Assembly: GCA_001599355.1 (NCBI GenBank)
Contig: BCGQ01000007.1
Coordinates: 128,620-192,619 of the forward strand
Origin: Nakazawaea peltata
Lineage: Eukaryota > Ascomycota > Pichiomycetes > Alaninales > Pachysolenaceae
DNA: 64,000 nucleotides
Reading direction: 5' to 3'
Shown: piece after piece, positions 1 through 64,000 of the stretch
How positions within the stretch are numbered: the first letter of the stretch is position 1
How the letters are laid out: the number at the start of each line of letters is the position of its first letter
Notes under the pieces: model-generated
Databases searched by the model: none
Seen by the model: only the letters and a program-made list of their open reading frames with translations
Told to the model about the DNA's origin: nothing
Program-made: the position numbers and the translations under genes

Positions 1-208
1 CATTGAAATACAATCAAGTCAGAGATCCGAATTATTATTATGCTTGGTTAATGTGCCTTCATATAAATACTTCTTTGAGTATCTAATTAGGTTTCGTCAT
101 CTTTTTTTTTCAATCCTGAGACTATTTGAACTAAAATTAGGGGATCGAAAAACACTTGGAATTCAATACTATAGTTTAAGAATGTTTTCAATCTGTGTGA
201 GCAGTAAT

Positions 209-1258
209 ATGTCTTACCCTTATTCTCAGCAAGACCAACATCAAACCCCTGATCAATCGCTGCAACTAAATTTCGGTCAGCAGCCTTCGTATCAACATCA
301 ACAGCTGCTGCAACAAATATTCCAGAATTACAATCACCATGAGTTGGATCATAATGCTCAGTTACATCAGCAACAGTCACATCTGTTACAGTATCTGATA
401 TCAAATCCCAAGGCCAACCTTGTCTTAGATGATTTTTTTCAGTTCCCCGGATCTGTTCCAGAATTTGGCACCCCCAATTCTCTGATACATCCGGCGTTAC
501 AGTCATCAAATCTGTTGCAGTTCAACCAAATACTGCACCAACAGGCTATTAAGCCTGAAGTTCAATCACAACAGTCACCTTTGATGCAAGTGCAATCTTC
601 ACCTAAGATGCTCTCGAAAATAAATTTAAGTGACCTGTTGCTCAAACAACAAGAGAAATATGAAAACCTTCAAAATGAATTAGACCAGCCCTTGAATGAT
701 CAGGAATTCGAACATGAAGGAGTACCTCCTGAAGTTACAGTGTTCGATACACTTGAAGATGGAAAAGAATACTTGAAAGAGTATATGAGAAGTGCCAGAA
801 TAGGTCTAGTGATATGCGATTCTAGAAAAAATAGTTATACAGCCTATCGTTGTGATCGAGGCGGATGTTATAGAGATCGTCGTAACCTTGACTGCTCTCT
901 GAGGATGAGGAGATTACGTACCAGAAAGTGTAACTGCCAATTTAAATTGGTGATCAAATTTAATAAATTAGATCACAAATGGCATATCATTTTGAAAAAT
1001 ACAAAACATAACCACACCTTGACAAGTTTGGAGAACTTACCAGTTGTGAGGAGACGTGATAGCACCATTAAGAATGCTATTAAAGATTTATTGGAGTCAG
1101 GGGTCCGGAATCCTACTCAAATCCATCAAATTTTAATTAGTAAATTTGAGGGGTTGGTGATCACAAAAAGAGATATCTACAACGAGATAGGGGAATACTC
1201 CAGGAAACATAGAAAATCTAGTACTGCCTCTTCTACAACATCGACAGACAGTTCTTAG
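209..1258 (+). CDS. Q-rich FAR1/WRKY-GCM1-type DNA-binding protein (Rbf1-like)
   Basis: Encodes about 349 residues. The N-terminal 120 residues are rich in Gln, His and Asn, as in yeast transcription regulators. Residues about 175-275 form a FAR1/WRKY-GCM1-like zinc domain, with candidate ligands Cys215 and Cys220 (CDRGGC), Cys241 and Cys243 (CNC), and His267 and His269 (HNH). A basic helical region follows and the end is Ser/Thr-rich. This layout resembles Candida Rbf1, a sequence-specific nuclear DNA-binding protein; the link is from memory of the family and is moderate. The start at 209 (MSYPYSQ) was chosen because the Q-rich segment begins there. An in-frame ATG at 182 would add nine residues, and the open frame further upstream has no ATG. 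No DDE transposase part is present, so it is a host regulator rather than a Mutator-type transposase. Confidence 0.75.
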   Translation: MSYPYSQQDQHQTPDQSLQLNFGQQPSYQHQQLLQQIFQNYNHHELDHNAQLHQQQSHLLQYLISNPKANLVLDDFFQFPGSVPEFGTPNSLIHPALQSSNLLQFNQILHQQAIKPEVQSQQSPLMQVQSSPKMLSKINLSDLLLKQQEKYENLQNELDQPLNDQEFEHEGVPPEVTVFDTLEDGKEYLKEYMRSARIGLVICDSRKNSYTAYRCDRGGCYRDRRNLDCSLRMRRLRTRKCNCQFKLVIKFNKLDHKWHIILKNTKHNHTLTSLENLPVVRRRDSTIKNAIKDLLESGVRNPTQIHQILISKFEGLVITKRDIYNEIGEYSRKHRKSSTASSTTSTDSS

Positions 1259-1721
1259 AATATACAAATGACTATTTTTTACTTAATATACTGATGATAA
1301 CGAATAAATTCCACAAGACGATTTTTATGAGAAGCTGCAATACAAAAGATGTAGAAAAAGAAAACAATAACAAAGCACATCCCGTCAAAATAATTTTTTA
1401 AAACCCAGCATCCGCCTGCTTTTAACCCCGAATCTTGCCTTGGGCGTATCCAACCGGAGATGTCCTTCTTTAGGAATATCAACTTTATTTGGAATACTTG
1501 GAAAACGTTAAGGTTAAACAGATCTTCTGGGTGAGGCAACCAAAATTTATGGGAAACTTCGGGAGTGTAAACTGTTCTGAAACTTGGCATGAACACTCTA
1601 AACAAGGTTGGTGGTCACGATATGGGATGGTGTTACGATGTTTGTTTAAGTATGCATCTGGAGTCTATTAGTCAATCATCCTAATATAACCTTAAATGGA
1701 AATATGGGTTAATATACACGA
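1259..1721. other. Intergenic, convergent 3' ends
   Basis: This space separates the convergent 3' ends of the Rbf1-like gene and GON7. Open frames on both strands are short and have no recognisable protein features. I see no tRNA or snRNA signature. Confidence 0.5.
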
Positions 1722-2045
1722 CTATTGGTCGTCGTCCTCGTCGTCCTCCTCTTCCTCCTCATCTTCAACAACATCATTCAGGTTACCACCTTCAGCCTTC
1801 ATTTGCTCTGTAAGGAAGATATTCACCTCATCTTGAAGCGTAGTAGTCATCCCACGCAAATTACCCAAATATGTGTCTCGCAGTTCAGATGGTTTATCTT
1901 TATCTATGAAAGCAGTGTTGTCAGTGATACTGGAGCCTGTAGTCAGTCCAACAGTTCCATGTTTCAGTGTAGGGTCAATGTTAAAAGTTTTCAGTTCCTT
2001 GCCTGAAACCTTATATACACCCTCAGGGCTCTTCAAATCGCTCAT
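1722..2045 (-). CDS. GON7: KEOPS/EKC complex subunit Gon7
   Basis: Encodes 107 residues. The KEOPS (EKC) complex makes the universal t6A37 modification on ANN-decoding tRNAs, and Gon7 is its small, partly disordered fungal subunit. The match is the block with DKPSELRDTYLGNLR followed by LQDEVNIFLTEQM, which closely follows the S. cerevisiae Gon7 core (DKPSE, TYLGQLR, LQDDINEFLT). The last 15 residues are almost all Asp and Glu. The start ATG at 2045 gives MSDLKSPEG; codons further upstream are not ATG. It is divergent from the eIF3m gene, with 219 bp between start codons. Gon7 orthologs are short and fast-evolving and are often missed, so this is a useful recognition. Confidence 0.85.
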   Translation of the reverse strand: MSDLKSPEGVYKVSGKELKTFNIDPTLKHGTVGLTTGSSITDNTAFIDKDKPSELRDTYLGNLRGMTTTLQDEVNIFLTEQMKAEGGNLNDVVEDEEEEEDDEDDDQ

Positions 2046-2195
2046 TATCAATACCTACTCCACCACATCCCAATATGATTTGCTCAGCTTAAGTAAATCT
2101 TAGCTGGGTTAACCCTGTGTGTTTGATCTTTCATACACGACCTTTCCTCAGCGTTAAAAATTTTTTTTCTCCTTTTTTGTTGGCGGCGGTTCAAT

Positions 2196-2208
2196 TGAAA
2201 AATTTTCA
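2196..2208. promoter_or_regulatory. RRPE-like box upstream of eIF3m gene
   Basis: TGAAAAATTTTCA lies 57 nt before the eIF3m start codon and is a near-perfect palindrome. It matches the ribosomal RNA processing element recognised by Stb3 in S. cerevisiae. An A/T run at about 2155-2170 precedes it. Confidence 0.6.
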
Positions 2209-2264
2209 GGATGAACAGAGAGACCTGATCAAAAGAAGAAGCAGCGGGATACAAAGATCAAAAG

Positions 2265-3392
2265 ATGTCGTCTATTATTGTTGATGGTACCATCCAGGAC
2301 CTGCTTGTCGAGTACGGGGTCATTTTGGACGCGATCAATAAGACCTCTTCCACCCAAGAATTGAGCACCAAATTACAAGAACTCGATGATGACGAATCAA
2401 AGTTGTGTGAGTTCTTGAACGACACCAGTTTGAATATAATATTGGAGTTGAACGAGGTCAATTTAGAGCCTGTTTTCAACTTGTATGTGTATTTGATATC
2501 GAACTATGGAGAATCTTTGGAATATAACATCAAACAACTGAAGTTGGTGGAGAAATTTGTAGCAAGACTGAAGAATGATGAGAAGAAGATCGTTAACTCG
2601 ACTATTTTGATAAGTTGTTTGAGTACATTATTCAACTGTTTGCCAGAGCTGAGCCCTGTCAAGTTGGAATTGTTGAATGCCATCGTCGATATCATCCAGT
2701 TGACCAACAGTTTGAAATTAATATTGGATATTCCATTCGAATCTTATAATGAATGGTTAGCACCGGTCACTAGCTCGAAAGAGATTGTACAATTTTATTT
2801 GAGATTAGCCAAGATCATCGAAACTGAATACCCAGATCAATCTTTGAAAGTATATGAATATTTGATCCTGAATTTCGAACTGGATTTGTCTTCTACCGAA
2901 GTTGATCTGTTCTTAGTACAACTGTTCAATAACCAAAGTAAATTGGACTTGGCATCTTATCAATTTGCATCCAAGCTGAGTCCAGAGTTCAAAGAGTTGT
3001 TGACCTTCTACAATCTGAAGGATTTGAGTTCATTCGAGACCTTCTACAACTCTAACCCAAGTAAATTTGCACAGATCAACTACGACAATTTGAAATTGAA
3101 ATTACAAGTGATCAAATTGATCTCTACATGTTATGGAATCTCCAAGATCTCTTATGAAGAGTTATATAAAGTATTAGAATTGTCCGAGCCTGAACAATTG
3201 GAAGAGTTGATCATCTACTCGATCAAGAAGGGATTCATTCAAGGAAAGTTGAACCAATTCAAACAAATTTTAGAAATTAACCACGTGATTTATTTGGGAG
3301 ATTTCAACTTGGAGAATTGGAAATTGGTTCAATCGAAATTGAACAGTTGGAAGACTTCATTGAAAGAGATCAAGGAGAACATCAAGAAATAA
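2265..3392 (+). CDS. Translation initiation factor eIF3 subunit M (PCI domain)
   Basis: Encodes 375 residues. eIF3m is a PCI-domain subunit of the eIF3 complex, which scaffolds the 43S pre-initiation complex in the cytosol. Most of the protein is helical-repeat sequence. The C-terminal winged-helix part has the pattern IKKGFIQGKLNQFKQ, followed by a terminal helix LNSWKTSLKEIKENIKK that parallels human eIF3m (LNAWKQNLNKVKNSL). The length matches the family (about 375-450). S. cerevisiae has no eIF3m, so its presence indicates a lineage with a fuller eIF3. The main alternative is another PCI protein such as CSN7, but the C-terminal match favours eIF3m. An RRPE-like box precedes the gene. Confidence 0.75.
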   Translation: MSSIIVDGTIQDLLVEYGVILDAINKTSSTQELSTKLQELDDDESKLCEFLNDTSLNIILELNEVNLEPVFNLYVYLISNYGESLEYNIKQLKLVEKFVARLKNDEKKIVNSTILISCLSTLFNCLPELSPVKLELLNAIVDIIQLTNSLKLILDIPFESYNEWLAPVTSSKEIVQFYLRLAKIIETEYPDQSLKVYEYLILNFELDLSSTEVDLFLVQLFNNQSKLDLASYQFASKLSPEFKELLTFYNLKDLSSFETFYNSNPSKFAQINYDNLKLKLQVIKLISTCYGISKISYEELYKVLELSEPEQLEELIIYSIKKGFIQGKLNQFKQILEINHVIYLGDFNLENWKLVQSKLNSWKTSLKEIKENIKK

Positions 3393-3465
3393 GTTAATAC
3401 AATAAGTACGTGTCTTTTTATAGTGTAGTTTTCTTGTTATATTTGATTATACATCCGATTGTCTT

Positions 3466-4303
3466 TTACATAACAATACAACAACCACCACCTTCGGAAG
3501 TTGATTTTTGGGCAGTAGATTGTTTCAGTCTACTTTCTTTTGGATCTGATTTCTGCAGAGGCAGCAGGTTAGCCAGGGCCAGTGTCAGGGAATCAGATGC
3601 ATGTTGTGGGTTTTTCAGGGAATCGTTGGTCAGTCCAGATGCACCTTGTGCTCCACTGCTCAGTAGTAGCAGCTCTTTAGCAGCACCCAAATCTTCTCCA
3701 GTCTTGTGATCCAACTCAACAGGTTTGTTCTTATTTATCATCTTAACGACCGAGTAGAACAGTTCATTGACATTTTGGTCGAATTTGGCCGAAGTCTCAA
3801 TGTATGGGACCTTCAATTCTTTACTCAATTTCAACAGTCTCAGTTCACTCACTTCACGTTCTTCATCTAAATCACTTTTGTTACCGATCAAAATAATAGG
3901 GACGAACTCGGCATCCTCTTTAACTCTGATAATCTGATCATAAAACTGTTGTAAACTCTCAAACGACAGCAAAGACGTGACAGAGAATACCAATAAGAAA
4001 CCTTCTCCACGTCTCATATAACTCTCTTTCATGGAGGCATAATCCTCTTGACCGGCGGTATCCAAGATATCTAACAAGACGTCCTTGCCATCAATGGTGG
4101 CGTAGTGCTTATAACTGTCTTCAATGGTTGGATCATATTCATCGACAAATAACAGCTGGGTGAATCTCACCGTCAAAGCACTCTTTCCCACCAGAGGAGG
4201 ACCCGAGACCGCGATTCTATATTCTCTTGAAACTTTCGGATCAGACTATGAATGGTGTTAGTAATCAATTGATCAATCAATCAAAGGTGCTCTCACTTAC
4301 CAT
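3466..4303 (-). CDS. Ras-family small GTPase with unusual P-loop; join(4301..4303, 3466..4245)
   Basis: Encodes 260 residues after splicing. The first exon is only the ATG (4303-4301); a 55-nt intron (4300-4246) follows, and exon 2 begins SDPKVSREYRIAVSG. Ras proteins are farnesylated GTP switches at the plasma membrane controlling cAMP and growth. Visible motifs are the P-loop GPPAVGKS (residues 16-23; the CTG codon is read as Ala), switch I YDPTIEDSY, DTAGQE with the catalytic Gln, the NKSD guanine motif, ETSAK, and a CaaX box CIVM preceded by Cys. H-Ras Gly12 and Gly13 correspond to Pro and Ala. The hypervariable tail of about 70 residues is Ala/Ser-rich when CTG is Ala. The switch regions favour Ras over Rheb or Rsr1, but which yeast RAS it matches is unresolved. 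Confidence 0.88.
4246..4300 (-). other. Spliceosomal intron in Ras gene
   Basis: On the minus strand the ATG is followed immediately by GTAAGT, then a TTACTAAC branch point and CATTCATAG acceptor, for a total of 55 nt. Removing it joins ATG to TCTGATCCG in frame and restores the missing Ras N-terminus. Confidence 0.9.
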
Positions 4304-5162
4304 CTTGATGTTGTATCGGTTCGATCAAAAGTTTGAAAGTGTTGCCAATTCCCGCCCTTTTGAATGCGATTTTATTTGCTTTAAGGCAACACAGAAAATT
4401 TTTTTTATTATTTTTGGCAAGAATTTTTTACAGCGGAGAGACAATAAAAGTGTACGGGGGAGGGAGATCGGCCGATAGGGAAAGGGGTGAGAGGGGGTAG
4501 AGAGAGGGAAGGGTAAAGCTGGGGGATAGTCAGGGGTGGTTGTGGGATAAGTGGGGCTAACAAAGGGAAGTTAGCTAAGATATGGCTTGCAAAAGTTGTA
4601 AGGACATGGCTTCGTTCACTCACACCATCCCTCCCAATATGTCACCAATATGCAGTAGAATTGTTACCCTCCTACTTAGGTAAACACTTACATAGATAAT
4701 TTTGTAGTGTGTGCTGATTTTGGCAAGGAAAACAAAATATGTAGGCCCCCTACCCAAAATAAGCCAGGCTTAGCTGTACACAGACTTAAAATCTAAGTTA
4801 AAGTCTAGGCAGGAGATGCAGCCAAGAACAGGGACGATAGAGAGCAGACCCGTTCACTCAATGCAGAACTCGTTTTAAATTCAACGTCGAATAAAAATAC
4901 TCCCTCTCGTATCTCCACGTATCTTCCAGCCCGCTTTGTCTCACCCCTTTTTTGTCTCACCTTCACCGTGTCCACCCTCGCTACCCTTGTTTAATTCACT
5001 CTTTATGTTGCTGCATGTGCTGCGCGAGATCTCGTTTGAGCACACCCAATCTACCACCACGCTGCATTATTTTGCTCTTTCTACGTGTGAACGAACCGCG
5101 TGTTAGAGAGAAAAAATAAACTTTATTATTTATTGGAAAAAAGGTCGTGTGATTTATATCAT
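4304..5162. other. Intergenic with G-rich tract
   Basis: This is the Ras upstream region and the PHO23 3' side. Positions about 4437-4565 are strongly G/A-rich on the plus strand (C/T-rich on the Ras coding strand). A/T runs at about 4396-4430 resemble a promoter. No gene recognised. Confidence 0.5.
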
Positions 5163-6590
5163 TTACCGTCTACGTCTCTTAGCTAGACAGTCATTACAGT
5201 ACCATTTACCCTTTGGAGGGTCTGTGAGACCAATACATGGTAAATGGAACCATTCACGTTTACAGTCGTCACCATCACACCCCACCATCTCTCCAAATGA
5301 CACCTGTTGACAGTAACAATATACTGGCTCTTGGAAAGTATCATCATCTGCCGTCACTTTAACCAGAACCACCAGGGCCTGTTTCTTCTTTGGAGGCAGC
5401 AGCTTCTTTTTCGGTTGCAGATTACTTTGATTGGCACTTCCAGGTCTCTTGGATTCATACAGGTATCCTCCTTGAAGTGGTGGTAACCCTTGATCTGCTG
5501 GGTGTCCATATTGACCATCTTGTTGTTGCGGATGACCCATTCCATGGGGATGGCCATGTTGCATCAGGAAATCTTGCTGTTGTTGTAAATGTAATTGGTG
5601 CATATGTTGTTGATGCATGTGTTGTTCCTGTTGTAACTGGTGCATATGTTGTTGATGTTGTGAATGGTGGGACAGTTGTTGCTCCAATTCTTGGGAATGC
5701 TGCTGATGTTGTTGCTGTTGCTTCAGATCCTTTCTCTTTTTACTGTTACTCAGTTGTTGCTGTTGTTTTCTCTTCTTTGTCAGCGTATTGGTAGATGCCG
5801 AGGCACTTGAGTCTTCATCTTCATCCTTGGATAAATGACCACCCAGCAGAAGCTGCTTCTTAGCTGCCAACAGTTCTCTTCTGGACTCACTTCTTTGACT
5901 TTGTGCCGACTTAGCTGCCGTCTCCAATTTGGTTTCCATAATCATTGCTGGATGGTTCAATGGTCCAATTCTAATACTCTCTGGAATCTCATTATTCTCG
6001 ATTATCACCTCGTAGGCATCCTCAATTCTAGATACGTTTTTAACCACACTATCGATCAGTATAGATGCCACATGCATCTTCTCCTCTAATGAAGGCATTA
6101 ATTCCTGGATAAGCGCCCTAATACGGCCCAATAACAGTCCTCTCTTAGGATGTGAAACAGGCATTTCCAAAAATCTACGGATATACAGCTTCAAATGAGG
6201 TACTGTATAAACACATTTGGCATCGATCTCCTTCATTAACGTAAAATAACGTATCAATTCTTGTGGGAACAGCTCAAACAGATCCGAAATCTCATTCAAT
6301 CCAGGGTAAGAATCCCTCAGGGCAGACATCTGGTCAATATGAGCTACACTCAGAGCAGCCGCAGTGGCTGCACGTGTCTCTCCATTCAGTTCGGAACTCC
6401 CATTTGACTGATGTGATTGCGAGTACCCAGCGCCATCGTCGTGTGCCCTTGAACTCGAGTGTTGATGAGCGCCATGGTTACCGCCGTGGTGATTCCCATG
6501 TCTATGAGACTTCATCTCCTCATATTGAAGTACTTTTTCGGTCTGTTTGATCACCCTTTGTGATCTTTGTCTAGGAGCAACTGTCTCCAT
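5163..6590 (-). CDS. PHO23: ING-family PHD protein Pho23, Rpd3L subunit
   Basis: Encodes 475 residues, longer than the 330 of S. cerevisiae. Pho23 is the histone-reading subunit of the Rpd3L deacetylase complex, and its PHD finger binds H3K4me3. An N-terminal His/Ser-rich extension (about 1-90) precedes the ING helix domain (about 95-215), which holds [15 protein letters not shown] and [15 protein letters not shown] as in Pho23. A Gln/His-rich linker (about 280-360) is followed by a C-terminal PHD finger, with YCYC, the [15 protein letters not shown] core and KGKWYCNDC. The closeness of both ends to Pho23 separates it from Yng1 and Yng2. In PGLNEISD the Leu is TTG, while nearby CTG codons fall at Val/Glu positions of Pho23, consistent with Ala. 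Confidence 0.9.
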
Positions 6591-6974
6591 ACTAGATGTT
6601 CAGTTTATAGTGTGTATGGTTGTTCAGCGTCTAATGAATCTTCCTCTTCATTTGAATTTGGGTTTAATTTTTCTGATGATTTTGGATTTTTGAAGAGTCG
6701 TGTATTTTGTATCAAAAGTATCCCTATTTTGGGGGGTGACCGAGGGTGACGGGGTGACCGAGGGTTAACCGAGGGCTGACCTGGGTGATAGGGGGCTAAC
6801 CAAGGGCCAACCTGAGTTACAGGGGTAGGCAGGGAATACATGACATAGACGGTCCCAACTCATGTAAGAGTCAAGTTAATCATTCAAGTTAATCACTTTC
6901 ATTCCCATGCTTCTCATGTTATCACCCCCTCTTCTACACTACTACTCATACTTAATCTCTTCAATAATAAATAT
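6591..6974. repeat. Intergenic with degenerate G-rich minisatellite (about 6731-6826)
   Basis: Positions about 6731-6826 contain degenerate repeats of roughly 10-18 nt built on GGTGACCGAGGGT, GGGCTGACC and GGGGCTAACC. The open frame across it encodes only Pro/Arg-rich repeat translation and is not a gene. The array lies upstream of PHO23 and downstream of the SulP gene, both on the minus strand. Confidence 0.7.
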
Positions 6975-9131
6975 CTAAATATATGGAATCGAATATGACA
7001 TGTAACTAATAACATCAGAATTATCTTGATCACTCAGGATCCAAAGGTCAATATTCCGAAGCAGAAGCTCAAGATTAGGGAAATATCTGTTATTACCATT
7101 TGTCGTCTCGACATAATCCAAGATTCCACTTCTTTGTAACATCAAAGTGATATTCTTTTGTTCTGGGGTGGAATTCAGAGTCACAAATAACGTCTTAATC
7201 AGACGGTGGTGGTATCCTTCTATAATTTCTAGTAAGATTTGCAGACCAGAACTGTCCATCTCTCTCATTCCATCCACATCAAAAACCACATACTTGATAT
7301 AGGATTTGAATCTTGGGGTCAGTGGATGGAAATCTGTACTGCCGTACATTTCGAGTCTCTTTAACTTCAATTTCAAATTATTACAGTTAGTGAAGGTTAA
7401 TGGCTCAGAGATACGAACTACGAGTGAATTATGGTCGAATTCAGTATCTTCGGAATGAGTTGAAGTCTCAACAAACTGTAAAGTATCAGCTCCTTGTTTT
7501 CTCCTCAAGATTTGAATTCGAGATTGAGAAGAGTTCTTTAGTAATCGGATAAGGCTATAAGCTGTGCCCATAATAATTCCCATATCCATGCTGATGAAGA
7601 AGGCAGAACTGAAAGTAACAAAGAAGGTAATTAATTCCTGCACACCTCTAGTACGAAGATAGAAAATAACATCCGAAGGAATCTCTTCCAAGATAGTGAG
7701 ACCTATGACAGTGGTGATACATCCAAGACAACAACTTGGTAAGAAGTACAAGAATCCAAGCACCCAGTTGATCAGTACGATCGTCACCAATGACATAAAG
7801 GCCCCACTGGCACAAGTTATTCCTCCACTAAGTCTGTTGATTTTGGATCTACCGTAACCACCGAACAGAGGTAAGGCTCCAAATGTTCCACACAGAATGT
7901 TAACTACACCCAACAGGACCAATTCACGATTAGAACTAATCGGAGACTCGTTGATCAACAGTTTTGTCAGAGTGGTCGACTCAAAGAATCCCAAAATGGC
8001 ACAAGTAATACCTGCACTCATTAAAGGTTTATAGAATCTTAACAAGTTTGATTTAAAAGCAAATTTACAAAAGAACTCATTCGACGCAGATATCTCTCCA
8101 GTGATGGCAATGCCGTAATTTGACTCCCAATCGTAGTACCATGAAAGATATGTCGACAGGAGGACGGTGATCAAGATTTCTGGCAAGAATATCAACTTCT
8201 TGTATCCCTTCTTCTTAATTAAGAACAGTTTGATCAGTCTTATTGAGATCAATACTGTCAACATACATAGACTCAGTAGCAGAGTAAACTTGTGAGTGTC
8301 TTGAATATGATTAATGACGTATATCAACTTGGAGAATGGGGAATGGATACCACTTTCTTGAGACAGGACATGTAATCCCAACTCTTCAAGACTGGAATTA
8401 ACCACCATTACCAAACCTACAGCAGCGATAAACCCTTTTAACAACAGGGTCGATAATAAGCTGTCCAAAAATCCGAATCTCAGAAGTCCGGATCCTAACA
8501 ATGTGAAGCCTGAAATGACGGAAATTACGAGTACCAAGTCCAATACGTTCTCAATTGTCTTGTCATGGTGAAGCATAGGTTCAATTACACCACCCACCAC
8601 GATCGAAATAGAAGGTTCCGGACCCACGATCAACTGTGGAACTGACCCAAAGAACATATACAGAACAGGCAGAGTCAGCACACTTGCTAAGCCAGAAATT
8701 GGCGGAACATGCAGAATTGTCTTCAGATAAGACATCAGCAAAGGTATTTGGAAACTCAGAAGTGATAATCCAGAGACAAAATCATGCATCAGTGTCGACC
8801 ATGTGTATTTGGGGAGCCATTTCAAGCAAGGCAAATAATAGTACAATTTATGCTCCAAACTGGCCTCGATAGACGGGTCATTCGAAGACACTGACGACGC
8901 CGGCTGGGTCATTTTGATAGAATTTATAAGCGGAGTTGTCTCTCTAACAGATCCAGCATCAAAATATCCTCCATTTCCACCCGCCAAAGCAACTCCAGAT
9001 GGTGACCCAGGTCCTGGTGGAGGAGTGAAAGGTCTCTGAGTGCTCCCATACTGTTGTGGATGTAAAGGGTCACGGAGCAAACTGCTCGACGTTCTGTTCT
9101 GGAGAACTGGTCTCTTGGAAGGCTGTACCAT
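6975..9131 (-). CDS. SulP-family anion transporter with STAS domain (YPR003C-type)
   Basis: Encodes 718 residues. SulP proteins are membrane anion carriers with a C-terminal cytosolic STAS domain. About 100 residues of disordered N-terminus precede the transmembrane core (about 105-540), which carries SFQIPL, VPQLIVGPEPSIS, GFFESTT, SSNREL and FGGYGRSKIN, all shared with yeast YPR003C rather than the plasma-membrane sulfate permeases Sul1 and Sul2. The STAS domain is at about 575-690 (VVFDVDGMREMDSSGLQ). CTG codons at residues 125, 132, 140, 388 and 391 sit where YPR003C has Ala or small residues, supporting CTG as Ala. Its substrate is unknown; YPR003C has been reported at the ER. It is separated from TAF3, on the same strand, by about 217 bp. 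Confidence 0.85.
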   Translation of the reverse strand: MVQPSKRPVLQNRTSSSLLRDPLHPQQYGSTQRPFTPPPGPGSPSGVALAGGNGGYFDAGSVRETTPLINSIKMTQPASSVSSNDPSIEASLEHKLYYYLPCLKWLPKYTWSTLMHDFVSGLSLLSFQIPLLMSYLKTILHVPPISGLASVLTLPVLYMFFGSVPQLIVGPEPSISIVVGGVIEPMLHHDKTIENVLDLVLVISVISGFTLLGSGLLRFGFLDSLLSTLLLKGFIAAVGLVMVVNSSLEELGLHVLSQESGIHSPFSKLIYVINHIQDTHKFTLLLSLCMLTVLISIRLIKLFLIKKKGYKKLIFLPEILITVLLSTYLSWYYDWESNYGIAITGEISASNEFFCKFAFKSNLLRFYKPLMSAGITCAILGFFESTTLTKLLINESPISSNRELVLLGVVNILCGTFGALPLFGGYGRSKINRLSGGITCASGAFMSLVTIVLINWVLGFLYFLPSCCLGCITTVIGLTILEEIPSDVIFYLRTRGVQELITFFVTFSSAFFISMDMGIIMGTAYSLIRLLKNSSQSRIQILRRKQGADTLQFVETSTHSEDTEFDHNSLVVRISEPLTFTNCNNLKLKLKRLEMYGSTDFHPLTPRFKSYIKYVVFDVDGMREMDSSGLQILLEIIEGYHHRLIKTLFVTLNSTPEQKNITLMLQRSGILDYVETTNGNNRYFPNLELLLRNIDLWILSDQDNSDVISYMSYSIPYI

Positions 9132-9348
9132 GGCCTAACCCTCTGTCGTATCCTGTTTCCTCGTCAACTCTTCAACGACTTGATCCACGTTTTTGAAAAG
9201 ATCTACGATGTGTTGATCAGCAAATTACGAAAAGGAAATGACCTCGAGTTTAGCCGAGATTTTAGTGAAGTATTTATATAATATTCGTAAATTGCTCAGT
9301 ATAGGTTCATGGAATAGACGTTAATTGATAATATACATAGGATTATGG

Positions 9349-10389
9349 CTAGATCAACTGGAAACCTGTATCGTTGGCTTCTTCTGGTTGAGAGGATTCG
9401 AATTCATCGTGGAATTGAACGTCTTGCAGCAGTGTGTACAGCAGCAAGCTGTGCTTGTCGTGGAGATATTTGGCAATATCAAAGTCCCGGTCCAAATCAG
9501 GGTAAGTTACGTTATAGGGAAGGAATTCTTCGAGGTTTTCGGGAGTTGGACCGAATACTATATGTTCTTTAGGAACCTTTGGAGGCAGTTTCTTTTCATT
9601 TTGTTCTGTTTCTTTGGTTTCTTCTGTGTCAGCCTGGATTGGCAGGTCAGGACCTTGATCTACGTCTTGATTGGCTGATTTTGGAGCATCTTCTGGATCA
9701 TGATGCGATCTAGTTTCTTTTTCTGCATCTCCCACATCTTCTTCAGTATTTAATACCTCATCATATACCTCACCCAGGAGAAATGTCTTATTTAACTTGT
9801 ACTTAATAGCAGCATCAGTATTAGAAGTCAAAAGATATTGTAAGAAATCTTCAGGAGTATTCAATACAAGCTCATTATTCATCAATTTCTCCAATTCTAT
9901 CTCCTCTTTTGTACGAGAAGAGAATGTAGAATACTGGGAGATCATCGAAACCCCTAAGCCCACTCTGGACAATTTCAATTGCAATTCCTCCAATTTACGA
10001 CTACGAACATATTGGAAACTTGGTTTCAGCACCTCCCGGGCACGTTCCAGCACATCTCCAAACACCCAATCCTCCATCAATCGGCAATATTCCTCATTGT
10101 CTTGGTCATATAAATCAAGCATATCCGAAGGCCGTATCAACAGCAATTCGTCCATCAGTTGTTGTACATCCTGCACCAGAATCAGTGCGTCATCATTCTC
10201 TATATCATTCCGGAGCTGTTGAACCAGCTTCGTCTTCGCCACCAACAATTCAAAGTATCGTATATACAAATCCAGAAGGACGTCGATGATTGAGTTGGTG
10301 GATTTGGTGAATCCGATCGACCGAAGTAACTGGATCATCGAGATTCTCACTACCGCCCTGATAAACAGAGCCTCTGAGGTAGCAGCCAT
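9349..10389 (-). CDS. TAF3: TFIID subunit Taf3 (histone-fold protein)
   Basis: Encodes 346 residues, as in S. cerevisiae Taf3 (353). Taf3 pairs with Taf10 through its histone fold within TFIID. The N-terminal histone fold (about 5-85) has ALFIRAVVRISMIQLLRS, GFTKSTNSIIDVLLDLYIRYF and then RPSDMLDLYD, matching the Taf3 pattern (LLRISILQLLKAQGF, DVMTDLY, LDVYDE). The rest is acidic, low-complexity sequence with no PHD finger, as in other yeasts. Taf8 and Spt7 also have bromodomain-associated histone folds, but the DLYD block favours Taf3. A GTGCACGAC box lies in its upstream region at 10502. Confidence 0.72.
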   Translation of the reverse strand: MAATSEALFIRAVVRISMIQLLRSIGFTKSTNSIIDVLLDLYIRYFELLVAKTKLVQQLRNDIENDDALILVQDVQQLMDELLLIRPSDMLDLYDQDNEEYCRLMEDWVFGDVLERAREVLKPSFQYVRSRKLEELQLKLSRVGLGVSMISQYSTFSSRTKEEIELEKLMNNELVLNTPEDFLQYLLTSNTDAAIKYKLNKTFLLGEVYDEVLNTEEDVGDAEKETRSHHDPEDAPKSANQDVDQGPDLPIQADTEETKETEQNEKKLPPKVPKEHIVFGPTPENLEEFLPYNVTYPDLDRDFDIAKYLHDKHSLLLYTLLQDVQFHDEFESSQPEEANDTGFQLI

Positions 10390-10501
10390 ACTGGAATCTC
10401 TACTTTCGTTGCCCTTGTCAGACTAAATCTCAACGTGAATCAGCGGCTATTTGAAGGCCCTTTGGAGGAGAAAAATTTAGGTGGTGAAATATTGGGACAT
10501 T

Positions 10502-10510
10502 GTGCACGAC
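10502..10510. promoter_or_regulatory. GTGCACGAC promoter nonamer
   Basis: An exact nonamer 113 nt upstream of the TAF3 start, one of five exact copies in the window, all in intergenic DNA. Its binding protein is unknown. Confidence 0.45.
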
Positions 10511-10616
10511 TTTTATGATGAGATCTGAGTTTGATGAAGATATTGGAGCAGCATTAGGATGGTAGGTTACTATATTTTTATGAACGATATGTATTTGGTT
10601 ATTTTATCTATATTAC

Positions 10617-11186
10617 TCACAAACCTTGTTGTAAGGTCTCACTTAACTTGGCTCTGGCAAAGGAGAACGCGTTCATGAATCCCTTCTCACTCAAGTCTAT
10701 ATTCTTCAAAGAAGGAGCGTCTTGGACTGGGGCATCGGTGACTCTGGAGGCGATGACCAGCAGATCGTATTCTAATATGATACCATCATCGATTGTTTCA
10801 TCGATAGCCAAGGTCAATTTATCATAACTTTCCTCCAATGAACGTTTGTCAATAGTAGAGCCCAAAAGAATTTCCAACAGCAGAGTTAAGCCGGAAAAAA
10901 CAGTACTAATCATCGACTCATTCTCGTCTAATGGAGCAGTAATGTACATGATCACATCGGCAAATGATTTGTATAAGACCAATTGGTTCTCAAACAACAT
11001 CACATCCCCATTTTGTTTATGTGTCTTTTCAAATAATTTGACCTCGAAAGCCTGTTGTTGCTTCAAATCTGTCAAGTTATGACTTAACTGTGTATGAGGA
11101 GGTTTGTAGTATTTCAGGTATACTCTCTTTCCTTCATTGTCTAGTATCAACAAGGCGTTTACCGCGTACAATGAGACATCTGCCAT
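10617..11186 (-). CDS. RET3: Coatomer zeta subunit (COPI)
   Basis: Encodes 189 residues, the normal zeta-COP size. Zeta-COP is the small longin-fold subunit of the COPI F-subcomplex, which coats Golgi-to-ER vesicles. The protein begins with SLYAVNALLILDNEGKRVYL and continues through the adaptin-small-chain core, with VLYKSFADVIMYI and DETIDDGIILEYD followed by IASRV, as in Ret3. The beta-COP gene SEC26 is also in this window (46545). It is divergent from the MFS transporter gene, and TAF3 lies downstream on the same strand. Confidence 0.9.
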   Translation of the reverse strand: MADVSLYAVNALLILDNEGKRVYLKYYKPPHTQLSHNLTDLKQQQAFEVKLFEKTHKQNGDVMLFENQLVLYKSFADVIMYITAPLDENESMISTVFSGLTLLLEILLGSTIDKRSLEESYDKLTLAIDETIDDGIILEYDLLVIASRVTDAPVQDAPSLKNIDLSEKGFMNAFSFARAKLSETLQQGL

Positions 11187-11715
11187 GATGGATTGTCCTT
11201 ATTTCTGATCCGCTTAATAGTCTGATTAATCCCATCTGAGTGTTTATTTTATTAGGTGTTCAAAAAAACTTCGATTGTGTGATTGCTTAAAGGGGAAGTA
11301 TAGGGGCTGTGGGTAGACGTGTGTACTCGGTCAATACTATTGAGCATTTTACGAATTAGCGCTACTTACTATTTTTAGATTACGTCATAGGAGCTACGGC
11401 AGAACAGAATAACTGGTAAAGTGATTCAAAATACAATTCTCAGCTCTAAAAGGGAACTGGAGTCTAATTGAGCCGCCGTGAGTCTGTCTGTGTGTAAATT
11501 TCGCCTATCGTTTAATTCTACCCTACCTTAAATGTCCCCCCCTCTCCACGTCCATTGCTGTCCCCCCCTGATTCGTCATATCTTCTCCCCGCGAGCGCAG
11601 CGAAAAATGCTCCACATCCACTTGCATGGCCCGTTTATAAAGGCCGACTGATCCAGGTGCAGCCTATTTTGCATAACTTGCTACTAAAACCTTATTGAAG
11701 AATCAGGTACGAACC
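11187..11715. promoter_or_regulatory. Divergent promoter region RET3 / MFS transporter
   Basis: A 529-bp divergent promoter. On the transporter side there are C-rich boxes (GTCCCCCCCTC at about 11532, GTCCCCCCCTG at about 11561) that could bind Mig1- or Msn2-like factors, and a TTTATAAA TATA box at 11634-11641, about 80 nt before the transporter ATG. That arrangement is typical of a regulated sugar-transporter promoter. Confidence 0.5.
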
Positions 11716-13494
11716 ATGGACTCGATTGATGCGACTATCATTCCTCCAAGTGGTTTTCTTGTGGGGAAGCCACTTCTTTACTTCACTTCGATCTTTGTAT
11801 CGCTCGGAGTCTTCTTGTTCGGCTACGATCAGGGGGTCATGAGCGGTATCATCACTGGGCCTTATTTCAAGGAGTATTTTGACAATCCTTCCAGTTTAAC
11901 TATCGGAACTATGGTGGCCATTTTGGAGATCGGACTGTTGATCAGTTCTTTGACCGTGGGAAAGATTGGCGATATCATTGGAAGACGTCGTACCATCAGA
12001 TATGGTGCTCTGATCTTTGTCCTTGGTGGATCCTTCCAGACTTTTGCTCCTGATATGAGACATATGATCGCTGGTAGAATCATTAGTGGTATCAGTGTGG
12101 GTTTATTGAGTACAACTGTCCCTGTGTACCAATCGGAGATTTCTCAACCTCATAATAGAGGTCAATTGGCCTGTATACAATTCACCGGTAACGTCTTTGG
12201 GTACCTGACGTCTGTATGGACCGATTATTTCTGTTCTTTCTTTGAGAGTGATTTACAATGGCAGTTACCATTGTTCGTTCAGTGTGTAATTGGGTCATTG
12301 CTCTTCTTGGGATCATTTGTTATCGTAGAGACACCAAGATGGTTACTTAACAATGACCATGACCTGGAACTGATCGTTGTCTTACTGGATCTTTTCTCCA
12401 ATGGAGATGTCTATGACCCAAGACTGAGAGATGAGTACAAACAGATCAAGGAAGGTGTCTTGATGAGTAGACTTGAACAAGAAGAGAAGTCGTACACTTA
12501 CATGTTTAAGAGATACGGTCGTCGTGTGATTATCCTGCTGTCGTCCCAATTCTTCCTGCAATTCAACGGTATTAATGTGATCTCGTACTATCTGCCTCTT
12601 GTTTTTGAGCAAGCTGGATGGGTCGGTAGACAACTGATTTTGATGACCGGTGTCAATGGTATTGTTTACGTGATGAGTACGGTTCCACCTTGGGTGTTGG
12701 TCGATAAATGGGGGAGGAAGCCATTGTTGTTGTTAGGGGGTGTCGTCATGCTGATCCTGTTGATGAGTATCTCCTTCAGTCTCTGGATAGACGTTCCTAA
12801 TACTCCTGTCTATGTAGCTATACTTGTAATTGTGTATAATCTGTGCTTCGGGTTCAGTTGGGGTCCAATCCCATGGTTAATGCCTCTGGAAATCATGCCG
12901 TTGACTGTTCGTGGTAAAGGTGCTTCGTTGTCGACACTGACCAATTGGTTCTGTAATTTCTTAGTGGGAGAATTGACTCCGGTCTTACAAGAGACGATCA
13001 AGTGGAGACTTTATTTGATCCATGCCACCTCTTGTGTCTTTTCTGTCATCATGGTGGGATTTGTCTATCCGGAAACCAAAGGTTTGACTTTAGAAGACAT
13101 GGATAGCGTCTTCAATGATGCGTCTTCGGTGTATTCTTCGGCCTCTTCGGCTCATAGATCGGGACTTAACCCAACTCCATCTTACGGTTCCACCAGTATT
13201 ACCGGAGCAGGGGAAGATAATATCGTCTACAGATCTACAGCATCTCTTCAAAGACAACCATTATTGGACCTGGGCACCAGCAACTCATCACCTTTCATCC
13301 CTGCTAAAGAATTAGAACCTCCAAACCTGGAAGAAATCCGTGCTTTCAAATTGAGCGATGCCAATTCGATCAGAGGCAGTCTTCGTCGTGGAAGTGAGAC
13401 CGTCAATTCGATCATCAGCAAGGTACTCAATAGACCAGAAGATGACGAGGACAACAGAAGTGTGGCCTTCATGAATAGTGACGACGAAGAGTAG
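11716..13494 (+). CDS. MFS sugar-porter family transporter with long C-terminal tail
   Basis: Encodes 592 residues. It has the sugar-porter signatures of the major facilitator superfamily: GYDQGVMSG in the first membrane segment, GRRR after segment 2, ETPRWLL at the end of segment 6, QFNGINVISYY in segment 7, DKWGRKPL, and PETKGLTLEDMD after segment 12. Twelve membrane segments are expected. About 110 Ser/Asp-rich cytosolic residues follow, which may regulate trafficking. The segment 10 motif reads P-A-E-I-M-P when its CTG (12886) is Ala, exactly the family motif, and a nearby CTG gives ST-A-TNW, as expected. Substrate cannot be told from sequence; hexose, polyol or disaccharide are all possible. 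The start ATG at 11716 (MDSIDATI) is the first in frame. It ends 40 bp from the convergent TRM8 stop. Confidence 0.85.
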   Translation: MDSIDATIIPPSGFLVGKPLLYFTSIFVSLGVFLFGYDQGVMSGIITGPYFKEYFDNPSSLTIGTMVAILEIGLLISSLTVGKIGDIIGRRRTIRYGALIFVLGGSFQTFAPDMRHMIAGRIISGISVGLLSTTVPVYQSEISQPHNRGQLACIQFTGNVFGYLTSVWTDYFCSFFESDLQWQLPLFVQCVIGSLLFLGSFVIVETPRWLLNNDHDLELIVVLLDLFSNGDVYDPRLRDEYKQIKEGVLMSRLEQEEKSYTYMFKRYGRRVIILLSSQFFLQFNGINVISYYLPLVFEQAGWVGRQLILMTGVNGIVYVMSTVPPWVLVDKWGRKPLLLLGGVVMLILLMSISFSLWIDVPNTPVYVAILVIVYNLCFGFSWGPIPWLMPLEIMPLTVRGKGASLSTLTNWFCNFLVGELTPVLQETIKWRLYLIHATSCVFSVIMVGFVYPETKGLTLEDMDSVFNDASSVYSSASSAHRSGLNPTPSYGSTSITGAGEDNIVYRSTASLQRQPLLDLGTSNSSPFIPAKELEPPNLEEIRAFKLSDANSIRGSLRRGSETVNSIISKVLNRPEDDEDNRSVAFMNSDDEE

Positions 13495-13534
13495 AAATTT
13501 TACAAGAGCTTTAAAAAATATGTCTATTATTTAA

Positions 13535-14797
<1,263 letters not shown>

Positions 14798-15580
14798 CTA
14801 TTCCGCCTTCTCTTCCACCTTATCTTCTCCCAAAGCCTGCTCATGACCCTTCAAAGTCAAATACAAGTTATTCTGAGCAGATTCCAAAGTCTTAACCAAT
14901 CCAGCTCCACTCAACATAGTCAAAACTCCCACCAACTCCAGTTGTAATTGGTCTTTATCCTTCAAATTCTTGAATTGATCCAATTGGTCAATGCTGTAGA
15001 TATTCTGGTCAACTTTACCACCTACAAGGAACAACTTATCATTGGTGGACTTCAAAAACTTCAATACCTTGGCCACTACAGAAGGAGAACATTCCTTGAT
15101 GGTGATGATTCCTGTTGGTCCCTTCAAAAGTGGGATCAACGGATCTTGTGGAGCCTTAGGGATCTTACCGTACTTCAGTTTCTCATATTTTCTTCTAGCC
15201 AGCTTCGACAGTGGATCACTATGATATGGCAGATATTTCAAGTACACACGCATCAAACTGTTCTTGATAACGGTCAATTTAGCCCCAGCATCGATGATCT
15301 CTTGACGATACTTGTCGTTGTCCAGCTTGACCAAGTTATTTCTATGCACAAATAAAACAATCGAGTTATTCTCCAAAAGATGCTTGTAATAATCGACCAA
15401 AAATGTCTTCCTGGACTCAGGTGCCTTCACCAACTTATGACGTTGTACTTCTGGAGTAGGAATTTGACTAGTGATGCTGTTAGTGGAGGTAGCGGTCAGC
15501 AAAAAACGCCATCCGAGAGAGCTCTGGCTGTTTTGTAAGCCAATTCGAGGCAATCCGAGTAATCCTCTATATCCCAACAT
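14798..15580 (-). CDS. MRPL11: Mitochondrial ribosomal protein uL10m
   Basis: Encodes 260 residues. It is the mitochondrial L10-family protein of the large-subunit stalk base. The N-terminus is basic and hydroxylated (a presequence, about 1-40), followed by the L10 fold: RKTFLVDYYKHLLENNSIVLF, LTVIKNSLMRVYL (the L10 TVxKNxL motif), GPTGIITIKECSPSVVAKVLKFL, and LVGGKVDQNIYS. These match yeast YmL11. It is divergent from the Ivy1-like gene with 200 bp between start codons. An RRPE-like box and a GTGCACGAC box lie in that space. Confidence 0.85.
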   Translation of the reverse strand: MLGYRGLLGLPRIGLQNSQSSLGWRFLLTATSTNSITSQIPTPEVQRHKLVKAPESRKTFLVDYYKHLLENNSIVLFVHRNNLVKLDNDKYRQEIIDAGAKLTVIKNSLMRVYLKYLPYHSDPLSKLARRKYEKLKYGKIPKAPQDPLIPLLKGPTGIITIKECSPSVVAKVLKFLKSTNDKLFLVGGKVDQNIYSIDQLDQFKNLKDKDQLQLELVGVLTMLSGAGLVKTLESAQNNLYLTLKGHEQALGEDKVEEKAE

Positions 15581-15653
15581 ATTGATAACTCCCCTTTTCT
15601 CGACTCTTCCTAAGGTCTCTCTTGGTTTAACCGCCGCTTGACTTTGGCGTTGT

Positions 15654-15667
15654 TGAAAATTTTTTCA
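15654..15667. promoter_or_regulatory. RRPE-like box upstream of MRPL11
   Basis: TGAAAATTTTTTCA, 74 nt upstream of the MRPL11 start in the divergent promoter. Confidence 0.45.
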
Positions 15668-15692
15668 GTATGGGAAACGATTTGGTAATTTT

Positions 15693-15701
15693 GTGCACGA
15701 C
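15693..15701. promoter_or_regulatory. GTGCACGAC promoter nonamer
   Basis: An exact copy in the MRPL11 / Ivy1-like divergent promoter. Confidence 0.45.
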
Positions 15702-15780
15702 TTTGTTTATAACCACTATGAAAATAACAGGCTGAAAAGGTGATGGCGAGGGAACAGTTGAATGACAGGGGGGTAAAGCA

Positions 15781-16959
15781 ATGGGATCTAAACAGTCACC
15801 TCCGGCTCATTTGTCTGAGTTTTATTCATTTGTGGACCATAGTCATGGGTCTAATTTATCATTTGCTGGTGGAGTCAATGGCCATAGAAAAGACCCTTCA
15901 GTAACGAGCTCGGCGTCTACCAATTTCTCGTCGTATACAAATGATGATGGGAGGTTTGAGGTGGGTGGTAATGACGTTATAGTGCTCAGTTTGAGGGATA
16001 TGTTGAAGGTGATCAGTAAATATGATGTGGTGTTACAGAAACTGCAGAGATATCTGGAGTGTTTGACTCTGTTGAGTGAACTGAGTAGTGCATTTGGTGA
16101 GAGTATTGAGGAAGTACTGCGTCTGCCTGGTACTGAAGGCGATAATTTGTACAAGACTGCGGGATTACAGTATGTTAATGGGAATTATGAGATGATACTA
16201 CTGAATTTGGTGATAAAGAATTTTGTTGAGCCTATTCGAGTCAAATTGGATCAATTTAGACAGATGCAATTGCAAAAAGATGTGCATTTTAAAGAGGAGT
16301 TGAGAACTCGTTTGAAACAGTTGAGATTGAAAGAACTGGAGTTGAAACAATTCAATAAGCTTCAAAGGAAAAAGCTTATACTTAACAAGTATAAGAATAA
16401 TTTGATATCGATCACCAAGGAATTAGACAATATTGAGCAATTCAAGACTCAGAATTATCAGATTTTATTACAAGACTTACAAAAATTGCATTCTAATATC
16501 TTATTTTGCTTGAGCACTATAGTGAGGTCACAATTAGAGATCAATGAGACCGTACTGAAGAAATCTTGGTCCGGAGGGGGCTTGGACGAGTTGATCCTGC
16601 ATTGCCCTGATCCATTTAACGACGATGAGATGAAAGAATTTTTCCAACAATTGGATGGGCTTACTATACAGGGTGAAGATGAGAATACTTCTGCTGATGT
16701 TCAAGATCCACATCAGGATTCCACCATACTGCAGAATGACACATATCAATCATTACAATTAACTGAGGAAGCGAATGAGGATGAGGAACAAACCGAAGGT
16801 TTTGGGGTTTCGTCTGATACTGCTGCTTCTGATTCTGCTGCTGCTGCGGCTGGTCTGCAGTCTGACTCGTACATCCCTGAACTACCGAACTCCGAATCTT
16901 CCTCAATAAGAGAGAACTCATTTTCGCTTCCGATCATTCCTGACAATCAGATACCTTAG
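15781..16959 (+). CDS. Ivy1-like coiled-coil (BAR-type) protein
   Basis: Encodes 392 residues. Residues about 65-265 are long helices with coiled-coil character, including a strongly basic stretch (RTRLKQLRLKELELKQFNKL), and look like a BAR-type membrane-curving fold. The general pattern (helix, SELS, a loop, then a helix with NYEMILLNLVIKNFVEPI) resembles yeast Ivy1, a vacuolar phospholipid-binding inverted-BAR protein linked to TORC1 and Ypt7. That assignment is tentative. The start reads MGSKQS, which fits the N-myristoylation consensus (Gly2, Ser6), so the protein may be lipid-anchored. The C-terminal 120 residues are acidic and Ser-rich. If not Ivy1, it is an unassigned membrane-associated helical protein. 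Confidence 0.5.
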   Translation: MGSKQSPPAHLSEFYSFVDHSHGSNLSFAGGVNGHRKDPSVTSSASTNFSSYTNDDGRFEVGGNDVIVLSLRDMLKVISKYDVVLQKLQRYLECLTLLSELSSAFGESIEEVLRLPGTEGDNLYKTAGLQYVNGNYEMILLNLVIKNFVEPIRVKLDQFRQMQLQKDVHFKEELRTRLKQLRLKELELKQFNKLQRKKLILNKYKNNLISITKELDNIEQFKTQNYQILLQDLQKLHSNILFCLSTIVRSQLEINETVLKKSWSGGGLDELILHCPDPFNDDEMKEFFQQLDGLTIQGEDENTSADVQDPHQDSTILQNDTYQSLQLTEEANEDEEQTEGFGVSSDTAASDSAAAAAGLQSDSYIPELPNSESSSIRENSFSLPIIPDNQIP

Positions 16960-18038
16960 TTCCCTTAGGTTTCCGAGTCATGTAACAATAAACAGATCTA
17001 ACTAATTATCGTTAACTTGTAGACTAACTAGTGCCTTCCCGAAGGTATCCTAATGGACTCTCCTCAGCTTTAGTTATTTTCTCTATTGCCAATCTATGCA
17101 CAGTCTTAACAGGGCCTCAATTGCAGGAAATCTCTTCAACGGGTTTTTAGTCCGGACTAAAAAAAAATCATTCCAGTTTATCGCAAAAAAAGTCCCAGAC
17201 TAATGCACAGTTAAACTTTCCAAGTGGGGGCGGACGGGTTTAACGAAGATCATCTATCAACAGGGGGTAATATAAGGCAGCGAGAGAAGCGAGATGCGAA
17301 TAAATGGCAACCTCGTTTAGTTTACAAAATAAATCATCTGTTGTCTCTAAAATATCTACGCCTCTCTAGCCTTTGATGTGGCTGTAACCGATTATAGCTT
17401 ACGCAACCTTCGAACCACCACAAATCATGACTATAATATTTTTAGCTCTGATATTATCGGCCGACTGTTAGATCCGAAAGTTCTCTGTTTTTTTCTATCT
17501 CTGGTATTACCTATGTCAGTAAGAGCGAGAGCCCCCTTCAAACTAAAGGGAAAAAAACTGTTAGCCACAACTAAGTTTTTTTCTCACCGTTTTAACTAGA
17601 GGCAGCACTAAGTCTATCTGTTTGTTTGCACAAAATAACTCGGTCTGCATAAGAAACAAAAAGAAACAACAGTATTCCTATCCAGATTTATTTTGTACCC
17701 TGTCAATTTTTCATAATAAAAAACCTTTGCTCACTCTTTCTTCTGCGCCCCTCCTCCTGGCTCCTCCCGAATATGTATGCTCCTATTCTACTTTTCTGCA
17801 GTCCCATTTCATATTCACATATTTTATGCTTGTTTCATCGGCAGGGATCCTCTCATGCCTCCCCTTTTCCAATGACTTCCAAACTTTGAATGACGAGACG
17901 AGAACCCTTTGTCTCAGATCTCGTTTCCTTCTATCTACGAATATAAATAAAGTTTGTGATCTTGGACTTTGCATAGATGCCAATTCTACAACTCTGAGTC
18001 GTTTCGGATATTTATCTAATTTTATTGTGAGTGAAAAA
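16960..18038. other. Intergenic promoter of C2H2 factor 1
   Basis: A 1.08-kb space. It contains a perfect 20-bp palindrome at 17144-17163 and several T runs. The frame upstream of the C2H2 start is open from 17622, but it has one ATG (17826) and no family resemblance, so I treat it as leader DNA. The size suggests a long, regulated promoter. Confidence 0.5.
17144..17163. promoter_or_regulatory. Perfect 20-bp palindrome with TCCGGA centre
   Basis: The sequence is TTTTTAGTCC followed by its exact inverted complement GGACTAAAAA. The TCCGGA centre suits a dimeric regulator, for example a zinc-cluster protein. Confidence 0.5.
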
Positions 18039-19109
18039 ATGGCATCAACTGGTGATAATCACATTCAGTTGCCATCGATATCATCCCTCTTGAAAAATAA
18101 TGAGATCCCATTAGCTAGCCGTCAACTGGTTCAGGAACTGCGGTTACTTCCTCAGCCTCCTCAGCAGAAGGAGATGCTTGAGAACGGCAGATCTGTGCGA
18201 CTGCCTACTAAGCAAAAGAGACCTCGTAAGAAATTCGAGGATGTTCAACGTCACTATTTCTGTGATTTTCCAGACTGTAACAAAGGTTATGGCTCATTGA
18301 CCCATTTGAATGAGCATCGTGTCATTCAGAAGCATGGTCCTAGGAAGAAGATAGACGATTTCAAACATATAAAGCAGATGAGAGATCATAATTCTCTGAA
18401 GAAAAATTTGGTGACTCGCAAGAGGAAATCATCAAGTTCGCCTATCGAGTCTCAACTGTTGTTGGCGGAACGTTTGAGTCCTGGTCCTCCTCGTACCATT
18501 CGTCTGCAATCTATAACAATGCACTCGCAACTACTGCAAGATTCGCACCATATTCGTCTTCCTTCGCTTCATTCTTCATCGGATTCTTCTATAACTACAA
18601 TGCCACCATCGATGGCTCATTCTCAGCCGCTGCCACTCGTTCATCTGGTACCACATCAACTGGCACCTCCACTTCTGCAACCCAGAGCATTAGTCAGTGG
18701 GGTTGGAGGGCTCACCAACCTTAGCAATTTTGCCATTTCCAAGAACTACAATACGCATAATATAGAGACAGAGCCCAGAAGACTGCATTCCTCATCCAGC
18801 TCATTATCATCATCGGTTGCTGCTACTCCTGCTCTGACTAATGTTGGACCTTATTATTATGTGGTCCCAGGGGCTCATCCTACACTGCAGTCACAGAATG
18901 GTACTGCCTTACAAGAATCTACAAATATCCTTCCTCATCATCAACCTTATTCAGCACAACCACCTCCTCCATTACCTCATTCTACTCAAATATTTACTCA
19001 AGGCCAAGTTGCTAGTCACCCCTCGGCTTCCATACCTCATCCTTACCCTCATTCTAGGTATAACCAGTCGCATATCCCACCACACTACTATCAAGACAAC
19101 CGACACTGA
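18039..19109 (+). CDS. CON7-type C2H2 zinc-finger transcription factor (copy 1)
   Basis: Encodes 356 residues. A single atypical C2H2 finger has Cys75, Cys80, His93 and His99 within KGYGSLTHLNEHRVIQKHG, preceded by basic KQKRPRKKFEDVQ and followed by DDFKHIKQMR. This resembles the fungal CON7 finger module (SYGTLNHLNAHV, MQKHG, EFKE), which controls morphogenesis in filamentous fungi. The rest is Ser, Pro, His and Gln-rich disordered sequence, typical of an activation region. The start at 18039 (MASTGDNHIQLPSISSLL) has a Pro-Ser-Ile-Ser-Ser-Leu motif common at N-termini of fungal C2H2 factors. A close paralog lies 2.6 kb downstream on the same strand. Confidence 0.78.
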   Translation: MASTGDNHIQLPSISSLLKNNEIPLASRQLVQELRLLPQPPQQKEMLENGRSVRLPTKQKRPRKKFEDVQRHYFCDFPDCNKGYGSLTHLNEHRVIQKHGPRKKIDDFKHIKQMRDHNSLKKNLVTRKRKSSSSPIESQLLLAERLSPGPPRTIRLQSITMHSQLLQDSHHIRLPSLHSSSDSSITTMPPSMAHSQPLPLVHLVPHQLAPPLLQPRALVSGVGGLTNLSNFAISKNYNTHNIETEPRRLHSSSSSLSSSVAATPALTNVGPYYYVVPGAHPTLQSQNGTALQESTNILPHHQPYSAQPPPPLPHSTQIFTQGQVASHPSASIPHPYPHSRYNQSHIPPHYYQDNRH

Positions 19110-21708
19110 ACCCCCTATATAGAAGGAGTACCTCTGTAACCTATGCATCTAAAATCAACATTATTTATTTTTCATTACTAAGAATATTGTAACGTCTGGG
19201 AACTACCTATCTTATCGAGGAGAATTCCCGCTAGAGTATATTTCTTTTTTTTAGCGCCTTGCCGTAGCTGTGCTAGTCGTTCACTAAAAAATGCTGGCCG
19301 ATTGCAGCCGTACGATTCTGTTTTCTCTAGTGGCAACAAGCGGGTGGCTCAGTGTAACTGTTCGCCGGCAGGTGGGATGTCCATACCGTTCACTATAATA
19401 TGCGTGCTATTCGTGCTAAATACCCCCATCGTAAGCGCGCATAGTACCTAAACAGAAAATAGACGCAACTTTAACGCACATATTCACATATTTTTCACTA
19501 ACTTTAAAATAAGTTAGTTTACTTCGTTTTATTCCAAATAGTCAAGGATCTTGGCCTACTCAACTGGAGAGACATCTCATTAGGCAAGAGGTGATCTAAA
19601 AAATACCTGGTTTTATGTTCAGGATTATCTTAAATTAACCAACCAACTAATATGTCATCTCCTTCAATACTATTCTTCTTCTTGACATGTGCTAAATCTT
19701 CTTTGTCTCAGGGTCCCCTGGGGATTCGGTAAATCACGCTGACTAATTCTACCCCAGCAGATTTTTTTATGCTGCTTATTATTACTTTTCTCTTCGCATA
19801 CTTATTGCCTAGTCTTATTACGGCATATTGGCCGAACTGACCCGTAACCACCCTAATCGAGAAATAAGCAACAAGAAAAGTGAGACAAAAATATTCTATA
19901 CATGAATTCAGTAGTATGCAGATGTTGGTAGCTGCATTGTTAGGCAGAACTATGAAAAATAACACCGAACAAACTGCGTTAGAATTTGCAAATTCTGCTT
20001 CAGCATTGCCAGCGGTAGAGCACGGTTCCATGTGACACGTTATGCATATGAGATGGAAAGGAAGAAGGTCTTTGACCAAACTACTTGATAAAAAATTCCC
20101 CTTCCCGACAAAAACACTCTCTTTCTTCTCGGCCTATATCTAAGATCAAGATTAGCATATTTTAAGTTGAGCCCCCAAGGCAGCAGGTTGCCATATTTTC
20201 AAAAGCAATGATGCAGATAATCATCCCATGTCAGCATATTACTTAATTCCGTTTTCTGTTCGCTTCGTTTAGCTGTTAATTATTGTATTTGTCGAAGTAG
20301 ATCTGTCAGCAGGACCCACGCTTTCTGAACCAAACCCCTCACGCATTTTTGGCCCCATCCTATTTTAATAATTCCATATTTCGCTCCATGTTGAGTTTGG
20401 GATTTTCGCAAAAGGCTTTATAAAGGTGCTGGAAGACACTTCGGGGATATTCTTACCTACATCGGTAATATGCATAGATCAAATAGCTAGCAAATGAGAA
20501 AAGGAACTTGGTGTGTGTCTCAAGTGCAGCGTTACTTGAGTTAAGTAATCTTTTGGAAGAATTCCTGCAATGGTCAAGCCACCTTACACTGGCCTGCCTT
20601 TGCTCTCTCGTCCTCTTTTCTGACCAAAAAAGTGCGTCCACGTATGAGCACTATATCACCAAGGGTCTCAACCCTTATTTCAAGATTTAAAAAATATACT
20701 GTGACTGTTGCTTTGTTGAGTACCCTGCTATAACCTTATTCAAAGGACATGCCTGTCTTCCGGAGATCCTTTCTTGTTCCAGAGTATTCTTCATGTTTCA
20801 CCTGTGATTAGCACTCAACATCTCCGAGACATCACAGCTTTTCGTACATAAATACTTTTTGTGGATCCTGTACAATTTTAGTTTTCCATGTTCCTTTTGC
20901 ATACGATCGCAGTTTTTCGTTCGTGTTTGTTATAACTTTAAACTAGATTTTCTTTTTCTATTTCTTCGTCTAGCATCTTAAGCAGGCAACTTTTGACGAG
21001 CCGCACACATTTAGAGCAATTGTTGAGGGGGGGAAAAAAAAAAAGAAAAAAGGAAGAAGGCCCAAGCACGGAAACACCTTCTGAAAAGATTACCGATGTG
21101 GACCAGTAATGTACTTTGAATTAGCTCAGCGTCATAACACGTAATAGCGATGACATTTGGACAAAACTTTGCAGCAATTAGAGGTAAAATTATTTGCCCC
21201 TCCGCCCCGCCTCCTGCACTCACGGTTCCTGCAATCTTAACCTTGTGATCCCATCGGGTTTTTTTATCTTTTACTTTTGAGAACAAAAAACATAAATAGA
21301 TCCAAATATGCACCAGCTACTTCCGGTTACTGGGTTTCTTCTATAATTAGCCATCCTGTAGTGTCTTATCGTGAGTGTCATCTCGATTTAAATATTGTTG
21401 ATATCACAGAGTGGAGTGCTCGTAATCGGCATAGTCATAGATTTTAAGACAAGTGAATCCTGAACAAGATTTCTAATTTGGGATTAGTGTGGTCTCGGAA
21501 CGGTGCTTTGCAAGGGGTAGAGACAACTCAAAAAAAAAGCACCAACAATTGACATCCGATATATATATGAACAGATATAACAATCTGGCACGAATTAAAC
21601 TGCATATTTCACAAGTCTTTTGACTATTGTGGATTAACTATTGCATTGATATCGAATTCTTTAACTTCGTGCCACTATAATATTTTTAAAGGTCCACTGC
21701 GGTGAACC
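19110..21708. other. 2.6-kb noncoding gap between paralogous C2H2 genes
   Basis: The largest gap in the window. Open frames (for example minus strand 19708-20079 and 21011-21313) are short, unlike any protein I know and full of isolated Cys/Phe codons typical of AT-rich noise. T/A runs and scattered TATATA near 21560 suggest a promoter at the right end. No tRNA, LTR or transposase motif seen. It could be a long regulatory region or hold a noncoding RNA, but I cannot support a specific feature. Confidence 0.45.
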
Positions 21709-22728
21709 ATGCCTACAATTTCAGACGAGGGTTCATTTACAGGCGGGTCAGATACAAGCATGGATCTGGAAAAGTCCCTGAAGGTAAATAAGCTTGTGGA
21801 TATCTTGAATCCAGAGGCCGGGTCCAAAGTCAAAACAGATAAAAGATCACCTCGAAGCCTGTCGGTGAAAATGCAGGCCCAGGCAGAGGCAGCATTGAAA
21901 AGAAGAAGAAGGAAAAGATATCAGGAAGTAAATAGGTTTTTCGAATGTGATTACCCCAATTGTGGGAAATCTTACGGTTCATTGACCCATTTGAATGAAC
22001 ATCGGGTTATTCAGAAGCATGGAGAGAGGAAACGTTTAGAAGAATTCAAGCATGTCAAAGATCTTATAGCGTTTAAAAAGTTAGAACAAAGTATATTGAA
22101 AAGAGAAACAGTAATTTTGAGTGCTCCTGAAGATTCATCGACAGGGAAACCACAATTTTTAATGCCAAAGTGGCTGGAACACAAAGGCACAGTTGAGTAC
22201 GTGCCTATTGAAGAGGTGGTTCCTCGGCCAGCAGAAGAGCATGACCAACAAGGTTCGATATATCCACCAATTCAAGCACGTTCTAGTTCGACATCCGAGT
22301 CAATTGGGCCTACATTAGTACCTCCGGTCAATTTACCACCTTTTCCATATCATTCCCGTCCATTCACCGAGGGGACGGTTCCATCTGCAGGTCTGGTGCC
22401 AATCCCGCCGCATCCAGGACAACAACACCAGCAACATCTCCATCCACAGTACGTTCCACATCCTCCATTTCAGCTCCCACCAAATTACCTGGGTCCCCAG
22501 CCAGTCGCCTATTATATTCCACTGGTCCAGGCCTCACCTCCTCCTGCTGGAACTCAACCTTTAGCTTCGTACGGCGTTGCACCTCACCCCCAATCGCTGC
22601 AGTCACTCCCATTACAATCCCCTCCTGATAGACAAACTCATCCCCTGTGGAACCAGCAGGCCCCTCAACTATATTACGATTACGAAAGACAGTGTTATTT
22701 TTATTATCCTAATCATGGTCAACCTTGA
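21709..22728 (+). CDS. CON7-type C2H2 zinc-finger transcription factor (copy 2)
   Basis: Encodes 339 residues. The finger has Cys80, Cys85, His98 and His104, with CDYPNCGKSYGSLTHLNEH and VIQKHGERKRLEEFKHVKD. This is nearly identical to copy 1 through the finger, including the following EFKH/DFKH helix, while the flanks differ. The N-terminus is acidic and Ser-rich. The C-terminal 150 residues are Pro, Gln, His and Tyr-rich. The two genes clearly derive from one duplication, with the DNA-binding module constrained and the rest free to diverge. Its role is not known; CON7 relatives regulate morphogenesis. Confidence 0.78.
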   Translation: MPTISDEGSFTGGSDTSMDLEKSLKVNKLVDILNPEAGSKVKTDKRSPRSLSVKMQAQAEAALKRRRRKRYQEVNRFFECDYPNCGKSYGSLTHLNEHRVIQKHGERKRLEEFKHVKDLIAFKKLEQSILKRETVILSAPEDSSTGKPQFLMPKWLEHKGTVEYVPIEEVVPRPAEEHDQQGSIYPPIQARSSSTSESIGPTLVPPVNLPPFPYHSRPFTEGTVPSAGLVPIPPHPGQQHQQHLHPQYVPHPPFQLPPNYLGPQPVAYYIPLVQASPPPAGTQPLASYGVAPHPQSLQSLPLQSPPDRQTHPLWNQQAPQLYYDYERQCYFYYPNHGQP

Positions 22729-23100
22729 TCTAATCATTATTAATTCGCATGGCATATCGCCCCTTCTTACTTTTCAAAATAGACGCTGCCACAGAGAACA
22801 AAGCATGCTGTCACAGAAACTTTAGATAAACCTAAATTTCAATCCACTCTCCTCGCTAAATTTGACCTCGTAGACACGTCCGAAAAATCGGCAAACTCCG
22901 CGGCTCCTCCATCTCTTCCCCCCTTAACGCTGGCCAGGAACCTCCCTGAGTCTCCCCAATTCAAGTTACCCTTTTGGGACATTTCGTATTTTGCTATCCA
23001 TTAACTGGTGTCCCGATGTTTTTTGCTAAATAAAATTTTTATTTATAGTTTGAAGCATAGGAAGAGGTACAGACCAAGAGTTGACCACGGAAGCAAGAAG
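22729..23100. other. Intergenic upstream of ULP1
   Basis: A 372-bp space with no recognised gene. The ULP1 frame is open from 23008 but the first ATG is at 23101. CCCCTT runs near 22920 could be stress-response elements. Confidence 0.4.
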
Positions 23101-25269
23101 ATGAGTTTTGGGGGGTATAACGGGCGCTCTATTGCGCTTGGTGGAGGATCTCAAAAGAATGAGGCCGAAAACACCACCCAATCTGGTGATCTGAATCTGC
23201 CAATGGTGATAACAAAGAGACGAGTAATGGTACCTTCGGCGGGGGCGTCTTCTTCTCAGAAGTTGGCGTTTGGCAAGTTGCCGAACTTTGCCTCGTATCT
23301 GGATGGTGATCTGACTCAGCAGCGGTCGAGTAGTGTACATACTTTAAGAATAAATGAAGGGGATCTTAGTCGTGATGCCGATCTTCCTCCGTTGAAAAGT
23401 CAAAACGATGCCGATTTCGAGTTGGTTTCAAACAATCACGAGAGGAAATATCATAATTTTAATCTGTTTGGACCAGTTAAGGAGTATCAGGGGTTCAATA
23501 ATTATCGTACGAGCAGTACTGTGTTTCATAGGGGATCAGATCGTGTTAATATACTTAAGGCTGAAACTCCGATGAAATCACCACTGAACCAACAGCAGCG
23601 GCAACAGCAACAACTGGATACCACACAGAATTTATTCAAACAAAATTTAACATCCGTCACTTCCTCAATTACTAGACTGCAAAATGAGATCATGGCATTT
23701 GAACAAAATCAGCAATTAGAGCCTTTAAAGAAACTGCTTGTATTCATATGGAAATTTATGGTGATCGGGATGTTGAAAATAGGGGAGTTTATTTTCTCTA
23801 AATGGGGATTAGATACAACTGTTCAGGATTCTGAGTCCTCTGAAGAACTGCAGCAAAGACGAACCGAAGAAGACCTCGTGTCAAACGTGGATTTGGATAT
23901 TAGTGACTCTCATATAATCGAGACCCCGTTGCTGAAGAAAAGTTTATGGTCATATAAAGATGAAAGTTTCAATGTGAGCTCACTTGTATGGCAACAATCA
24001 AAGGAAAAACTGAAATCTGATCTCCGAGTCTCCACAGAACCTATAGTCAGCAGTAGCAGTGACAGTGAATATGGGTGTCACTTCGTTAACATAGACAAGG
24101 CTGAAGACAACGAACCGAATGTAGAGTTGGAATATATCAGAAGGATTTTCAATACCGAAGGGAAGTTTGAGTTGCAACTCAACGATAGAGCTCCTTCAAG
24201 AGAGTCTATTGAGCCTCAGCAGAAAAACACGACCAATCTCACTCGGATTTTCAGCTTATCGGAAAAGATGCGCGCAGCTTTGGGGGGGAATAGCAGCTCT
24301 TCGGACGGGGATGATAGTGTGGTGATCTTGGAGGAGCATGAACATCCTCAGTTCAGATCACAATTTGATACTCGATTCGATGATCGTTTGAACCAGCAGT
24401 CTCTTCTTCTCTTTGAGGAGGAATTCAAGACTTATCAAGCGATCATCGAAGAGAAACGTCGTAGACAGGAATTGATCAAAGAGTTAAGAGAGCAGAAGGA
24501 GCAGAAATCTCTGGTGCGCAAATTGGACCAGCAGCAAATCCAAGATCTGATTCTGGTGATCCAAGATTACGATGAGGACAAATTCATTAAAAGTGTGAAT
24601 GGTGTAGAATTAAAAGTTCGGGATTTCAAGACATTGAAAGATTCATGTTGGTTGAATGATAATGTGATTGACCTGTATTTGAGTTTGATCACTAAAAGAA
24701 ATTCCGGTAGTTCATTTGTATTTACGACTCATTTCTATACCACTTTACTGTCTAAGGGTTATCAATCGGTACAAAGATGGCTGAAACGTAAGAAGATCGA
24801 TGTGACTCAGTTGGATTATATTTTTGTACCGATCAATTCGCTGAATACTCATTGGTCTTTACTGGTTGTTAACAACAAACAGCAGAAATTCGTGTATTAT
24901 GACTCGTTGTCTTGTGATTTCGAGATCAAAGACAGAGACCAATTGGATGAATTTGAGTTACAGCAAAGACTCGACCGGATTGAGTATGAGAAGAAAAGAA
25001 ATATGACTATCTTAAGGAATTTGATGACGTATATGGAAAATGAAGACAAACGTTTACATAACGGGCAGAACACGATTAACTTTTCCGAGTATCAAATGTT
25101 GCCGTTAGTTAAGACCCCACAGCAAAAAAATGGGTCGGATTGCGGAGTTTTCACATGTACGGCTGTGGAATTTCTCTCGAGAGAAAGTTTCCTCAAATTT
25201 AATCAGCTGGATATGCCAAATTTGAGGTTGAAGATGGTTTATGAATTATTGAATGAAAAGTTAATCTAG
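23101..25269 (+). CDS. ULP1: SUMO protease of the Ulp1 type
   Basis: Encodes 722 residues. Ulp1 cleaves SUMO precursors and conjugates, mostly at nuclear pores. The C48 cysteine-protease domain spans about 510-722, with WLNDNVIDLYL, RWLKRKKIDVTQLDYIFVPI, the catalytic His584 in THWSLL, Asp601 in YYDSLS, Gln near PQQKNGSDCG, and catalytic Cys681 in DCGVF. The WLND and RWLKRKK blocks follow yeast Ulp1 more closely than Ulp2. The long N-terminus is low-complexity, as expected for nuclear-pore targeting, and includes one hydrophobic helix (about 230-255, WKFMVIGMLKIGEFIF). The start ATG at 23101 is the first in frame. Confidence 0.9.
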   Translation: MSFGGYNGRSIALGGGSQKNEAENTTQSGDLNLPMVITKRRVMVPSAGASSSQKLAFGKLPNFASYLDGDLTQQRSSSVHTLRINEGDLSRDADLPPLKSQNDADFELVSNNHERKYHNFNLFGPVKEYQGFNNYRTSSTVFHRGSDRVNILKAETPMKSPLNQQQRQQQQLDTTQNLFKQNLTSVTSSITRLQNEIMAFEQNQQLEPLKKLLVFIWKFMVIGMLKIGEFIFSKWGLDTTVQDSESSEELQQRRTEEDLVSNVDLDISDSHIIETPLLKKSLWSYKDESFNVSSLVWQQSKEKLKSDLRVSTEPIVSSSSDSEYGCHFVNIDKAEDNEPNVELEYIRRIFNTEGKFELQLNDRAPSRESIEPQQKNTTNLTRIFSLSEKMRAALGGNSSSSDGDDSVVILEEHEHPQFRSQFDTRFDDRLNQQSLLLFEEEFKTYQAIIEEKRRRQELIKELREQKEQKSLVRKLDQQQIQDLILVIQDYDEDKFIKSVNGVELKVRDFKTLKDSCWLNDNVIDLYLSLITKRNSGSSFVFTTHFYTTLLSKGYQSVQRWLKRKKIDVTQLDYIFVPINSLNTHWSLLVVNNKQQKFVYYDSLSCDFEIKDRDQLDEFELQQRLDRIEYEKKRNMTILRNLMTYMENEDKRLHNGQNTINFSEYQMLPLVKTPQQKNGSDCGVFTCTAVEFLSRESFLKFNQLDMPNLRLKMVYELLNEKLI

Positions 25270-25725
25270 ACAGTAATAAATATCGCATGTGTAAGAGGTT
25301 TGTAGGAGGAATCGTGAAGGTACTATGGGTGACAAGTCAGCGAGGTGCTCCAAGCCCAGTTTCTGAGCACGGCATTCTTTGCTGCTCTTATGCACTCAAA
25401 TTTGACATGCAGATGAAAAACTCAAACTCAAATTTGAAGTGACCTCAAGCAGGTGTGGTGACCAAGACAAGGAATAAATTTGCTGAGAATGGCTGAGTTT
25501 ACGAAAAAGGGGTGATAATATCGCTAGAAGTTGTGCATGTCTCAAGCCGGATGTATGCTTTGGTAAAGATGTTTCTCCGTTTATGCTGGCAAGAAGATGT
25601 CTCACCTGTTGCATCGGCCTTAAGTATGCAAGATGACGAAGAGTCTCACTCAGAAAATAGTTGCCTAATTGGGAGAGAGGTGATACGAATGTAGTTAAGT
25701 AGAAACGAATAAGTTATCACGTACA
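25270..25725. other. Intergenic between ULP1 and tRNA-Leu
   Basis: A 456-bp space of moderate GC content. Two copies of the palindrome TCAAATTTGA occur near 25398 and 25430. A noncoding RNA is possible but I find no diagnostic motif. Confidence 0.4.
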
Positions 25726-25830
25726 GGTTGTGTGGCCGAGTGGTCTAAGGCGCTCGACTCAAGCAGTTAATTTTCTGTTTCTGTGCGATCGAGTCTCGAA
25801 AGAGGCAGGAGTTCGAACCTCCTCGCAACC
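25726..25830 (+). tRNA. tRNA-Leu, anticodon CAA, with a 24-nt intron (25764-25787)
   Basis: The acceptor arms GGTTGTG and CGCAACC pair with one G-U. The D-arm is GCC/GGC, the anticodon stem CTCGA/TCGAG, the anticodon CAA at 25760-25762, followed by G37, an intron and the 3' half. A long variable arm (TCTCGAAAGAGGC) marks a class II tRNA, and the T-arm is AGGAG TTCGAAC CTCCT. It reads UUG leucine codons. Leu(CAA) also has an intron in S. cerevisiae. It is the only tRNA I find here; no Leu tRNA with anticodon CAG is present. T-rich sequence follows, acting as Pol III terminator (25834 onward). Confidence 0.95.
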
Positions 25831-25966
25831 AATATTTTTTTTCATTTTTTTTCAAAACTATTGGAATATTATACACGACCACCCCACATTGGATTCAAAA
25901 AAAAAGAGGAGAAGTTAACTTTGATGATCTTATAAAGGTTATAGACGTGGTATCGGAGGGTTAGCA

Positions 25967-26273
25967 ATGAAGTTTCCTGGAATTGTTAAGGAGCTTAGAT
26001 TCTTTTTATCTCAGACAGGTGAGGCATCTCAGCCATTGAAGTGAGTTGAATTGGTGATTGATGATATATTGGGATACTAACATTAGTAGGAACTTTTTAG
26101 TAGCCAATTATGCTACGATTAAGAAGCAGAATCCTGGGATTCCAATTATGATCCGTGAAAGTGCGGGGATCCCACCAAGTGTTACAATTCGTTATGAAAT
26201 GGGGAAAGAAGTCAAGACAAGTTTAGATGGAGTTGATCAAAAGGGAATTGAGCAGAAGTTGAGTGGGTTGTAG
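25967..26273 (+). CDS. NADH dehydrogenase (complex I) subunit NDUFA2/B8; join(25967..26040, 26087..26273)
   Basis: Encodes 86 residues (85 with the alternative acceptor). It is the small thioredoxin-like accessory subunit of mitochondrial complex I. Exon 1 gives MKFPGIVKELRFFLSQTGE, exon 2 gives NFLVANYATIKKQNPGIPIMIRES and IPPSVTIRYEMG. The IKKxNPxxPIxIRE core matches NDUFA2. The gene has one 46-49 nt intron with GTGAGT donor and TACTAAC branch point. The end is TTAGTAG, so acceptors at 26086 or 26089 both keep frame, differing by one codon. Its presence shows this yeast retains complex I. Confidence 0.88.
26041..26086 (+). other. Spliceosomal intron in NDUFA2 gene, tandem acceptor
   Basis: GTGAGT at 26041, TACTAAC at about 26075, and acceptor AGs at 26086 and 26089, only three bases apart. 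Confidence 0.85.
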
Positions 26274-26894
26274 TGGGTTATAGTGGGCTCGATAGAGTGA
26301 TATCTTTGTGCGCGCTGTCGCACAGTACTTATTTATTATGGTGGAAGGTTATTTTCACAAGATTTATTTATTGCAGTGAAGGCTGATTATTTATTATGGT
26401 GCGTAGTACTAATATTGATGGTTGCGTTATGTAACGATTATCTATAATAGTACGTAGCACTTATATTTATTAATTTATTATTGAACTAATCTACTGTAGC
26501 GTATTTGTAGAGTGAGACAGTGATGACGTTCTGTTGATATTTCTGTATTTCTGTTCTGATGTGTTTAGTTAGTGGATGTCACTTCTTCCCTCCATTCCTT
26601 TCTCTCTATTCTTTTCCCTCCACTCTTCGCTCCGCCCATTCTTTTCCTTCCTCCTTCCTCCTTCCTCCTTCCTCCCTCCTTTTCCCTTCCTCCTTCCTCC
26701 TTCCTCCCTCCTTTTCCCTTCCTCCTTCCTCCTTCCTCCCTCCTTTTCCCTTCCCCCTCCATTCTTTCCCTCCCTTTCCCTCCCTTTTCCCTCGTCCCTG
26801 CCCTCCTTTCCTTCGCTCACCTGACACGAAATCAAAATCGATAAAAAAACCTTCTCAATTAACAACAAGTATCAAGATTGGAAGGAACGATAAA
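26274..26894 (+). repeat. Intergenic with long polypyrimidine repeat (about 26582-26816)
   Basis: Nearly pure C/T on the plus strand for about 230 nt. It is made of TTCCTCC units nested in a larger repeat of about 30 nt (CTCCCTCCTTTTCCC spacer, three copies). It lies directly before the IES1 start and may lie in its promoter or leader. Frames through it encode only Pro/Ser/Leu or Arg/Glu/Gly repeats. Confidence 0.75.
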
Positions 26895-28925
26895 ATGTAC
26901 GATCCTGTTCACGACACGACGGACCAGAATAACTCTGATGAAGTGGGTGCTGGTAAGACTGTGGAAGCGATTTCTGGGAACGGAACGGGCGCCGATGGCG
27001 CTACTGTTGGTGCTACCGCAGCTACTGATGGCGTTGGCGCTACCGCTACCACTGTTACTGACGGCGCTACCACCTCTCATCCAATCCCTGTCAAATCTCC
27101 TAACGATCACAAAGTATCGATCAACTCCCTCTTAAGTGATGAGCCTGAACCCTCTCATTACGATTATGACCATCATGATCTGACACCTTCAAAGCGTGTC
27201 TTATTGGCTAATAAACGGAAGAAGAAGGAAGACAGTTCGTCATTGAGCGGTACGCCTTCCTCGGGAAAATCGACTCTGGGCTGGCCCCCTTCATTATTGA
27301 CGCCTCTGCATTCATCCAAATCCAGACACTTGAAGAAACCCGACAGTGAGCCTCTTTTGAGAGCCGATATTCAATACGATTTCCTCGAATTGTTGTTGTT
27401 GAACGATGTCAAGTTCTTGACTAACCCATTTGCTGAGATCAAGGATGATATTAAGTACTGGGATAAGATCAGTGGTGGAGAGTCCAGATCCCCTGATAAG
27501 TTGACGTTCTTCCAATTATATTTGATCACAATTTTACAAAGTAATCGTATCTCGAAAATTTTGAAGGACCGGTTGTTGGACGATTTGAATTATCTGTTCA
27601 AATTCATTGTCTTGTGTTTGTTGGTCAACTTCGGTAGATTGAATACCACCATTAACTTTGACTATGAGATGAGATCTCAATTGAGAACTTATCATTGTAT
27701 TCCACTGTTGCAACTGAACCATGAATTGTTTGGGATTCTGCAAGAACCTGCTAATATTGTCGAGAACAATGGAGGAGGTAGTGGATATACACTGAACAGT
27801 GTCAAGCAATTGCAAGATACTCCTAGATTGAAGACTATTTTGAAGAGTGTGGCTGATTTCAATAACAAATTGGGCAGTTCCAGACCTGATATTTTCTTGA
27901 GCACTTGTGCCGAACAAAATGTGTTACCAGAGAGGGACAATTTGAAGAACAGATTCAATTTGGTTAGTTTGATCTTCCATTTGGCGTCGTATGAGGCTAA
28001 GATTGTAGAGACCTTTGTTAAGGAACGTACTTTTGAATCGAGATCCACAGTTTTGAATGAGATCTTCTTGTTGAATAGTGGGAACCCGGTATTGAAAGTT
28101 AAGAGATTCCTTTGGTTAATGTATGTGTTGCATGAGACTGATTTGACCGATGAAGGAAACATGGAGAATCCATTTGGAGATATTGAAAGAGATGAAAATG
28201 GTAAAGAGGTGAATTTGATTCCTGAATTAATTGCTGAATCTGATGAATTGTACAATCAAGACACAGAAGTGGAATTGGAGTTCCTGAACAAGATGAAGTT
28301 AAAGAGAAAGAATTTCTTGGCCATTGTAGAGAATTTGGCCACTAAGGAAGATGGTGATCGTAGCGTGGTATTTGATTCTGACACATCGATGGTGGCACAT
28401 GGAAGTCCTGAGACTCCAATTGTGAAATTGAAGTTGAATAAGAAGGGACGTAAGAGACGGATCATCGATGGAGACGGTACTGTGATTGTTAGTGGAGACG
28501 TGAGTCAGTTAGCACAAGAAGATGGTGATGAGAAGCCTAAGAAATTAAGAAAGAAACCGGGACCAGTTCCTAAAGCTTTGAGGTTAGCTCAGGAGGAATC
28601 TCTGAAGAAGAAGAGTGTGGTGGTGAAGGGGAAGAAGATGAAGAAGGCAATGAAAGTGAAATTACCACTGAAGGAACTGGCCAAACAAAAAGTATTGGAG
28701 AAGTTTATAGAAGAGTATATTTTGTTACAGATGGAATCGAAGAGACGTGAACGGAAACAAATTGGGACTCTGGGCTTCTTGAAGGATCTTAGTATTGCGG
28801 AGATTGAGCAGCTTGATATTCCTGTTGAATTGGATTATAATGAGTTGAAGATTGGATATATGGAGGCACTTTATCATATGAGTCCAGGAATACCACGGAA
28901 GACTGAACTTAGTGATCTTTTTTAG
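26895..28925 (+). CDS. IES1: INO80 chromatin-remodelling complex subunit Ies1
   Basis: Encodes 676 residues. Ies1 is a fungal subunit of the INO80 remodeller. The marker block runs from HLKKPDSEPLLRADIQYDFL (about 140-160) through FTNPF-like LTNPFAEIKDD, LTFFQLYL, KDRLLDD, LLVNFGRLNTTINFDYEMR, SQLRTYHCIPLLQ and KQLQDTPRLKTILKS, each resembling S. cerevisiae Ies1. The N-terminal 110 residues are Gly/Ala/Thr-rich. The C-terminus has a basic Lys-rich segment (KKLRKKPGPVPKALR) with an AT-hook-like PGPVPK. The start ATG at 26895 (MYDPVHD) follows the polypyrimidine tract. Confidence 0.8.
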   Translation: MYDPVHDTTDQNNSDEVGAGKTVEAISGNGTGADGATVGATAATDGVGATATTVTDGATTSHPIPVKSPNDHKVSINSLLSDEPEPSHYDYDHHDLTPSKRVLLANKRKKKEDSSSLSGTPSSGKSTLGWPPSLLTPLHSSKSRHLKKPDSEPLLRADIQYDFLELLLLNDVKFLTNPFAEIKDDIKYWDKISGGESRSPDKLTFFQLYLITILQSNRISKILKDRLLDDLNYLFKFIVLCLLVNFGRLNTTINFDYEMRSQLRTYHCIPLLQLNHELFGILQEPANIVENNGGGSGYTLNSVKQLQDTPRLKTILKSVADFNNKLGSSRPDIFLSTCAEQNVLPERDNLKNRFNLVSLIFHLASYEAKIVETFVKERTFESRSTVLNEIFLLNSGNPVLKVKRFLWLMYVLHETDLTDEGNMENPFGDIERDENGKEVNLIPELIAESDELYNQDTEVELEFLNKMKLKRKNFLAIVENLATKEDGDRSVVFDSDTSMVAHGSPETPIVKLKLNKKGRKRRIIDGDGTVIVSGDVSQLAQEDGDEKPKKLRKKPGPVPKALRLAQEESLKKKSVVVKGKKMKKAMKVKLPLKELAKQKVLEKFIEEYILLQMESKRRERKQIGTLGFLKDLSIAEIEQLDIPVELDYNELKIGYMEALYHMSPGIPRKTELSDLF

Positions 28926-29682
28926 GTAATTGCCATTACCTAATGGCTGTTTAGTATACGGTATAATTAGAGTTTGAAAATAGTTTGAAAATAGTTAGCA
29001 AAATATTAAGTCACGAGACGTAGGGAAGATATTTCACATATTTGCATATTTCTGGGAGTGAGAAGTCTGTAAATCTGAGCGAAAAATGAATTTAGATAAG
29101 GAAGGGGGAGTAGTAGTTTAATGGAGGTGGTGAGTGATAGCTCAATGGAAGTGGTCAGTGATCAGCATAAAGGCGAGTATGACGAGTACGAATCCAATCG
29201 AATCTCCCCTCCATTCTTCAACAATAGTTTTGTGCTGTTTTAACTCTGTGTAGTGGTTCTGTGTAGTGGTCGTGTAGTCATTCTGTGTGTGCTAATTTCT
29301 GTAGTCTCCCTCAGTATTTTTTGTGCACGTGGGCATCTCATTGAAAAATCTCCAGTACCAAGACTAAAATAACCCCCCAATTAAATATAAATCCCCCTCC
29401 AATTGTGCTCCCAAACTAACACCATCTCTTCTCCCTTCCTCCCTCATCATATAGATATCACCAAGAGCTTCCCCCAGCTCCCCCCACCCAGCTTATTCCA
29501 CCCCCCTCGCTCCCCTCGCTGCTGCTCTCGCTGCCTCTTCTCCCGCTTAATCTGCCGCTCCCGCGCACGCATAGAAATTGCAGCTTCCTTCCAATTATTC
29601 CCTAACTAATTTACCCTCTATATATAAGGCATTATAATTATTTGGGGATCGAGTTCGAGTATATTAGAAAGAGTTTTCCGAT
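28926..29682. other. Intergenic upstream of VTC gene
   Basis: A 757-bp promoter region. A GTGCACGTGGG core at about 29320 (CACGTG) could bind Pho4 or Cbf1, which fits a polyphosphate gene. Positions 29405-29600 are pyrimidine-rich. No gene seen. Confidence 0.5.
29318..29329. promoter_or_regulatory. CACGTG E-box (Pho4/Cbf1-like site)
   Basis: GCACGTGGG lies about 355 nt upstream of the VTC gene. In S. cerevisiae, VTC genes are induced by phosphate starvation through Pho4 at CACGTGGG, so this is a plausible PHO element. Confidence 0.5.
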
Positions 29683-32145
29683 ATGGGCGGCGAAGAAGAC
29701 CACAAACCTAAGAAGAAGATGTTGTTTGGAGTCAAGTTGCAGAACGAGATCTACAAGCCTTGGAAAGAGTACTATATCGACTATGACTTGTTGAAGAGAT
29801 TGTTGAGAGAGAACATTATATTGAGTGAGACGTGGACCGACCAGGATGAGAAGAAGTTTGTGAGCCAGTTGGACCTGGAATTGGAGAAGGTGTACAATTT
29901 CGAGCGGTCACAGTACCTGAAATTGGACGACAAGATCTCTGAATTGGAGGCTCAAATTGAGACTTATTTGTCTGAATCTTCGTCTTCGAACTTCAATTTG
30001 CTGGAGTTCCAGAAGAGTTTGGAGAATTTGTTGTCGTTCACTCAGGAATTGGACCTTTTCTCCAGGTTGAATTTCACCGGGTTCATGAAAATCGTCAAGA
30101 AACATGACCGTGTCCACAAACAGTACTCTGTCAAGCTGTTGTTGAATGTGAGATTGAAGGATTTACCTTTCCATTCGGAGGATTATTCTCCATATTTGTA
30201 CAGGATCAGTATTTTGTACCAGTTTTTACGTGAGAACTTCGAGTCTGCTTCGTTGTCCACCTCTTTGAACAACAGTGCTAACAATATTTTGTCCAATTCT
30301 GCTAAGGTTTCGTCTTCGATGTCCAGTACTCCATTGCAAAATGGTCAGTCTATGGACAACTCGTTCAAGGTATTGAAATTCTGGGTCCACCCGGAGAATT
30401 TGATGGAGATCAAGACCACCATCTTGAGACATTTGCCTGTCTTGATTTATAACAATAAAGATGACTACGATGACGAGAACACTCAGGATCCAACTTTGAC
30501 CTCGTTGTACTTTGACAATTCTCATTTTGAGTTGTATAATATGAAATTGTTGAAGAATTTGAACAAGACTCCGTCGGTAAGGATCAAGTGGACGGGGAAA
30601 TTGAAGGATTCTCAGGACTTGACTATTGAGAAGAAGTCGTTTAACTACGATACTGGGGAATCTAACGACACCAGATTACAATTGAAGGAGAAGTATATCA
30701 ATGACTTTATTAATTTGCAACCTGAGGAGGAGGACGAGTTGTCTATCTCGACTACTACGACACCTATTAAGAAACAGACTCTGTCTAAACAGTCCAAGAA
30801 GTTCACTTTGGATAAGTATATGAAGAAGTTGGCCAAACGTAATTTGCCTAAGGATTTGTTGGCCAAGTATGAGCTGGATTACAAGGAATTGCACGGGTTC
30901 ATTCTGGAGCATAATATCGAGCCTGTATTGAGAACTGTATTCACCAGGACTCTGTTCCAGATCCCAGGTGACGATGATAACTTGCGTATTTCTATCGACA
31001 GTGATATTTTGTTCATTAGAGAAGACTCTTTCGACAAGGATCGTCCAATTAGAAACCAATCTTCGTGGCATCGTTTGGATTTGGATGATACCAATTTGAA
31101 GGACAGTTATTCTGTTCTCAGAAAGGGAGAATACTCCAAGTTCCCATACAGTGTGATGGAGATCAAGATCAAGAACTCCATTTTACGTAACAAATCGTCC
31201 AAGACTTTCAAGTGGGTTGACGAATTATGTAAATCCCATCTTGTTAGAGAGGTTCCTAACTTCAGTAAGTTCATTCAAGGTATTTCTTCCTTGTTCTTGG
31301 AAGATGACAACTTGGATATCTTGCCATTCTGGTTACCTGAGTTGGAGAATGATATCAGAAGAAGACCTGAGGAGCTGTATCGTGATTCCAAGTTGAAGGA
31401 TGCTAAGATTGCTAAGGAGACCAGTAACTTGAAGTTGTTGAAAGATCTGTCCTCTGAGAGTGCCGTCAAGAAACCTACTCTGTATTTGGGTAAGATTGAG
31501 GAATTGATCAAGGACGACAATGACTTTGATTTGGAGGATAACGAGTCTTCTGATGACGAACTGGAACTGGAAGAGCCAACTAGACTGGTTCAACAACCGG
31601 AGGAACCTAATCATATCGATGATGAATACGGAGAGTCTGATGAGGAGGTTGAGTTACCTCCAGGAGTCACTAAACCTCAACAGTTACTTAGACAATCCGG
31701 TCCATTGAAGATTGAGCCAAAGGTTTACTTGGCCAATGAGAGAACATATTTGAGATGGAACCATGTCGTCACTTATATGACTTTCCTTGTCATTTCATTG
31801 TTGAATTCTGCCAAATCTTCCAACTTCTCTACAGTCTTGTACAGAATCACATTGCTTTACTTTGCATTGACCTTATTTATTACAGGATGGGGTTACTACA
31901 TCTGGCACAAGAGAATGTCGTTGATCAAGCAAAGGTCTGGTAAGCATCTTGATGGTATTTTAGGTCCAATTCTTTTGGGCGTTGGACTTTCTGCTATTTT
32001 GTTGATCAATTTCATCGTTGGTTGGAAGAAGATTCAAGATCAAAGAAAGCTGCCTGAAGTTGATGTTTTGTTCAAGATGGACTTCAACCATTCATTCAAT
32101 AATTGGATCGTTGAGAACGTTGATAAATTTGTCGATCTTTTTTAG
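29683..32145 (+). CDS. Vacuolar transporter chaperone, Vtc2/Vtc3 type
   Basis: Encodes 820 residues. The VTC complex makes polyphosphate from ATP and threads it into the vacuole. The SPX domain (about 13-165) starts MLFGVKLQNEIYKPWKEYYIDY, the tunnel domain (about 225-575) has FKVLKFWVHPENLMEIKT, TLYFDN-like LTSLYFDNSHFELYN, VRIKWTGKL, IPGDDDNLRISIDSD, FPYSVMEIKIK and NFSKFIQG, and the C-terminus has three membrane segments (about 690-790). The length and the linker between tunnel and membrane parts match Vtc2/Vtc3 rather than the catalytic Vtc4. In VRIKWTG, the second Arg of the catalytic RxR pair is Lys, in line with a non-catalytic role. Its N-terminus has 12 extra residues. Confidence 0.85.
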   Translation: MGGEEDHKPKKKMLFGVKLQNEIYKPWKEYYIDYDLLKRLLRENIILSETWTDQDEKKFVSQLDLELEKVYNFERSQYLKLDDKISELEAQIETYLSESSSSNFNLLEFQKSLENLLSFTQELDLFSRLNFTGFMKIVKKHDRVHKQYSVKLLLNVRLKDLPFHSEDYSPYLYRISILYQFLRENFESASLSTSLNNSANNILSNSAKVSSSMSSTPLQNGQSMDNSFKVLKFWVHPENLMEIKTTILRHLPVLIYNNKDDYDDENTQDPTLTSLYFDNSHFELYNMKLLKNLNKTPSVRIKWTGKLKDSQDLTIEKKSFNYDTGESNDTRLQLKEKYINDFINLQPEEEDELSISTTTTPIKKQTLSKQSKKFTLDKYMKKLAKRNLPKDLLAKYELDYKELHGFILEHNIEPVLRTVFTRTLFQIPGDDDNLRISIDSDILFIREDSFDKDRPIRNQSSWHRLDLDDTNLKDSYSVLRKGEYSKFPYSVMEIKIKNSILRNKSSKTFKWVDELCKSHLVREVPNFSKFIQGISSLFLEDDNLDILPFWLPELENDIRRRPEELYRDSKLKDAKIAKETSNLKLLKDLSSESAVKKPTLYLGKIEELIKDDNDFDLEDNESSDDELELEEPTRLVQQPEEPNHIDDEYGESDEEVELPPGVTKPQQLLRQSGPLKIEPKVYLANERTYLRWNHVVTYMTFLVISLLNSAKSSNFSTVLYRITLLYFALTLFITGWGYYIWHKRMSLIKQRSGKHLDGILGPILLGVGLSAILLINFIVGWKKIQDQRKLPEVDVLFKMDFNHSFNNWIVENVDKFVDLF

Positions 32146-32648
32146 GTGAAATAAAAGTAAATATATATCTATTTTTTTAATAAGGTTTGTTCCTGCATTT
32201 AAGCGAGTATGCAAGATTTAGAATTGGATTGAATCGATCTCAACGGTCTGCATAAACTAAACTTAATTTCTAAACCCCCTTTACCTTTGCGCTATGCTTT
32301 GCCCTACTCTTCACCTTTTTACCCCTTTACCCCTTTTGATTTTTTCCTTCTTTGCCCTGCCCTCTTTTCCTCTTTGCCCCTTTGATCGGCCCAGCGATTA
32401 TCAAATGTGCTGATTCAACTTACGTCAACTTCACTCAGGTTCTATACAATCAAAGTGTTCTCATGTACTTTTCATCTGTTACCTCTGTCCCCCCTAATGC
32501 TCACGCTAATCCCCTTCATAATTCTCTCCCTTCCCTTTATATTTTTGCACAATTCCTTAATATGCCCAGTCGATTTCTTGCCCGCGCATGTGCCACTCAA
32601 ATTCTTTGCTAGCAACCCATCGTTAGTAGTGATAGTGAAGACATAGCG
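32146..32648. other. Intergenic upstream of YME2
   Basis: A 503-bp space, pyrimidine-rich on the plus strand at about 32270-32400. The open frames there are low-complexity and are not genes. Confidence 0.4.
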
Positions 32649-35270
32649 ATGCAGACATCATTGAGAAGGATCATTGGATCCACAGGACGGTCCAATGTCA
32701 TTTATGGCATTCAAAGGCAGTCATTTAGAGTCCATCGCAATGTATACTTACCTGTTGGTAAGAGATGGAGTTCTACTGTGAAGGAGAGTGGAACCACTCC
32801 AGAAGAGAAGGTTGAAGTGGGTGCAGGTGAGGCTGTTGACCTGGCCGCTGAACTGGCCGCGGACCTGGCTGCTAAACTGGCAACCAGCCTGACGGTAAAG
32901 GCTGCCGAAGAAGATCTCACCGACGCCGCCTTGAAATCAGGTAATGAGATGGGTGAAGACGACGATACCGAAAATACAGGTGTGATCAAGAAAGAGAAAC
33001 AAGAATCATTGTTCTATTTCGATCACCTTTTCCCACCAACTCAAAGTCTGTTTGATTTCAAACGTTTCTTAAGCTACTTCTTTACCCCATCGACCGAGGA
33101 AAAGATCTGGGAATGTGTACTGGAATTGGTCAAAGATGAGAAGCAACATATCTCATTTAATATCACCTCAGTACAACCAATGGTAAGAGATGGAGGAGCA
33201 TTTGTCAAATTCCAGATCCCTTGGCATGTTCCTATCCAAGACTTCAATAAAAGACTTATTCTGAATGTGAACCAACACCAAGCTTCGGGATTTTTCAACG
33301 TGTTGTTTAAACCTCGTTGTTTCCCAGTCAAGGGTAAGCCATGGATCGAGGACTTGAGAAGATACCCTTCTAGAAAAGTCAAAGTAGAGTTCCAAGGTCC
33401 AGATTTGACCCAGGAAGAAATCTACCTGGTATTCCGTAGATACGGTGTGATCAATGACATTCAACTGCCGAAAGACAAAACTCTGACCATCACTTTCCGT
33501 CTCACCAGAGGTGCCATTACACTGAAGAACTGTGTCAATGGGTATCGGTTGAATGACACCAAAGTTCATGTCCAATGTATCCCTCTCGACACTCGTAATG
33601 TAGTGATGGACTTCATCATCAACCACCAACGTATTTCGGTCCCATTGATCATTGCCTTGGTAGCTCTGTTACTGTTCTTGATTTTCGAGCCGGTCAGAGA
33701 GTGGTTTATCATGGAGAAGATCACCCAACGGTACTCTCTTCGTAACAACCTGATTTTCCGTCAGATCATGGCCTTAAGTGACTCTACCTCCAGTAAATTC
33801 AGATCCATGATCAGTCTTGGTGATGACTCGTCTGTCTCTGGACTCAGTGACGTCAAGTCTCTTTGGCTCGAAAGATACGAAAAGGTGAAGGAATTGAAGT
33901 TATGGCTCGAAGAGAACGTCAATACCTTCATTGTCGTCAGAGGGCCTCGTGGGTCTGGAAAGCACGATATGGTGATCGACCATGCTTTGAAAGGTCGTCC
34001 AAACGTGTTAGTGTTGGACTGTGATGCCATGATCAAACTGCGTAATGAGCAGAAATTGTTGTCGAATTTCCTGCAACAGTTGGGTTACTTCCCAATCTTC
34101 CCATGGTTGAACTCGTTCATGAACTTTATCGACTTGGGTTTGCAAGGCTTGATCGGACAAAAGTCGGGAATCAGCGAGAGCAAAGAGCAGCAAGTCAAGT
34201 CCATGTTGAACACTCTGTTGCTGAGTATTCGTGACTTGAGTTTGGAGAATTACGACAGCTATGTCAAGCTGCTTGTGAAGGCCAAACTGCTGGAAGGAGC
34301 CGACGTCAACGTCGATGATGTTCAGCTCAAAGAAGAGGACTATTTGCAACAGCACCCTGAACTGAAGCCCGTCATTGTTATCGACAGATTCCAACCTTCC
34401 AGAAAGCAGCACGAACGTAACGCTTTCATCTATGAAGAGATTGCTGAATGGGCTCTGAATCTCGTGTCTCTGAATGTGGCCCATGTGATCTTCATCACGG
34501 ACGATATCGGGTCTCAGATCCAATTGACCAAGCTGCTTCCTGACCAGGTGTTCAAGACCACCACACTCTCAGATCTGTCCCTGGACAGTGCTCGTAGCTA
34601 TGTACTGAGTCAGTTGCTGGAGACTTATGCCAACCATGAAAAGTTGAGTGATATCATCAAACCTCTTGGTGGACGTATGCTTGACTTACAACTGTTTGTT
34701 CGTCGTATTAAGAGTGGAGAGAGTCCGGAGGAGCTGATCGAGGAGATGGTGGTCCAGACTGCCGAACAATTGACCCAGATGTACTTCTCTCATTCTTCCA
34801 GCAATGACAAGTACACTTCAGCTCATGTTTGGACTTTGATTAAGAAGCTTCTGGACCATGAAGAGGTGAGTTTCAAGGAGATCTCGTTAGTTCCGATCTT
34901 CAAGTCTAATCCTGTCGAGATATTGACCCTGTTGGAGAGCTCTGAGTTGATCACTTTGATCAAAGACCGTGGTTTGATCACTGCTGTCAGACCTGGTAAA
35001 CCATTGTACAAATCGAGTTTCGAGAACTTGGTCCATAACTCGAAACTGTTCAACAGTTTGGAGATCAAGTACCAATTGGAATTGGTACTGTTTGAGAACA
35101 AGAGGATTCTGAAATGGGTCGAGGAGATCAATAAGTTTGGAGAGTTCGGTGATTTGAGTGGGAATAAGATGTTTAAACCTCGGTTGGAGTACCTTGCTGA
35201 TAAGATCAAGGGAAGTACCGAGGCAATTGTGGCATCTGAGGCTACTGTTAAGCAGCTTGGTAAGGCATAA
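32649..35270 (+). CDS. YME2: Mitochondrial inner-membrane protein Yme2 (Rna12)
   Basis: Encodes 873 residues. Yme2 sits in the mitochondrial inner membrane and affects mtDNA maintenance and escape. The N-terminus is a presequence (MQTSLRRIIGSTGRSN). An Ala-rich helix (residues 63-85) follows when CTG is Ala. An RRM-like fold occupies about 180-320, with KVEFQGPDLTQEEIYLVFRRYG. One membrane span (about 330-350) is followed by a P-loop NTPase domain with Walker A GPRGSGKH at about 432-439 and VIVIDRFQ as Walker B-like. The C-terminal half is helical. Order and length match S. cerevisiae Yme2 (850). It is convergent with the asparaginase gene. Confidence 0.88.
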   Translation: MQTSLRRIIGSTGRSNVIYGIQRQSFRVHRNVYLPVGKRWSSTVKESGTTPEEKVEVGAGEAVDLAAELAADLAAKLATSLTVKAAEEDLTDAALKSGNEMGEDDDTENTGVIKKEKQESLFYFDHLFPPTQSLFDFKRFLSYFFTPSTEEKIWECVLELVKDEKQHISFNITSVQPMVRDGGAFVKFQIPWHVPIQDFNKRLILNVNQHQASGFFNVLFKPRCFPVKGKPWIEDLRRYPSRKVKVEFQGPDLTQEEIYLVFRRYGVINDIQLPKDKTLTITFRLTRGAITLKNCVNGYRLNDTKVHVQCIPLDTRNVVMDFIINHQRISVPLIIALVALLLFLIFEPVREWFIMEKITQRYSLRNNLIFRQIMALSDSTSSKFRSMISLGDDSSVSGLSDVKSLWLERYEKVKELKLWLEENVNTFIVVRGPRGSGKHDMVIDHALKGRPNVLVLDCDAMIKLRNEQKLLSNFLQQLGYFPIFPWLNSFMNFIDLGLQGLIGQKSGISESKEQQVKSMLNTLLLSIRDLSLENYDSYVKLLVKAKLLEGADVNVDDVQLKEEDYLQQHPELKPVIVIDRFQPSRKQHERNAFIYEEIAEWALNLVSLNVAHVIFITDDIGSQIQLTKLLPDQVFKTTTLSDLSLDSARSYVLSQLLETYANHEKLSDIIKPLGGRMLDLQLFVRRIKSGESPEELIEEMVVQTAEQLTQMYFSHSSSNDKYTSAHVWTLIKKLLDHEEVSFKEISLVPIFKSNPVEILTLLESSELITLIKDRGLITAVRPGKPLYKSSFENLVHNSKLFNSLEIKYQLELVLFENKRILKWVEEINKFGEFGDLSGNKMFKPRLEYLADKIKGSTEAIVASEATVKQLGKA

Positions 35271-35502
35271 CGTGAGTAGAGAGTGTTGGATTTGAGTTAC
35301 GTTGAATTGCTTTGTCAGACTTAGTTTATTGATATGTAAATAATGATGATAGTGAGATGAGGTGTAGATGTGTAGGGAGTACTAGGGAGTACTGTAGGGA
35401 GTACTGAAGTGATGTACTGTAGTGATGTACTGTAGTGATGTACTGTAGCGATGTACTGTAGTGATGTGTGTGTGCTGGATTGGTGTGTGTGCTGCAGGGT
35501 CG
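35271..35502. repeat. Tandem repeat (about 35371-35468) between convergent genes
   Basis: About five copies of a 13-nt unit, GATGTACTGTAGT, preceded by three GGGAGTACT variants and followed by GTGTGTGTGCTG. The repeat lies between YME2 and the asparaginase gene, both of which end here. Confidence 0.8.
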
Positions 35503-36594
35503 TTACTTCCCATAACACCTACCAAACACCCTCTCAATCTCATCATATCCCATCCCTCTATAAAGACACAACTGTAATAAAATCCTCAGTTTCTGAGGAT
35601 TCAAATACCCCCCAGCTATAGCTCCATCTATATTAATATTCAGTCTAGGGACCATACCATCCATAGCTCTCTTTGATACAACCGTCGGAACTTTATACTT
35701 ATCCCATAACAGGGCAAGCTCATCTAATACTGGCTGACTCAAAGATCCAGCTCCCATACTAGCAATAACTAACCCCTTGACCCCCAAATGTTCGATCAGC
35801 ATACGAACAAGTCTTGGGTCCAACCCTTGATGCAGATACAAGATGCAAACTGGTTGAAAGTCGCTTTCCTGGACATCAGATCTCAATTCAAATCGATGAA
35901 ATCCAACTGGCATCAGTGCTGGGTAATAATAATGGATCTCGTTATTAACAAAGTTACCCAAATACCCCTGTTTACCACTGAAAGTGTCCAAAGTATTGGC
36001 GTTCAGTTTAGTGACATAGACACCCAGTGAGATCTGATCATTGAGGCACACTAACACACCTCTCCCGTGTGATTGGCGATCAGCTGCTATACAAATCAGT
36101 TGATACAAATTCATAGGCCCATCGGCACTAATACTAGTCGATGGTCTCATACTACCACTCAACACTATAGGGATAGTGGTCTGGATACAACATTGCAAGA
36201 AGAAAGCGGTCTCTTCCATAGTATCGGTACCATGAGTGATGACAATCCCATCGACTGCGCTGCTAGTCCCCGTGGCATCTACACACTTCTTCACCAGTCG
36301 ATACAATTCAAGTAAATGAACCGTGTCCATCTCTTTGGAATCCAAGTTCATCACCTGTTCGTATTCCAACGCCACTTTCGTGGAGATGTCCGGGATCGAC
36401 TCGATCAACTCATCGATTGTAAGATCGACTTTATAACCAGCGGTTTGAGATGAGCTGGAACCTTTTGAGGCGATGGTCCCTCCAGTTCCCAATACTTTGA
36501 TCCTCAGTACATCGTGATACGATTCGGATTTGATCGAGAAGGAGGAATGCGCGATATCGCGATCGATGATGGTGAGGTTTGTCTTTTCGAGCAT
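35503..36594 (-). CDS. ASP1: L-asparaginase (cytosolic type)
   Basis: Encodes 363 residues, close to S. cerevisiae Asp1 (381). It hydrolyses asparagine to aspartate and ammonia. The N-terminal catalytic loop is GTGGTIAS (36-43, nucleophile Thr40) and the second motif is ITHGTDTMEETAFFLQ, carrying the second Thr and Asp. VLSGSMRP, SADGPMNL and GLVIASMGAGS follow as in type II asparaginases. No signal peptide is seen, so it is likely cytosolic. The start ATG at 36594 (MLEKTNLT) is the only in-frame ATG near the domain; the frame is open further upstream but lacks an ATG. Confidence 0.9.
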   Translation of the reverse strand: MLEKTNLTIIDRDIAHSSFSIKSESYHDVLRIKVLGTGGTIASKGSSSSQTAGYKVDLTIDELIESIPDISTKVALEYEQVMNLDSKEMDTVHLLELYRLVKKCVDATGTSSAVDGIVITHGTDTMEETAFFLQCCIQTTIPIVLSGSMRPSTSISADGPMNLYQLICIAADRQSHGRGVLVCLNDQISLGVYVTKLNANTLDTFSGKQGYLGNFVNNEIHYYYPALMPVGFHRFELRSDVQESDFQPVCILYLHQGLDPRLVRMLIEHLGVKGLVIASMGAGSLSQPVLDELALLWDKYKVPTVVSKRAMDGMVPRLNINIDGAIAGGYLNPQKLRILLQLCLYRGMGYDEIERVFGRCYGK

Positions 36595-36968
36595 CAGTGA
36601 GGGGGATGTTTTTCGTAAGGAGATGAGGTGACAGAGACGAGATGTAATTGAAGTTTGAGCGGGCACTGAGCGAGCACTGTGAGCAATGTGGTGAGCGGGC
36701 ACTGTGCGGCATTAAAGAATTTTTAGGGGGGCTCAATAGGGGGCTCAATGGGGGGAACTACCTAGAGGGGATTACTTAGGAGGGATTACTTAGGGGGATT
36801 ACTCAGGGGGATTACTCAGGGGGGAGGGGGTAAATACGGTGGAATATAAACGGGAATACGATGTCATCCACTCTACCAAAATCCAATCCATATAACTAGC
36901 TTCTCTCTGACACTTACACTGCTCTACATTTATCAGCTAATAATAATTCATAATATACATGCAATCAC
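36595..36968. repeat. Intergenic with two G-rich tandem repeats (36725-36757 and 36776-36835)
   Basis: First array: GGGGGCTCAAT repeated two to three times. Second array: four to five copies of a 13-14 nt unit, GGGGATTACTCAG. Upstream of the asparaginase gene and downstream of RRS1, both minus strand. Confidence 0.75.
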
Positions 36969-37571
36969 CTAAACACGACCTTCCAGTTTCTTCAGATTCT
37001 TCTTCTGTTGCAATTCATTCTTCTTGATCAATCTCTTTCTCTCTTGTCTACTCAAAGTTCTTGGATCAATCAAATCTCCATTAGCGTCATGCTTCTCATC
37101 TTCAACCTCAACCAACCACTGGTCATCAAGCTTCTTGTTCTTACCACCGTAACCCCACTTTGGAACCCACTCTTGAGTGTCTTCGTCAAATACCAACTTC
37201 CCGTCTTTACCCTTCTTCTTAATACCCTTCTTAGCAGCAAATTGTTCCCATTTGGTAGGAGCCTTTGGCTTAGGTAATGACTTCTCTCTTGGAAGTTCGG
37301 TGGTTGGAGGTGGAAGTTGGACCAAAGTAATGCTACTGGAACCGGCAGAATTCGATTCCGAAGTCGTCTTCAATGGTAACTGCAATAACTGACCTATTAT
37401 CAACTGGGTATTGTCTCTTGTGACCTCTTGCAAATATTTGTTCAAGCTCTCATCGCTAGCAGCTTGGGAATAATCCAACGGATTACTGTCGAAAACAGCA
37501 AGATTTCCGAAATCGTACTCTACTGGGATCAGTTTCTCAACTGTGACCGGTTTCAACTTGTCAGCACTCAT
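36969..37571 (-). CDS. RRS1: Ribosome biogenesis protein Rrs1
   Basis: Encodes 200 residues (S. cerevisiae 203). Rrs1 with Rpf2 brings the 5S RNP into pre-60S particles in the nucleolus. Clear blocks are PVTVEKLIPVEYDFGNLAVFDS, TRDNTQLIIGQLLQLPLKTTSES, LPREKSLPKPKAPTKWEQFA, WVPKWGYGGKNKKLDDQWLV and DPRTLSRQERKRLIKKNE. The ATG at 37571 gives MSADKLKP. A palindromic RRPE box lies 53-66 nt upstream, as expected for a ribosome biogenesis gene. Confidence 0.95.
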   Translation of the reverse strand: MSADKLKPVTVEKLIPVEYDFGNLAVFDSNPLDYSQAASDESLNKYLQEVTRDNTQLIIGQLLQLPLKTTSESNSAGSSSITLVQLPPPTTELPREKSLPKPKAPTKWEQFAAKKGIKKKGKDGKLVFDEDTQEWVPKWGYGGKNKKLDDQWLVEVEDEKHDANGDLIDPRTLSRQERKRLIKKNELQQKKNLKKLEGRV

Positions 37572-37623
37572 CTTCAATAGTCTTTGATCTTCTGTTCTAA
37601 CTTGGTGATGGCGGTTAAGGGGG

Positions 37624-37637
37624 AGAAAAATTTTTCT
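37624..37637. promoter_or_regulatory. RRPE palindrome upstream of RRS1
   Basis: AGAAAAATTTTTCT, a perfect 14-bp palindrome, starting 53 nt before the RRS1 start codon. Confidence 0.6.
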
Positions 37638-38580
37638 AAGAAAATTTTTTTAAGTAGGAGATGATAAAGGGAGAGCAGGGAGATGAGATGGAAGTGATAA
37701 AAAGAGAGCAGTTGGAATGATAAAATCTGAGCAAATCTTAGCAAATCTGAGCAAATAACAGGAGATCAGAGGGGTGGTGTTGGATAGGAGCATATTTGGG
37801 AATAATGGATCATAGAGGATATTCCAGAGTGAATTCTAGAGACTCTACTTCACTAGTGGATGTTTTAACTATTTCTCCAATAATTTATAATTTTAGTTCT
37901 ACTGCCTCATCCATCTCCTCTCATTAGATCTGAAAATGAATTATATTTTATATAGACTATAAATTGCGCAGTAATAGAGGGATTTGTGTAATTTGATAAA
38001 ACATGAGCATAATAATTACAAAGGGGATACAGAGGGTAGCGTACGAAGGTTACATGGGTAAAGGGGTAATATTAGGGATCACATTCAGAAAGAAAGAGAG
38101 TGAGTGCACTAAGAGTTCTATTAAAATATCTCTTCAGGGGATACCAGATCAGATCAGATCAGATCATTTATCATATGAGTTTGATACCATCCCATCACAA
38201 TTAGCTTCTTCATACCCCTCATCATCTCTTCCTGCTTCATTCATGTCGCTTTCGTTAGAATAATTTTCTCATCTGCTCAGTGGACTACAGTGCAGTACGT
38301 TTGCTGTCTCCTGCATATTCACTGCCATCTTTTCCCATATTGCGTACTATCCTCCTTCTTCTCCTTCATCTAGTGCGCATCCCTTCTCATCTCTCTAAAA
38401 TAATCAACTCATCACTCGAGCCACATATCATCGTATATCGCGATCCAAATAATTGAAGGCCAAAATTGGGTCAATCTCACTCCATGATATTCCTTTTCAA
38501 CCCATTCCAGCTCTCCAGTATATACCCCAACTTATCTTGTCACCCCCCTCATCCCACAGATGACATAATACTCCCTCCTG

Positions 38581-38585
38581 ATTGG
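38581..38585 (-). promoter_or_regulatory. CCAAT box upstream of LYS4
   Basis: CCAAT on the minus strand, about 155 nt before the LYS4 ATG. HAP-complex sites of this kind are common at genes of mitochondrial metabolism. Only a short match. Confidence 0.3.
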
Positions 38586-38737
38586 TCAGCCGGAACCGGC
38601 CCGATGCAGGACGCAGGCGCGCACCGAAAAATTTTTCCTCCCTATCGTCATCTGAACCTGGATTTGTATGGAGATTACAGTTATATATATGTTTACAAGG
38701 TAGTAGGATTGTGGAGTATTTATTGTATTTACCAAAG

Positions 38738-40798
38738 ATGCGTAACCTCAGACACTTCTCGAGCTCAAGAAGCAGTCAAGTTGCTCAAAACTTGACCGAG
38801 AAAATCATCCAGAAATATGCCGTCGGATTACCAGCCGGAAAGAAGGTAGTCAGCGGAGACTATGTGTCAATTAGACCGGCTCATGTCATGTCTCACGACA
38901 ACTCGTGGCCTGTGGCTACCAAATTCATGAAATTGGGTCTGTCAAAAGTCAAGGACAACCGTCAGATCGTCAACACCTTGGATCACGATGTCCAGAACAA
39001 GAGTGAACTGAATTTGAAAAAATACCGTAATATCCAGAAATTCGCCAAGGAACAAGGCATCGACTTCTACCCAGCCGGTCGTGGTATCGGTCACCAAATT
39101 ATGATCGAAGAAGGATATCTGTTCCCATTGAACTTGACTGTGCTGTCAGACTCTCACTCTAACACATATGGTGGTATTGGAGCTTTGGGAACCCCAATTG
39201 TCAGAACTGATCTGGCTCTGATCTGGGCCACCGGTCAAACTTGGTGGCAGATTCCTCCAGTTCTGAAGGTGGAATTGATGGGAAAATTACCAAAGGGCGT
39301 CACCGGTAAGGATGTCATCGTATCATTGTGTGGTATTTTCAACAATGACGAAGTGTTGAACCATGCTATTGAGTTTGTCGGAGATGAGATCGACCAACTT
39401 CCAGTCGACTACAGATTGACTATTGCCAATATGACCACCGAGTGGGGAGCTCTTTCCGGGTTATTCCCAGTCGACAGTGCTATCATCGAATGGTACGAAG
39501 AAAGATTGAAGAGAGTCGGCCCAGACCACCCAAGAATCAACACCAAGACCATCCAACTGTTGATCGACAACCCAGAGAGAGCCGACCCAGATGCATACTA
39601 CCTGAAGACTTTGAAGGTGGACTTGAGTTCTCTTTCTCCTCATATCTCTGGTCCTAACTCTGTCAAGATTTCTAACCCTCTTTCTGTTTTGTCCAAACGT
39701 AATATGAAGATCAACAAGCTGTACTTGGTCTCTTGTACCAACTCGAGATTGAGTGACATCAAGCTGGCTGCCGACATCGTTGGTGACAACAAGATTGCTC
39801 CAGGTGTCGAGTTCTACATTCTGGCTCTGTCCAACTTGGTTCAAAAGGATGCCGAGAGTATCGGAGCCTGGCAAAAGCTTATCAATGCCGGTTGCACTCC
39901 ATTACCAGCCGGTTGTGGTCCATGTATCGGTTTAGGAGCCGGTTTGTTGGAGCCTGGAGAAATCGGAATCAGTGCTACTAACAGAAACTTCAAGGGTAGA
40001 ATGGGTAGTAAAGATGCATTGCTGTTCTTACTGTCTCCTGAGGTTGTTGCTGCCTCTGCTGTCATGGGTAAGATTGCTGGCCCAGAAGAAGTCTTGGGAC
40101 TCCCAGTTGAAGAAAGTAGAGAACTTGTTAAGGAAGTGATCATCCACGAGAAGGCCGCTTCCGATTCTCTGGATCTGGGAGGAGCCGTAGATGTTTTAGA
40201 AGGGTTCCCAGAGAGAATCTCCGGTGAATTAGTCTTATGTGATGCCGACAACATCAACACCGATGGTATCTACCCGGGTAAATACACGTACCAAGATGAT
40301 GTTCCTCGTGAGAAGATGGCCGAGGTCTGTATGGAGAACTACGATTCGGAGTTCGGTCTGAAGACTAAACTGGGAGATATCATCATCTCCGGTTACAATT
40401 TCGGAACTGGTTCTTCCAGAGAACAAGCTCTGACTCTGATCTTAGCTAGAGATATGAAGTTGGTAGTTGCTGGATCTTTCGGTAACATCTTCTCGAGAAA
40501 CTCGATCAACAATGCTCTTTTGACTTTGGAGATTCCAAAGTTGATCAACATGTTGAGAGAGAAGTACAAGGACTCTGAGAAGGAGTTGACTAGAAGAACA
40601 GGATGGTTCTTGACCTACGATGTCAGAAAGCTGACTGTTACTGTCACTGAGGGATCAGCTGACAGTGATAAGGTGGTGATGGTTGAGAAGGTTGGTGAAT
40701 TGGGAACTAATTTGCAAGACATCATCATTAAGGGGGGTTTAGAAGGTTGGGTCAAGGCCGAATTGGCCAGCGAGGGTGCTCAAGCTGCCACCGTTTAG
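38738..40798 (+). CDS. LYS4: Homoaconitase
   Basis: Encodes 686 residues. Mitochondrial homoaconitase converts homocitrate to homoisocitrate in fungal lysine synthesis. It carries a presequence ([17 protein letters not shown]), then the aconitase core with [33 protein letters not shown], the iron-sulfur cysteines Cys333 (VSCTNSR) and Cys393 and Cys396 (GCGPCIG), and the swivel domain with [10 protein letters not shown] and [11 protein letters not shown]. The ATG at 38738 is the first in frame. Its CTG codons (at residues 68, 128, 136, 159, 161, 176, 289, 328, 362, 364, 429, 432, 565, 567) align with Ala in S. cerevisiae Lys4, while TTG and TTA align with Leu. This is the strongest single-gene evidence for CTG as Ala. 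Confidence 0.96.
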
Positions 40799-41207
40799 AG
40801 CATTAACTTTTTCTTAGCACTTCGGCTTCGCATAGATAGATTATTTATTAATATAAGATAGAAATGAGCACAGTAGGTGGGGAGTGGGGCGCAGGGTAAG
40901 CGCAGAGTAAGCGCGCAGTAAGCACAAAGTAAATCTGTTAGTTATTTTCTATATAGGGTGAACTGGGGGGATATTTTCTATATGAAGTGAGGGGTAGTTT
41001 CTCTATTAAATTTGTCTAAATGATAATTGATATGGGGCATGGGGATGGGGATGGGGATATGGGGATATGGGGACATGCTGTGGTGAGTGTGGTAAGTATG
41101 AGAGGATACGACCCTCCTACAGTGAAATAGTCCCTACATGATGTGTCCTATCGTAAAGTAATTACTAACTACTACATCCCTCCTATATCATCATACTATT
41201 TATTATA
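40799..41207. repeat. Intergenic between convergent LYS4 and NHP2, with a GGGG-rich array (41034-41072)
   Basis: Six runs of four G separated by two to four bases at 41034-41072 fit a G-quadruplex. A separate AGTAAGCGC repeat is at about 40889-40930. Both lie between convergent 3' ends. Confidence 0.75.
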
Positions 41208-41675
41208 TTACAGCAAAGATGGAATCTCCTTGACAATCTCATCAAAGTTCTCTCTATATTCCTCAGCAGCCTTAGAATCTCCCTTACCCTTCTTTCCTCC
41301 ATTTGGAACAACCATAACACAAGAAGTTGGTCTCTTAGTAGCACCGGCAGATCCCAAATCTTCCTTAGAAGGTAAGAAAACATATGGAACAGAGTTATCC
41401 TCACATAAAACTGGCAAGTGAGAGATGACATCTGGAGGAGAAATGTCTCCGGCAATTATCACCAATCCCTTTTCTCCCTTTCTTAATGCTTTAACAACCT
41501 CTTTGACACCTCTCTTGACATGCTTGGCCTTAGAAGCCTTCTTTACGGTCTTCAATACCTTCTTGTTCAACTTCTTCGAGGCCAAAGGTTTGGCAAATGG
41601 CAAAACAGCTGGCATTCTCTTCTCGTAGTTGTCTACTTCATCTTCGACCTTAGTCGACTTATCTTTCTTGGCCAT
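41208..41675 (-). CDS. NHP2: H/ACA snoRNP protein Nhp2
   Basis: Encodes 155 residues (S. cerevisiae 156). Nhp2 is the L7Ae-family core protein of H/ACA snoRNPs, which direct pseudouridylation and rRNA processing. The sequence has YEKRMPAVLPFAKPLASKKL, KGLVIIAGDISPPDVISHLPVLCED, VPYVFLPSKEDLG and GATKRPTSCVMVV, the expected L7Ae/Nhp2 pattern. The start ATG at 41675 gives MAKKDK. Its promoter has a TATA palindrome, RRPE-like boxes and a PAC-like GATGAG. Confidence 0.95.
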   Translation of the reverse strand: MAKKDKSTKVEDEVDNYEKRMPAVLPFAKPLASKKLNKKVLKTVKKASKAKHVKRGVKEVVKALRKGEKGLVIIAGDISPPDVISHLPVLCEDNSVPYVFLPSKEDLGSAGATKRPTSCVMVVPNGGKKGKGDSKAAEEYRENFDEIVKEIPSLL

Positions 41676-41717
41676 CTTCTCGCTTGATCTATCGGCTCTT
41701 CTACCCTCTTTAATCTC

Positions 41718-41792
41718 TTTATAAAGGGGTTAAAGAGAGGAAAATTTTTTAGGGAGCAAAAAATTTTTCTTGGGGTTACCCTGACTGATGAG
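41718..41792 (-). promoter_or_regulatory. NHP2 promoter: TATA, RRPE and PAC elements
   Basis: CTTTATAAAG (TATA palindrome, 41718-41727), AAAATTTTTT at 41741-41750, GCAAAAAATTTTTCT at about 41757-41769, and GATGAG (PAC core) at 41787-41792. The combination of RRPE and PAC is the hallmark of S. cerevisiae ribosome biogenesis promoters. Confidence 0.6.
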
Positions 41793-41948
41793 ATCACAAT
41801 GAGCAAATTACGAATTAATCCATCGAAGATTTCAACTCTCCCCAATCCTCAGCAATTTACAAATTTATACCCCTGCGCTTAATCTCCTTCTATTTATAGT
41901 GACGACAAGGTCAGAGTGCCATTCAATCACCAGAACAACCCGGTCAAA

Positions 41949-44900
41949 ATGAGCTCAAGAGAGAAGAAAAGATCGTCATTCTTTGGATTTGGATCACTTG
42001 GAAGTGGTTCCAACTCGAAATCATCCAATTCGACCCCTAAAACCTTTGTTCTCCCGACCGATAATGAGCTTAGCGCCAATGATCTTCCTAAGAGGCGGAA
42101 TACTATGGATGCTTTGAAGGATATACCGCAGGTGCCGAAGTCTAGAGTTGTTTCACCGCCTTTACCGGTGACCCAATTGCCGGGGAAGTCAACTAGAGTA
42201 CCTCAATTGAACCGGAATGCTGATCCGACAAGGATTAAGGTGGGAGGGGGAGGTGAGCAAGGCTCGAGTCAGTTGGGAGGTCAGCTGGGAGCTTCCAAGG
42301 GACCTCAGGAGGGACAGCAAAGACCTTTGAAGCAAAATGTGAGGTCTCTTATTCCTCCTGTAGAGCTGCCACTGCCAAGACTGGGCAGTAGACAGCGAGT
42401 TCTGTCACCTCTTCTGCTGTCAGTTACTACTCTGTCTGAGAGCAATGAGAGGGGGGGTGAGAAGAGCAATGAGAAGAGCAATGAGAGGGGAGCGGTGGGT
42501 AGCTCGGATGCAGGATCAAGTGCTCTGCAGGTTGCGAAAGCTGTGCCAGCTGCACCAGCTGTACTGGAGCTGTCGACCCCGACAATACAACCAGCCCTCG
42601 CCTCCCCATTACTCTCACCAACGTCCTCGGTTTCGTCCGGTGTTTCTGGGGTAACAGTCACTAAAAGAGTGTCTACATTAAGACGTAAACCACCACCACC
42701 ACTTCAGAAATCTGTTTTAACGATGGGAGTGGTGGAGGAGCCGGTCAGTGGACCAGCCAGCGAGACAGTCAGGGAGCCAAGTGCTGAGCCAAGTGCTGAG
42801 CCAAGTGTTGGGCCAAGTGCTGAGCCGGGCACCAATGCTGAACCGGGGTCCGAAAGACCTGAACTCAACAAATTAGTCACCAAACTAGAAGAAGAAGTAT
42901 CAGATTTCAACCCTGCTGGTGTCTCTCCCCTGCAATCAAGTGTTTATTCCCCATATTCTCCACTTTATTCTGGCCGTTCCACCTCAATTTCTGCCCTGGT
43001 TGCTCCTAAGACACTCCGCTCTGCTAGTACTTTACATTTAGAAACGACTGCCGAAAGAGACACTCCTAATACCCCTCCAGCTAGTTCTCCAAGAGCCGCT
43101 ACCACTTCTCCAGGAGGAGCAGCATCTCTCTCTCCCGACCAACTTCTGCCTCCTCCTGTTCTGCAGTCTCTGTCACAGAAACCCCGCTCTCCAGTGACCC
43201 CAACAGAGCTTGATGAGGAGTTCAAGAGGATTGAAGAGTTGCTCAACCAGAGTTCACAGTTGAATCATCAGGTGGATACTCATCTTTCTCATAGTAGACA
43301 TACTTCTGCTGATATTTCTCATTCCAGAAACGTCTCTAGAGACATATCTCACTCAAGGGACGTCTCTAGAGACATTTCCCACTCAAGGAACATCTCCAGA
43401 GACCTTCCTCACTCCAGAAACGTTTCTGATCTTCATTCATTCGTAAAAGAGCCCCACACTGATTCCGATTCCGACTCTGAAATCGACCCTGACAGGTCTC
43501 CCGACGGTTTCCTCCACGAATTATCCCAATTTGGAACTCCTAATCTTCAAGTAGGTCGCTTTGGATCATCTCTGACCCTCGAAAATACCACAGACGACGA
43601 GTTTTTCGATGCTGAAGAGACTGAGCATCGTTCAGGATCGGGTGTTTCTCCATTAAATATGTCCAGGAACGGATTCACTCCAAAACTGGCACCTGTAGAA
43701 GTTTTACAAGACCAAACGGTAGATATTTCGAGTCGTGAAGGAACTCCTGACCCATTCCATAACGTACATAGACCAGATACTCCTGTAGAAGACGACGATG
43801 ACGAAGAATTTGAGACCAGAGACTCCGAAATGCCTCAAAAATCTCCTAGATCTATCCGTAAGAAGTTCTCACTCGATGCAATCAATGGCCATGCTTCCGA
43901 AGACTCAGATTCTAATAGATATGACGGAAGAGAGTACCTTGAGAGCTCGGACGAGGAAGAACTGGAGCTGCAGGGGCTGCTCCATGACAGATACATCACC
44001 GAACAGGCTGATTTCTATCAAAATCAGCAAAGTATTTCACCTGAGGGTGAGGAAAATGGTGTAGAGAGAGTTCTGGCGAGTGGTGTAGAGACTCCAATAA
44101 TTCTTGTAGATGATGAGTCTGACTATGGAGGGTCTAGCTCGAGTAGAGAGTCCAGTGGGAGTTATTTGAGCGATCGGGAGGCTGAAGAGGGTCATTTGGC
44201 GACTGGTCATGACCAATATGAAACTAGAGAATCAGACCGCAGTTACCGTAACTCTTCAGAAGGCAGTGATCTCGAATTCACCGCTCGGTCTCCCTTCTAT
44301 TCTCCTTTCGAACCGGTCGATGAATCCCAACCTCGTAAAATGATAATCACCAATAATGTAAGTGACGACGAACTCGAATCACAAGAAGACGAGTCGGGCG
44401 AGTTAAGAAGCCTGGTGAATAAACGTAACTCGTATTTCGGTGATTTGGATATCGATCAGTACGTTGCTGATCAGCAGCTGAGAGCCAAGCTGACTCAAGA
44501 TCTTTTGAATGATTTGCATTCGGATTCAAGAAACAGACTGACCAGTAATCTGGGATCTGAGCTGCTTGCTATCACTCCAAATGAGGGTCTGAATTTCCTG
44601 CATGTATACGATCGTAGAGAAGAGCCTGTAGTGGTACCTGTAGCCCATAGTAGTTCATTATCAGGACTGGGACATCTTGCGGTGGCTGATCCTATGGAGA
44701 ACAGCGGGTCGAAGAAGTTAAGAAGAAGACCACCACCGGATTTCCCAGTATCTGGACGTACTGGCCGTAGTTTGTCGGTGAATCAAGAACAGTATCCGGT
44801 ATTTGTAGAAACGGCACCTATTTCGGAGACCAAAGAGAGATCTGTTAGTGTTTCTGGAGTTAGCGAGACCGGTACTAATAATGATAGTGGAAGCCCTGCG

Positions 44901-45680
44901 GAAGAGGCAAGAAATGAGAGTGGTGTAGAAGTTGTAGGAGGGTCTGATGGGGTGGATATTGGATCTTCTGTTGAAGAATCAGGTCATCCGATCTCAAAAT
45001 CCATTGCAGATTCTTCATCTCAACCTGAAATTCCTACACAGACACCCCCAATTTCTTCTCTGCCTGTAGAGGGTCAAAAATCCGCCTACGTAATGATGAT
45101 GAGAAGAAAAGCCGGTACTTCTTATAGTGATGTTGCACCACCAGCCTGGACTCTTCCTGTTCTGATTCGCTCAACTAGCGAGAAACAAAGACAAGCGATT
45201 TCCAGTAAGTATTCGAAGACTCTGATGTCATTATTTAAGAAGGGAGTTCTTTCGAATGCTGATATTAAACATGGAAATTTGCGTCCTCGTTTACTTGCTA
45301 GTGAGGTTGATGATGACGAGGTAGAACCGCAGAGAAGATCTAGTCCACAATCGCAGCTGGCATCCGACACACAACCACCCCCTTCTATTCCTGCTGCAGC
45401 TACTCGTACATCTACACATACATCTACGGGATCTGGGTCTCTTGCGCATACTCAATTGGGGGCTATGATTCAGCCAAGACCTTCTTCAGAAGTTTATTCG
45501 GGACCTACTTCGATTTATTCTCTGGGAAGTAACAATAGTGGAAGGTTAGTACAAGAACCTGTGGATTATTCAAGCTCTCAACTTCTGAGATCGGGAAGTA
45601 TTTCTCAAGATGTTCCTGAGAATGGTAATGGAAAGTTGAGGTTGTTTATTGTTAATCCTGATAATGAGGATAGTGATTAA
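41949..45680 (+). CDS. Large disordered Ser-rich protein of unknown function
   Basis: Encodes 1243 residues. I do not recognise it. It is rich in Ser, Glu, Pro and Asp with no visible folded domain. Features: basic N-terminus (SSREKKRSSFFGFGS), STLRRKPPPP and KKLRRRPPPDFPV motifs that could bind SH3-type partners, four to five copies of a ten-residue repeat (HSRNVSRDIS, about residues 443-493), EPSA repeats near 285, acidic clusters, and a more ordered segment near 840-890 (IDQYVADQQLRAKLTQDLLNDL). A final block (KYSKTLMSLFKKGVLSNADIKHGN, split here as KYSKTLMSLFKKG and NADIKHGN) looks helical. Composition resembles bud-neck or actin-patch scaffolds. The ATG at 41949 is the first in frame. 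Confidence 0.7.
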   Translation: MSSREKKRSSFFGFGSLGSGSNSKSSNSTPKTFVLPTDNELSANDLPKRRNTMDALKDIPQVPKSRVVSPPLPVTQLPGKSTRVPQLNRNADPTRIKVGGGGEQGSSQLGGQLGASKGPQEGQQRPLKQNVRSLIPPVELPLPRLGSRQRVLSPLLLSVTTLSESNERGGEKSNEKSNERGAVGSSDAGSSALQVAKAVPAAPAVLELSTPTIQPALASPLLSPTSSVSSGVSGVTVTKRVSTLRRKPPPPLQKSVLTMGVVEEPVSGPASETVREPSAEPSAEPSVGPSAEPGTNAEPGSERPELNKLVTKLEEEVSDFNPAGVSPLQSSVYSPYSPLYSGRSTSISALVAPKTLRSASTLHLETTAERDTPNTPPASSPRAATTSPGGAASLSPDQLLPPPVLQSLSQKPRSPVTPTELDEEFKRIEELLNQSSQLNHQVDTHLSHSRHTSADISHSRNVSRDISHSRDVSRDISHSRNISRDLPHSRNVSDLHSFVKEPHTDSDSDSEIDPDRSPDGFLHELSQFGTPNLQVGRFGSSLTLENTTDDEFFDAEETEHRSGSGVSPLNMSRNGFTPKLAPVEVLQDQTVDISSREGTPDPFHNVHRPDTPVEDDDDEEFETRDSEMPQKSPRSIRKKFSLDAINGHASEDSDSNRYDGREYLESSDEEELELQGLLHDRYITEQADFYQNQQSISPEGEENGVERVLASGVETPIILVDDESDYGGSSSSRESSGSYLSDREAEEGHLATGHDQYETRESDRSYRNSSEGSDLEFTARSPFYSPFEPVDESQPRKMIITNNVSDDELESQEDESGELRSLVNKRNSYFGDLDIDQYVADQQLRAKLTQDLLNDLHSDSRNRLTSNLGSELLAITPNEGLNFLHVYDRREEPVVVPVAHSSSLSGLGHLAVADPMENSGSKKLRRRPPPDFPVSGRTGRSLSVNQEQYPVFVETAPISETKERSVSVSGVSETGTNNDSGSPAEEARNESGVEVVGGSDGVDIGSSVEESGHPISKSIADSSSQPEIPTQTPPISSLPVEGQKSAYVMMMRRKAGTSYSDVAPPAWTLPVLIRSTSEKQRQAISSKYSKTLMSLFKKGVLSNADIKHGNLRPRLLASEVDDDEVEPQRRSSPQSQLASDTQPPPSIPAAATRTSTHTSTGSGSLAHTQLGAMIQPRPSSEVYSGPTSIYSLGSNNSGRLVQEPVDYSSSQLLRSGSISQDVPENGNGKLRLFIVNPDNEDSD

Positions 45681-46002
45681 GAAATGTATAGTAGAGTAAT
45701 TGATGTGAGTGTTTATTGAAGTGTAGAGTAGAGTAATTGATGTGATTCTGTTTATTGAAGTGTAGAGTAGGTAATTTTGAATGTGAATTATTCGATTACC
45801 CCCAATTGTTGGTGTTATGATGTAGATTAGAATTTGTATTTTGCTCAGAGAGTTGGTGTTACGATGTACTTGGTAGGGGGAAATTACTACCCTACAGAAT
45901 TTGTGTATGAATAGCGGTGAGTTGAATGTAGATGGTGGAAATTTCCGGAGCTTGTTTCGTTCATTGGTATGCTACTATTTGTTTCAGGAAGCGGTGGTTC
46001 AG

Positions 46003-46035
46003 TGTGTTAGGGTGTTAGGGTGTTAGGGTGTTAGT
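46003..46035 (+). repeat. TTAGGG-like short array
   Basis: Three TTAGGG motifs separated by two to three bases (GTGTTAGG register), ending in GTTAG. Tbf1 in yeasts binds TTAGGG repeats, so this may be a regulatory cluster rather than telomere remnant. Confidence 0.6.
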
Positions 46036-46343
46036 GATTTGTCAAGAGCTTTGTTAGTGAATTTCTTAGTGGTTTTTTAACTGTTTTTCTTACTGTTTTC
46101 TTAGTGATTTTCTTAGTGATTCTCTAGTGATTCTCTAGTGATTCTTACTGTTTTCCTTACTGTTTTTCACTGTTCTCTTTTTGTCCCACTGAGCATTCTA
46201 CAAATCCCATCCTTCCATTTTAGGAAATTCTCCTTCCACGACCCGAAAATGAACAACGAACAAAAAAACACCACCAAATTTAATCAAATTAATCCAAACA
46301 ATTTATCGATTCATTAACAAGTTAGGAATTGGTGAATCAGATA

Positions 46344-46540
46344 GTAAGTAAATGAAGAATTGGGTGCTCGACGGGCAGTTAGGTACGGTAGAGATTGTGA
46401 TGGCGTGGATTAAGCGCCATTGCCCCGGTGCTGTCCCCACCACTGTCCCCGCCCGCCACTGTACCGCCAACCCACCAGTGCTTAAGCGCGCTTAAGCGCT
46501 GTCGTGCCAGCCCTCCCCCACCCCATACTAACAATCCCAG
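46344..46540 (+). other. Candidate 5' leader intron of SEC26
   Basis: GTAAGT at 46344, TACTAAC at about 46527, and CAG at 46538-46540, four nt before the SEC26 ATG. The donor and branch match those of the other introns in the window. If real, it is a 197-nt intron entirely within the 5' leader. Confidence 0.5.
46480..46497. promoter_or_regulatory. 18-bp perfect palindrome GCTTAAGCG/CGCTTAAGC
   Basis: GCTTAAGCGCGCTTAAGC reads the same on both strands, 48 nt before the SEC26 start and inside the candidate intron. A related TTAAGCGCC is at about 46409. Confidence 0.6.
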
Positions 46541-46544
46541 ACTC

Positions 46545-49397
46545 ATGTCAGAAATAAGTTACACCCTCGTCAACGACCTCTCGTCGTTGGCGTCCAAACC
46601 ATCAATCCAAGAGTTCAGATCCCTCCTCGAAAAAGGTAAAGATGAAGAGAAAGTAGAGGCCATGAGACGGATCTTGATCACCATGTTGAACGGAGACGCC
46701 ATGCCTGATTTATTGATGCACATCATCCGTTACGTCATGCCTTCCAAGAACAAGGAGTTGAAGAAGTTGTTGTACTTCTACTGGGAGATCTGCCCTAAGT
46801 TGGACCTGAATGGCAAGTTGAAGCAGGAGATGATCCTCGTTTGTAACGCGATCCAACGTGATTTACAGCATCCAAACGAATATATCCGTGGTAACACGTT
46901 GAGATTCCTTTCTAAATTGAAGGAGCCCGAGTTATTGGAACCGTTGGTGCCAAGTGCCCGTGTTTGCCTTGAGCATCGTCACGCTTATGTTCGTAAGAAT
47001 GCGCTGTTTGCCGTGTTTTCGATCCACCAAGTTTCCGACCATTTGTTGCCGGATGCTGCTGATTTGCTTGTGGATTTCCTTGCTATTGAGACAGACTCGG
47101 CTTGTAAACGTAATGCTTTCATTTGCCTTGGCTCATTGGACCGTGAGAGTGCTTTGCGTTACTTACAGGACAATTTGCAACTGGAATCCTCACCTTTGTT
47201 ACAGTTGCTGTTCATCGAGTTTATTCGTAAAGATGCCGTTAAGAATTCCGATTTGAGATCGCAGTATTTGGGTATCATTTCTGATTTGCTCGAGGCCACT
47301 AGTAATACTGTTGTATATGAGCTGGCTACTACGTTGACTATTTTGTCGCATTCTCAGACTGCCGTGTCACTGCTGGCTACTAAGTTTATTGAGTTGGCCA
47401 TTAAAGAGCCTGATAACAATGTGAAATTGATTGCTTTGGAGAGGGTTCTTGAGTTACATACGAATTTCGGGTCCATTTCCGAGGAAGTCGCTTTGGATAT
47501 CTTGAGAATCTTGACTACTCCTGACATTGAGGTCCGTACTAAGGTTGTTGATATCGCTTTACAATTGGTCAACTCTCGTAACGTTGAAGATGTAGTTAAG
47601 TTATTGAAGAAGGAGTTACAACGTGCTTCTAGATCCAAGGATGATAAGGCTGTAGAGTACCGTCAATTGTTGATTGGAGCTATTCATTCTTGTGCTATTA
47701 GATTTGCCGAGGTGGCTTCAGATGTGGTGGAATTGTTGTTGGGATTCATTCCGGAATTGAATTCTACACTGGCCTTTGATGTTATTCATTTCGTTAAGGA
47801 AGTAGTTGAGAAGTTCCCTGAATTGAGAACTGTCATTGTCCGTAATTTGTTACAACTGTTGGTTCAAGTCAAGAGTGGTAAAGTTTACCGTGGATCTTTA
47901 TGGATTTTGGGTGAGTATGCCATTACTGAGAGTGATATTCTTGCCGTTTGGAATCATATTCGTAGTGCAATCGGGGAGATTCCAATCGTTGCTAGTGAGA
48001 AGAAGTTGATGCAAGGTACTTCGGAAGATGTAGAGTTGGAGAATGGAACTTCCGGTGGTCATAAACCTGTGGTTTTACCCGATGGAACTTATGCTACTGA
48101 GAATGCTCTTACCGTTGAGATTTCCGATAAAGAGAAGGAGAAAATCAAGCTGAATAGACCTCCAATTAGAGCTTTATTGTTGGAGGGAGACTTTTATCTT
48201 GGTGCCGTGTTGGCCACTACATTGGTGAAGTTGATTTTGAGATTGAAGTCATGTCTTGGAGCCGATAAAGTTTCTACTTTGAACGCTTTAAGAGCCGAGG
48301 CAATGTTGATGATGGTTTCTATTGTCAGAGTGGGTGAGAGTTCATTTGCTAAGCAGAAGATTGACGAAGATTCTCGTGAGAGATTGATGAGTTGTATCAA
48401 ATTACTTGCCGAGGATGATGAAAAGCTGCTTGCCGGTGTAGAAATCGCCTTTTTGGAGTCGACTAAGGACTCTTTCAAGAGACAATTGGCCATTGAGGAT
48501 TCCAAGAAAGCCAAGAGTGATGCTGCTTTGTTGAAACTGAATGCTGAGAAGGTTGATGATTCGATTCTGTTCCGTCAATTCTCCACCGAGACAGTAAAAG
48601 ACACGCTGGATGAAGAGACCGATGAAACAATCGCCGGTAATAACACCAAGAAACAAGACTTGTCGTCTCGTTTGAACCATATTGTCCAATTGACTGGGTT
48701 CTCCGACCCAGTGTATGCTGAGCTGTTCGTTCAAGTCCATCAATTCGATGTTGTGTTGGATGTCTTGATCGTCAATCAGACTACCGAGACATTGCGTAAT
48801 TTGTCGGTGGAATTCTCTACTTTGGGAGATTTGAAGATCGTTGACAAGCCACTGCCATCGAATATCGGACCTCACGGATTCCACAAGGTATCTTGTACTG
48901 TGAAGGTGACCTCTCTGGACACCGGAGTGATCTTTGGTAACATCATTTACGACGGACAACATTCGGACGAGAGTACCATTGTCATCTTGAGTGATATCCA
49001 CGTGGATATCATGGATTATATCAAGCCAGCCACCTGTAAAGAGCTGCAATTCCGTAAGATGTGGAATGAGTTTGAATGGGAGAACAAGATCAGTGTCAAG
49101 TCGACGTTGCCAACGTTGAAAGACTACTTGGATTCTCTTTTGAAGGGTACAAATATGAACTGTTTGACACCTGGAGCTGTCATTGGAGAGGAATGTAACT
49201 TTTTGAGTGCTAATTTGTACTCCAAGTCCAGTTTCGGAGAGGATCTGTTGCTGAATTTGTGTATTGAGAAGTCGGCTGATGGACCGATCATTGGACATGT
49301 AAGGATTAGATCTAAGGGACAGGGACTTCTGTTATCGTTGGGAGATAGAGTTGCAGCAGTTCTGAAGAAGAGTAATAAGGGGATTAGTGCAGTTTGA
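46545..49397 (+). CDS. SEC26: Coatomer beta subunit (COPI)
   Basis: Encodes 950 residues (S. cerevisiae 973). Beta-COP is a large adaptin-like subunit of the COPI coat. N-terminal helical repeats include VEAMRRILITMLNGDAMPDLLM, RYVMPSKNKELKKLLYFYWEICPK, EMILVCNAIQRDLQHPNEYIRG, ACLEHRHAYVRKNA and CKRNAFICLG, and the C-terminal appendage is present (CTVKVTSLDTGVIFGNI). CTG codons at residues 260, 276 and 277 read Ala in the blocks YE-A-ATT and TAVS-A-A-ATKF, as in other beta-COPs. Zeta-COP (RET3) is 35 kb away. The start ATG at 46545 gives MSEISYTL. Confidence 0.95.
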   Translation: MSEISYTLVNDLSSLASKPSIQEFRSLLEKGKDEEKVEAMRRILITMLNGDAMPDLLMHIIRYVMPSKNKELKKLLYFYWEICPKLDLNGKLKQEMILVCNAIQRDLQHPNEYIRGNTLRFLSKLKEPELLEPLVPSARVCLEHRHAYVRKNALFAVFSIHQVSDHLLPDAADLLVDFLAIETDSACKRNAFICLGSLDRESALRYLQDNLQLESSPLLQLLFIEFIRKDAVKNSDLRSQYLGIISDLLEATSNTVVYELATTLTILSHSQTAVSLLATKFIELAIKEPDNNVKLIALERVLELHTNFGSISEEVALDILRILTTPDIEVRTKVVDIALQLVNSRNVEDVVKLLKKELQRASRSKDDKAVEYRQLLIGAIHSCAIRFAEVASDVVELLLGFIPELNSTLAFDVIHFVKEVVEKFPELRTVIVRNLLQLLVQVKSGKVYRGSLWILGEYAITESDILAVWNHIRSAIGEIPIVASEKKLMQGTSEDVELENGTSGGHKPVVLPDGTYATENALTVEISDKEKEKIKLNRPPIRALLLEGDFYLGAVLATTLVKLILRLKSCLGADKVSTLNALRAEAMLMMVSIVRVGESSFAKQKIDEDSRERLMSCIKLLAEDDEKLLAGVEIAFLESTKDSFKRQLAIEDSKKAKSDAALLKLNAEKVDDSILFRQFSTETVKDTLDEETDETIAGNNTKKQDLSSRLNHIVQLTGFSDPVYAELFVQVHQFDVVLDVLIVNQTTETLRNLSVEFSTLGDLKIVDKPLPSNIGPHGFHKVSCTVKVTSLDTGVIFGNIIYDGQHSDESTIVILSDIHVDIMDYIKPATCKELQFRKMWNEFEWENKISVKSTLPTLKDYLDSLLKGTNMNCLTPGAVIGEECNFLSANLYSKSSFGEDLLLNLCIEKSADGPIIGHVRIRSKGQGLLLSLGDRVAAVLKKSNKGISAV

Positions 49398-49854
49398 ACG
49401 GGGATTAGCTGTAAGTTGGTCAGGGATTAGCCGTGGCCAGGGATCAGCAGTAAGTTAGTCAGGGATTAGCACCAAGTTGGCACCAGGGATTAATACTACG
49501 TTTGCCAGAGATCAGCACTACAGGCAGTAGTAGCCTGTGCTAACACACTAACCTCAATGCTCCTTACGTCTCATTATATAAAACTATCAATTGAATCATC
49601 TACAATAAATAAGAAACTATATACATTGAAAGTAGGATAAGGTGGGATAGCTAGATAAGGTGGGATAGCTGGTGATAAGGTGGGACACCGGTAGATAAAG
49701 TGGGACAGTTGGCGATAACGTGGGTCACCGCAGATAAGGTGGGGTGGTGATGAAGTGGTGATGAAGTGGTGGTGAAACGGGGTGAAATGGGGTGAAATGG
49801 TGGAGTGGCGGTGAAGTGATGGCAAAGTGATGGCAAAGTGACGGTGCGTTATGG
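49398..49854. repeat. Minisatellite-filled space between convergent SEC26 and MRPL7
   Basis: About 49398-49530 has CAGGGATTAGC units spaced by AAGTTGGT. About 49636-49760 has degenerate GATAAGGTGGGATAGCTG units, and 49755-49850 has GGTGAAATG/AAGTGATGG units. All are G-rich on the plus strand. Confidence 0.75.
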
Positions 49855-50769
49855 TTACACCAAATTCTTAGGTACCCTCTCTCCTCCACTAAACGGTAAA
49901 TTATACCCACTCAAACAAATCCTAGCCTCCAGATCAACTTGAGCTGTAGTATGTAAAGTAATTCTCAACCCAAAATTCTTAGGCCACAAATCCAAGTTAC
50001 CCTCCAACTCAGGGAACAACTTAAGATGCTCAGGATCCAACCCAAATGCAATATTACCTTGACGATCTCCAGATCTGTTGGAGATTCCTTGGAATTCACG
50101 GATTCTCGGCAAGACCAACTCGGTCAAAGTAGTCAAGAATTGGTGCATATCACGGCCCTTTAATTCAACCTTGGCTCCCATGGCCATTCCGAGACGGACC
50201 CCCCAGACTGGGACGTTGGTCTTCGAGTAGATAAGGCTTGGTTTGACCCCGGTGATCTGTTGCAATTGCAATTGCAGCAGGATCAGAAGTCCAGAGTCTT
50301 TGTTGGCATCTTTGACGTACGAAGAGATGGTGATCCGGTCCAATTTTGGGATATTGGTGTGATTACGGGCCTTGATTTTAGGTGTTGGTACTCTGGCTCC
50401 TACTGGTTTTCTGTCTGGACGGTTGATGTGGAATGGAGATGAGAAGTCCCATTTTCTTCTTGGGTTTCCTTCAACGTCTGGTTGTTCATGGACGTAATTG
50501 ATGAGTAAAAGGTCGGATTCGAGGGTGTTGACGTAATGTTCGGCAACACGGTCTTGATGGGTCGTAGTTGGACGGAATTTTGGACTGCGAATATCCAATG
50601 GAGACATCTGAAGTTCAGGGTATTTTGGTGAAAGCTTTCTCTTGTCGATTTTGACTCTGTGATGGACTGGCTTCTTCATAGCACAAGCCAGTTTGAAGGA
50701 GGTTTGGGAAGTCGAGAAGGCACGGGCATTTGCCACAGTGCTCAGAATGACTCTATTGGTTGAAATCAT
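49855..50769 (-). CDS. MRPL7: Mitochondrial ribosomal protein uL5m
   Basis: Encodes 304 residues. uL5m binds 5S-free central-protuberance rRNA in yeast mitoribosomes. An N-terminal presequence (MISTNRVILSTVANARAFSTS) precedes the L5 fold: KLDRITISSYVKD, ITGVKPSLIYSKTNVPVWGVRLGM (split: ITGVKPSLIYSK, VWGVRLGM), AKVELKGRDMHQFLTTL, RIREFQGIS and GNIAFGLDPEHLKLFPE. These match the L5 family and yeast Mrpl7. An RRPE-like box is 84-95 nt upstream. Confidence 0.9.
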   Translation of the reverse strand: MISTNRVILSTVANARAFSTSQTSFKLACAMKKPVHHRVKIDKRKLSPKYPELQMSPLDIRSPKFRPTTTHQDRVAEHYVNTLESDLLLINYVHEQPDVEGNPRRKWDFSSPFHINRPDRKPVGARVPTPKIKARNHTNIPKLDRITISSYVKDANKDSGLLILLQLQLQQITGVKPSLIYSKTNVPVWGVRLGMAMGAKVELKGRDMHQFLTTLTELVLPRIREFQGISNRSGDRQGNIAFGLDPEHLKLFPELEGNLDLWPKNFGLRITLHTTAQVDLEARICLSGYNLPFSGGERVPKNLV

Positions 50770-50852
50770 GGTGAATACCTTGTTTGTTATTGACTTGTCA
50801 CTGACTTGTCACCGTGGAGCTATTGATAAATTCGGATTTGGGCGAGATTTGG

Positions 50853-50864
50853 TGAAAAATTTTT
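50853..50864. promoter_or_regulatory. RRPE-like box upstream of MRPL7
   Basis: TGAAAAATTTTT, 84 nt before the MRPL7 start. Confidence 0.5.
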
Positions 50865-50905
50865 AAGGATATCCTAATGGGGCAATATAGGGGCTGCGAG
50901 TCACT

Positions 50906-50914
50906 GTGCACGAC
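50906..50914. promoter_or_regulatory. GTGCACGAC promoter nonamer
   Basis: An exact copy in the MRPL7 / TLC divergent promoter, 137 nt from the MRPL7 start. Confidence 0.45.
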
Positions 50915-51283
50915 ACAAATTTCCACATGCGGTTTTTTTGTACTGTCGTTACCGCGCGGTGTTTACCCCAACTGCGTCACCTCGTTCGGAAAACGGGTCT
51001 AAAATTCGTTCTCGTTGGCCGTTAATCAAATTTGATTTATCATTGGAATTGAAATTGGTTGAAATCATTTGAGAGATAATTGGGATCATATTTTGAATTC
51101 CACTGAAATTCATTGCCTGACTTACTGCTAACTCGCTGACTCGCTGACTCGCTGACTCGTTTACTCGTTACTCGCTGCCCGCTACCCACTGTCGCTGATC
51201 TGAAACTCAGTCACTACTATTCTTATACACTTTGACTAGACTCTCATAGACTCCCATAGACTCCCATAGACCCACTGTTCACC

Positions 51284-52168
51284 ATGAAAAGTTACCTCAC
51301 CCAGAAAGTCGTTGAAACAGGCAATTGGCTCGTGACACCCAGATACAACGACCCTCTCGCCAACTTGAGAATCCCCTTCGTCGAAGAATATCTCGTGCCC
51401 CACCTCGATAAATTCGGCAACTTGAAGACTCATATCCATGAGATCATCGCTGTCATTCTCTTCTATCATGCTGTTTATGTGCTGCTGGTGTACCTGTTAC
51501 CTGTCATTGCTCCAAAGAGACAGGTGTCTACTCAATTGACCCGTGAATTCGGTATCCATGTCGTCTCCACCGTCCAATCTCTCATCATCATCCTGTTGTT
51601 AGTACCAGCTTTACGTTATTCTGAAGACCCATACGAACGTATCTTTGGATACTTCCCTTACGGTGGGATGTTACTGCTGTTCGCCGTCCTGTATTTCATT
51701 TGGGACCTGATCATCTCCTTGTTATACTCTGGTTTTGGATTTTTCATCCATGGCTTGGTTTCCTCTATAGTTTTCACTATTGGAGCTTACCCTTACATCG
51801 TTTACTATGCTCCGATCTTCTTGATGTTCGAGTTGTCGAATCCGTTCTTGAATATGCGTTGGTTCGGCATCAAATTCCCAGGTTGCTTCGGTGAAACTTT
51901 CCAATTGGTTAACAATATCATTCTTATCAATTTGTTCTTCACTGCTAGATTATGTTGGGGATGGTATCAGGTATTTTACTTGGCTTACGACTTCTATACG
52001 GTCAGAAATGATCCAAGATTCGGATTATGGTTCTCACTTATCATCTTGTCATGTAATTTGGTCTTGGATTGTTTGAATATTTATTGGTTCTACCGTATGA
52101 TTCTTGTTGCAATTAGGATACTTAAGCAGATGTTTGTTAAGGGAGATAAGGAGAAGAAGAGGAAGTAG
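51284..52168 (+). CDS. TLC-domain membrane protein (YPR114W/TMEM56-like)
   Basis: Encodes 294 residues with six to seven hydrophobic segments between about 50 and 275. It belongs to the TRAM-LAG1-CLN8 superfamily, which includes ceramide synthases and lipid-handling proteins of the ER. The core reads HEIIAVILFYHAVYVL near the start, RYSEDPYERIFGYFPYGG, FIWDLIISLLYSGFGFFIHG (with the conserved D and a His), then PIFLMFELSNPFLNMRWFG, the marker for the YPR114W/TDA4 branch. The ceramide-synthase Lag1 motif with paired His-Asp residues is not seen, so synthase activity is unlikely. The C-terminus is basic (KGDKEKKRK), consistent with an ER retrieval tail. Confidence 0.78.
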   Translation: MKSYLTQKVVETGNWLVTPRYNDPLANLRIPFVEEYLVPHLDKFGNLKTHIHEIIAVILFYHAVYVLLVYLLPVIAPKRQVSTQLTREFGIHVVSTVQSLIIILLLVPALRYSEDPYERIFGYFPYGGMLLLFAVLYFIWDLIISLLYSGFGFFIHGLVSSIVFTIGAYPYIVYYAPIFLMFELSNPFLNMRWFGIKFPGCFGETFQLVNNIILINLFFTARLCWGWYQVFYLAYDFYTVRNDPRFGLWFSLIILSCNLVLDCLNIYWFYRMILVAIRILKQMFVKGDKEKKRK

Positions 52169-52590
52169 GGATGGTATAGATGATGAGGTATGGTGTAGAC
52201 AATAAGCCGGAGAGATCAATAAGTCTGAGAGAGATAGATAGACGGTCCAATGTTTGTTGGAGTTACTGGTGATGGGGGTTACCCTCGGAGTACTTATTTT
52301 TCAGTTCTCCGGTCCGGTGTCTCCAATTCTCCGGTCCCTCTGTACCCTCGAAATTCTCGCTCATCCAATTCTCCGACCCCCTGTACCCTCGAAATACTCA
52401 ATCCTCCCTCCATCCTTTAAAGACTAATAAATTTAATTCCCTAATTAAGTAATTCCACCCATCCCACCTTCCTAATTAAGTAATTTCTTCCAAAAATTTC
52501 TCCCTCAAATATTTTGTTCCTTCTCTTCACCTTTTCTTCCCTCTTCAGGTCACTTCCTCAATCCCATTACACCCCCTATACCACTCCACC
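52169..52590. other. Intergenic upstream of GLE1
   Basis: Pyrimidine-rich plus strand with a degenerate repeat around TTCTCCGGTCCC and TACCCTCGAAAT (about 52310-52400). No gene seen. Confidence 0.45.
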
Positions 52591-54249
52591 ATGAGATTCG
52601 TCCCTCACAGAGACATCTCCTTCCAATATTCATTGGATAAAATCGACGACGGCTACGATTCCGCCTACGATTCCACCTCTTCAAGTGAAGATCTCGACGA
52701 TGAAGACATTTTACACGCTCTTGATGACCAATCTCTAGGCTTAACAAAGCTCCCAAATACCAGAGAATCATTGCATAATGTGCTAGAACGTCTCAATATC
52801 CAAGATAGATACGAGATAGTGACGGAATTGGCCGGGAAAGACCCAATCTCTCCCTTCACTTCAACCGCGGCATCGACAACGTCAAAATTCATCAAGCTGA
52901 TCGATGGATTGTCTCGTAGACAGATCGAAGAGTACCAAAAGAAACTGGAAAACCTGAAGTTACAACAACAGATGACCATGGAGAACTTGAAAGGAGCCTC
53001 AGAACGTGAAGAATCCTTGGTTTTAGGTAGAATGCTGTCTGATTTCGATCTGTTAGAAGCCAATGCTGAGAAATTGGTGGCTCAAATAAAAGCCGAGAAG
53101 GCCAGGAAAGCTCTGGAATTGAGACTGAAGCAAGAACAAGAGGCAAGAGAGAAGCTGGAAGAAGAGGCCAGACGTAAACTGGAGGAAGAAGCAAAGAAGA
53201 AACTGGCAGAGGAAGCCAAACGTAAACTGGAAGAAGAAGCTAAAAAGAAACTGGAAGAAGAAGCCAGACAAAAACTGGAAAAGCTGCGTAAAGAAGCCCA
53301 GGCTAAAGCTGAGAAAGAGGCCAAAGAGAAACTGGACCAGGAACTGTTACTGAAACAAAAAGCAGAACTGCAGTATTTGCATAATGATTTATTAATTCAA
53401 AAAGAGTTCCTCAAATATAAGCAAGATATTGCCGACATTAAGAAGAATGTCGTGGAACCTTTACTTCTGCAGAAGGAGTTGAAACAGCCTACCAATAAGG
53501 TAAGACGTCAAATCAACCCGAAATTCGGTCAATTGACCAGCTCTAAAGCCAAACTTTTCGAGATCAGTAACGAAATTCTCAATTTCCTCAACCAAGCCAA
53601 ACAATTCCATGAATTGAGTTATAAATATCTTTTAAATTTCGTGGCAAAGGAGCTTATTAAGCAGGCAGAGGTCGAGATCATCGTATCTCCCGACCATTCG
53701 GTCGCCTTAGCCGGGTTGCTGTCCAATTTACTCCAGCTGATCCCAGATTTGGAATATTATCTTCGAGCTCGGTTCTTCAAAAAATGTCCATATTTGCTCG
53801 GATTTAACTGTGATATAGACACCGAAGAGGGTCGGTATCGTATGGGATGGCGTAAATCCAACGGGAAATGGGAAGAAGAGAGCAAATATAACGAGAGAGT
53901 CGGTGGAATCCTGACGTTATATTGTGTGATGTGTCGGATCAATGTAGATGCCAATGTTAATAGCTGTGTGACTATGTCCAACTCCTGGTTATTTGTCTCA
54001 CGTATGCTCAACCTCGATACGACCAAACTTCAAGATATCCACTTCATTCTTATGGCCAATTGGTGGGAAGCTTGTTGTCAAGAATTTTTACAAACTTATA
54101 GAGAACAAGGGCGTAAATTGGTGATGTTATTAGCCAATGGATGGCTTCAAGAGACTAGAAAATTCAGTGGGTACGTTAGACTTAGGTTATTAGTTGAAGA
54201 TTGGCTCAATTCCGGTAAGATTCCATCGTTCAAACCACTTGATATGTAA
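52591..54249 (+). CDS. GLE1: mRNA export factor Gle1
   Basis: Encodes 552 residues (S. cerevisiae 538). Gle1 with inositol hexakisphosphate activates the Dbp5 helicase on the cytoplasmic face of the nuclear pore. The N-terminus is acidic. Residues about 165-270 form a charged helix, with six octad repeats K-A-E-E-E-A-K-K (CTG codons at residues 189, 197, 205, 213, 221 and 229 read Ala). The C-terminal HEAT-like Gle1 domain (about 300-545) contains ARFFKKCPYLLGF, RYRMGWRK, GGILTLYCVM and WWEACCQEFLQTYREQG. Six repeats with CTG as Ala make a charged single alpha helix; read as Leu they would fake a Leu repeat. Confidence 0.88.
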   Translation: MRFVPHRDISFQYSLDKIDDGYDSAYDSTSSSEDLDDEDILHALDDQSLGLTKLPNTRESLHNVLERLNIQDRYEIVTELAGKDPISPFTSTAASTTSKFIKLIDGLSRRQIEEYQKKLENLKLQQQMTMENLKGASEREESLVLGRMLSDFDLLEANAEKLVAQIKAEKARKALELRLKQEQEAREKLEEEARRKLEEEAKKKLAEEAKRKLEEEAKKKLEEEARQKLEKLRKEAQAKAEKEAKEKLDQELLLKQKAELQYLHNDLLIQKEFLKYKQDIADIKKNVVEPLLLQKELKQPTNKVRRQINPKFGQLTSSKAKLFEISNEILNFLNQAKQFHELSYKYLLNFVAKELIKQAEVEIIVSPDHSVALAGLLSNLLQLIPDLEYYLRARFFKKCPYLLGFNCDIDTEEGRYRMGWRKSNGKWEEESKYNERVGGILTLYCVMCRINVDANVNSCVTMSNSWLFVSRMLNLDTTKLQDIHFILMANWWEACCQEFLQTYREQGRKLVMLLANGWLQETRKFSGYVRLRLLVEDWLNSGKIPSFKPLDM

Positions 54250-55089
54250 ATTAGATGAATAGATTTAAATTAGGTCGTGTATGAAATATCAAATCAGAGT
54301 AGCGAAATTTGCCCTTTGCAGATCCTTGGATTTGCCCTTTGTTGGGTACTATGTGTGACAGGTGTAGAGTGACGCGATAGGGCAGGAGAGTGAGTGGACA
54401 AGGGCAGGAGAGCGAGTAGACAAGGCATTTAGAAGCAGGACGGGACACAGAACAGAGGATACACCATAGAAGAACTAGCCTTTGTTAGTCAAGTTCTGCG
54501 GGACAAGTTAGGCTAGTCCAGACTTGCCTAGATAACACCAGGCTAAACACTACCAGGCTAAGTACTACTACGCCACAGAATACCCTACTTCCTACAGATA
54601 TAAACGCGTAGATCACCCTACAGAAACACGAAAATATCACTCTAACAATTCATTCAAAGATCATCCTTACACTATCACCATGATCACCGTCTCAATCCCT
54701 CTTCCTTTTGCTTGGCTGGCCCTTGCTTGTCCCCCCTCCGTCCCTCTCCTGGCCTTTCTCTCCCTACCTGCCCTGCCCCCTCTCCCTATTATGCCCCTCA
54801 ATAAGATCTCCAAGATTTCCAGATCGCCTAGCACATTCACACTTTATGCCCTCGTTTCCACAATATTCATGCCCTAATCTCTGCCCAAATCTCTGCTTTC
54901 CCTTCCCTTCACTTAGTCGTGCACAATATTCCATGCGCCTTTCATGCGTTTCTGCCCATCTTCCTCACATTTTCCTCACATTTTCCTCGCTTGCCCCTTC
55001 GTCTGCCCCTAATCCCTCCCTCCGCGCTCTCATTCATCTATTTAACACCTCTCACCCTACTTCATCTCACTCTTCAAGCACTCGCCGTC
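54250..55089. other. Intergenic GLE1 to MNN4-like gene
   Basis: 840 bp. GTCGTGCAC (the inverted nonamer) lies at 54916-54924. Open frames at 54680-55106 are pyrimidine-rich low-complexity DNA. Short degenerate GGGCAGGAGAG (about 54380-54415) and ACTACCAGGCTAA (about 54535-54565) repeats occur. Confidence 0.45.
54916..54924. promoter_or_regulatory. GTGCACGAC nonamer (inverted) upstream of MNN4-like gene
   Basis: GTCGTGCAC on the plus strand, about 166 nt before the start codon at 55090. Confidence 0.45.
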
Positions 55090-57195
55090 ATGTTGAGAAG
55101 AGCTAAAAAGTACGGCGACGACGTCTTCAGGTCTCAGGATCTCGATTCCGATGACCCCGCCCTCAAAAAACACCGTTCCCCCCTAGATAGACTGCTAAAT
55201 AGCAAGATCTTTGTCTCAACCATGTACATCATCGCCTTCTTCATCGTGTTTGAGTACATAAGACTACGATCTGGTGGGTCCTATGACGATTACACCGCAT
55301 CAGGTGACCACTATGGATATGAAGAAACTTTCCAGGGCTCAGTAGGTGGTGCTCCTGCCCCCAATTCCCCAATATCTGCCCTCGAATCCAAGAATTTCCA
55401 AAGATTCATCTATAAACTGGACCTGATAATGCTCCCAGATGCCCCCTATAAACACGTCCTGCGACATTTAGACACCCGGGCATCTCATTTGATCTACCTT
55501 GATGCGATCCGGCAGAAAATCTTCGAGTCAAAGAAGAAATCCGCTAACACTCCGCCTGAATTTGACTTTTCTTGGACTGATTGGGTAGATTTAGTCGAAG
55601 ATTTGGAACCATTGTTGGTAGAAAAGCCCAATTGTTTCGTCGCAGGTGTATTAGGACAACATGTCAGAACTGAATGGAAAGGTTGTATCGATGTGGATCG
55701 TAAAAATCCTCGTCCGGATGGCCTTCAGTTCTATTTCAATTCCCCTGCTTTAGAACCCGAACCTGAATATCGGTTACTGTTAAGGCTGAAAACCTACCTT
55801 TATGTACTGCTGGAGATCCCTAAAAAGATGGTCTTCCTCGTAGGAGAGCTGCTGTTTGTGGTCCGTACCAAGAATCGCCGTTCAATTGTCGAAAGTGGCA
55901 TCGTCAATAACTTCATCGAGTCGAGAATTTCTCTGCTCAAATCTAAGAATGGAGATACCCCACTGAAATTGACCCCAGATGATATTCGCATGCAACCAAT
56001 CACTCCTAAAGGTATCTTGGAGGGTATATCCGACCTGCTTGGCCACGATATCACCGAGTTTGTCTCCCCTCCAGTCCAATATGCCGACTGTTCAGAACAA
56101 GATTTCGATACTTTGATTCGTAAGATTAAAAAAGTCAAGCTGGCCTCTAAAGCTGCTCGTGAAGGCTACTCACATTTCGCCTCAGCTTACGTGAAAGATA
56201 CTACAGTATCAGGAGATCACTCTTATGTCTCCCCATACGATTGGAGATTCTTCAAAACGACTCTCTCCTCAACTCATCACAGAGCTGCTTTACATCGTGT
56301 CGTTCGTGCCTGGTTGACTCTCACCAATAATTTAGGAATGGTATCTTGGTTAGACGAAGATTACCTGGTAGGCTGGCTGTACAACGGTATGCTGCTGCCT
56401 TGGGATCAGATCTTACGGTTCAAAATGTCCTCGAAACATTTCCAAAAATTGACCACCTACAATTATTCAGTAGTTTTAGATGATCCAAATGATGGACATG
56501 GAGCTTATTTACTTGACATCTCGCCCTTCTTCATGGAAAGGGCACGTACCAATGATCCTTCCAAGTCTCCAGATGCCACCGATGCTCGTTTCATCGACAT
56601 AGAAACCGGTGTCTACCTTGAAGTAAATGGTCTTATGTTAGGAGAATCTACCTTGATGGTGCCTAAAGAATTACTTGAAGAATTCCCTAATGCCAAACGT
56701 GAGGATTTCTTCAACTCCGGAGACGGCAAGTTCTATCACAAAAGTGACTTGTTGCCGATCAAACGTACTTTATTCGAAGGGAAAGTAGCCAACGTCCCTG
56801 GAAACATGTTAAAATTAGTAGCTCATCGTAATAATGACGCCATGAACAACGGAGAGTTCGGTATGTACAAGTACCAGGACCATTTGAGGTTATGGATCTC
56901 CAAAGATAAGTGTAATTATGTGCCGCAAGAGGACATTTCACTCTTCAAATCTGGAGGATCTTCATTCATCGGCCTGTGTCATGATATCGCCATTTGGGAC
57001 GAGTATAACCGGACTAGTCTGATGACACGATACCGTCAAACAGAGAAGCTGGCTCCTGCTCAGCTATACATTGGCGTCCAGGACCAACTCCCACCTGTAT
57101 TTGAGGACTTTTGGTTGAAGGATCGTGTAGAAATGTTGAATAAAAAGTACGGAATAGCCATTGAGGACAAGCAAATCGATAAAGAGAATGTATAG
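55090..57195 (+). CDS. MNN4/LicD-family glycan phosphate-transfer protein (metal site absent)
   Basis: Encodes 701 residues, a type II membrane protein (basic N-terminus, one span at about 42-60). It resembles yeast Mnn4, needed for mannosylphosphate on N-glycans in the Golgi, and LicD-type proteins. Matches: NLGMVSWLD, VGW-x-YNG, PWD, DISPFFMER, DARFIDIETGVYLEVNG and YGIAIEDK-like end. The metal-binding acidic motif after PWD (in Mnn4 PWD-x-DLDVQM) is replaced here by PWDQILRFKM. The reading is confirmed in the DNA (about 56398-56427). So this protein looks catalytically altered, possibly regulatory. It ends 35 bp from the convergent ABC transporter stop. Confidence 0.75.
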   Translation: MLRRAKKYGDDVFRSQDLDSDDPALKKHRSPLDRLLNSKIFVSTMYIIAFFIVFEYIRLRSGGSYDDYTASGDHYGYEETFQGSVGGAPAPNSPISALESKNFQRFIYKLDLIMLPDAPYKHVLRHLDTRASHLIYLDAIRQKIFESKKKSANTPPEFDFSWTDWVDLVEDLEPLLVEKPNCFVAGVLGQHVRTEWKGCIDVDRKNPRPDGLQFYFNSPALEPEPEYRLLLRLKTYLYVLLEIPKKMVFLVGELLFVVRTKNRRSIVESGIVNNFIESRISLLKSKNGDTPLKLTPDDIRMQPITPKGILEGISDLLGHDITEFVSPPVQYADCSEQDFDTLIRKIKKVKLASKAAREGYSHFASAYVKDTTVSGDHSYVSPYDWRFFKTTLSSTHHRAALHRVVRAWLTLTNNLGMVSWLDEDYLVGWLYNGMLLPWDQILRFKMSSKHFQKLTTYNYSVVLDDPNDGHGAYLLDISPFFMERARTNDPSKSPDATDARFIDIETGVYLEVNGLMLGESTLMVPKELLEEFPNAKREDFFNSGDGKFYHKSDLLPIKRTLFEGKVANVPGNMLKLVAHRNNDAMNNGEFGMYKYQDHLRLWISKDKCNYVPQEDISLFKSGGSSFIGLCHDIAIWDEYNRTSLMTRYRQTEKLAPAQLYIGVQDQLPPVFEDFWLKDRVEMLNKKYGIAIEDKQIDKENV

Positions 57196-57230
57196 TAATA
57201 GATTTTAATAGCGAATTCGATTAATAGTAA

Positions 57231-60200
57231 TTATTTAGAGTTAGCTCTCTCTACTAACGAGCTTAAAGAACCACTATTCAGACACATCCGGGCGAATATC
57301 GACTCTTTATTGGCAAGTAAATTACCCGGAGTATCAAGTTCGGCAATCTTACCTTTGTCGAGAACCAAGACTCGGTCATAATCGATAATAGAGTTGAGTC
57401 GATGAGCTATAGTGATGACGGTACTGTTCTTAAAGCTCGAAGCGAGAGTTTCTTGGATCATATAGTCGGTCGAATGGTCTATAGAAGAAGTAGCTTCGTC
57501 AAGAAGCAAAATTTTGGGGGTTCGAAGAAGAGCTCGAGCTAAACAGAGAAGCTGTTTTTGACCTTGAGATAAATTGGATCCATTTTCCAGGACTGGAGTG
57601 TAAATGAGATCATTAGAAATGGGTTCCAATGACTCACTTGTCTCCATTTGGGTTACCTGTACATTACTCTGTAATTTTACATCTTCGACAGAACTATTTC
57701 TACGTAACATATTCAAAAGTCCTACTCTCAGAACAGCCTTTGTCACCAGAGAATCCGAATACTCTTCAAATGGATCCAAATTAGATCTTACGGTTCCTCT
57801 AAATACTGCTGGATCTTGAGGAATTATCGAAAGTGCCCTTCGAAGTTTTTTCAACCCTAACCCCCCAATATCAATTCCATCAATATACAATTTCCCACCT
57901 TCATCTGCTTCTAAGAAACGGAAACAAGCTGATATGATGGTCGATTTCCCGGCTCCAGTTCTTCCTACAACAGCCAATCTCTCACCTGGCAGTATTGAGA
58001 ACGAGACATTCTTGATCACTGCTGGTAAAGAAGGAGAATATCTAAGAGACAAATTATTCACTTCAATTGCTCCATGCTGTGGCCATTTAGGATCCACCAT
58101 GGCATCTGAATCAAGTTCATATGCTGCCTCCTGTTCAAGCTCCAGATATTCCTGTAATCTCTCTACAGAATTCATAGACATTTCTACCGAAACATACGAC
58201 CGGATAAGCCAAACAACATAAGCGTTGAAGGTCATCGCATAGGTCAAAGAAAGACCAGCAAGACCGGCATCTATGGAGTCTACATTTAATAGGATAAACA
58301 GTCCTGCAAGAAGCAAAATGCTTGCCCCCACCAGATCCGTCCTCACAGAAAGCCATCGATTGGTGATCCAAAGATAATAATACAGTTTGTTATTTTGGTC
58401 AAGCTTAAGAAGACATTGCTGTAAATATCTGAGCTCATCTCCAAAGGCCCTTATGGTGATAAGACCATTGATAGTCTCTTGGAACTGCTGATATATAGGA
58501 GACCTGGTAGTGGAATCAAGTCTTTTCAACTCCCTTGACAGAGAAAGGTAAAGCTGAGCCAAATAATAGTAAGCCAGTAGAATAAATATTACGAAAGGTG
58601 TGAACATGGGGGTTACAAAACAGATCATAAGGATTGTGGAACAACAATGAATAAAATACATCACCGTAGTTTCACCGTATCTGATCAATTCTTGGTCAAT
58701 TGACTGCGTATCTTTTGCAAATCTGTTCATGATTCTTCCTTTGGGGGTTACATCGAAGAAACGGGACTTGGATCTGAGGACCTTGGTCAATACTAAGTCA
58801 AACAATTTACTTGAAGCTCCAAGCCCTTTGAGAGAGATGAAGTAAACTCTGAGAGTGGCTATTGAAGCGTATAATACTCCGATAATAAGATAAATAGACA
58901 CGAAATAAAGAGAATTATTCGCACTCATAATAAAATTCGAGACAGGAACAGTCTTATTATCATACTCGGTCCATCTACGTAACCAAAAGGTCTGTGAGAT
59001 GAAGACTATTTGAGTCAGAGCATAAAATATAGCAATACTCAACCAAGTCCATTTTTTACCAACCATTTCAGCATAACTACTATATGTGGAGAATGAAATA
59101 GCCCCCTCCAGCTTATATTCGACGGCAGTAAGTTGTACAGGGGCTACAACATCGCCAACAGACAGTTGTTCCACCCTTTCTCCATCTTCCAGATCCTTCT
59201 CATCAACTTCGAAAGAAGTCTCATCTAGTTTTCCCAGCAGTACAAGCTCAGAAACTGTTCCAACACCCCCAATTTTTCCTGAATCTAAAACCACAACCCA
59301 GTCCAGCTTTGTCATGGTCAAAGATACGTTATGACTAACCAATATACATGTCCTGCCGTCCATTAATGGACCAGTCAAACAGTTCTCATAGATCCAGAGC
59401 GAAGTATGAGAGTCAACAGCACTAAGGCAGTCATCAAGAACAACATATAGGGCATTTGAATAAATGGCCCTAGCAAGACACAACCTTTGACGTTGACCTC
59501 CGGATAATATCACACCACTCTCACCTATATGGGTGTCATCAGATAAAGTCTTGAGATCCTGAGAGAGTCCACATCCATGCAAAACTGCCTCATATCGTTG
59601 AGAGTCATACGGAGAATTATATAAAATGTTATTTTTGATAGAATCATTGATGAGCCATGAAGCTTGTGAACAGTACAGAACCTGTGGGTTTAACAGACGG
59701 ATATCTGGAACTTGTTCACGTGGATAATACCCTGGCAACATGATAGAGCCACTTACCAAGGGCATCTCCCCCAAAAGCAGCATCAATAGAGATGATTTAC
59801 CAGAACCTGTAGGACCTATGATGACATTGAGTTTACCGATCTCAAAATCTATATCTATATCTCTCAATTCGAAAGAATCGGCATCATGAGGATCCCATTT
59901 GAATGACAGTTTAGAAAACCCAATTCTATTCTGATCTTCTCTATTCTGTTCATCCAATCTCTCATATTTACTAGTGTCTTCCGTTTTAAGGAAATTTACA
60001 ACTCTTTCAAGAGATATAAAACTTTGATAGATATCACTGGACCATGAAGCAAGATCTATCAATGGTTGTCTCAACAAATTAAATAAGGTCAATGAAGTGA
60101 ACAGCAACGAGGTTGTTAAGGTTCTCCCCTCGATCATTGTGAAGCAAAAGAAAGCTCCAAATGTGACTAAAGTGGGGGTAATGGCACTGATTAGATTCTG

Positions 60201-61856
60201 TAATGACCAGAACAAAGCTTTAGTTTTATAATTACGTATTTCTAAGTCTCTAGTAGCCATGACATCGCTATAAAAGTAATCCTCCCAGGCGAAGTTCTTG
60301 ATAATTCTAATGTTCTTCAATATTTCATCTAGTTGCGAAATACGGGTGTCTGTCTGATGTAAGATCCTCTTTTGGTACATTCCAATCCTAGAAGCACATC
60401 TATAATTGAGTGGGATCAATACTATAATCACCATCAGACCCACAAGAGCACTCCATCCAAGATTTTTGTAGAGTAAACAGGCCAGAAAGCATACCATGAT
60501 GAAAGATGTAGGTAAGGTACTGACATAACCAACACTGAGACCAATACTGTAAGCATCAGAAGACATCAAATTGATTACATGGCCGGAAGATTTCAAATTG
60601 GTACTGTTAATAGAAAGAATCTTACTGTAGATCTCATTAATGAGAATACTACGTAGCCTGAGATCCATCCGTTTCCCCAAATACAATGTGAATGCACTCA
60701 AAATGGACTCTGCTATCTTCATGAAGAACATAAGAATCAACATGTACCATGCTCCAACCAGTGAATGAGTGGAAGGTTCAGCAACATACTCAAGAAACTG
60801 CTTCAAGAATATACTAGGGACGAACACCAATACAGAACAGATGATTCCACAAACGATTTGGTAGAAGAACAACTTATAGAATGATCTGAAGACAACTCTG
60901 AGGAGTTGTGAAGCACTAGAGATCGGATTCAAGTCTCCTTGTGTCATCTTCAGTACATCTTTCTTGAAATTAAGAACCAGAATCGTCGAGTAATCGTTAT
61001 TCACAAGTCCCCAAAGGTCTAACTCCTGTAAAGGTCTCTGTTTCAGCGACCTGAACAATTCATTAGTCCACGAGAAGGTTAATGTGGAGAATATACTACT
61101 GATCGGCTCAAGACATGGTCTAGAATCAATATTGAGAAGCGTCCTCTTGGCCTCATTCTGAAACCTCATAAGGTATACACAGGCCAAAACTAGGGTCTCC
61201 AAACAGATAGAAATCCAAATATATAAAGGTTCCTGACCTTCTGGCAGATTGAGATCTACGTATAATTTTAGTAAAGTTGGAAATAACTGTAAATGATAGA
61301 GAATAACGGAGTGTTTGAATAGAAGACTGGTTGTTGAGCCAGAGACGAGAGTGTGAGTGAATATTAATCGTAGCACAGCTAAAAAGGCAAGGTATATACA
61401 GAAGATAAGTGGACACCAGCTTGAAATCGGGTCTAATGAATATTCGCCACATGTAATCAGATATCCATAAACTCCCAATTGAATGAATAATATCAATATT
61501 TCAGCCACGATCAACACCCTGTCCCATACTAATACAGGCTCTGTAGTATAACTAGCTCTTTTATTAAAGGCTTCAGTTATCTTGGTGAAATTGAATCGGA
61601 GCAGCTTTGAATGAAATGAGTGCCCATTTTCTGGACCCTGGATCTCATTTGTACCCCCAATTCCCGGCCTCTTCCTCCCGACAACATAAACCACCCACCA
61701 CCAGCACATCCAACAAATAGAACACACCAATAACAGGCCAAAATACACCTTCTCACCCTGGTCATTTCCATTCTTCCAACCTTTTTCAGTCACTCCTTCC
61801 AGCTCCAAACTCATCACCCACAACATAATTCCATCATGTATCATCCAATCCCTCAT
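57231..61856 (-). CDS. ABCC-subfamily ABC transporter (Ybt1/Vmr1/Nft1-type)
   Basis: Encodes 1541 residues, a full-length MRP-type exporter. An N-terminal membrane domain (TMD0) precedes two TMD-NBD halves. NBD1: Walker A GPTGSGKS, signature LSGGQRQR, Walker B YVVLDDCLSAVD (Asp instead of the catalytic Glu, normal for ABCC NBD1). NBD2: Walker A GRTGAGKST, signature LSQGQKQ, Walker B KILLLDEATSS, H-loop AHR. Between the halves there is an acidic linker. Fungal relatives Ybt1, Vmr1, Nft1 and Ycf1 export bile acids, metals or glutathione conjugates into the vacuole. Which one this is cannot be told. The start at 61856 (MRDWMIHDG) is a candidate; in-frame Met residues follow closely. Confidence 0.88.
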   Translation of the reverse strand: MRDWMIHDGIMLWVMSLELEGVTEKGWKNGNDQGEKVYFGLLLVCSICWMCWWWVVYVVGRKRPGIGGTNEIQGPENGHSFHSKLLRFNFTKITEAFNKRASYTTEPVLVWDRVLIVAEILILFIQLGVYGYLITCGEYSLDPISSWCPLIFCIYLAFLAVLRLIFTHTLVSGSTTSLLFKHSVILYHLQLFPTLLKLYVDLNLPEGQEPLYIWISICLETLVLACVYLMRFQNEAKRTLLNIDSRPCLEPISSIFSTLTFSWTNELFRSLKQRPLQELDLWGLVNNDYSTILVLNFKKDVLKMTQGDLNPISSASQLLRVVFRSFYKLFFYQIVCGIICSVLVFVPSIFLKQFLEYVAEPSTHSLVGAWYMLILMFFMKIAESILSAFTLYLGKRMDLRLRSILINEIYSKILSINSTNLKSSGHVINLMSSDAYSIGLSVGYVSTLPTSFIMVCFLACLLYKNLGWSALVGLMVIIVLIPLNYRCASRIGMYQKRILHQTDTRISQLDEILKNIRIIKNFAWEDYFYSDVMATRDLEIRNYKTKALFWSLQNLISAITPTLVTFGAFFCFTMIEGRTLTTSLLFTSLTLFNLLRQPLIDLASWSSDIYQSFISLERVVNFLKTEDTSKYERLDEQNREDQNRIGFSKLSFKWDPHDADSFELRDIDIDFEIGKLNVIIGPTGSGKSSLLMLLLGEMPLVSGSIMLPGYYPREQVPDIRLLNPQVLYCSQASWLINDSIKNNILYNSPYDSQRYEAVLHGCGLSQDLKTLSDDTHIGESGVILSGGQRQRLCLARAIYSNALYVVLDDCLSAVDSHTSLWIYENCLTGPLMDGRTCILVSHNVSLTMTKLDWVVVLDSGKIGGVGTVSELVLLGKLDETSFEVDEKDLEDGERVEQLSVGDVVAPVQLTAVEYKLEGAISFSTYSSYAEMVGKKWTWLSIAIFYALTQIVFISQTFWLRRWTEYDNKTVPVSNFIMSANNSLYFVSIYLIIGVLYASIATLRVYFISLKGLGASSKLFDLVLTKVLRSKSRFFDVTPKGRIMNRFAKDTQSIDQELIRYGETTVMYFIHCCSTILMICFVTPMFTPFVIFILLAYYYLAQLYLSLSRELKRLDSTTRSPIYQQFQETINGLITIRAFGDELRYLQQCLLKLDQNNKLYYYLWITNRWLSVRTDLVGASILLLAGLFILLNVDSIDAGLAGLSLTYAMTFNAYVVWLIRSYVSVEMSMNSVERLQEYLELEQEAAYELDSDAMVDPKWPQHGAIEVNNLSLRYSPSLPAVIKNVSFSILPGERLAVVGRTGAGKSTIISACFRFLEADEGGKLYIDGIDIGGLGLKKLRRALSIIPQDPAVFRGTVRSNLDPFEEYSDSLVTKAVLRVGLLNMLRRNSSVEDVKLQSNVQVTQMETSESLEPISNDLIYTPVLENGSNLSQGQKQLLCLARALLRTPKILLLDEATSSIDHSTDYMIQETLASSFKNSTVITIAHRLNSIIDYDRVLVLDKGKIAELDTPGNLLANKESIFARMCLNSGSLSSLVERANSK

Positions 61857-62571
61857 CCTCCTCTTCTTTCATCAACTTCTCAACTCCCCAACTATCTCCT
61901 CTCATCCCATCTCATCCCCACGTTTAAGAGCATTTTACTAATTCTCGAGGCTCAAAACACAAACACTGCGTCAAAGTAAAAGTACTTGGGGAGAATTTCA
62001 CTAGCGGAGAGATCCGCGGCCGTTTAGATATTAGCTTAATTTAGAGTTGTTTTACTATAAAGAGTATGGATAAAAATGATGTGTAAGGTTCTGATGGTGA
62101 GGTGATAGAGAGTGATCATTTAGTGGTATTTCATGATAGATAACTATGTACCCTGGCTAGTTCGTTTAGTATACTTTATGGTAAGTATTTATTATATTCA
62201 ACCCTCGTAATACCCGCTCGTAATATTACCACTTCGTTTCATTCAGTATTTCATCTCCACTATCTTTAGCCTATCCCCTGGTCATCTGTTCCAGATCACT
62301 CGTAATTATTAAGTCGTGCACGCTCAAAATACAACAAAAAAATACCGTAAGGGTTACCAAGACTTACCTGCATTAACTTGCGTTATCTGCCCCCTCTTGT
62401 TATCTCTTTTCCTAGCCCAAAACGGCTGTAAGCGCAGGATTTTGCGGCGCGCCACACTCCTTATCTAAGCACCGCTTGGATTCCCTGTTTCGGGTGGAAG
62501 AGTATTTATTATCTTGAAAATCACACGGGCATCGCAAGTATTGTAATCATCGCTGGAAAGCTGGTTTTAGC
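61857..62571. promoter_or_regulatory. Divergent promoter ABCC transporter / Zn2Cys6 regulator
   Basis: 715 bp. GTCGTGCAC at 62313-62321 is an exact inverted copy of the promoter nonamer. GTAAGCGCAGG at about 62411 and a TGCGGCGCGCC run at about 62445 are GC-rich candidate sites. No gene seen. Confidence 0.45.
62313..62321. promoter_or_regulatory. GTGCACGAC nonamer (inverted) upstream of Zn2Cys6 gene
   Basis: Exact copy, about 250 nt before the regulator's start. Confidence 0.45.
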
Positions 62572-64000
62572 ATGTTTTCGACTTTCACAAAATATAACTT
62601 AGACAAACCTTTAGAGATCCGTAAGGCATCTATTGATGTGCCACCTTCGGCCAAGACGATGATTCGTGGTGGGTACGGTGTTGTTGGTGAGCCTGGAACA
62701 GATCTCATGGGATCCGACACTGGTGTTGGTGATAACGACCCTCGTGGCAGCTTAAGATCTAGATATGGATGTATCACTTGTCGCAAGAAGAAGAAGAAGT
62801 GTGATGAACAAAGACCCGTTTGTGGACTTTGTCAGCGTCGTAATCACTGCTGTGAATGGAAACCTCCAGGAACTGAGCGTCGCAATAAGAGAAAATTGAA
62901 CGGTTCGGACGAACTGGGGCTTCCTGAATCTCTGGATCAGTTGATGGTATTTGATTCTCTCTTGGATTTAAACGGATCTGCTTATGTGGGAGAATTCTCT
63001 ACTGGGGGTCCGGCCAATAAGAAGCACCTGAATGGGGCCGTCACAGCTCAGATTCATGAGATCACTCTGGATGAAACTGTCGATCTGGTGATTGAAGCTG
63101 AACCTACTCAGATCACTATTTCGTCACTTCCTTCCCCTACAACTGCCGTAGCTACCGAACTGGCACTTCGCTCACTCAAGAGAGTCATCGATCTTCATGG
63201 GTCTGACGTCAATTTGGAGGATGAGTTCAAATTCACCGACCTTTCTGATGAAGATTCTGGAGAAGGTTCTTCCAAGCTGGTTCTGGAAATCCGCACAGAC
63301 TCCCCTTCAGATATTTTCAATTATTACTCTTCCCCTCCTATTATGCTGTCGGTTTCTTCAGGCCTCACGAAAGATCTTGACAAGCAACTGATCCATTACC
63401 TTGACTACTACAAAAATTGTGTGGCCACTACAGTGTCATTAGCTCCGGCTGAATCTAACTACTTTTTGAAATTCTATCTCCCATTGCTGGCCTCTGAGAA
63501 ATGTGTCTTATATAGTATCATCGGATGGGGAGGAACCTTCTTACAAGGTTCCAAAGACACCATTGCATACTCTTGTTACACTCAGAAGTCGATTCAGTTA
63601 TATAAGAAGAAGTTGCTGAGCCAAAAGAAATTGGATAAATCCGATATTCTCGTATTACTCACTACTCTCTCGATCTTATCAGCACTGGAGATCTGCGTGG
63701 GTGATGTCAAACAGTGGTACGTATTCTTTGACGAGTTATACCAAATCATTAAGCAATACGGGCTTAAACAATTGACGAAGGACTTTGCAGGATCCAATGA
63801 ACTTCGTTGGTTGATCTCTTGTTTCTTATACCACGATGTGTTATCGAGTAAATCTGCTTCTCAAGGAACCTGTTTCAAAGCTATTGAATACACCCAACTG
63901 CTTCAACAACTGCCAGAAGAGAACCAAGATCTCATCTACAATGATATTCTTTTGAAATTAACTGAAGAAGACTACGGTGCTGACCCCCTTCAAGGTTGTG
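62572..64000 (+). CDS. Zn2Cys6 transcription factor (partial, runs off right edge)
   Basis: At least 476 codons are in the window without a stop. The binuclear zinc cluster is at residues 67-93: Cys67, Cys70, Cys77, Cys84, Cys87 and Cys93, with CITCRKKKKKCDE and a basic loop. A low-complexity linker follows, then a helical region (about 260-470) with fungal transcription-factor-domain features (SLAPAESNYFLKFYLPLLASEK split as SLAPAESNYFLKFYLPLL), as in Uga3-type regulators. It is divergent from the ABCC transporter, so it could regulate that gene, but this is only inferred from position. The C-terminal end is outside the window. Confidence 0.82.
   Translation, partial: MFSTFTKYNLDKPLEIRKASIDVPPSAKTMIRGGYGVVGEPGTDLMGSDTGVGDNDPRGSLRSRYGCITCRKKKKKCDEQRPVCGLCQRRNHCCEWKPPGTERRNKRKLNGSDELGLPESLDQLMVFDSLLDLNGSAYVGEFSTGGPANKKHLNGAVTAQIHEITLDETVDLVIEAEPTQITISSLPSPTTAVATELALRSLKRVIDLHGSDVNLEDEFKFTDLSDEDSGEGSSKLVLEIRTDSPSDIFNYYSSPPIMLSVSSGLTKDLDKQLIHYLDYYKNCVATTVSLAPAESNYFLKFYLPLLASEKCVLYSIIGWGGTFLQGSKDTIAYSCYTQKSIQLYKKKLLSQKKLDKSDILVLLTTLSILSALEICVGDVKQWYVFFDELYQIIKQYGLKQLTKDFAGSNELRWLISCFLYHDVLSSKSASQGTCFKAIEYTQLLQQLPEENQDLIYNDILLKLTEEDYGADPLQGC

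Follow-up and report, generated by a model that had tools for sequence, protein, structure and literature searches.

Alanine decoding of CTG in a 64-kb window of yeast DNA, and the place of CTG among its alanine codons

Which amino acid does CTG specify in this stretch of DNA, and how is the codon used there? The question was raised by LYS4, the homoaconitase gene, in which many CTG codons had been predicted to fall where Lys4 of S. cerevisiae has alanine, as in a yeast using NCBI translation table 26. Yeasts of the genera Pachysolen, Nakazawaea and Peterozyma are known to read CUG as Ala in this way and, according to the consulted part of PMC5951914, their tRNA-Ala(CAG) arose from a tRNA-Ala gene. 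The reassignment itself is already known; what is added here is how CTG is used across the window, that is, the whole 64-kb stretch that was analysed.

CTG columns in LYS4

The gene that raised the question is located as follows.

38738..40798, + strand: LYS4 (homoaconitase), 686 aa, open throughout; Pfam Aconitase and Aconitase_C; 22 CTG codons

All 14 residues named in the original prediction (68, 128, 136, 159, 161, 176, 289, 328, 362, 364, 429, 432, 565 and 567) were indeed encoded by CTG, and the remaining eight CTG codons lie at residues 91, 274, 343, 478, 480, 541, 545 and 632. In place of the S. cerevisiae Lys4 on which that prediction was based, we took as a reference set 71 homoaconitase-like loci, obtained when bacterial and archaeal genomes were scanned for relatives of the LYS4 protein as translated with table 26. 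The loci were bacterial by title and showed 43–63% identity in aligned columns. Their longest open frames, 11 of the 71 being shorter than 600 aa, were aligned with CTG masked as X. Bacterial single-chain homoaconitase-like proteins of this kind (L001-L071; Marinimicrobia, Planctomycetota, Chloroflexi and others) reach up to 56% identity with the yeast protein over most of its length, and they bear on the origin of fungal LYS4.

Twenty of the 22 CTG columns could be aligned, residues 478 and 480 having no aligned residue. The commonest residue was Ala in 13 columns, Glu in four, and Gly, Arg and Ser in one each; Leu was the commonest in none. Near-invariant alanine (98–100%) was found at residues 159 (71/71), 328 (66/66), 362 (65/65), 364 (64/64) and 565 (59/60). 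The placement of the 14 listed codons on alanine thus stood for 13 of them, as judged from the 71 bacterial loci, and fell for residue 136, where Gly led (Gly 41, Ala 30 of 71). A further CTG expected opposite serine was found at residue 632, with Ser in 40 of 58 loci. Glu was commonest at residues 91, 343, 541 and 545, and Arg at residue 274.

Every LYS4 codon was scored against weighted columns holding at least 40 residues. Over its 20 columns, CTG reached +42.2 bits as Ala, −29.8 bits as Ser and −63.4 bits as Leu. This alanine signal is far beyond chance. In the same gene, the standard residue was best for 47 of the 51 other codons scored, the exceptions being ATT and TCA, which were near-ties with Val and Thr, respectively, ACA, which rests on two columns, and TGC, which rests on one. 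The claim that no CTG in LYS4 falls on a conserved leucine was borne out as well: where Leu makes up 90% or more of a column, which is so in 17 columns, the yeast has TTG (7), TTA (4), CTT (3) and non-Leu codons (3), and in no case CTG. The 24 columns with at least 90% Ala carried GCT (9), GCC (4), GCA (2), CTG (5) and other codons (4).

In LYS4, CTG is distributed across conserved and variable sites in much the same way as GCN, and the homologs show no excess of leucine at CTG. The mean Ala fraction of the homologs was 0.567 at the 20 CTG columns versus 0.582 at the 42 GCN columns (p=0.87), and the mean Leu fraction was 0.2% versus 0.65%. At the level of at least 80% Ala, we counted 5/20 CTG sites versus 19/42 GCN sites (p=0.17), so that a mild deficit of CTG at the most conserved LYS4 sites is possible.

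Domain and structure alignments of other genes

Evidence from other genes of the window came from Pfam matches and from alignments to proteins of known structure, in which the following genes figure.

6975..9131, − strand: sulfate permease (SLC26 type), 28 CTG; Pfam 235.4 (Ala), 223.2 (Ser), 212.7 (Leu) bits
29683..32145, + strand: VTC3-like vacuolar transporter chaperone, 15 CTG; Ala opposite 2/11 alignable CTG, Leu 0
32649..35270, + strand: YME2/RNA12-like, 37 CTG; RNA12 domain 507.3 (Ala), 495.6 (Ser), 473.6 (Leu) bits
35503..36594, − strand: asparaginase, 11 CTG; compared with 22 weakly similar bacterial matches, 26–41% identity
46545..49397, + strand: SEC26 (coatomer beta), 22 CTG; against 9qpq, Ala opposite 9/21 alignable CTG, Leu 0
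52591..54249, + strand: GLE1, 22 CTG; Lys/Glu/Ala coiled-coil tandem array inside
55090-57195, + strand: LicD-domain protein; clearest Leu-favouring Pfam case, 35.7 (Leu) vs 30.3 (Ala) bits, a weak match
57231..61856, − strand: ABCC-type transporter (MRP/YCF1 relatives), 34 CTG; Pfam readings not separated

For the Pfam comparison, 22 ORFs were scored with CTG as Ala, Leu or Ser, and the 30 main domain matches were summed. The sums were 4737.6 bits for Ala, 4630.0 for Ser and 4533.3 for Leu. Taken one by one, 25 matches were better with Ala than with Leu, two were ties and three were better with Leu (PCI, RRS1 and LicD). Against Ser, Ala was better in 23, with two ties, and Ser was better in five (AFT, PCI, Clat_adaptor_s, Ribosomal_L5_C and ABC_tran), by a margin of 0.1 to 1.4 bits. 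In the ABCC-type transporter, ABC_membrane scored the same with Ala and Leu, and ABC_tran was slightly best with Ser. Among weak matches kept outside the sum, NUFIP2 was better with Leu, FAR1 was slightly better with Ser, and SPX was reported only with Ser.

A tally of masked alignments to PDB entries covered SEC26, VTC3, GLE1 and the sulfate permease, with one chain each, the ABCC and sugar transporters being left out. Opposite the 61 CTG codons stood Ala 18, Val 7, Ser 5 and Leu 2 times, and opposite the 97 GCN codons Ala 32, Ser 18, Val 7 and Leu 3 times. Leu was opposite 165/314 other Leu codons, and Ser opposite 64/202 true Ser codons. CTG and GCN did not differ for Ala (p=0.73) or for Leu (p=1.0), and CTG differed from the other Leu codons with p=6e-15; CTG therefore acts like GCN and unlike the Leu codons. 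Both leucines of the tally come from the sulfate permease, aligned with the plant chain 7lhv. In GLE1, the tandem array (53134-53280, + strand) consists of units of about 24 bases of the kind K-x-E-E-E-A, and in most units x, the first alanine, is CTG, and the second alanine is GCN.

Two comparisons were less clear. Against prestin, the best hit of the sulfate permease, 22 CTG codons faced Leu 4, Ala 4 and Val 4 times. Asparaginase was aligned with weakly similar bacterial matches, in which Ala led at CTG residues 166 (16/22) and 336 (3/3), and one of the 11 CTG codons, residue 266, lay in a Leu-rich column (9/12). Counted by cells of these same weakly similar matches, the 116 CTG cells held Ala 26 and Leu 11 times, and the 213 GCN cells held Ala 65 and Leu 14 times.

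Alanine as the meaning of CTG is thus supported by the LYS4 columns, by the summed Pfam scores of 22 ORFs and by the masked PDB alignments of four proteins. CTG on conserved Ala columns was found in LYS4, in the Pfam sums, and in SEC26 and the other PDB alignments; the picture was not clear in the asparaginase and prestin comparisons. The pattern named beforehand as speaking against alanine, CTG columns centring on Leu or Ser, was not seen in the window, though single columns do centre there.

Codon usage, tRNA gene and a possible history

The codon count took in the 28 ORFs that are 150 codons or longer, 15,146 codons in all, three overlapping opposite-strand ORFs being left out. Of 1104 Ala codons, 446 were CTG, 287 GCT, 218 GCC, 105 GCA and 48 GCG. 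CTG was the commonest Ala codon, at 29.4 per 1000 codons and with a share of 0.40 (95% interval 0.36–0.45, gene bootstrap), and it equalled or exceeded every GCN codon in 19/28 ORFs. Its share was 0.406 in the 22 ORFs with a Pfam match versus 0.398 in the six without. Since non-coding trinucleotides gave an expected share of 0.26, CTG is used above background, and GCA and GCG below it. The share differed between genes (p=0.003), the lowest being that of an L7Ae/NHP2-like gene (1/13). No link with a codon-bias proxy was seen over the 28 ORFs (rho −0.21, p=0.27); among single proxies, the AAG share and the GCT+GCC share reach p=0.06. A standard translation of the window would give the wrong residue at ~3% of codons, some of them at invariant sites, and annotation therefore needs table 26.

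In the same 28 ORFs, TTG was the main Leu codon (713/1463 non-CTG Leu codons), and CTA was nearly absent for Leu (34/1463, against a share of 0.17 expected from non-coding trinucleotides). TCG was fairly common for Ser (206/1381). The GC content of the window is 42.3%. Three further ORFs of the window deserve a mention.

3466-4245, − strand: Ras-family GTPase that ends in the CAAX-like CIVM; its P-loop is altered to GPPAVGKS, with the Ala encoded by CTG; the ORF has no ATG before the P-loop, so the first exon probably lies upstream
26559-28925, + strand: 788-aa ORF, no Pfam match; it begins in CCTTCC-rich tandem repeats, and its start, or the whole ORF, may be noncoding
62518-63999, + strand: Zn2Cys6-type transcription factor ORF, CITCRKKKKKCDEQRPVCGLC, assigned to the family by visual inspection; it runs past the window end

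A single tRNA gene was found in the window.

25726..25831, + strand: tRNA-Leu(CAA); Rfam tRNA 47.2 bits; long variable arm; 24-base intron after position 37

An intron after position 37 is usual in yeast nuclear tRNAs. With the intron so placed, the mature form has 82 bases, the anticodon is CAA and the discriminator is A. Because of this anticodon, the long variable arm and the discriminator A, we read the gene as tRNA-Leu(CAA). ARAGORN named the same interval (25726-25831) Val(CAC), a name that came from a different intron placement and was rejected; with bacterial settings, ARAGORN gave no tRNA in the window. The minimum-energy fold of the spliced tRNA kept the acceptor, variable and T arms and lacked the usual D and anticodon arms, and the reading therefore rests on sequence and on the Rfam match. 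Judged from its anticodon, this tRNA would serve TTG, the window's main Leu codon, rather than CTG, and it says nothing on how CTG is decoded. A tRNA-Leu(CAG) gene, which had been named beforehand as a sign against alanine, was not found in the 64-kb window with Rfam or ARAGORN.

How might CTG have come to lead the Ala codons? We favour, with moderate confidence, the view that adoption of the reassigned codon is complete in this lineage, CTG being the leading Ala codon, used above background, distributed over sites like an ordinary Ala codon and showing hardly any trace of its past as a leucine codon. The ancestral CTG-Leu codons would have been vacated, mostly to TTG and TTA, and over a long period CTG would then have been gained anew at Ala sites. 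CTG lies two substitutions from the nearest GCN codon, and gain at Ala sites would therefore have gone through double changes or through intermediates such as GTG (Val). For the path through valine (GCG-GTG-CTG), the PDB tally gave Val opposite 7/61 CTG versus 7/97 GCN codons, a difference that was not significant (p=0.40). Decoding would be by a tRNA-Ala with the anticodon CAG, known for the clade and assumed for the window; AlaRS permits such decoding, since it does not depend on the identity of the anticodon bases, as stated in the consulted part of PMC5951914.

That present CTG sites might be fossils of ancestral leucine was considered and rejected, Leu in homologs being 0.2% versus 0.65% for GCN in LYS4, and 2/61 versus 3/97 in the PDB tally. 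The test was less clean in prestin (4/22 CTG) and in asparaginase (11/116 CTG versus 14/213 GCN cells).

If full uptake of CTG is true, a reassigned sense codon need not stay rare and marginal. If it is general in Nakazawaea, the emptying and refilling phases of a code change would be separable and the refilling measurable. A CUG-Ala yeast whose top Ala codon is CTG illustrates the extent that a change of code can reach, and it offers a means of timing how a vacated codon is refilled through two-step paths.

Competing readings and known codes

The window is almost certainly nuclear DNA of a CUG-Ala yeast (NCBI table 26), most likely of the Pachysolenaceae (order Alaninales), with Nakazawaea as the leading guess. 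Four other readings were weighed.

The one that survives best, although we consider it improbable, is an ambiguous CTG, read for the most part as Ala and to a small extent as Leu or Ser, owing to competition between two tRNAs or to mischarging. Mixed decoding is known in principle in other CUG-reassigned yeasts, as the consulted text of PMC8629427 has it, and misreading at a level of a few per cent is invisible to homology. However, CTG occupies invariant Ala positions, at which a wrong residue would carry a cost, and the homologs had no more Leu at CTG than at GCN, either in LYS4 or in the PDB tally of four proteins; the asparaginase and prestin comparisons, which are weaker, show low Leu at CTG less cleanly.

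Much less likely is an independent CUG-to-Ala reassignment outside Alaninales. It would fit the high use of CTG here, which is unlike the account of Pachysolen in the part consulted of PMC12202755. Yet a single CUG-Ala clade was described among 52 yeast species (PMC5951914, in part), and the survey of 462 yeasts, in which the meaning of CUG agreed with the known clades in 453 and was undecided in nine, reports no CUG-Ala outside the clade in its consulted passages (PMC8629427). The GC content published for Nakazawaea ambrosiae, a clade member by genus, also equals that of the window.

A serine reading, as in Candida (table 12) or Saccharomycopsis, is very improbable indeed. It was the runner-up both for LYS4 and for the Pfam sums, which the similarity of Ser to Ala would lead one to expect, and it can point to residue 632 and to the five Pfam matches that were slightly better with Ser. 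It nonetheless lay 72 bits below Ala in LYS4 and 108 bits below over the 30 Pfam matches, five LYS4 CTG codons sit on columns with 98–100% Ala, and Ser was opposite 5/61 CTG codons versus 64/202 true Ser codons; CTG on conserved Ser columns, the feature of the table 12 code, was not what we found. The least probable reading keeps the standard meaning, leucine, for CTG and takes the LYS4 pattern for a one-gene accident. It can be regarded as refuted, with −63 bits in LYS4, no CTG among 17 conserved Leu columns and 204 bits below Ala over the 30 Pfam matches; in its favour stand the PCI, RRS1 and LicD matches and a few CTG codons opposite Leu in permease and asparaginase homologs.

With CTG read as alanine, its usage can be set beside published accounts, cited here from the parts of each source that were consulted. 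Reassigned CUG is described there as rare and as tending toward unconserved sites. Its frequency is 0.003–0.006 in the GAL genes of reassigned species (PMC8084343), and CUG occurs just a few hundred times in the protein set of P. tannophilus (PMC12202755). Highly conserved positions hold 17% of Ser-coding CUG versus 61.1% of Leu-coding CUG (PMC4986446); the same paper finds no CUG of P. tannophilus at 90% conserved Leu or Ser positions, and its discussion gives this yeast some CUG at conserved Ser positions. The CUG-Ala clade was omitted from PMC6701816 for lack of software. None of the passages searched names CTG as a major Ala codon of a yeast, although such a record may exist in the supplements or in the 2016 discovery papers, which lay outside that search. 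A leading and widely spread Ala codon CTG does not fit the general picture given in these passages.

Among known systems, the CUG-Ala code of Pachysolen tannophilus, Nakazawaea and Peterozyma (table 26) is alike in that CUG is read as Ala and the other codons appear standard. The strain Nakazawaea ambrosiae CCF 6643 has a GC content of 42.3% (PMC10106607, Table 2), equal to the 42.3% of the window, a likeness by GC alone and thus weak evidence. In contrast to P. tannophilus, with its few hundred CUG in the consulted part of PMC12202755, the window has CTG as its commonest Ala codon, at some invariant Ala sites as well. The CUG-Ser1 and CUG-Ser2 codes of Serinales and Ascoideales share with the window the reassignment of the same Leu codon, TTG as the main Leu codon and the rarity of CTA. 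However, these orders avoid CTG and read it as Ser, according to the consulted text of PMC11540330, whereas in the window CTG is abundant and its residue is Ala.
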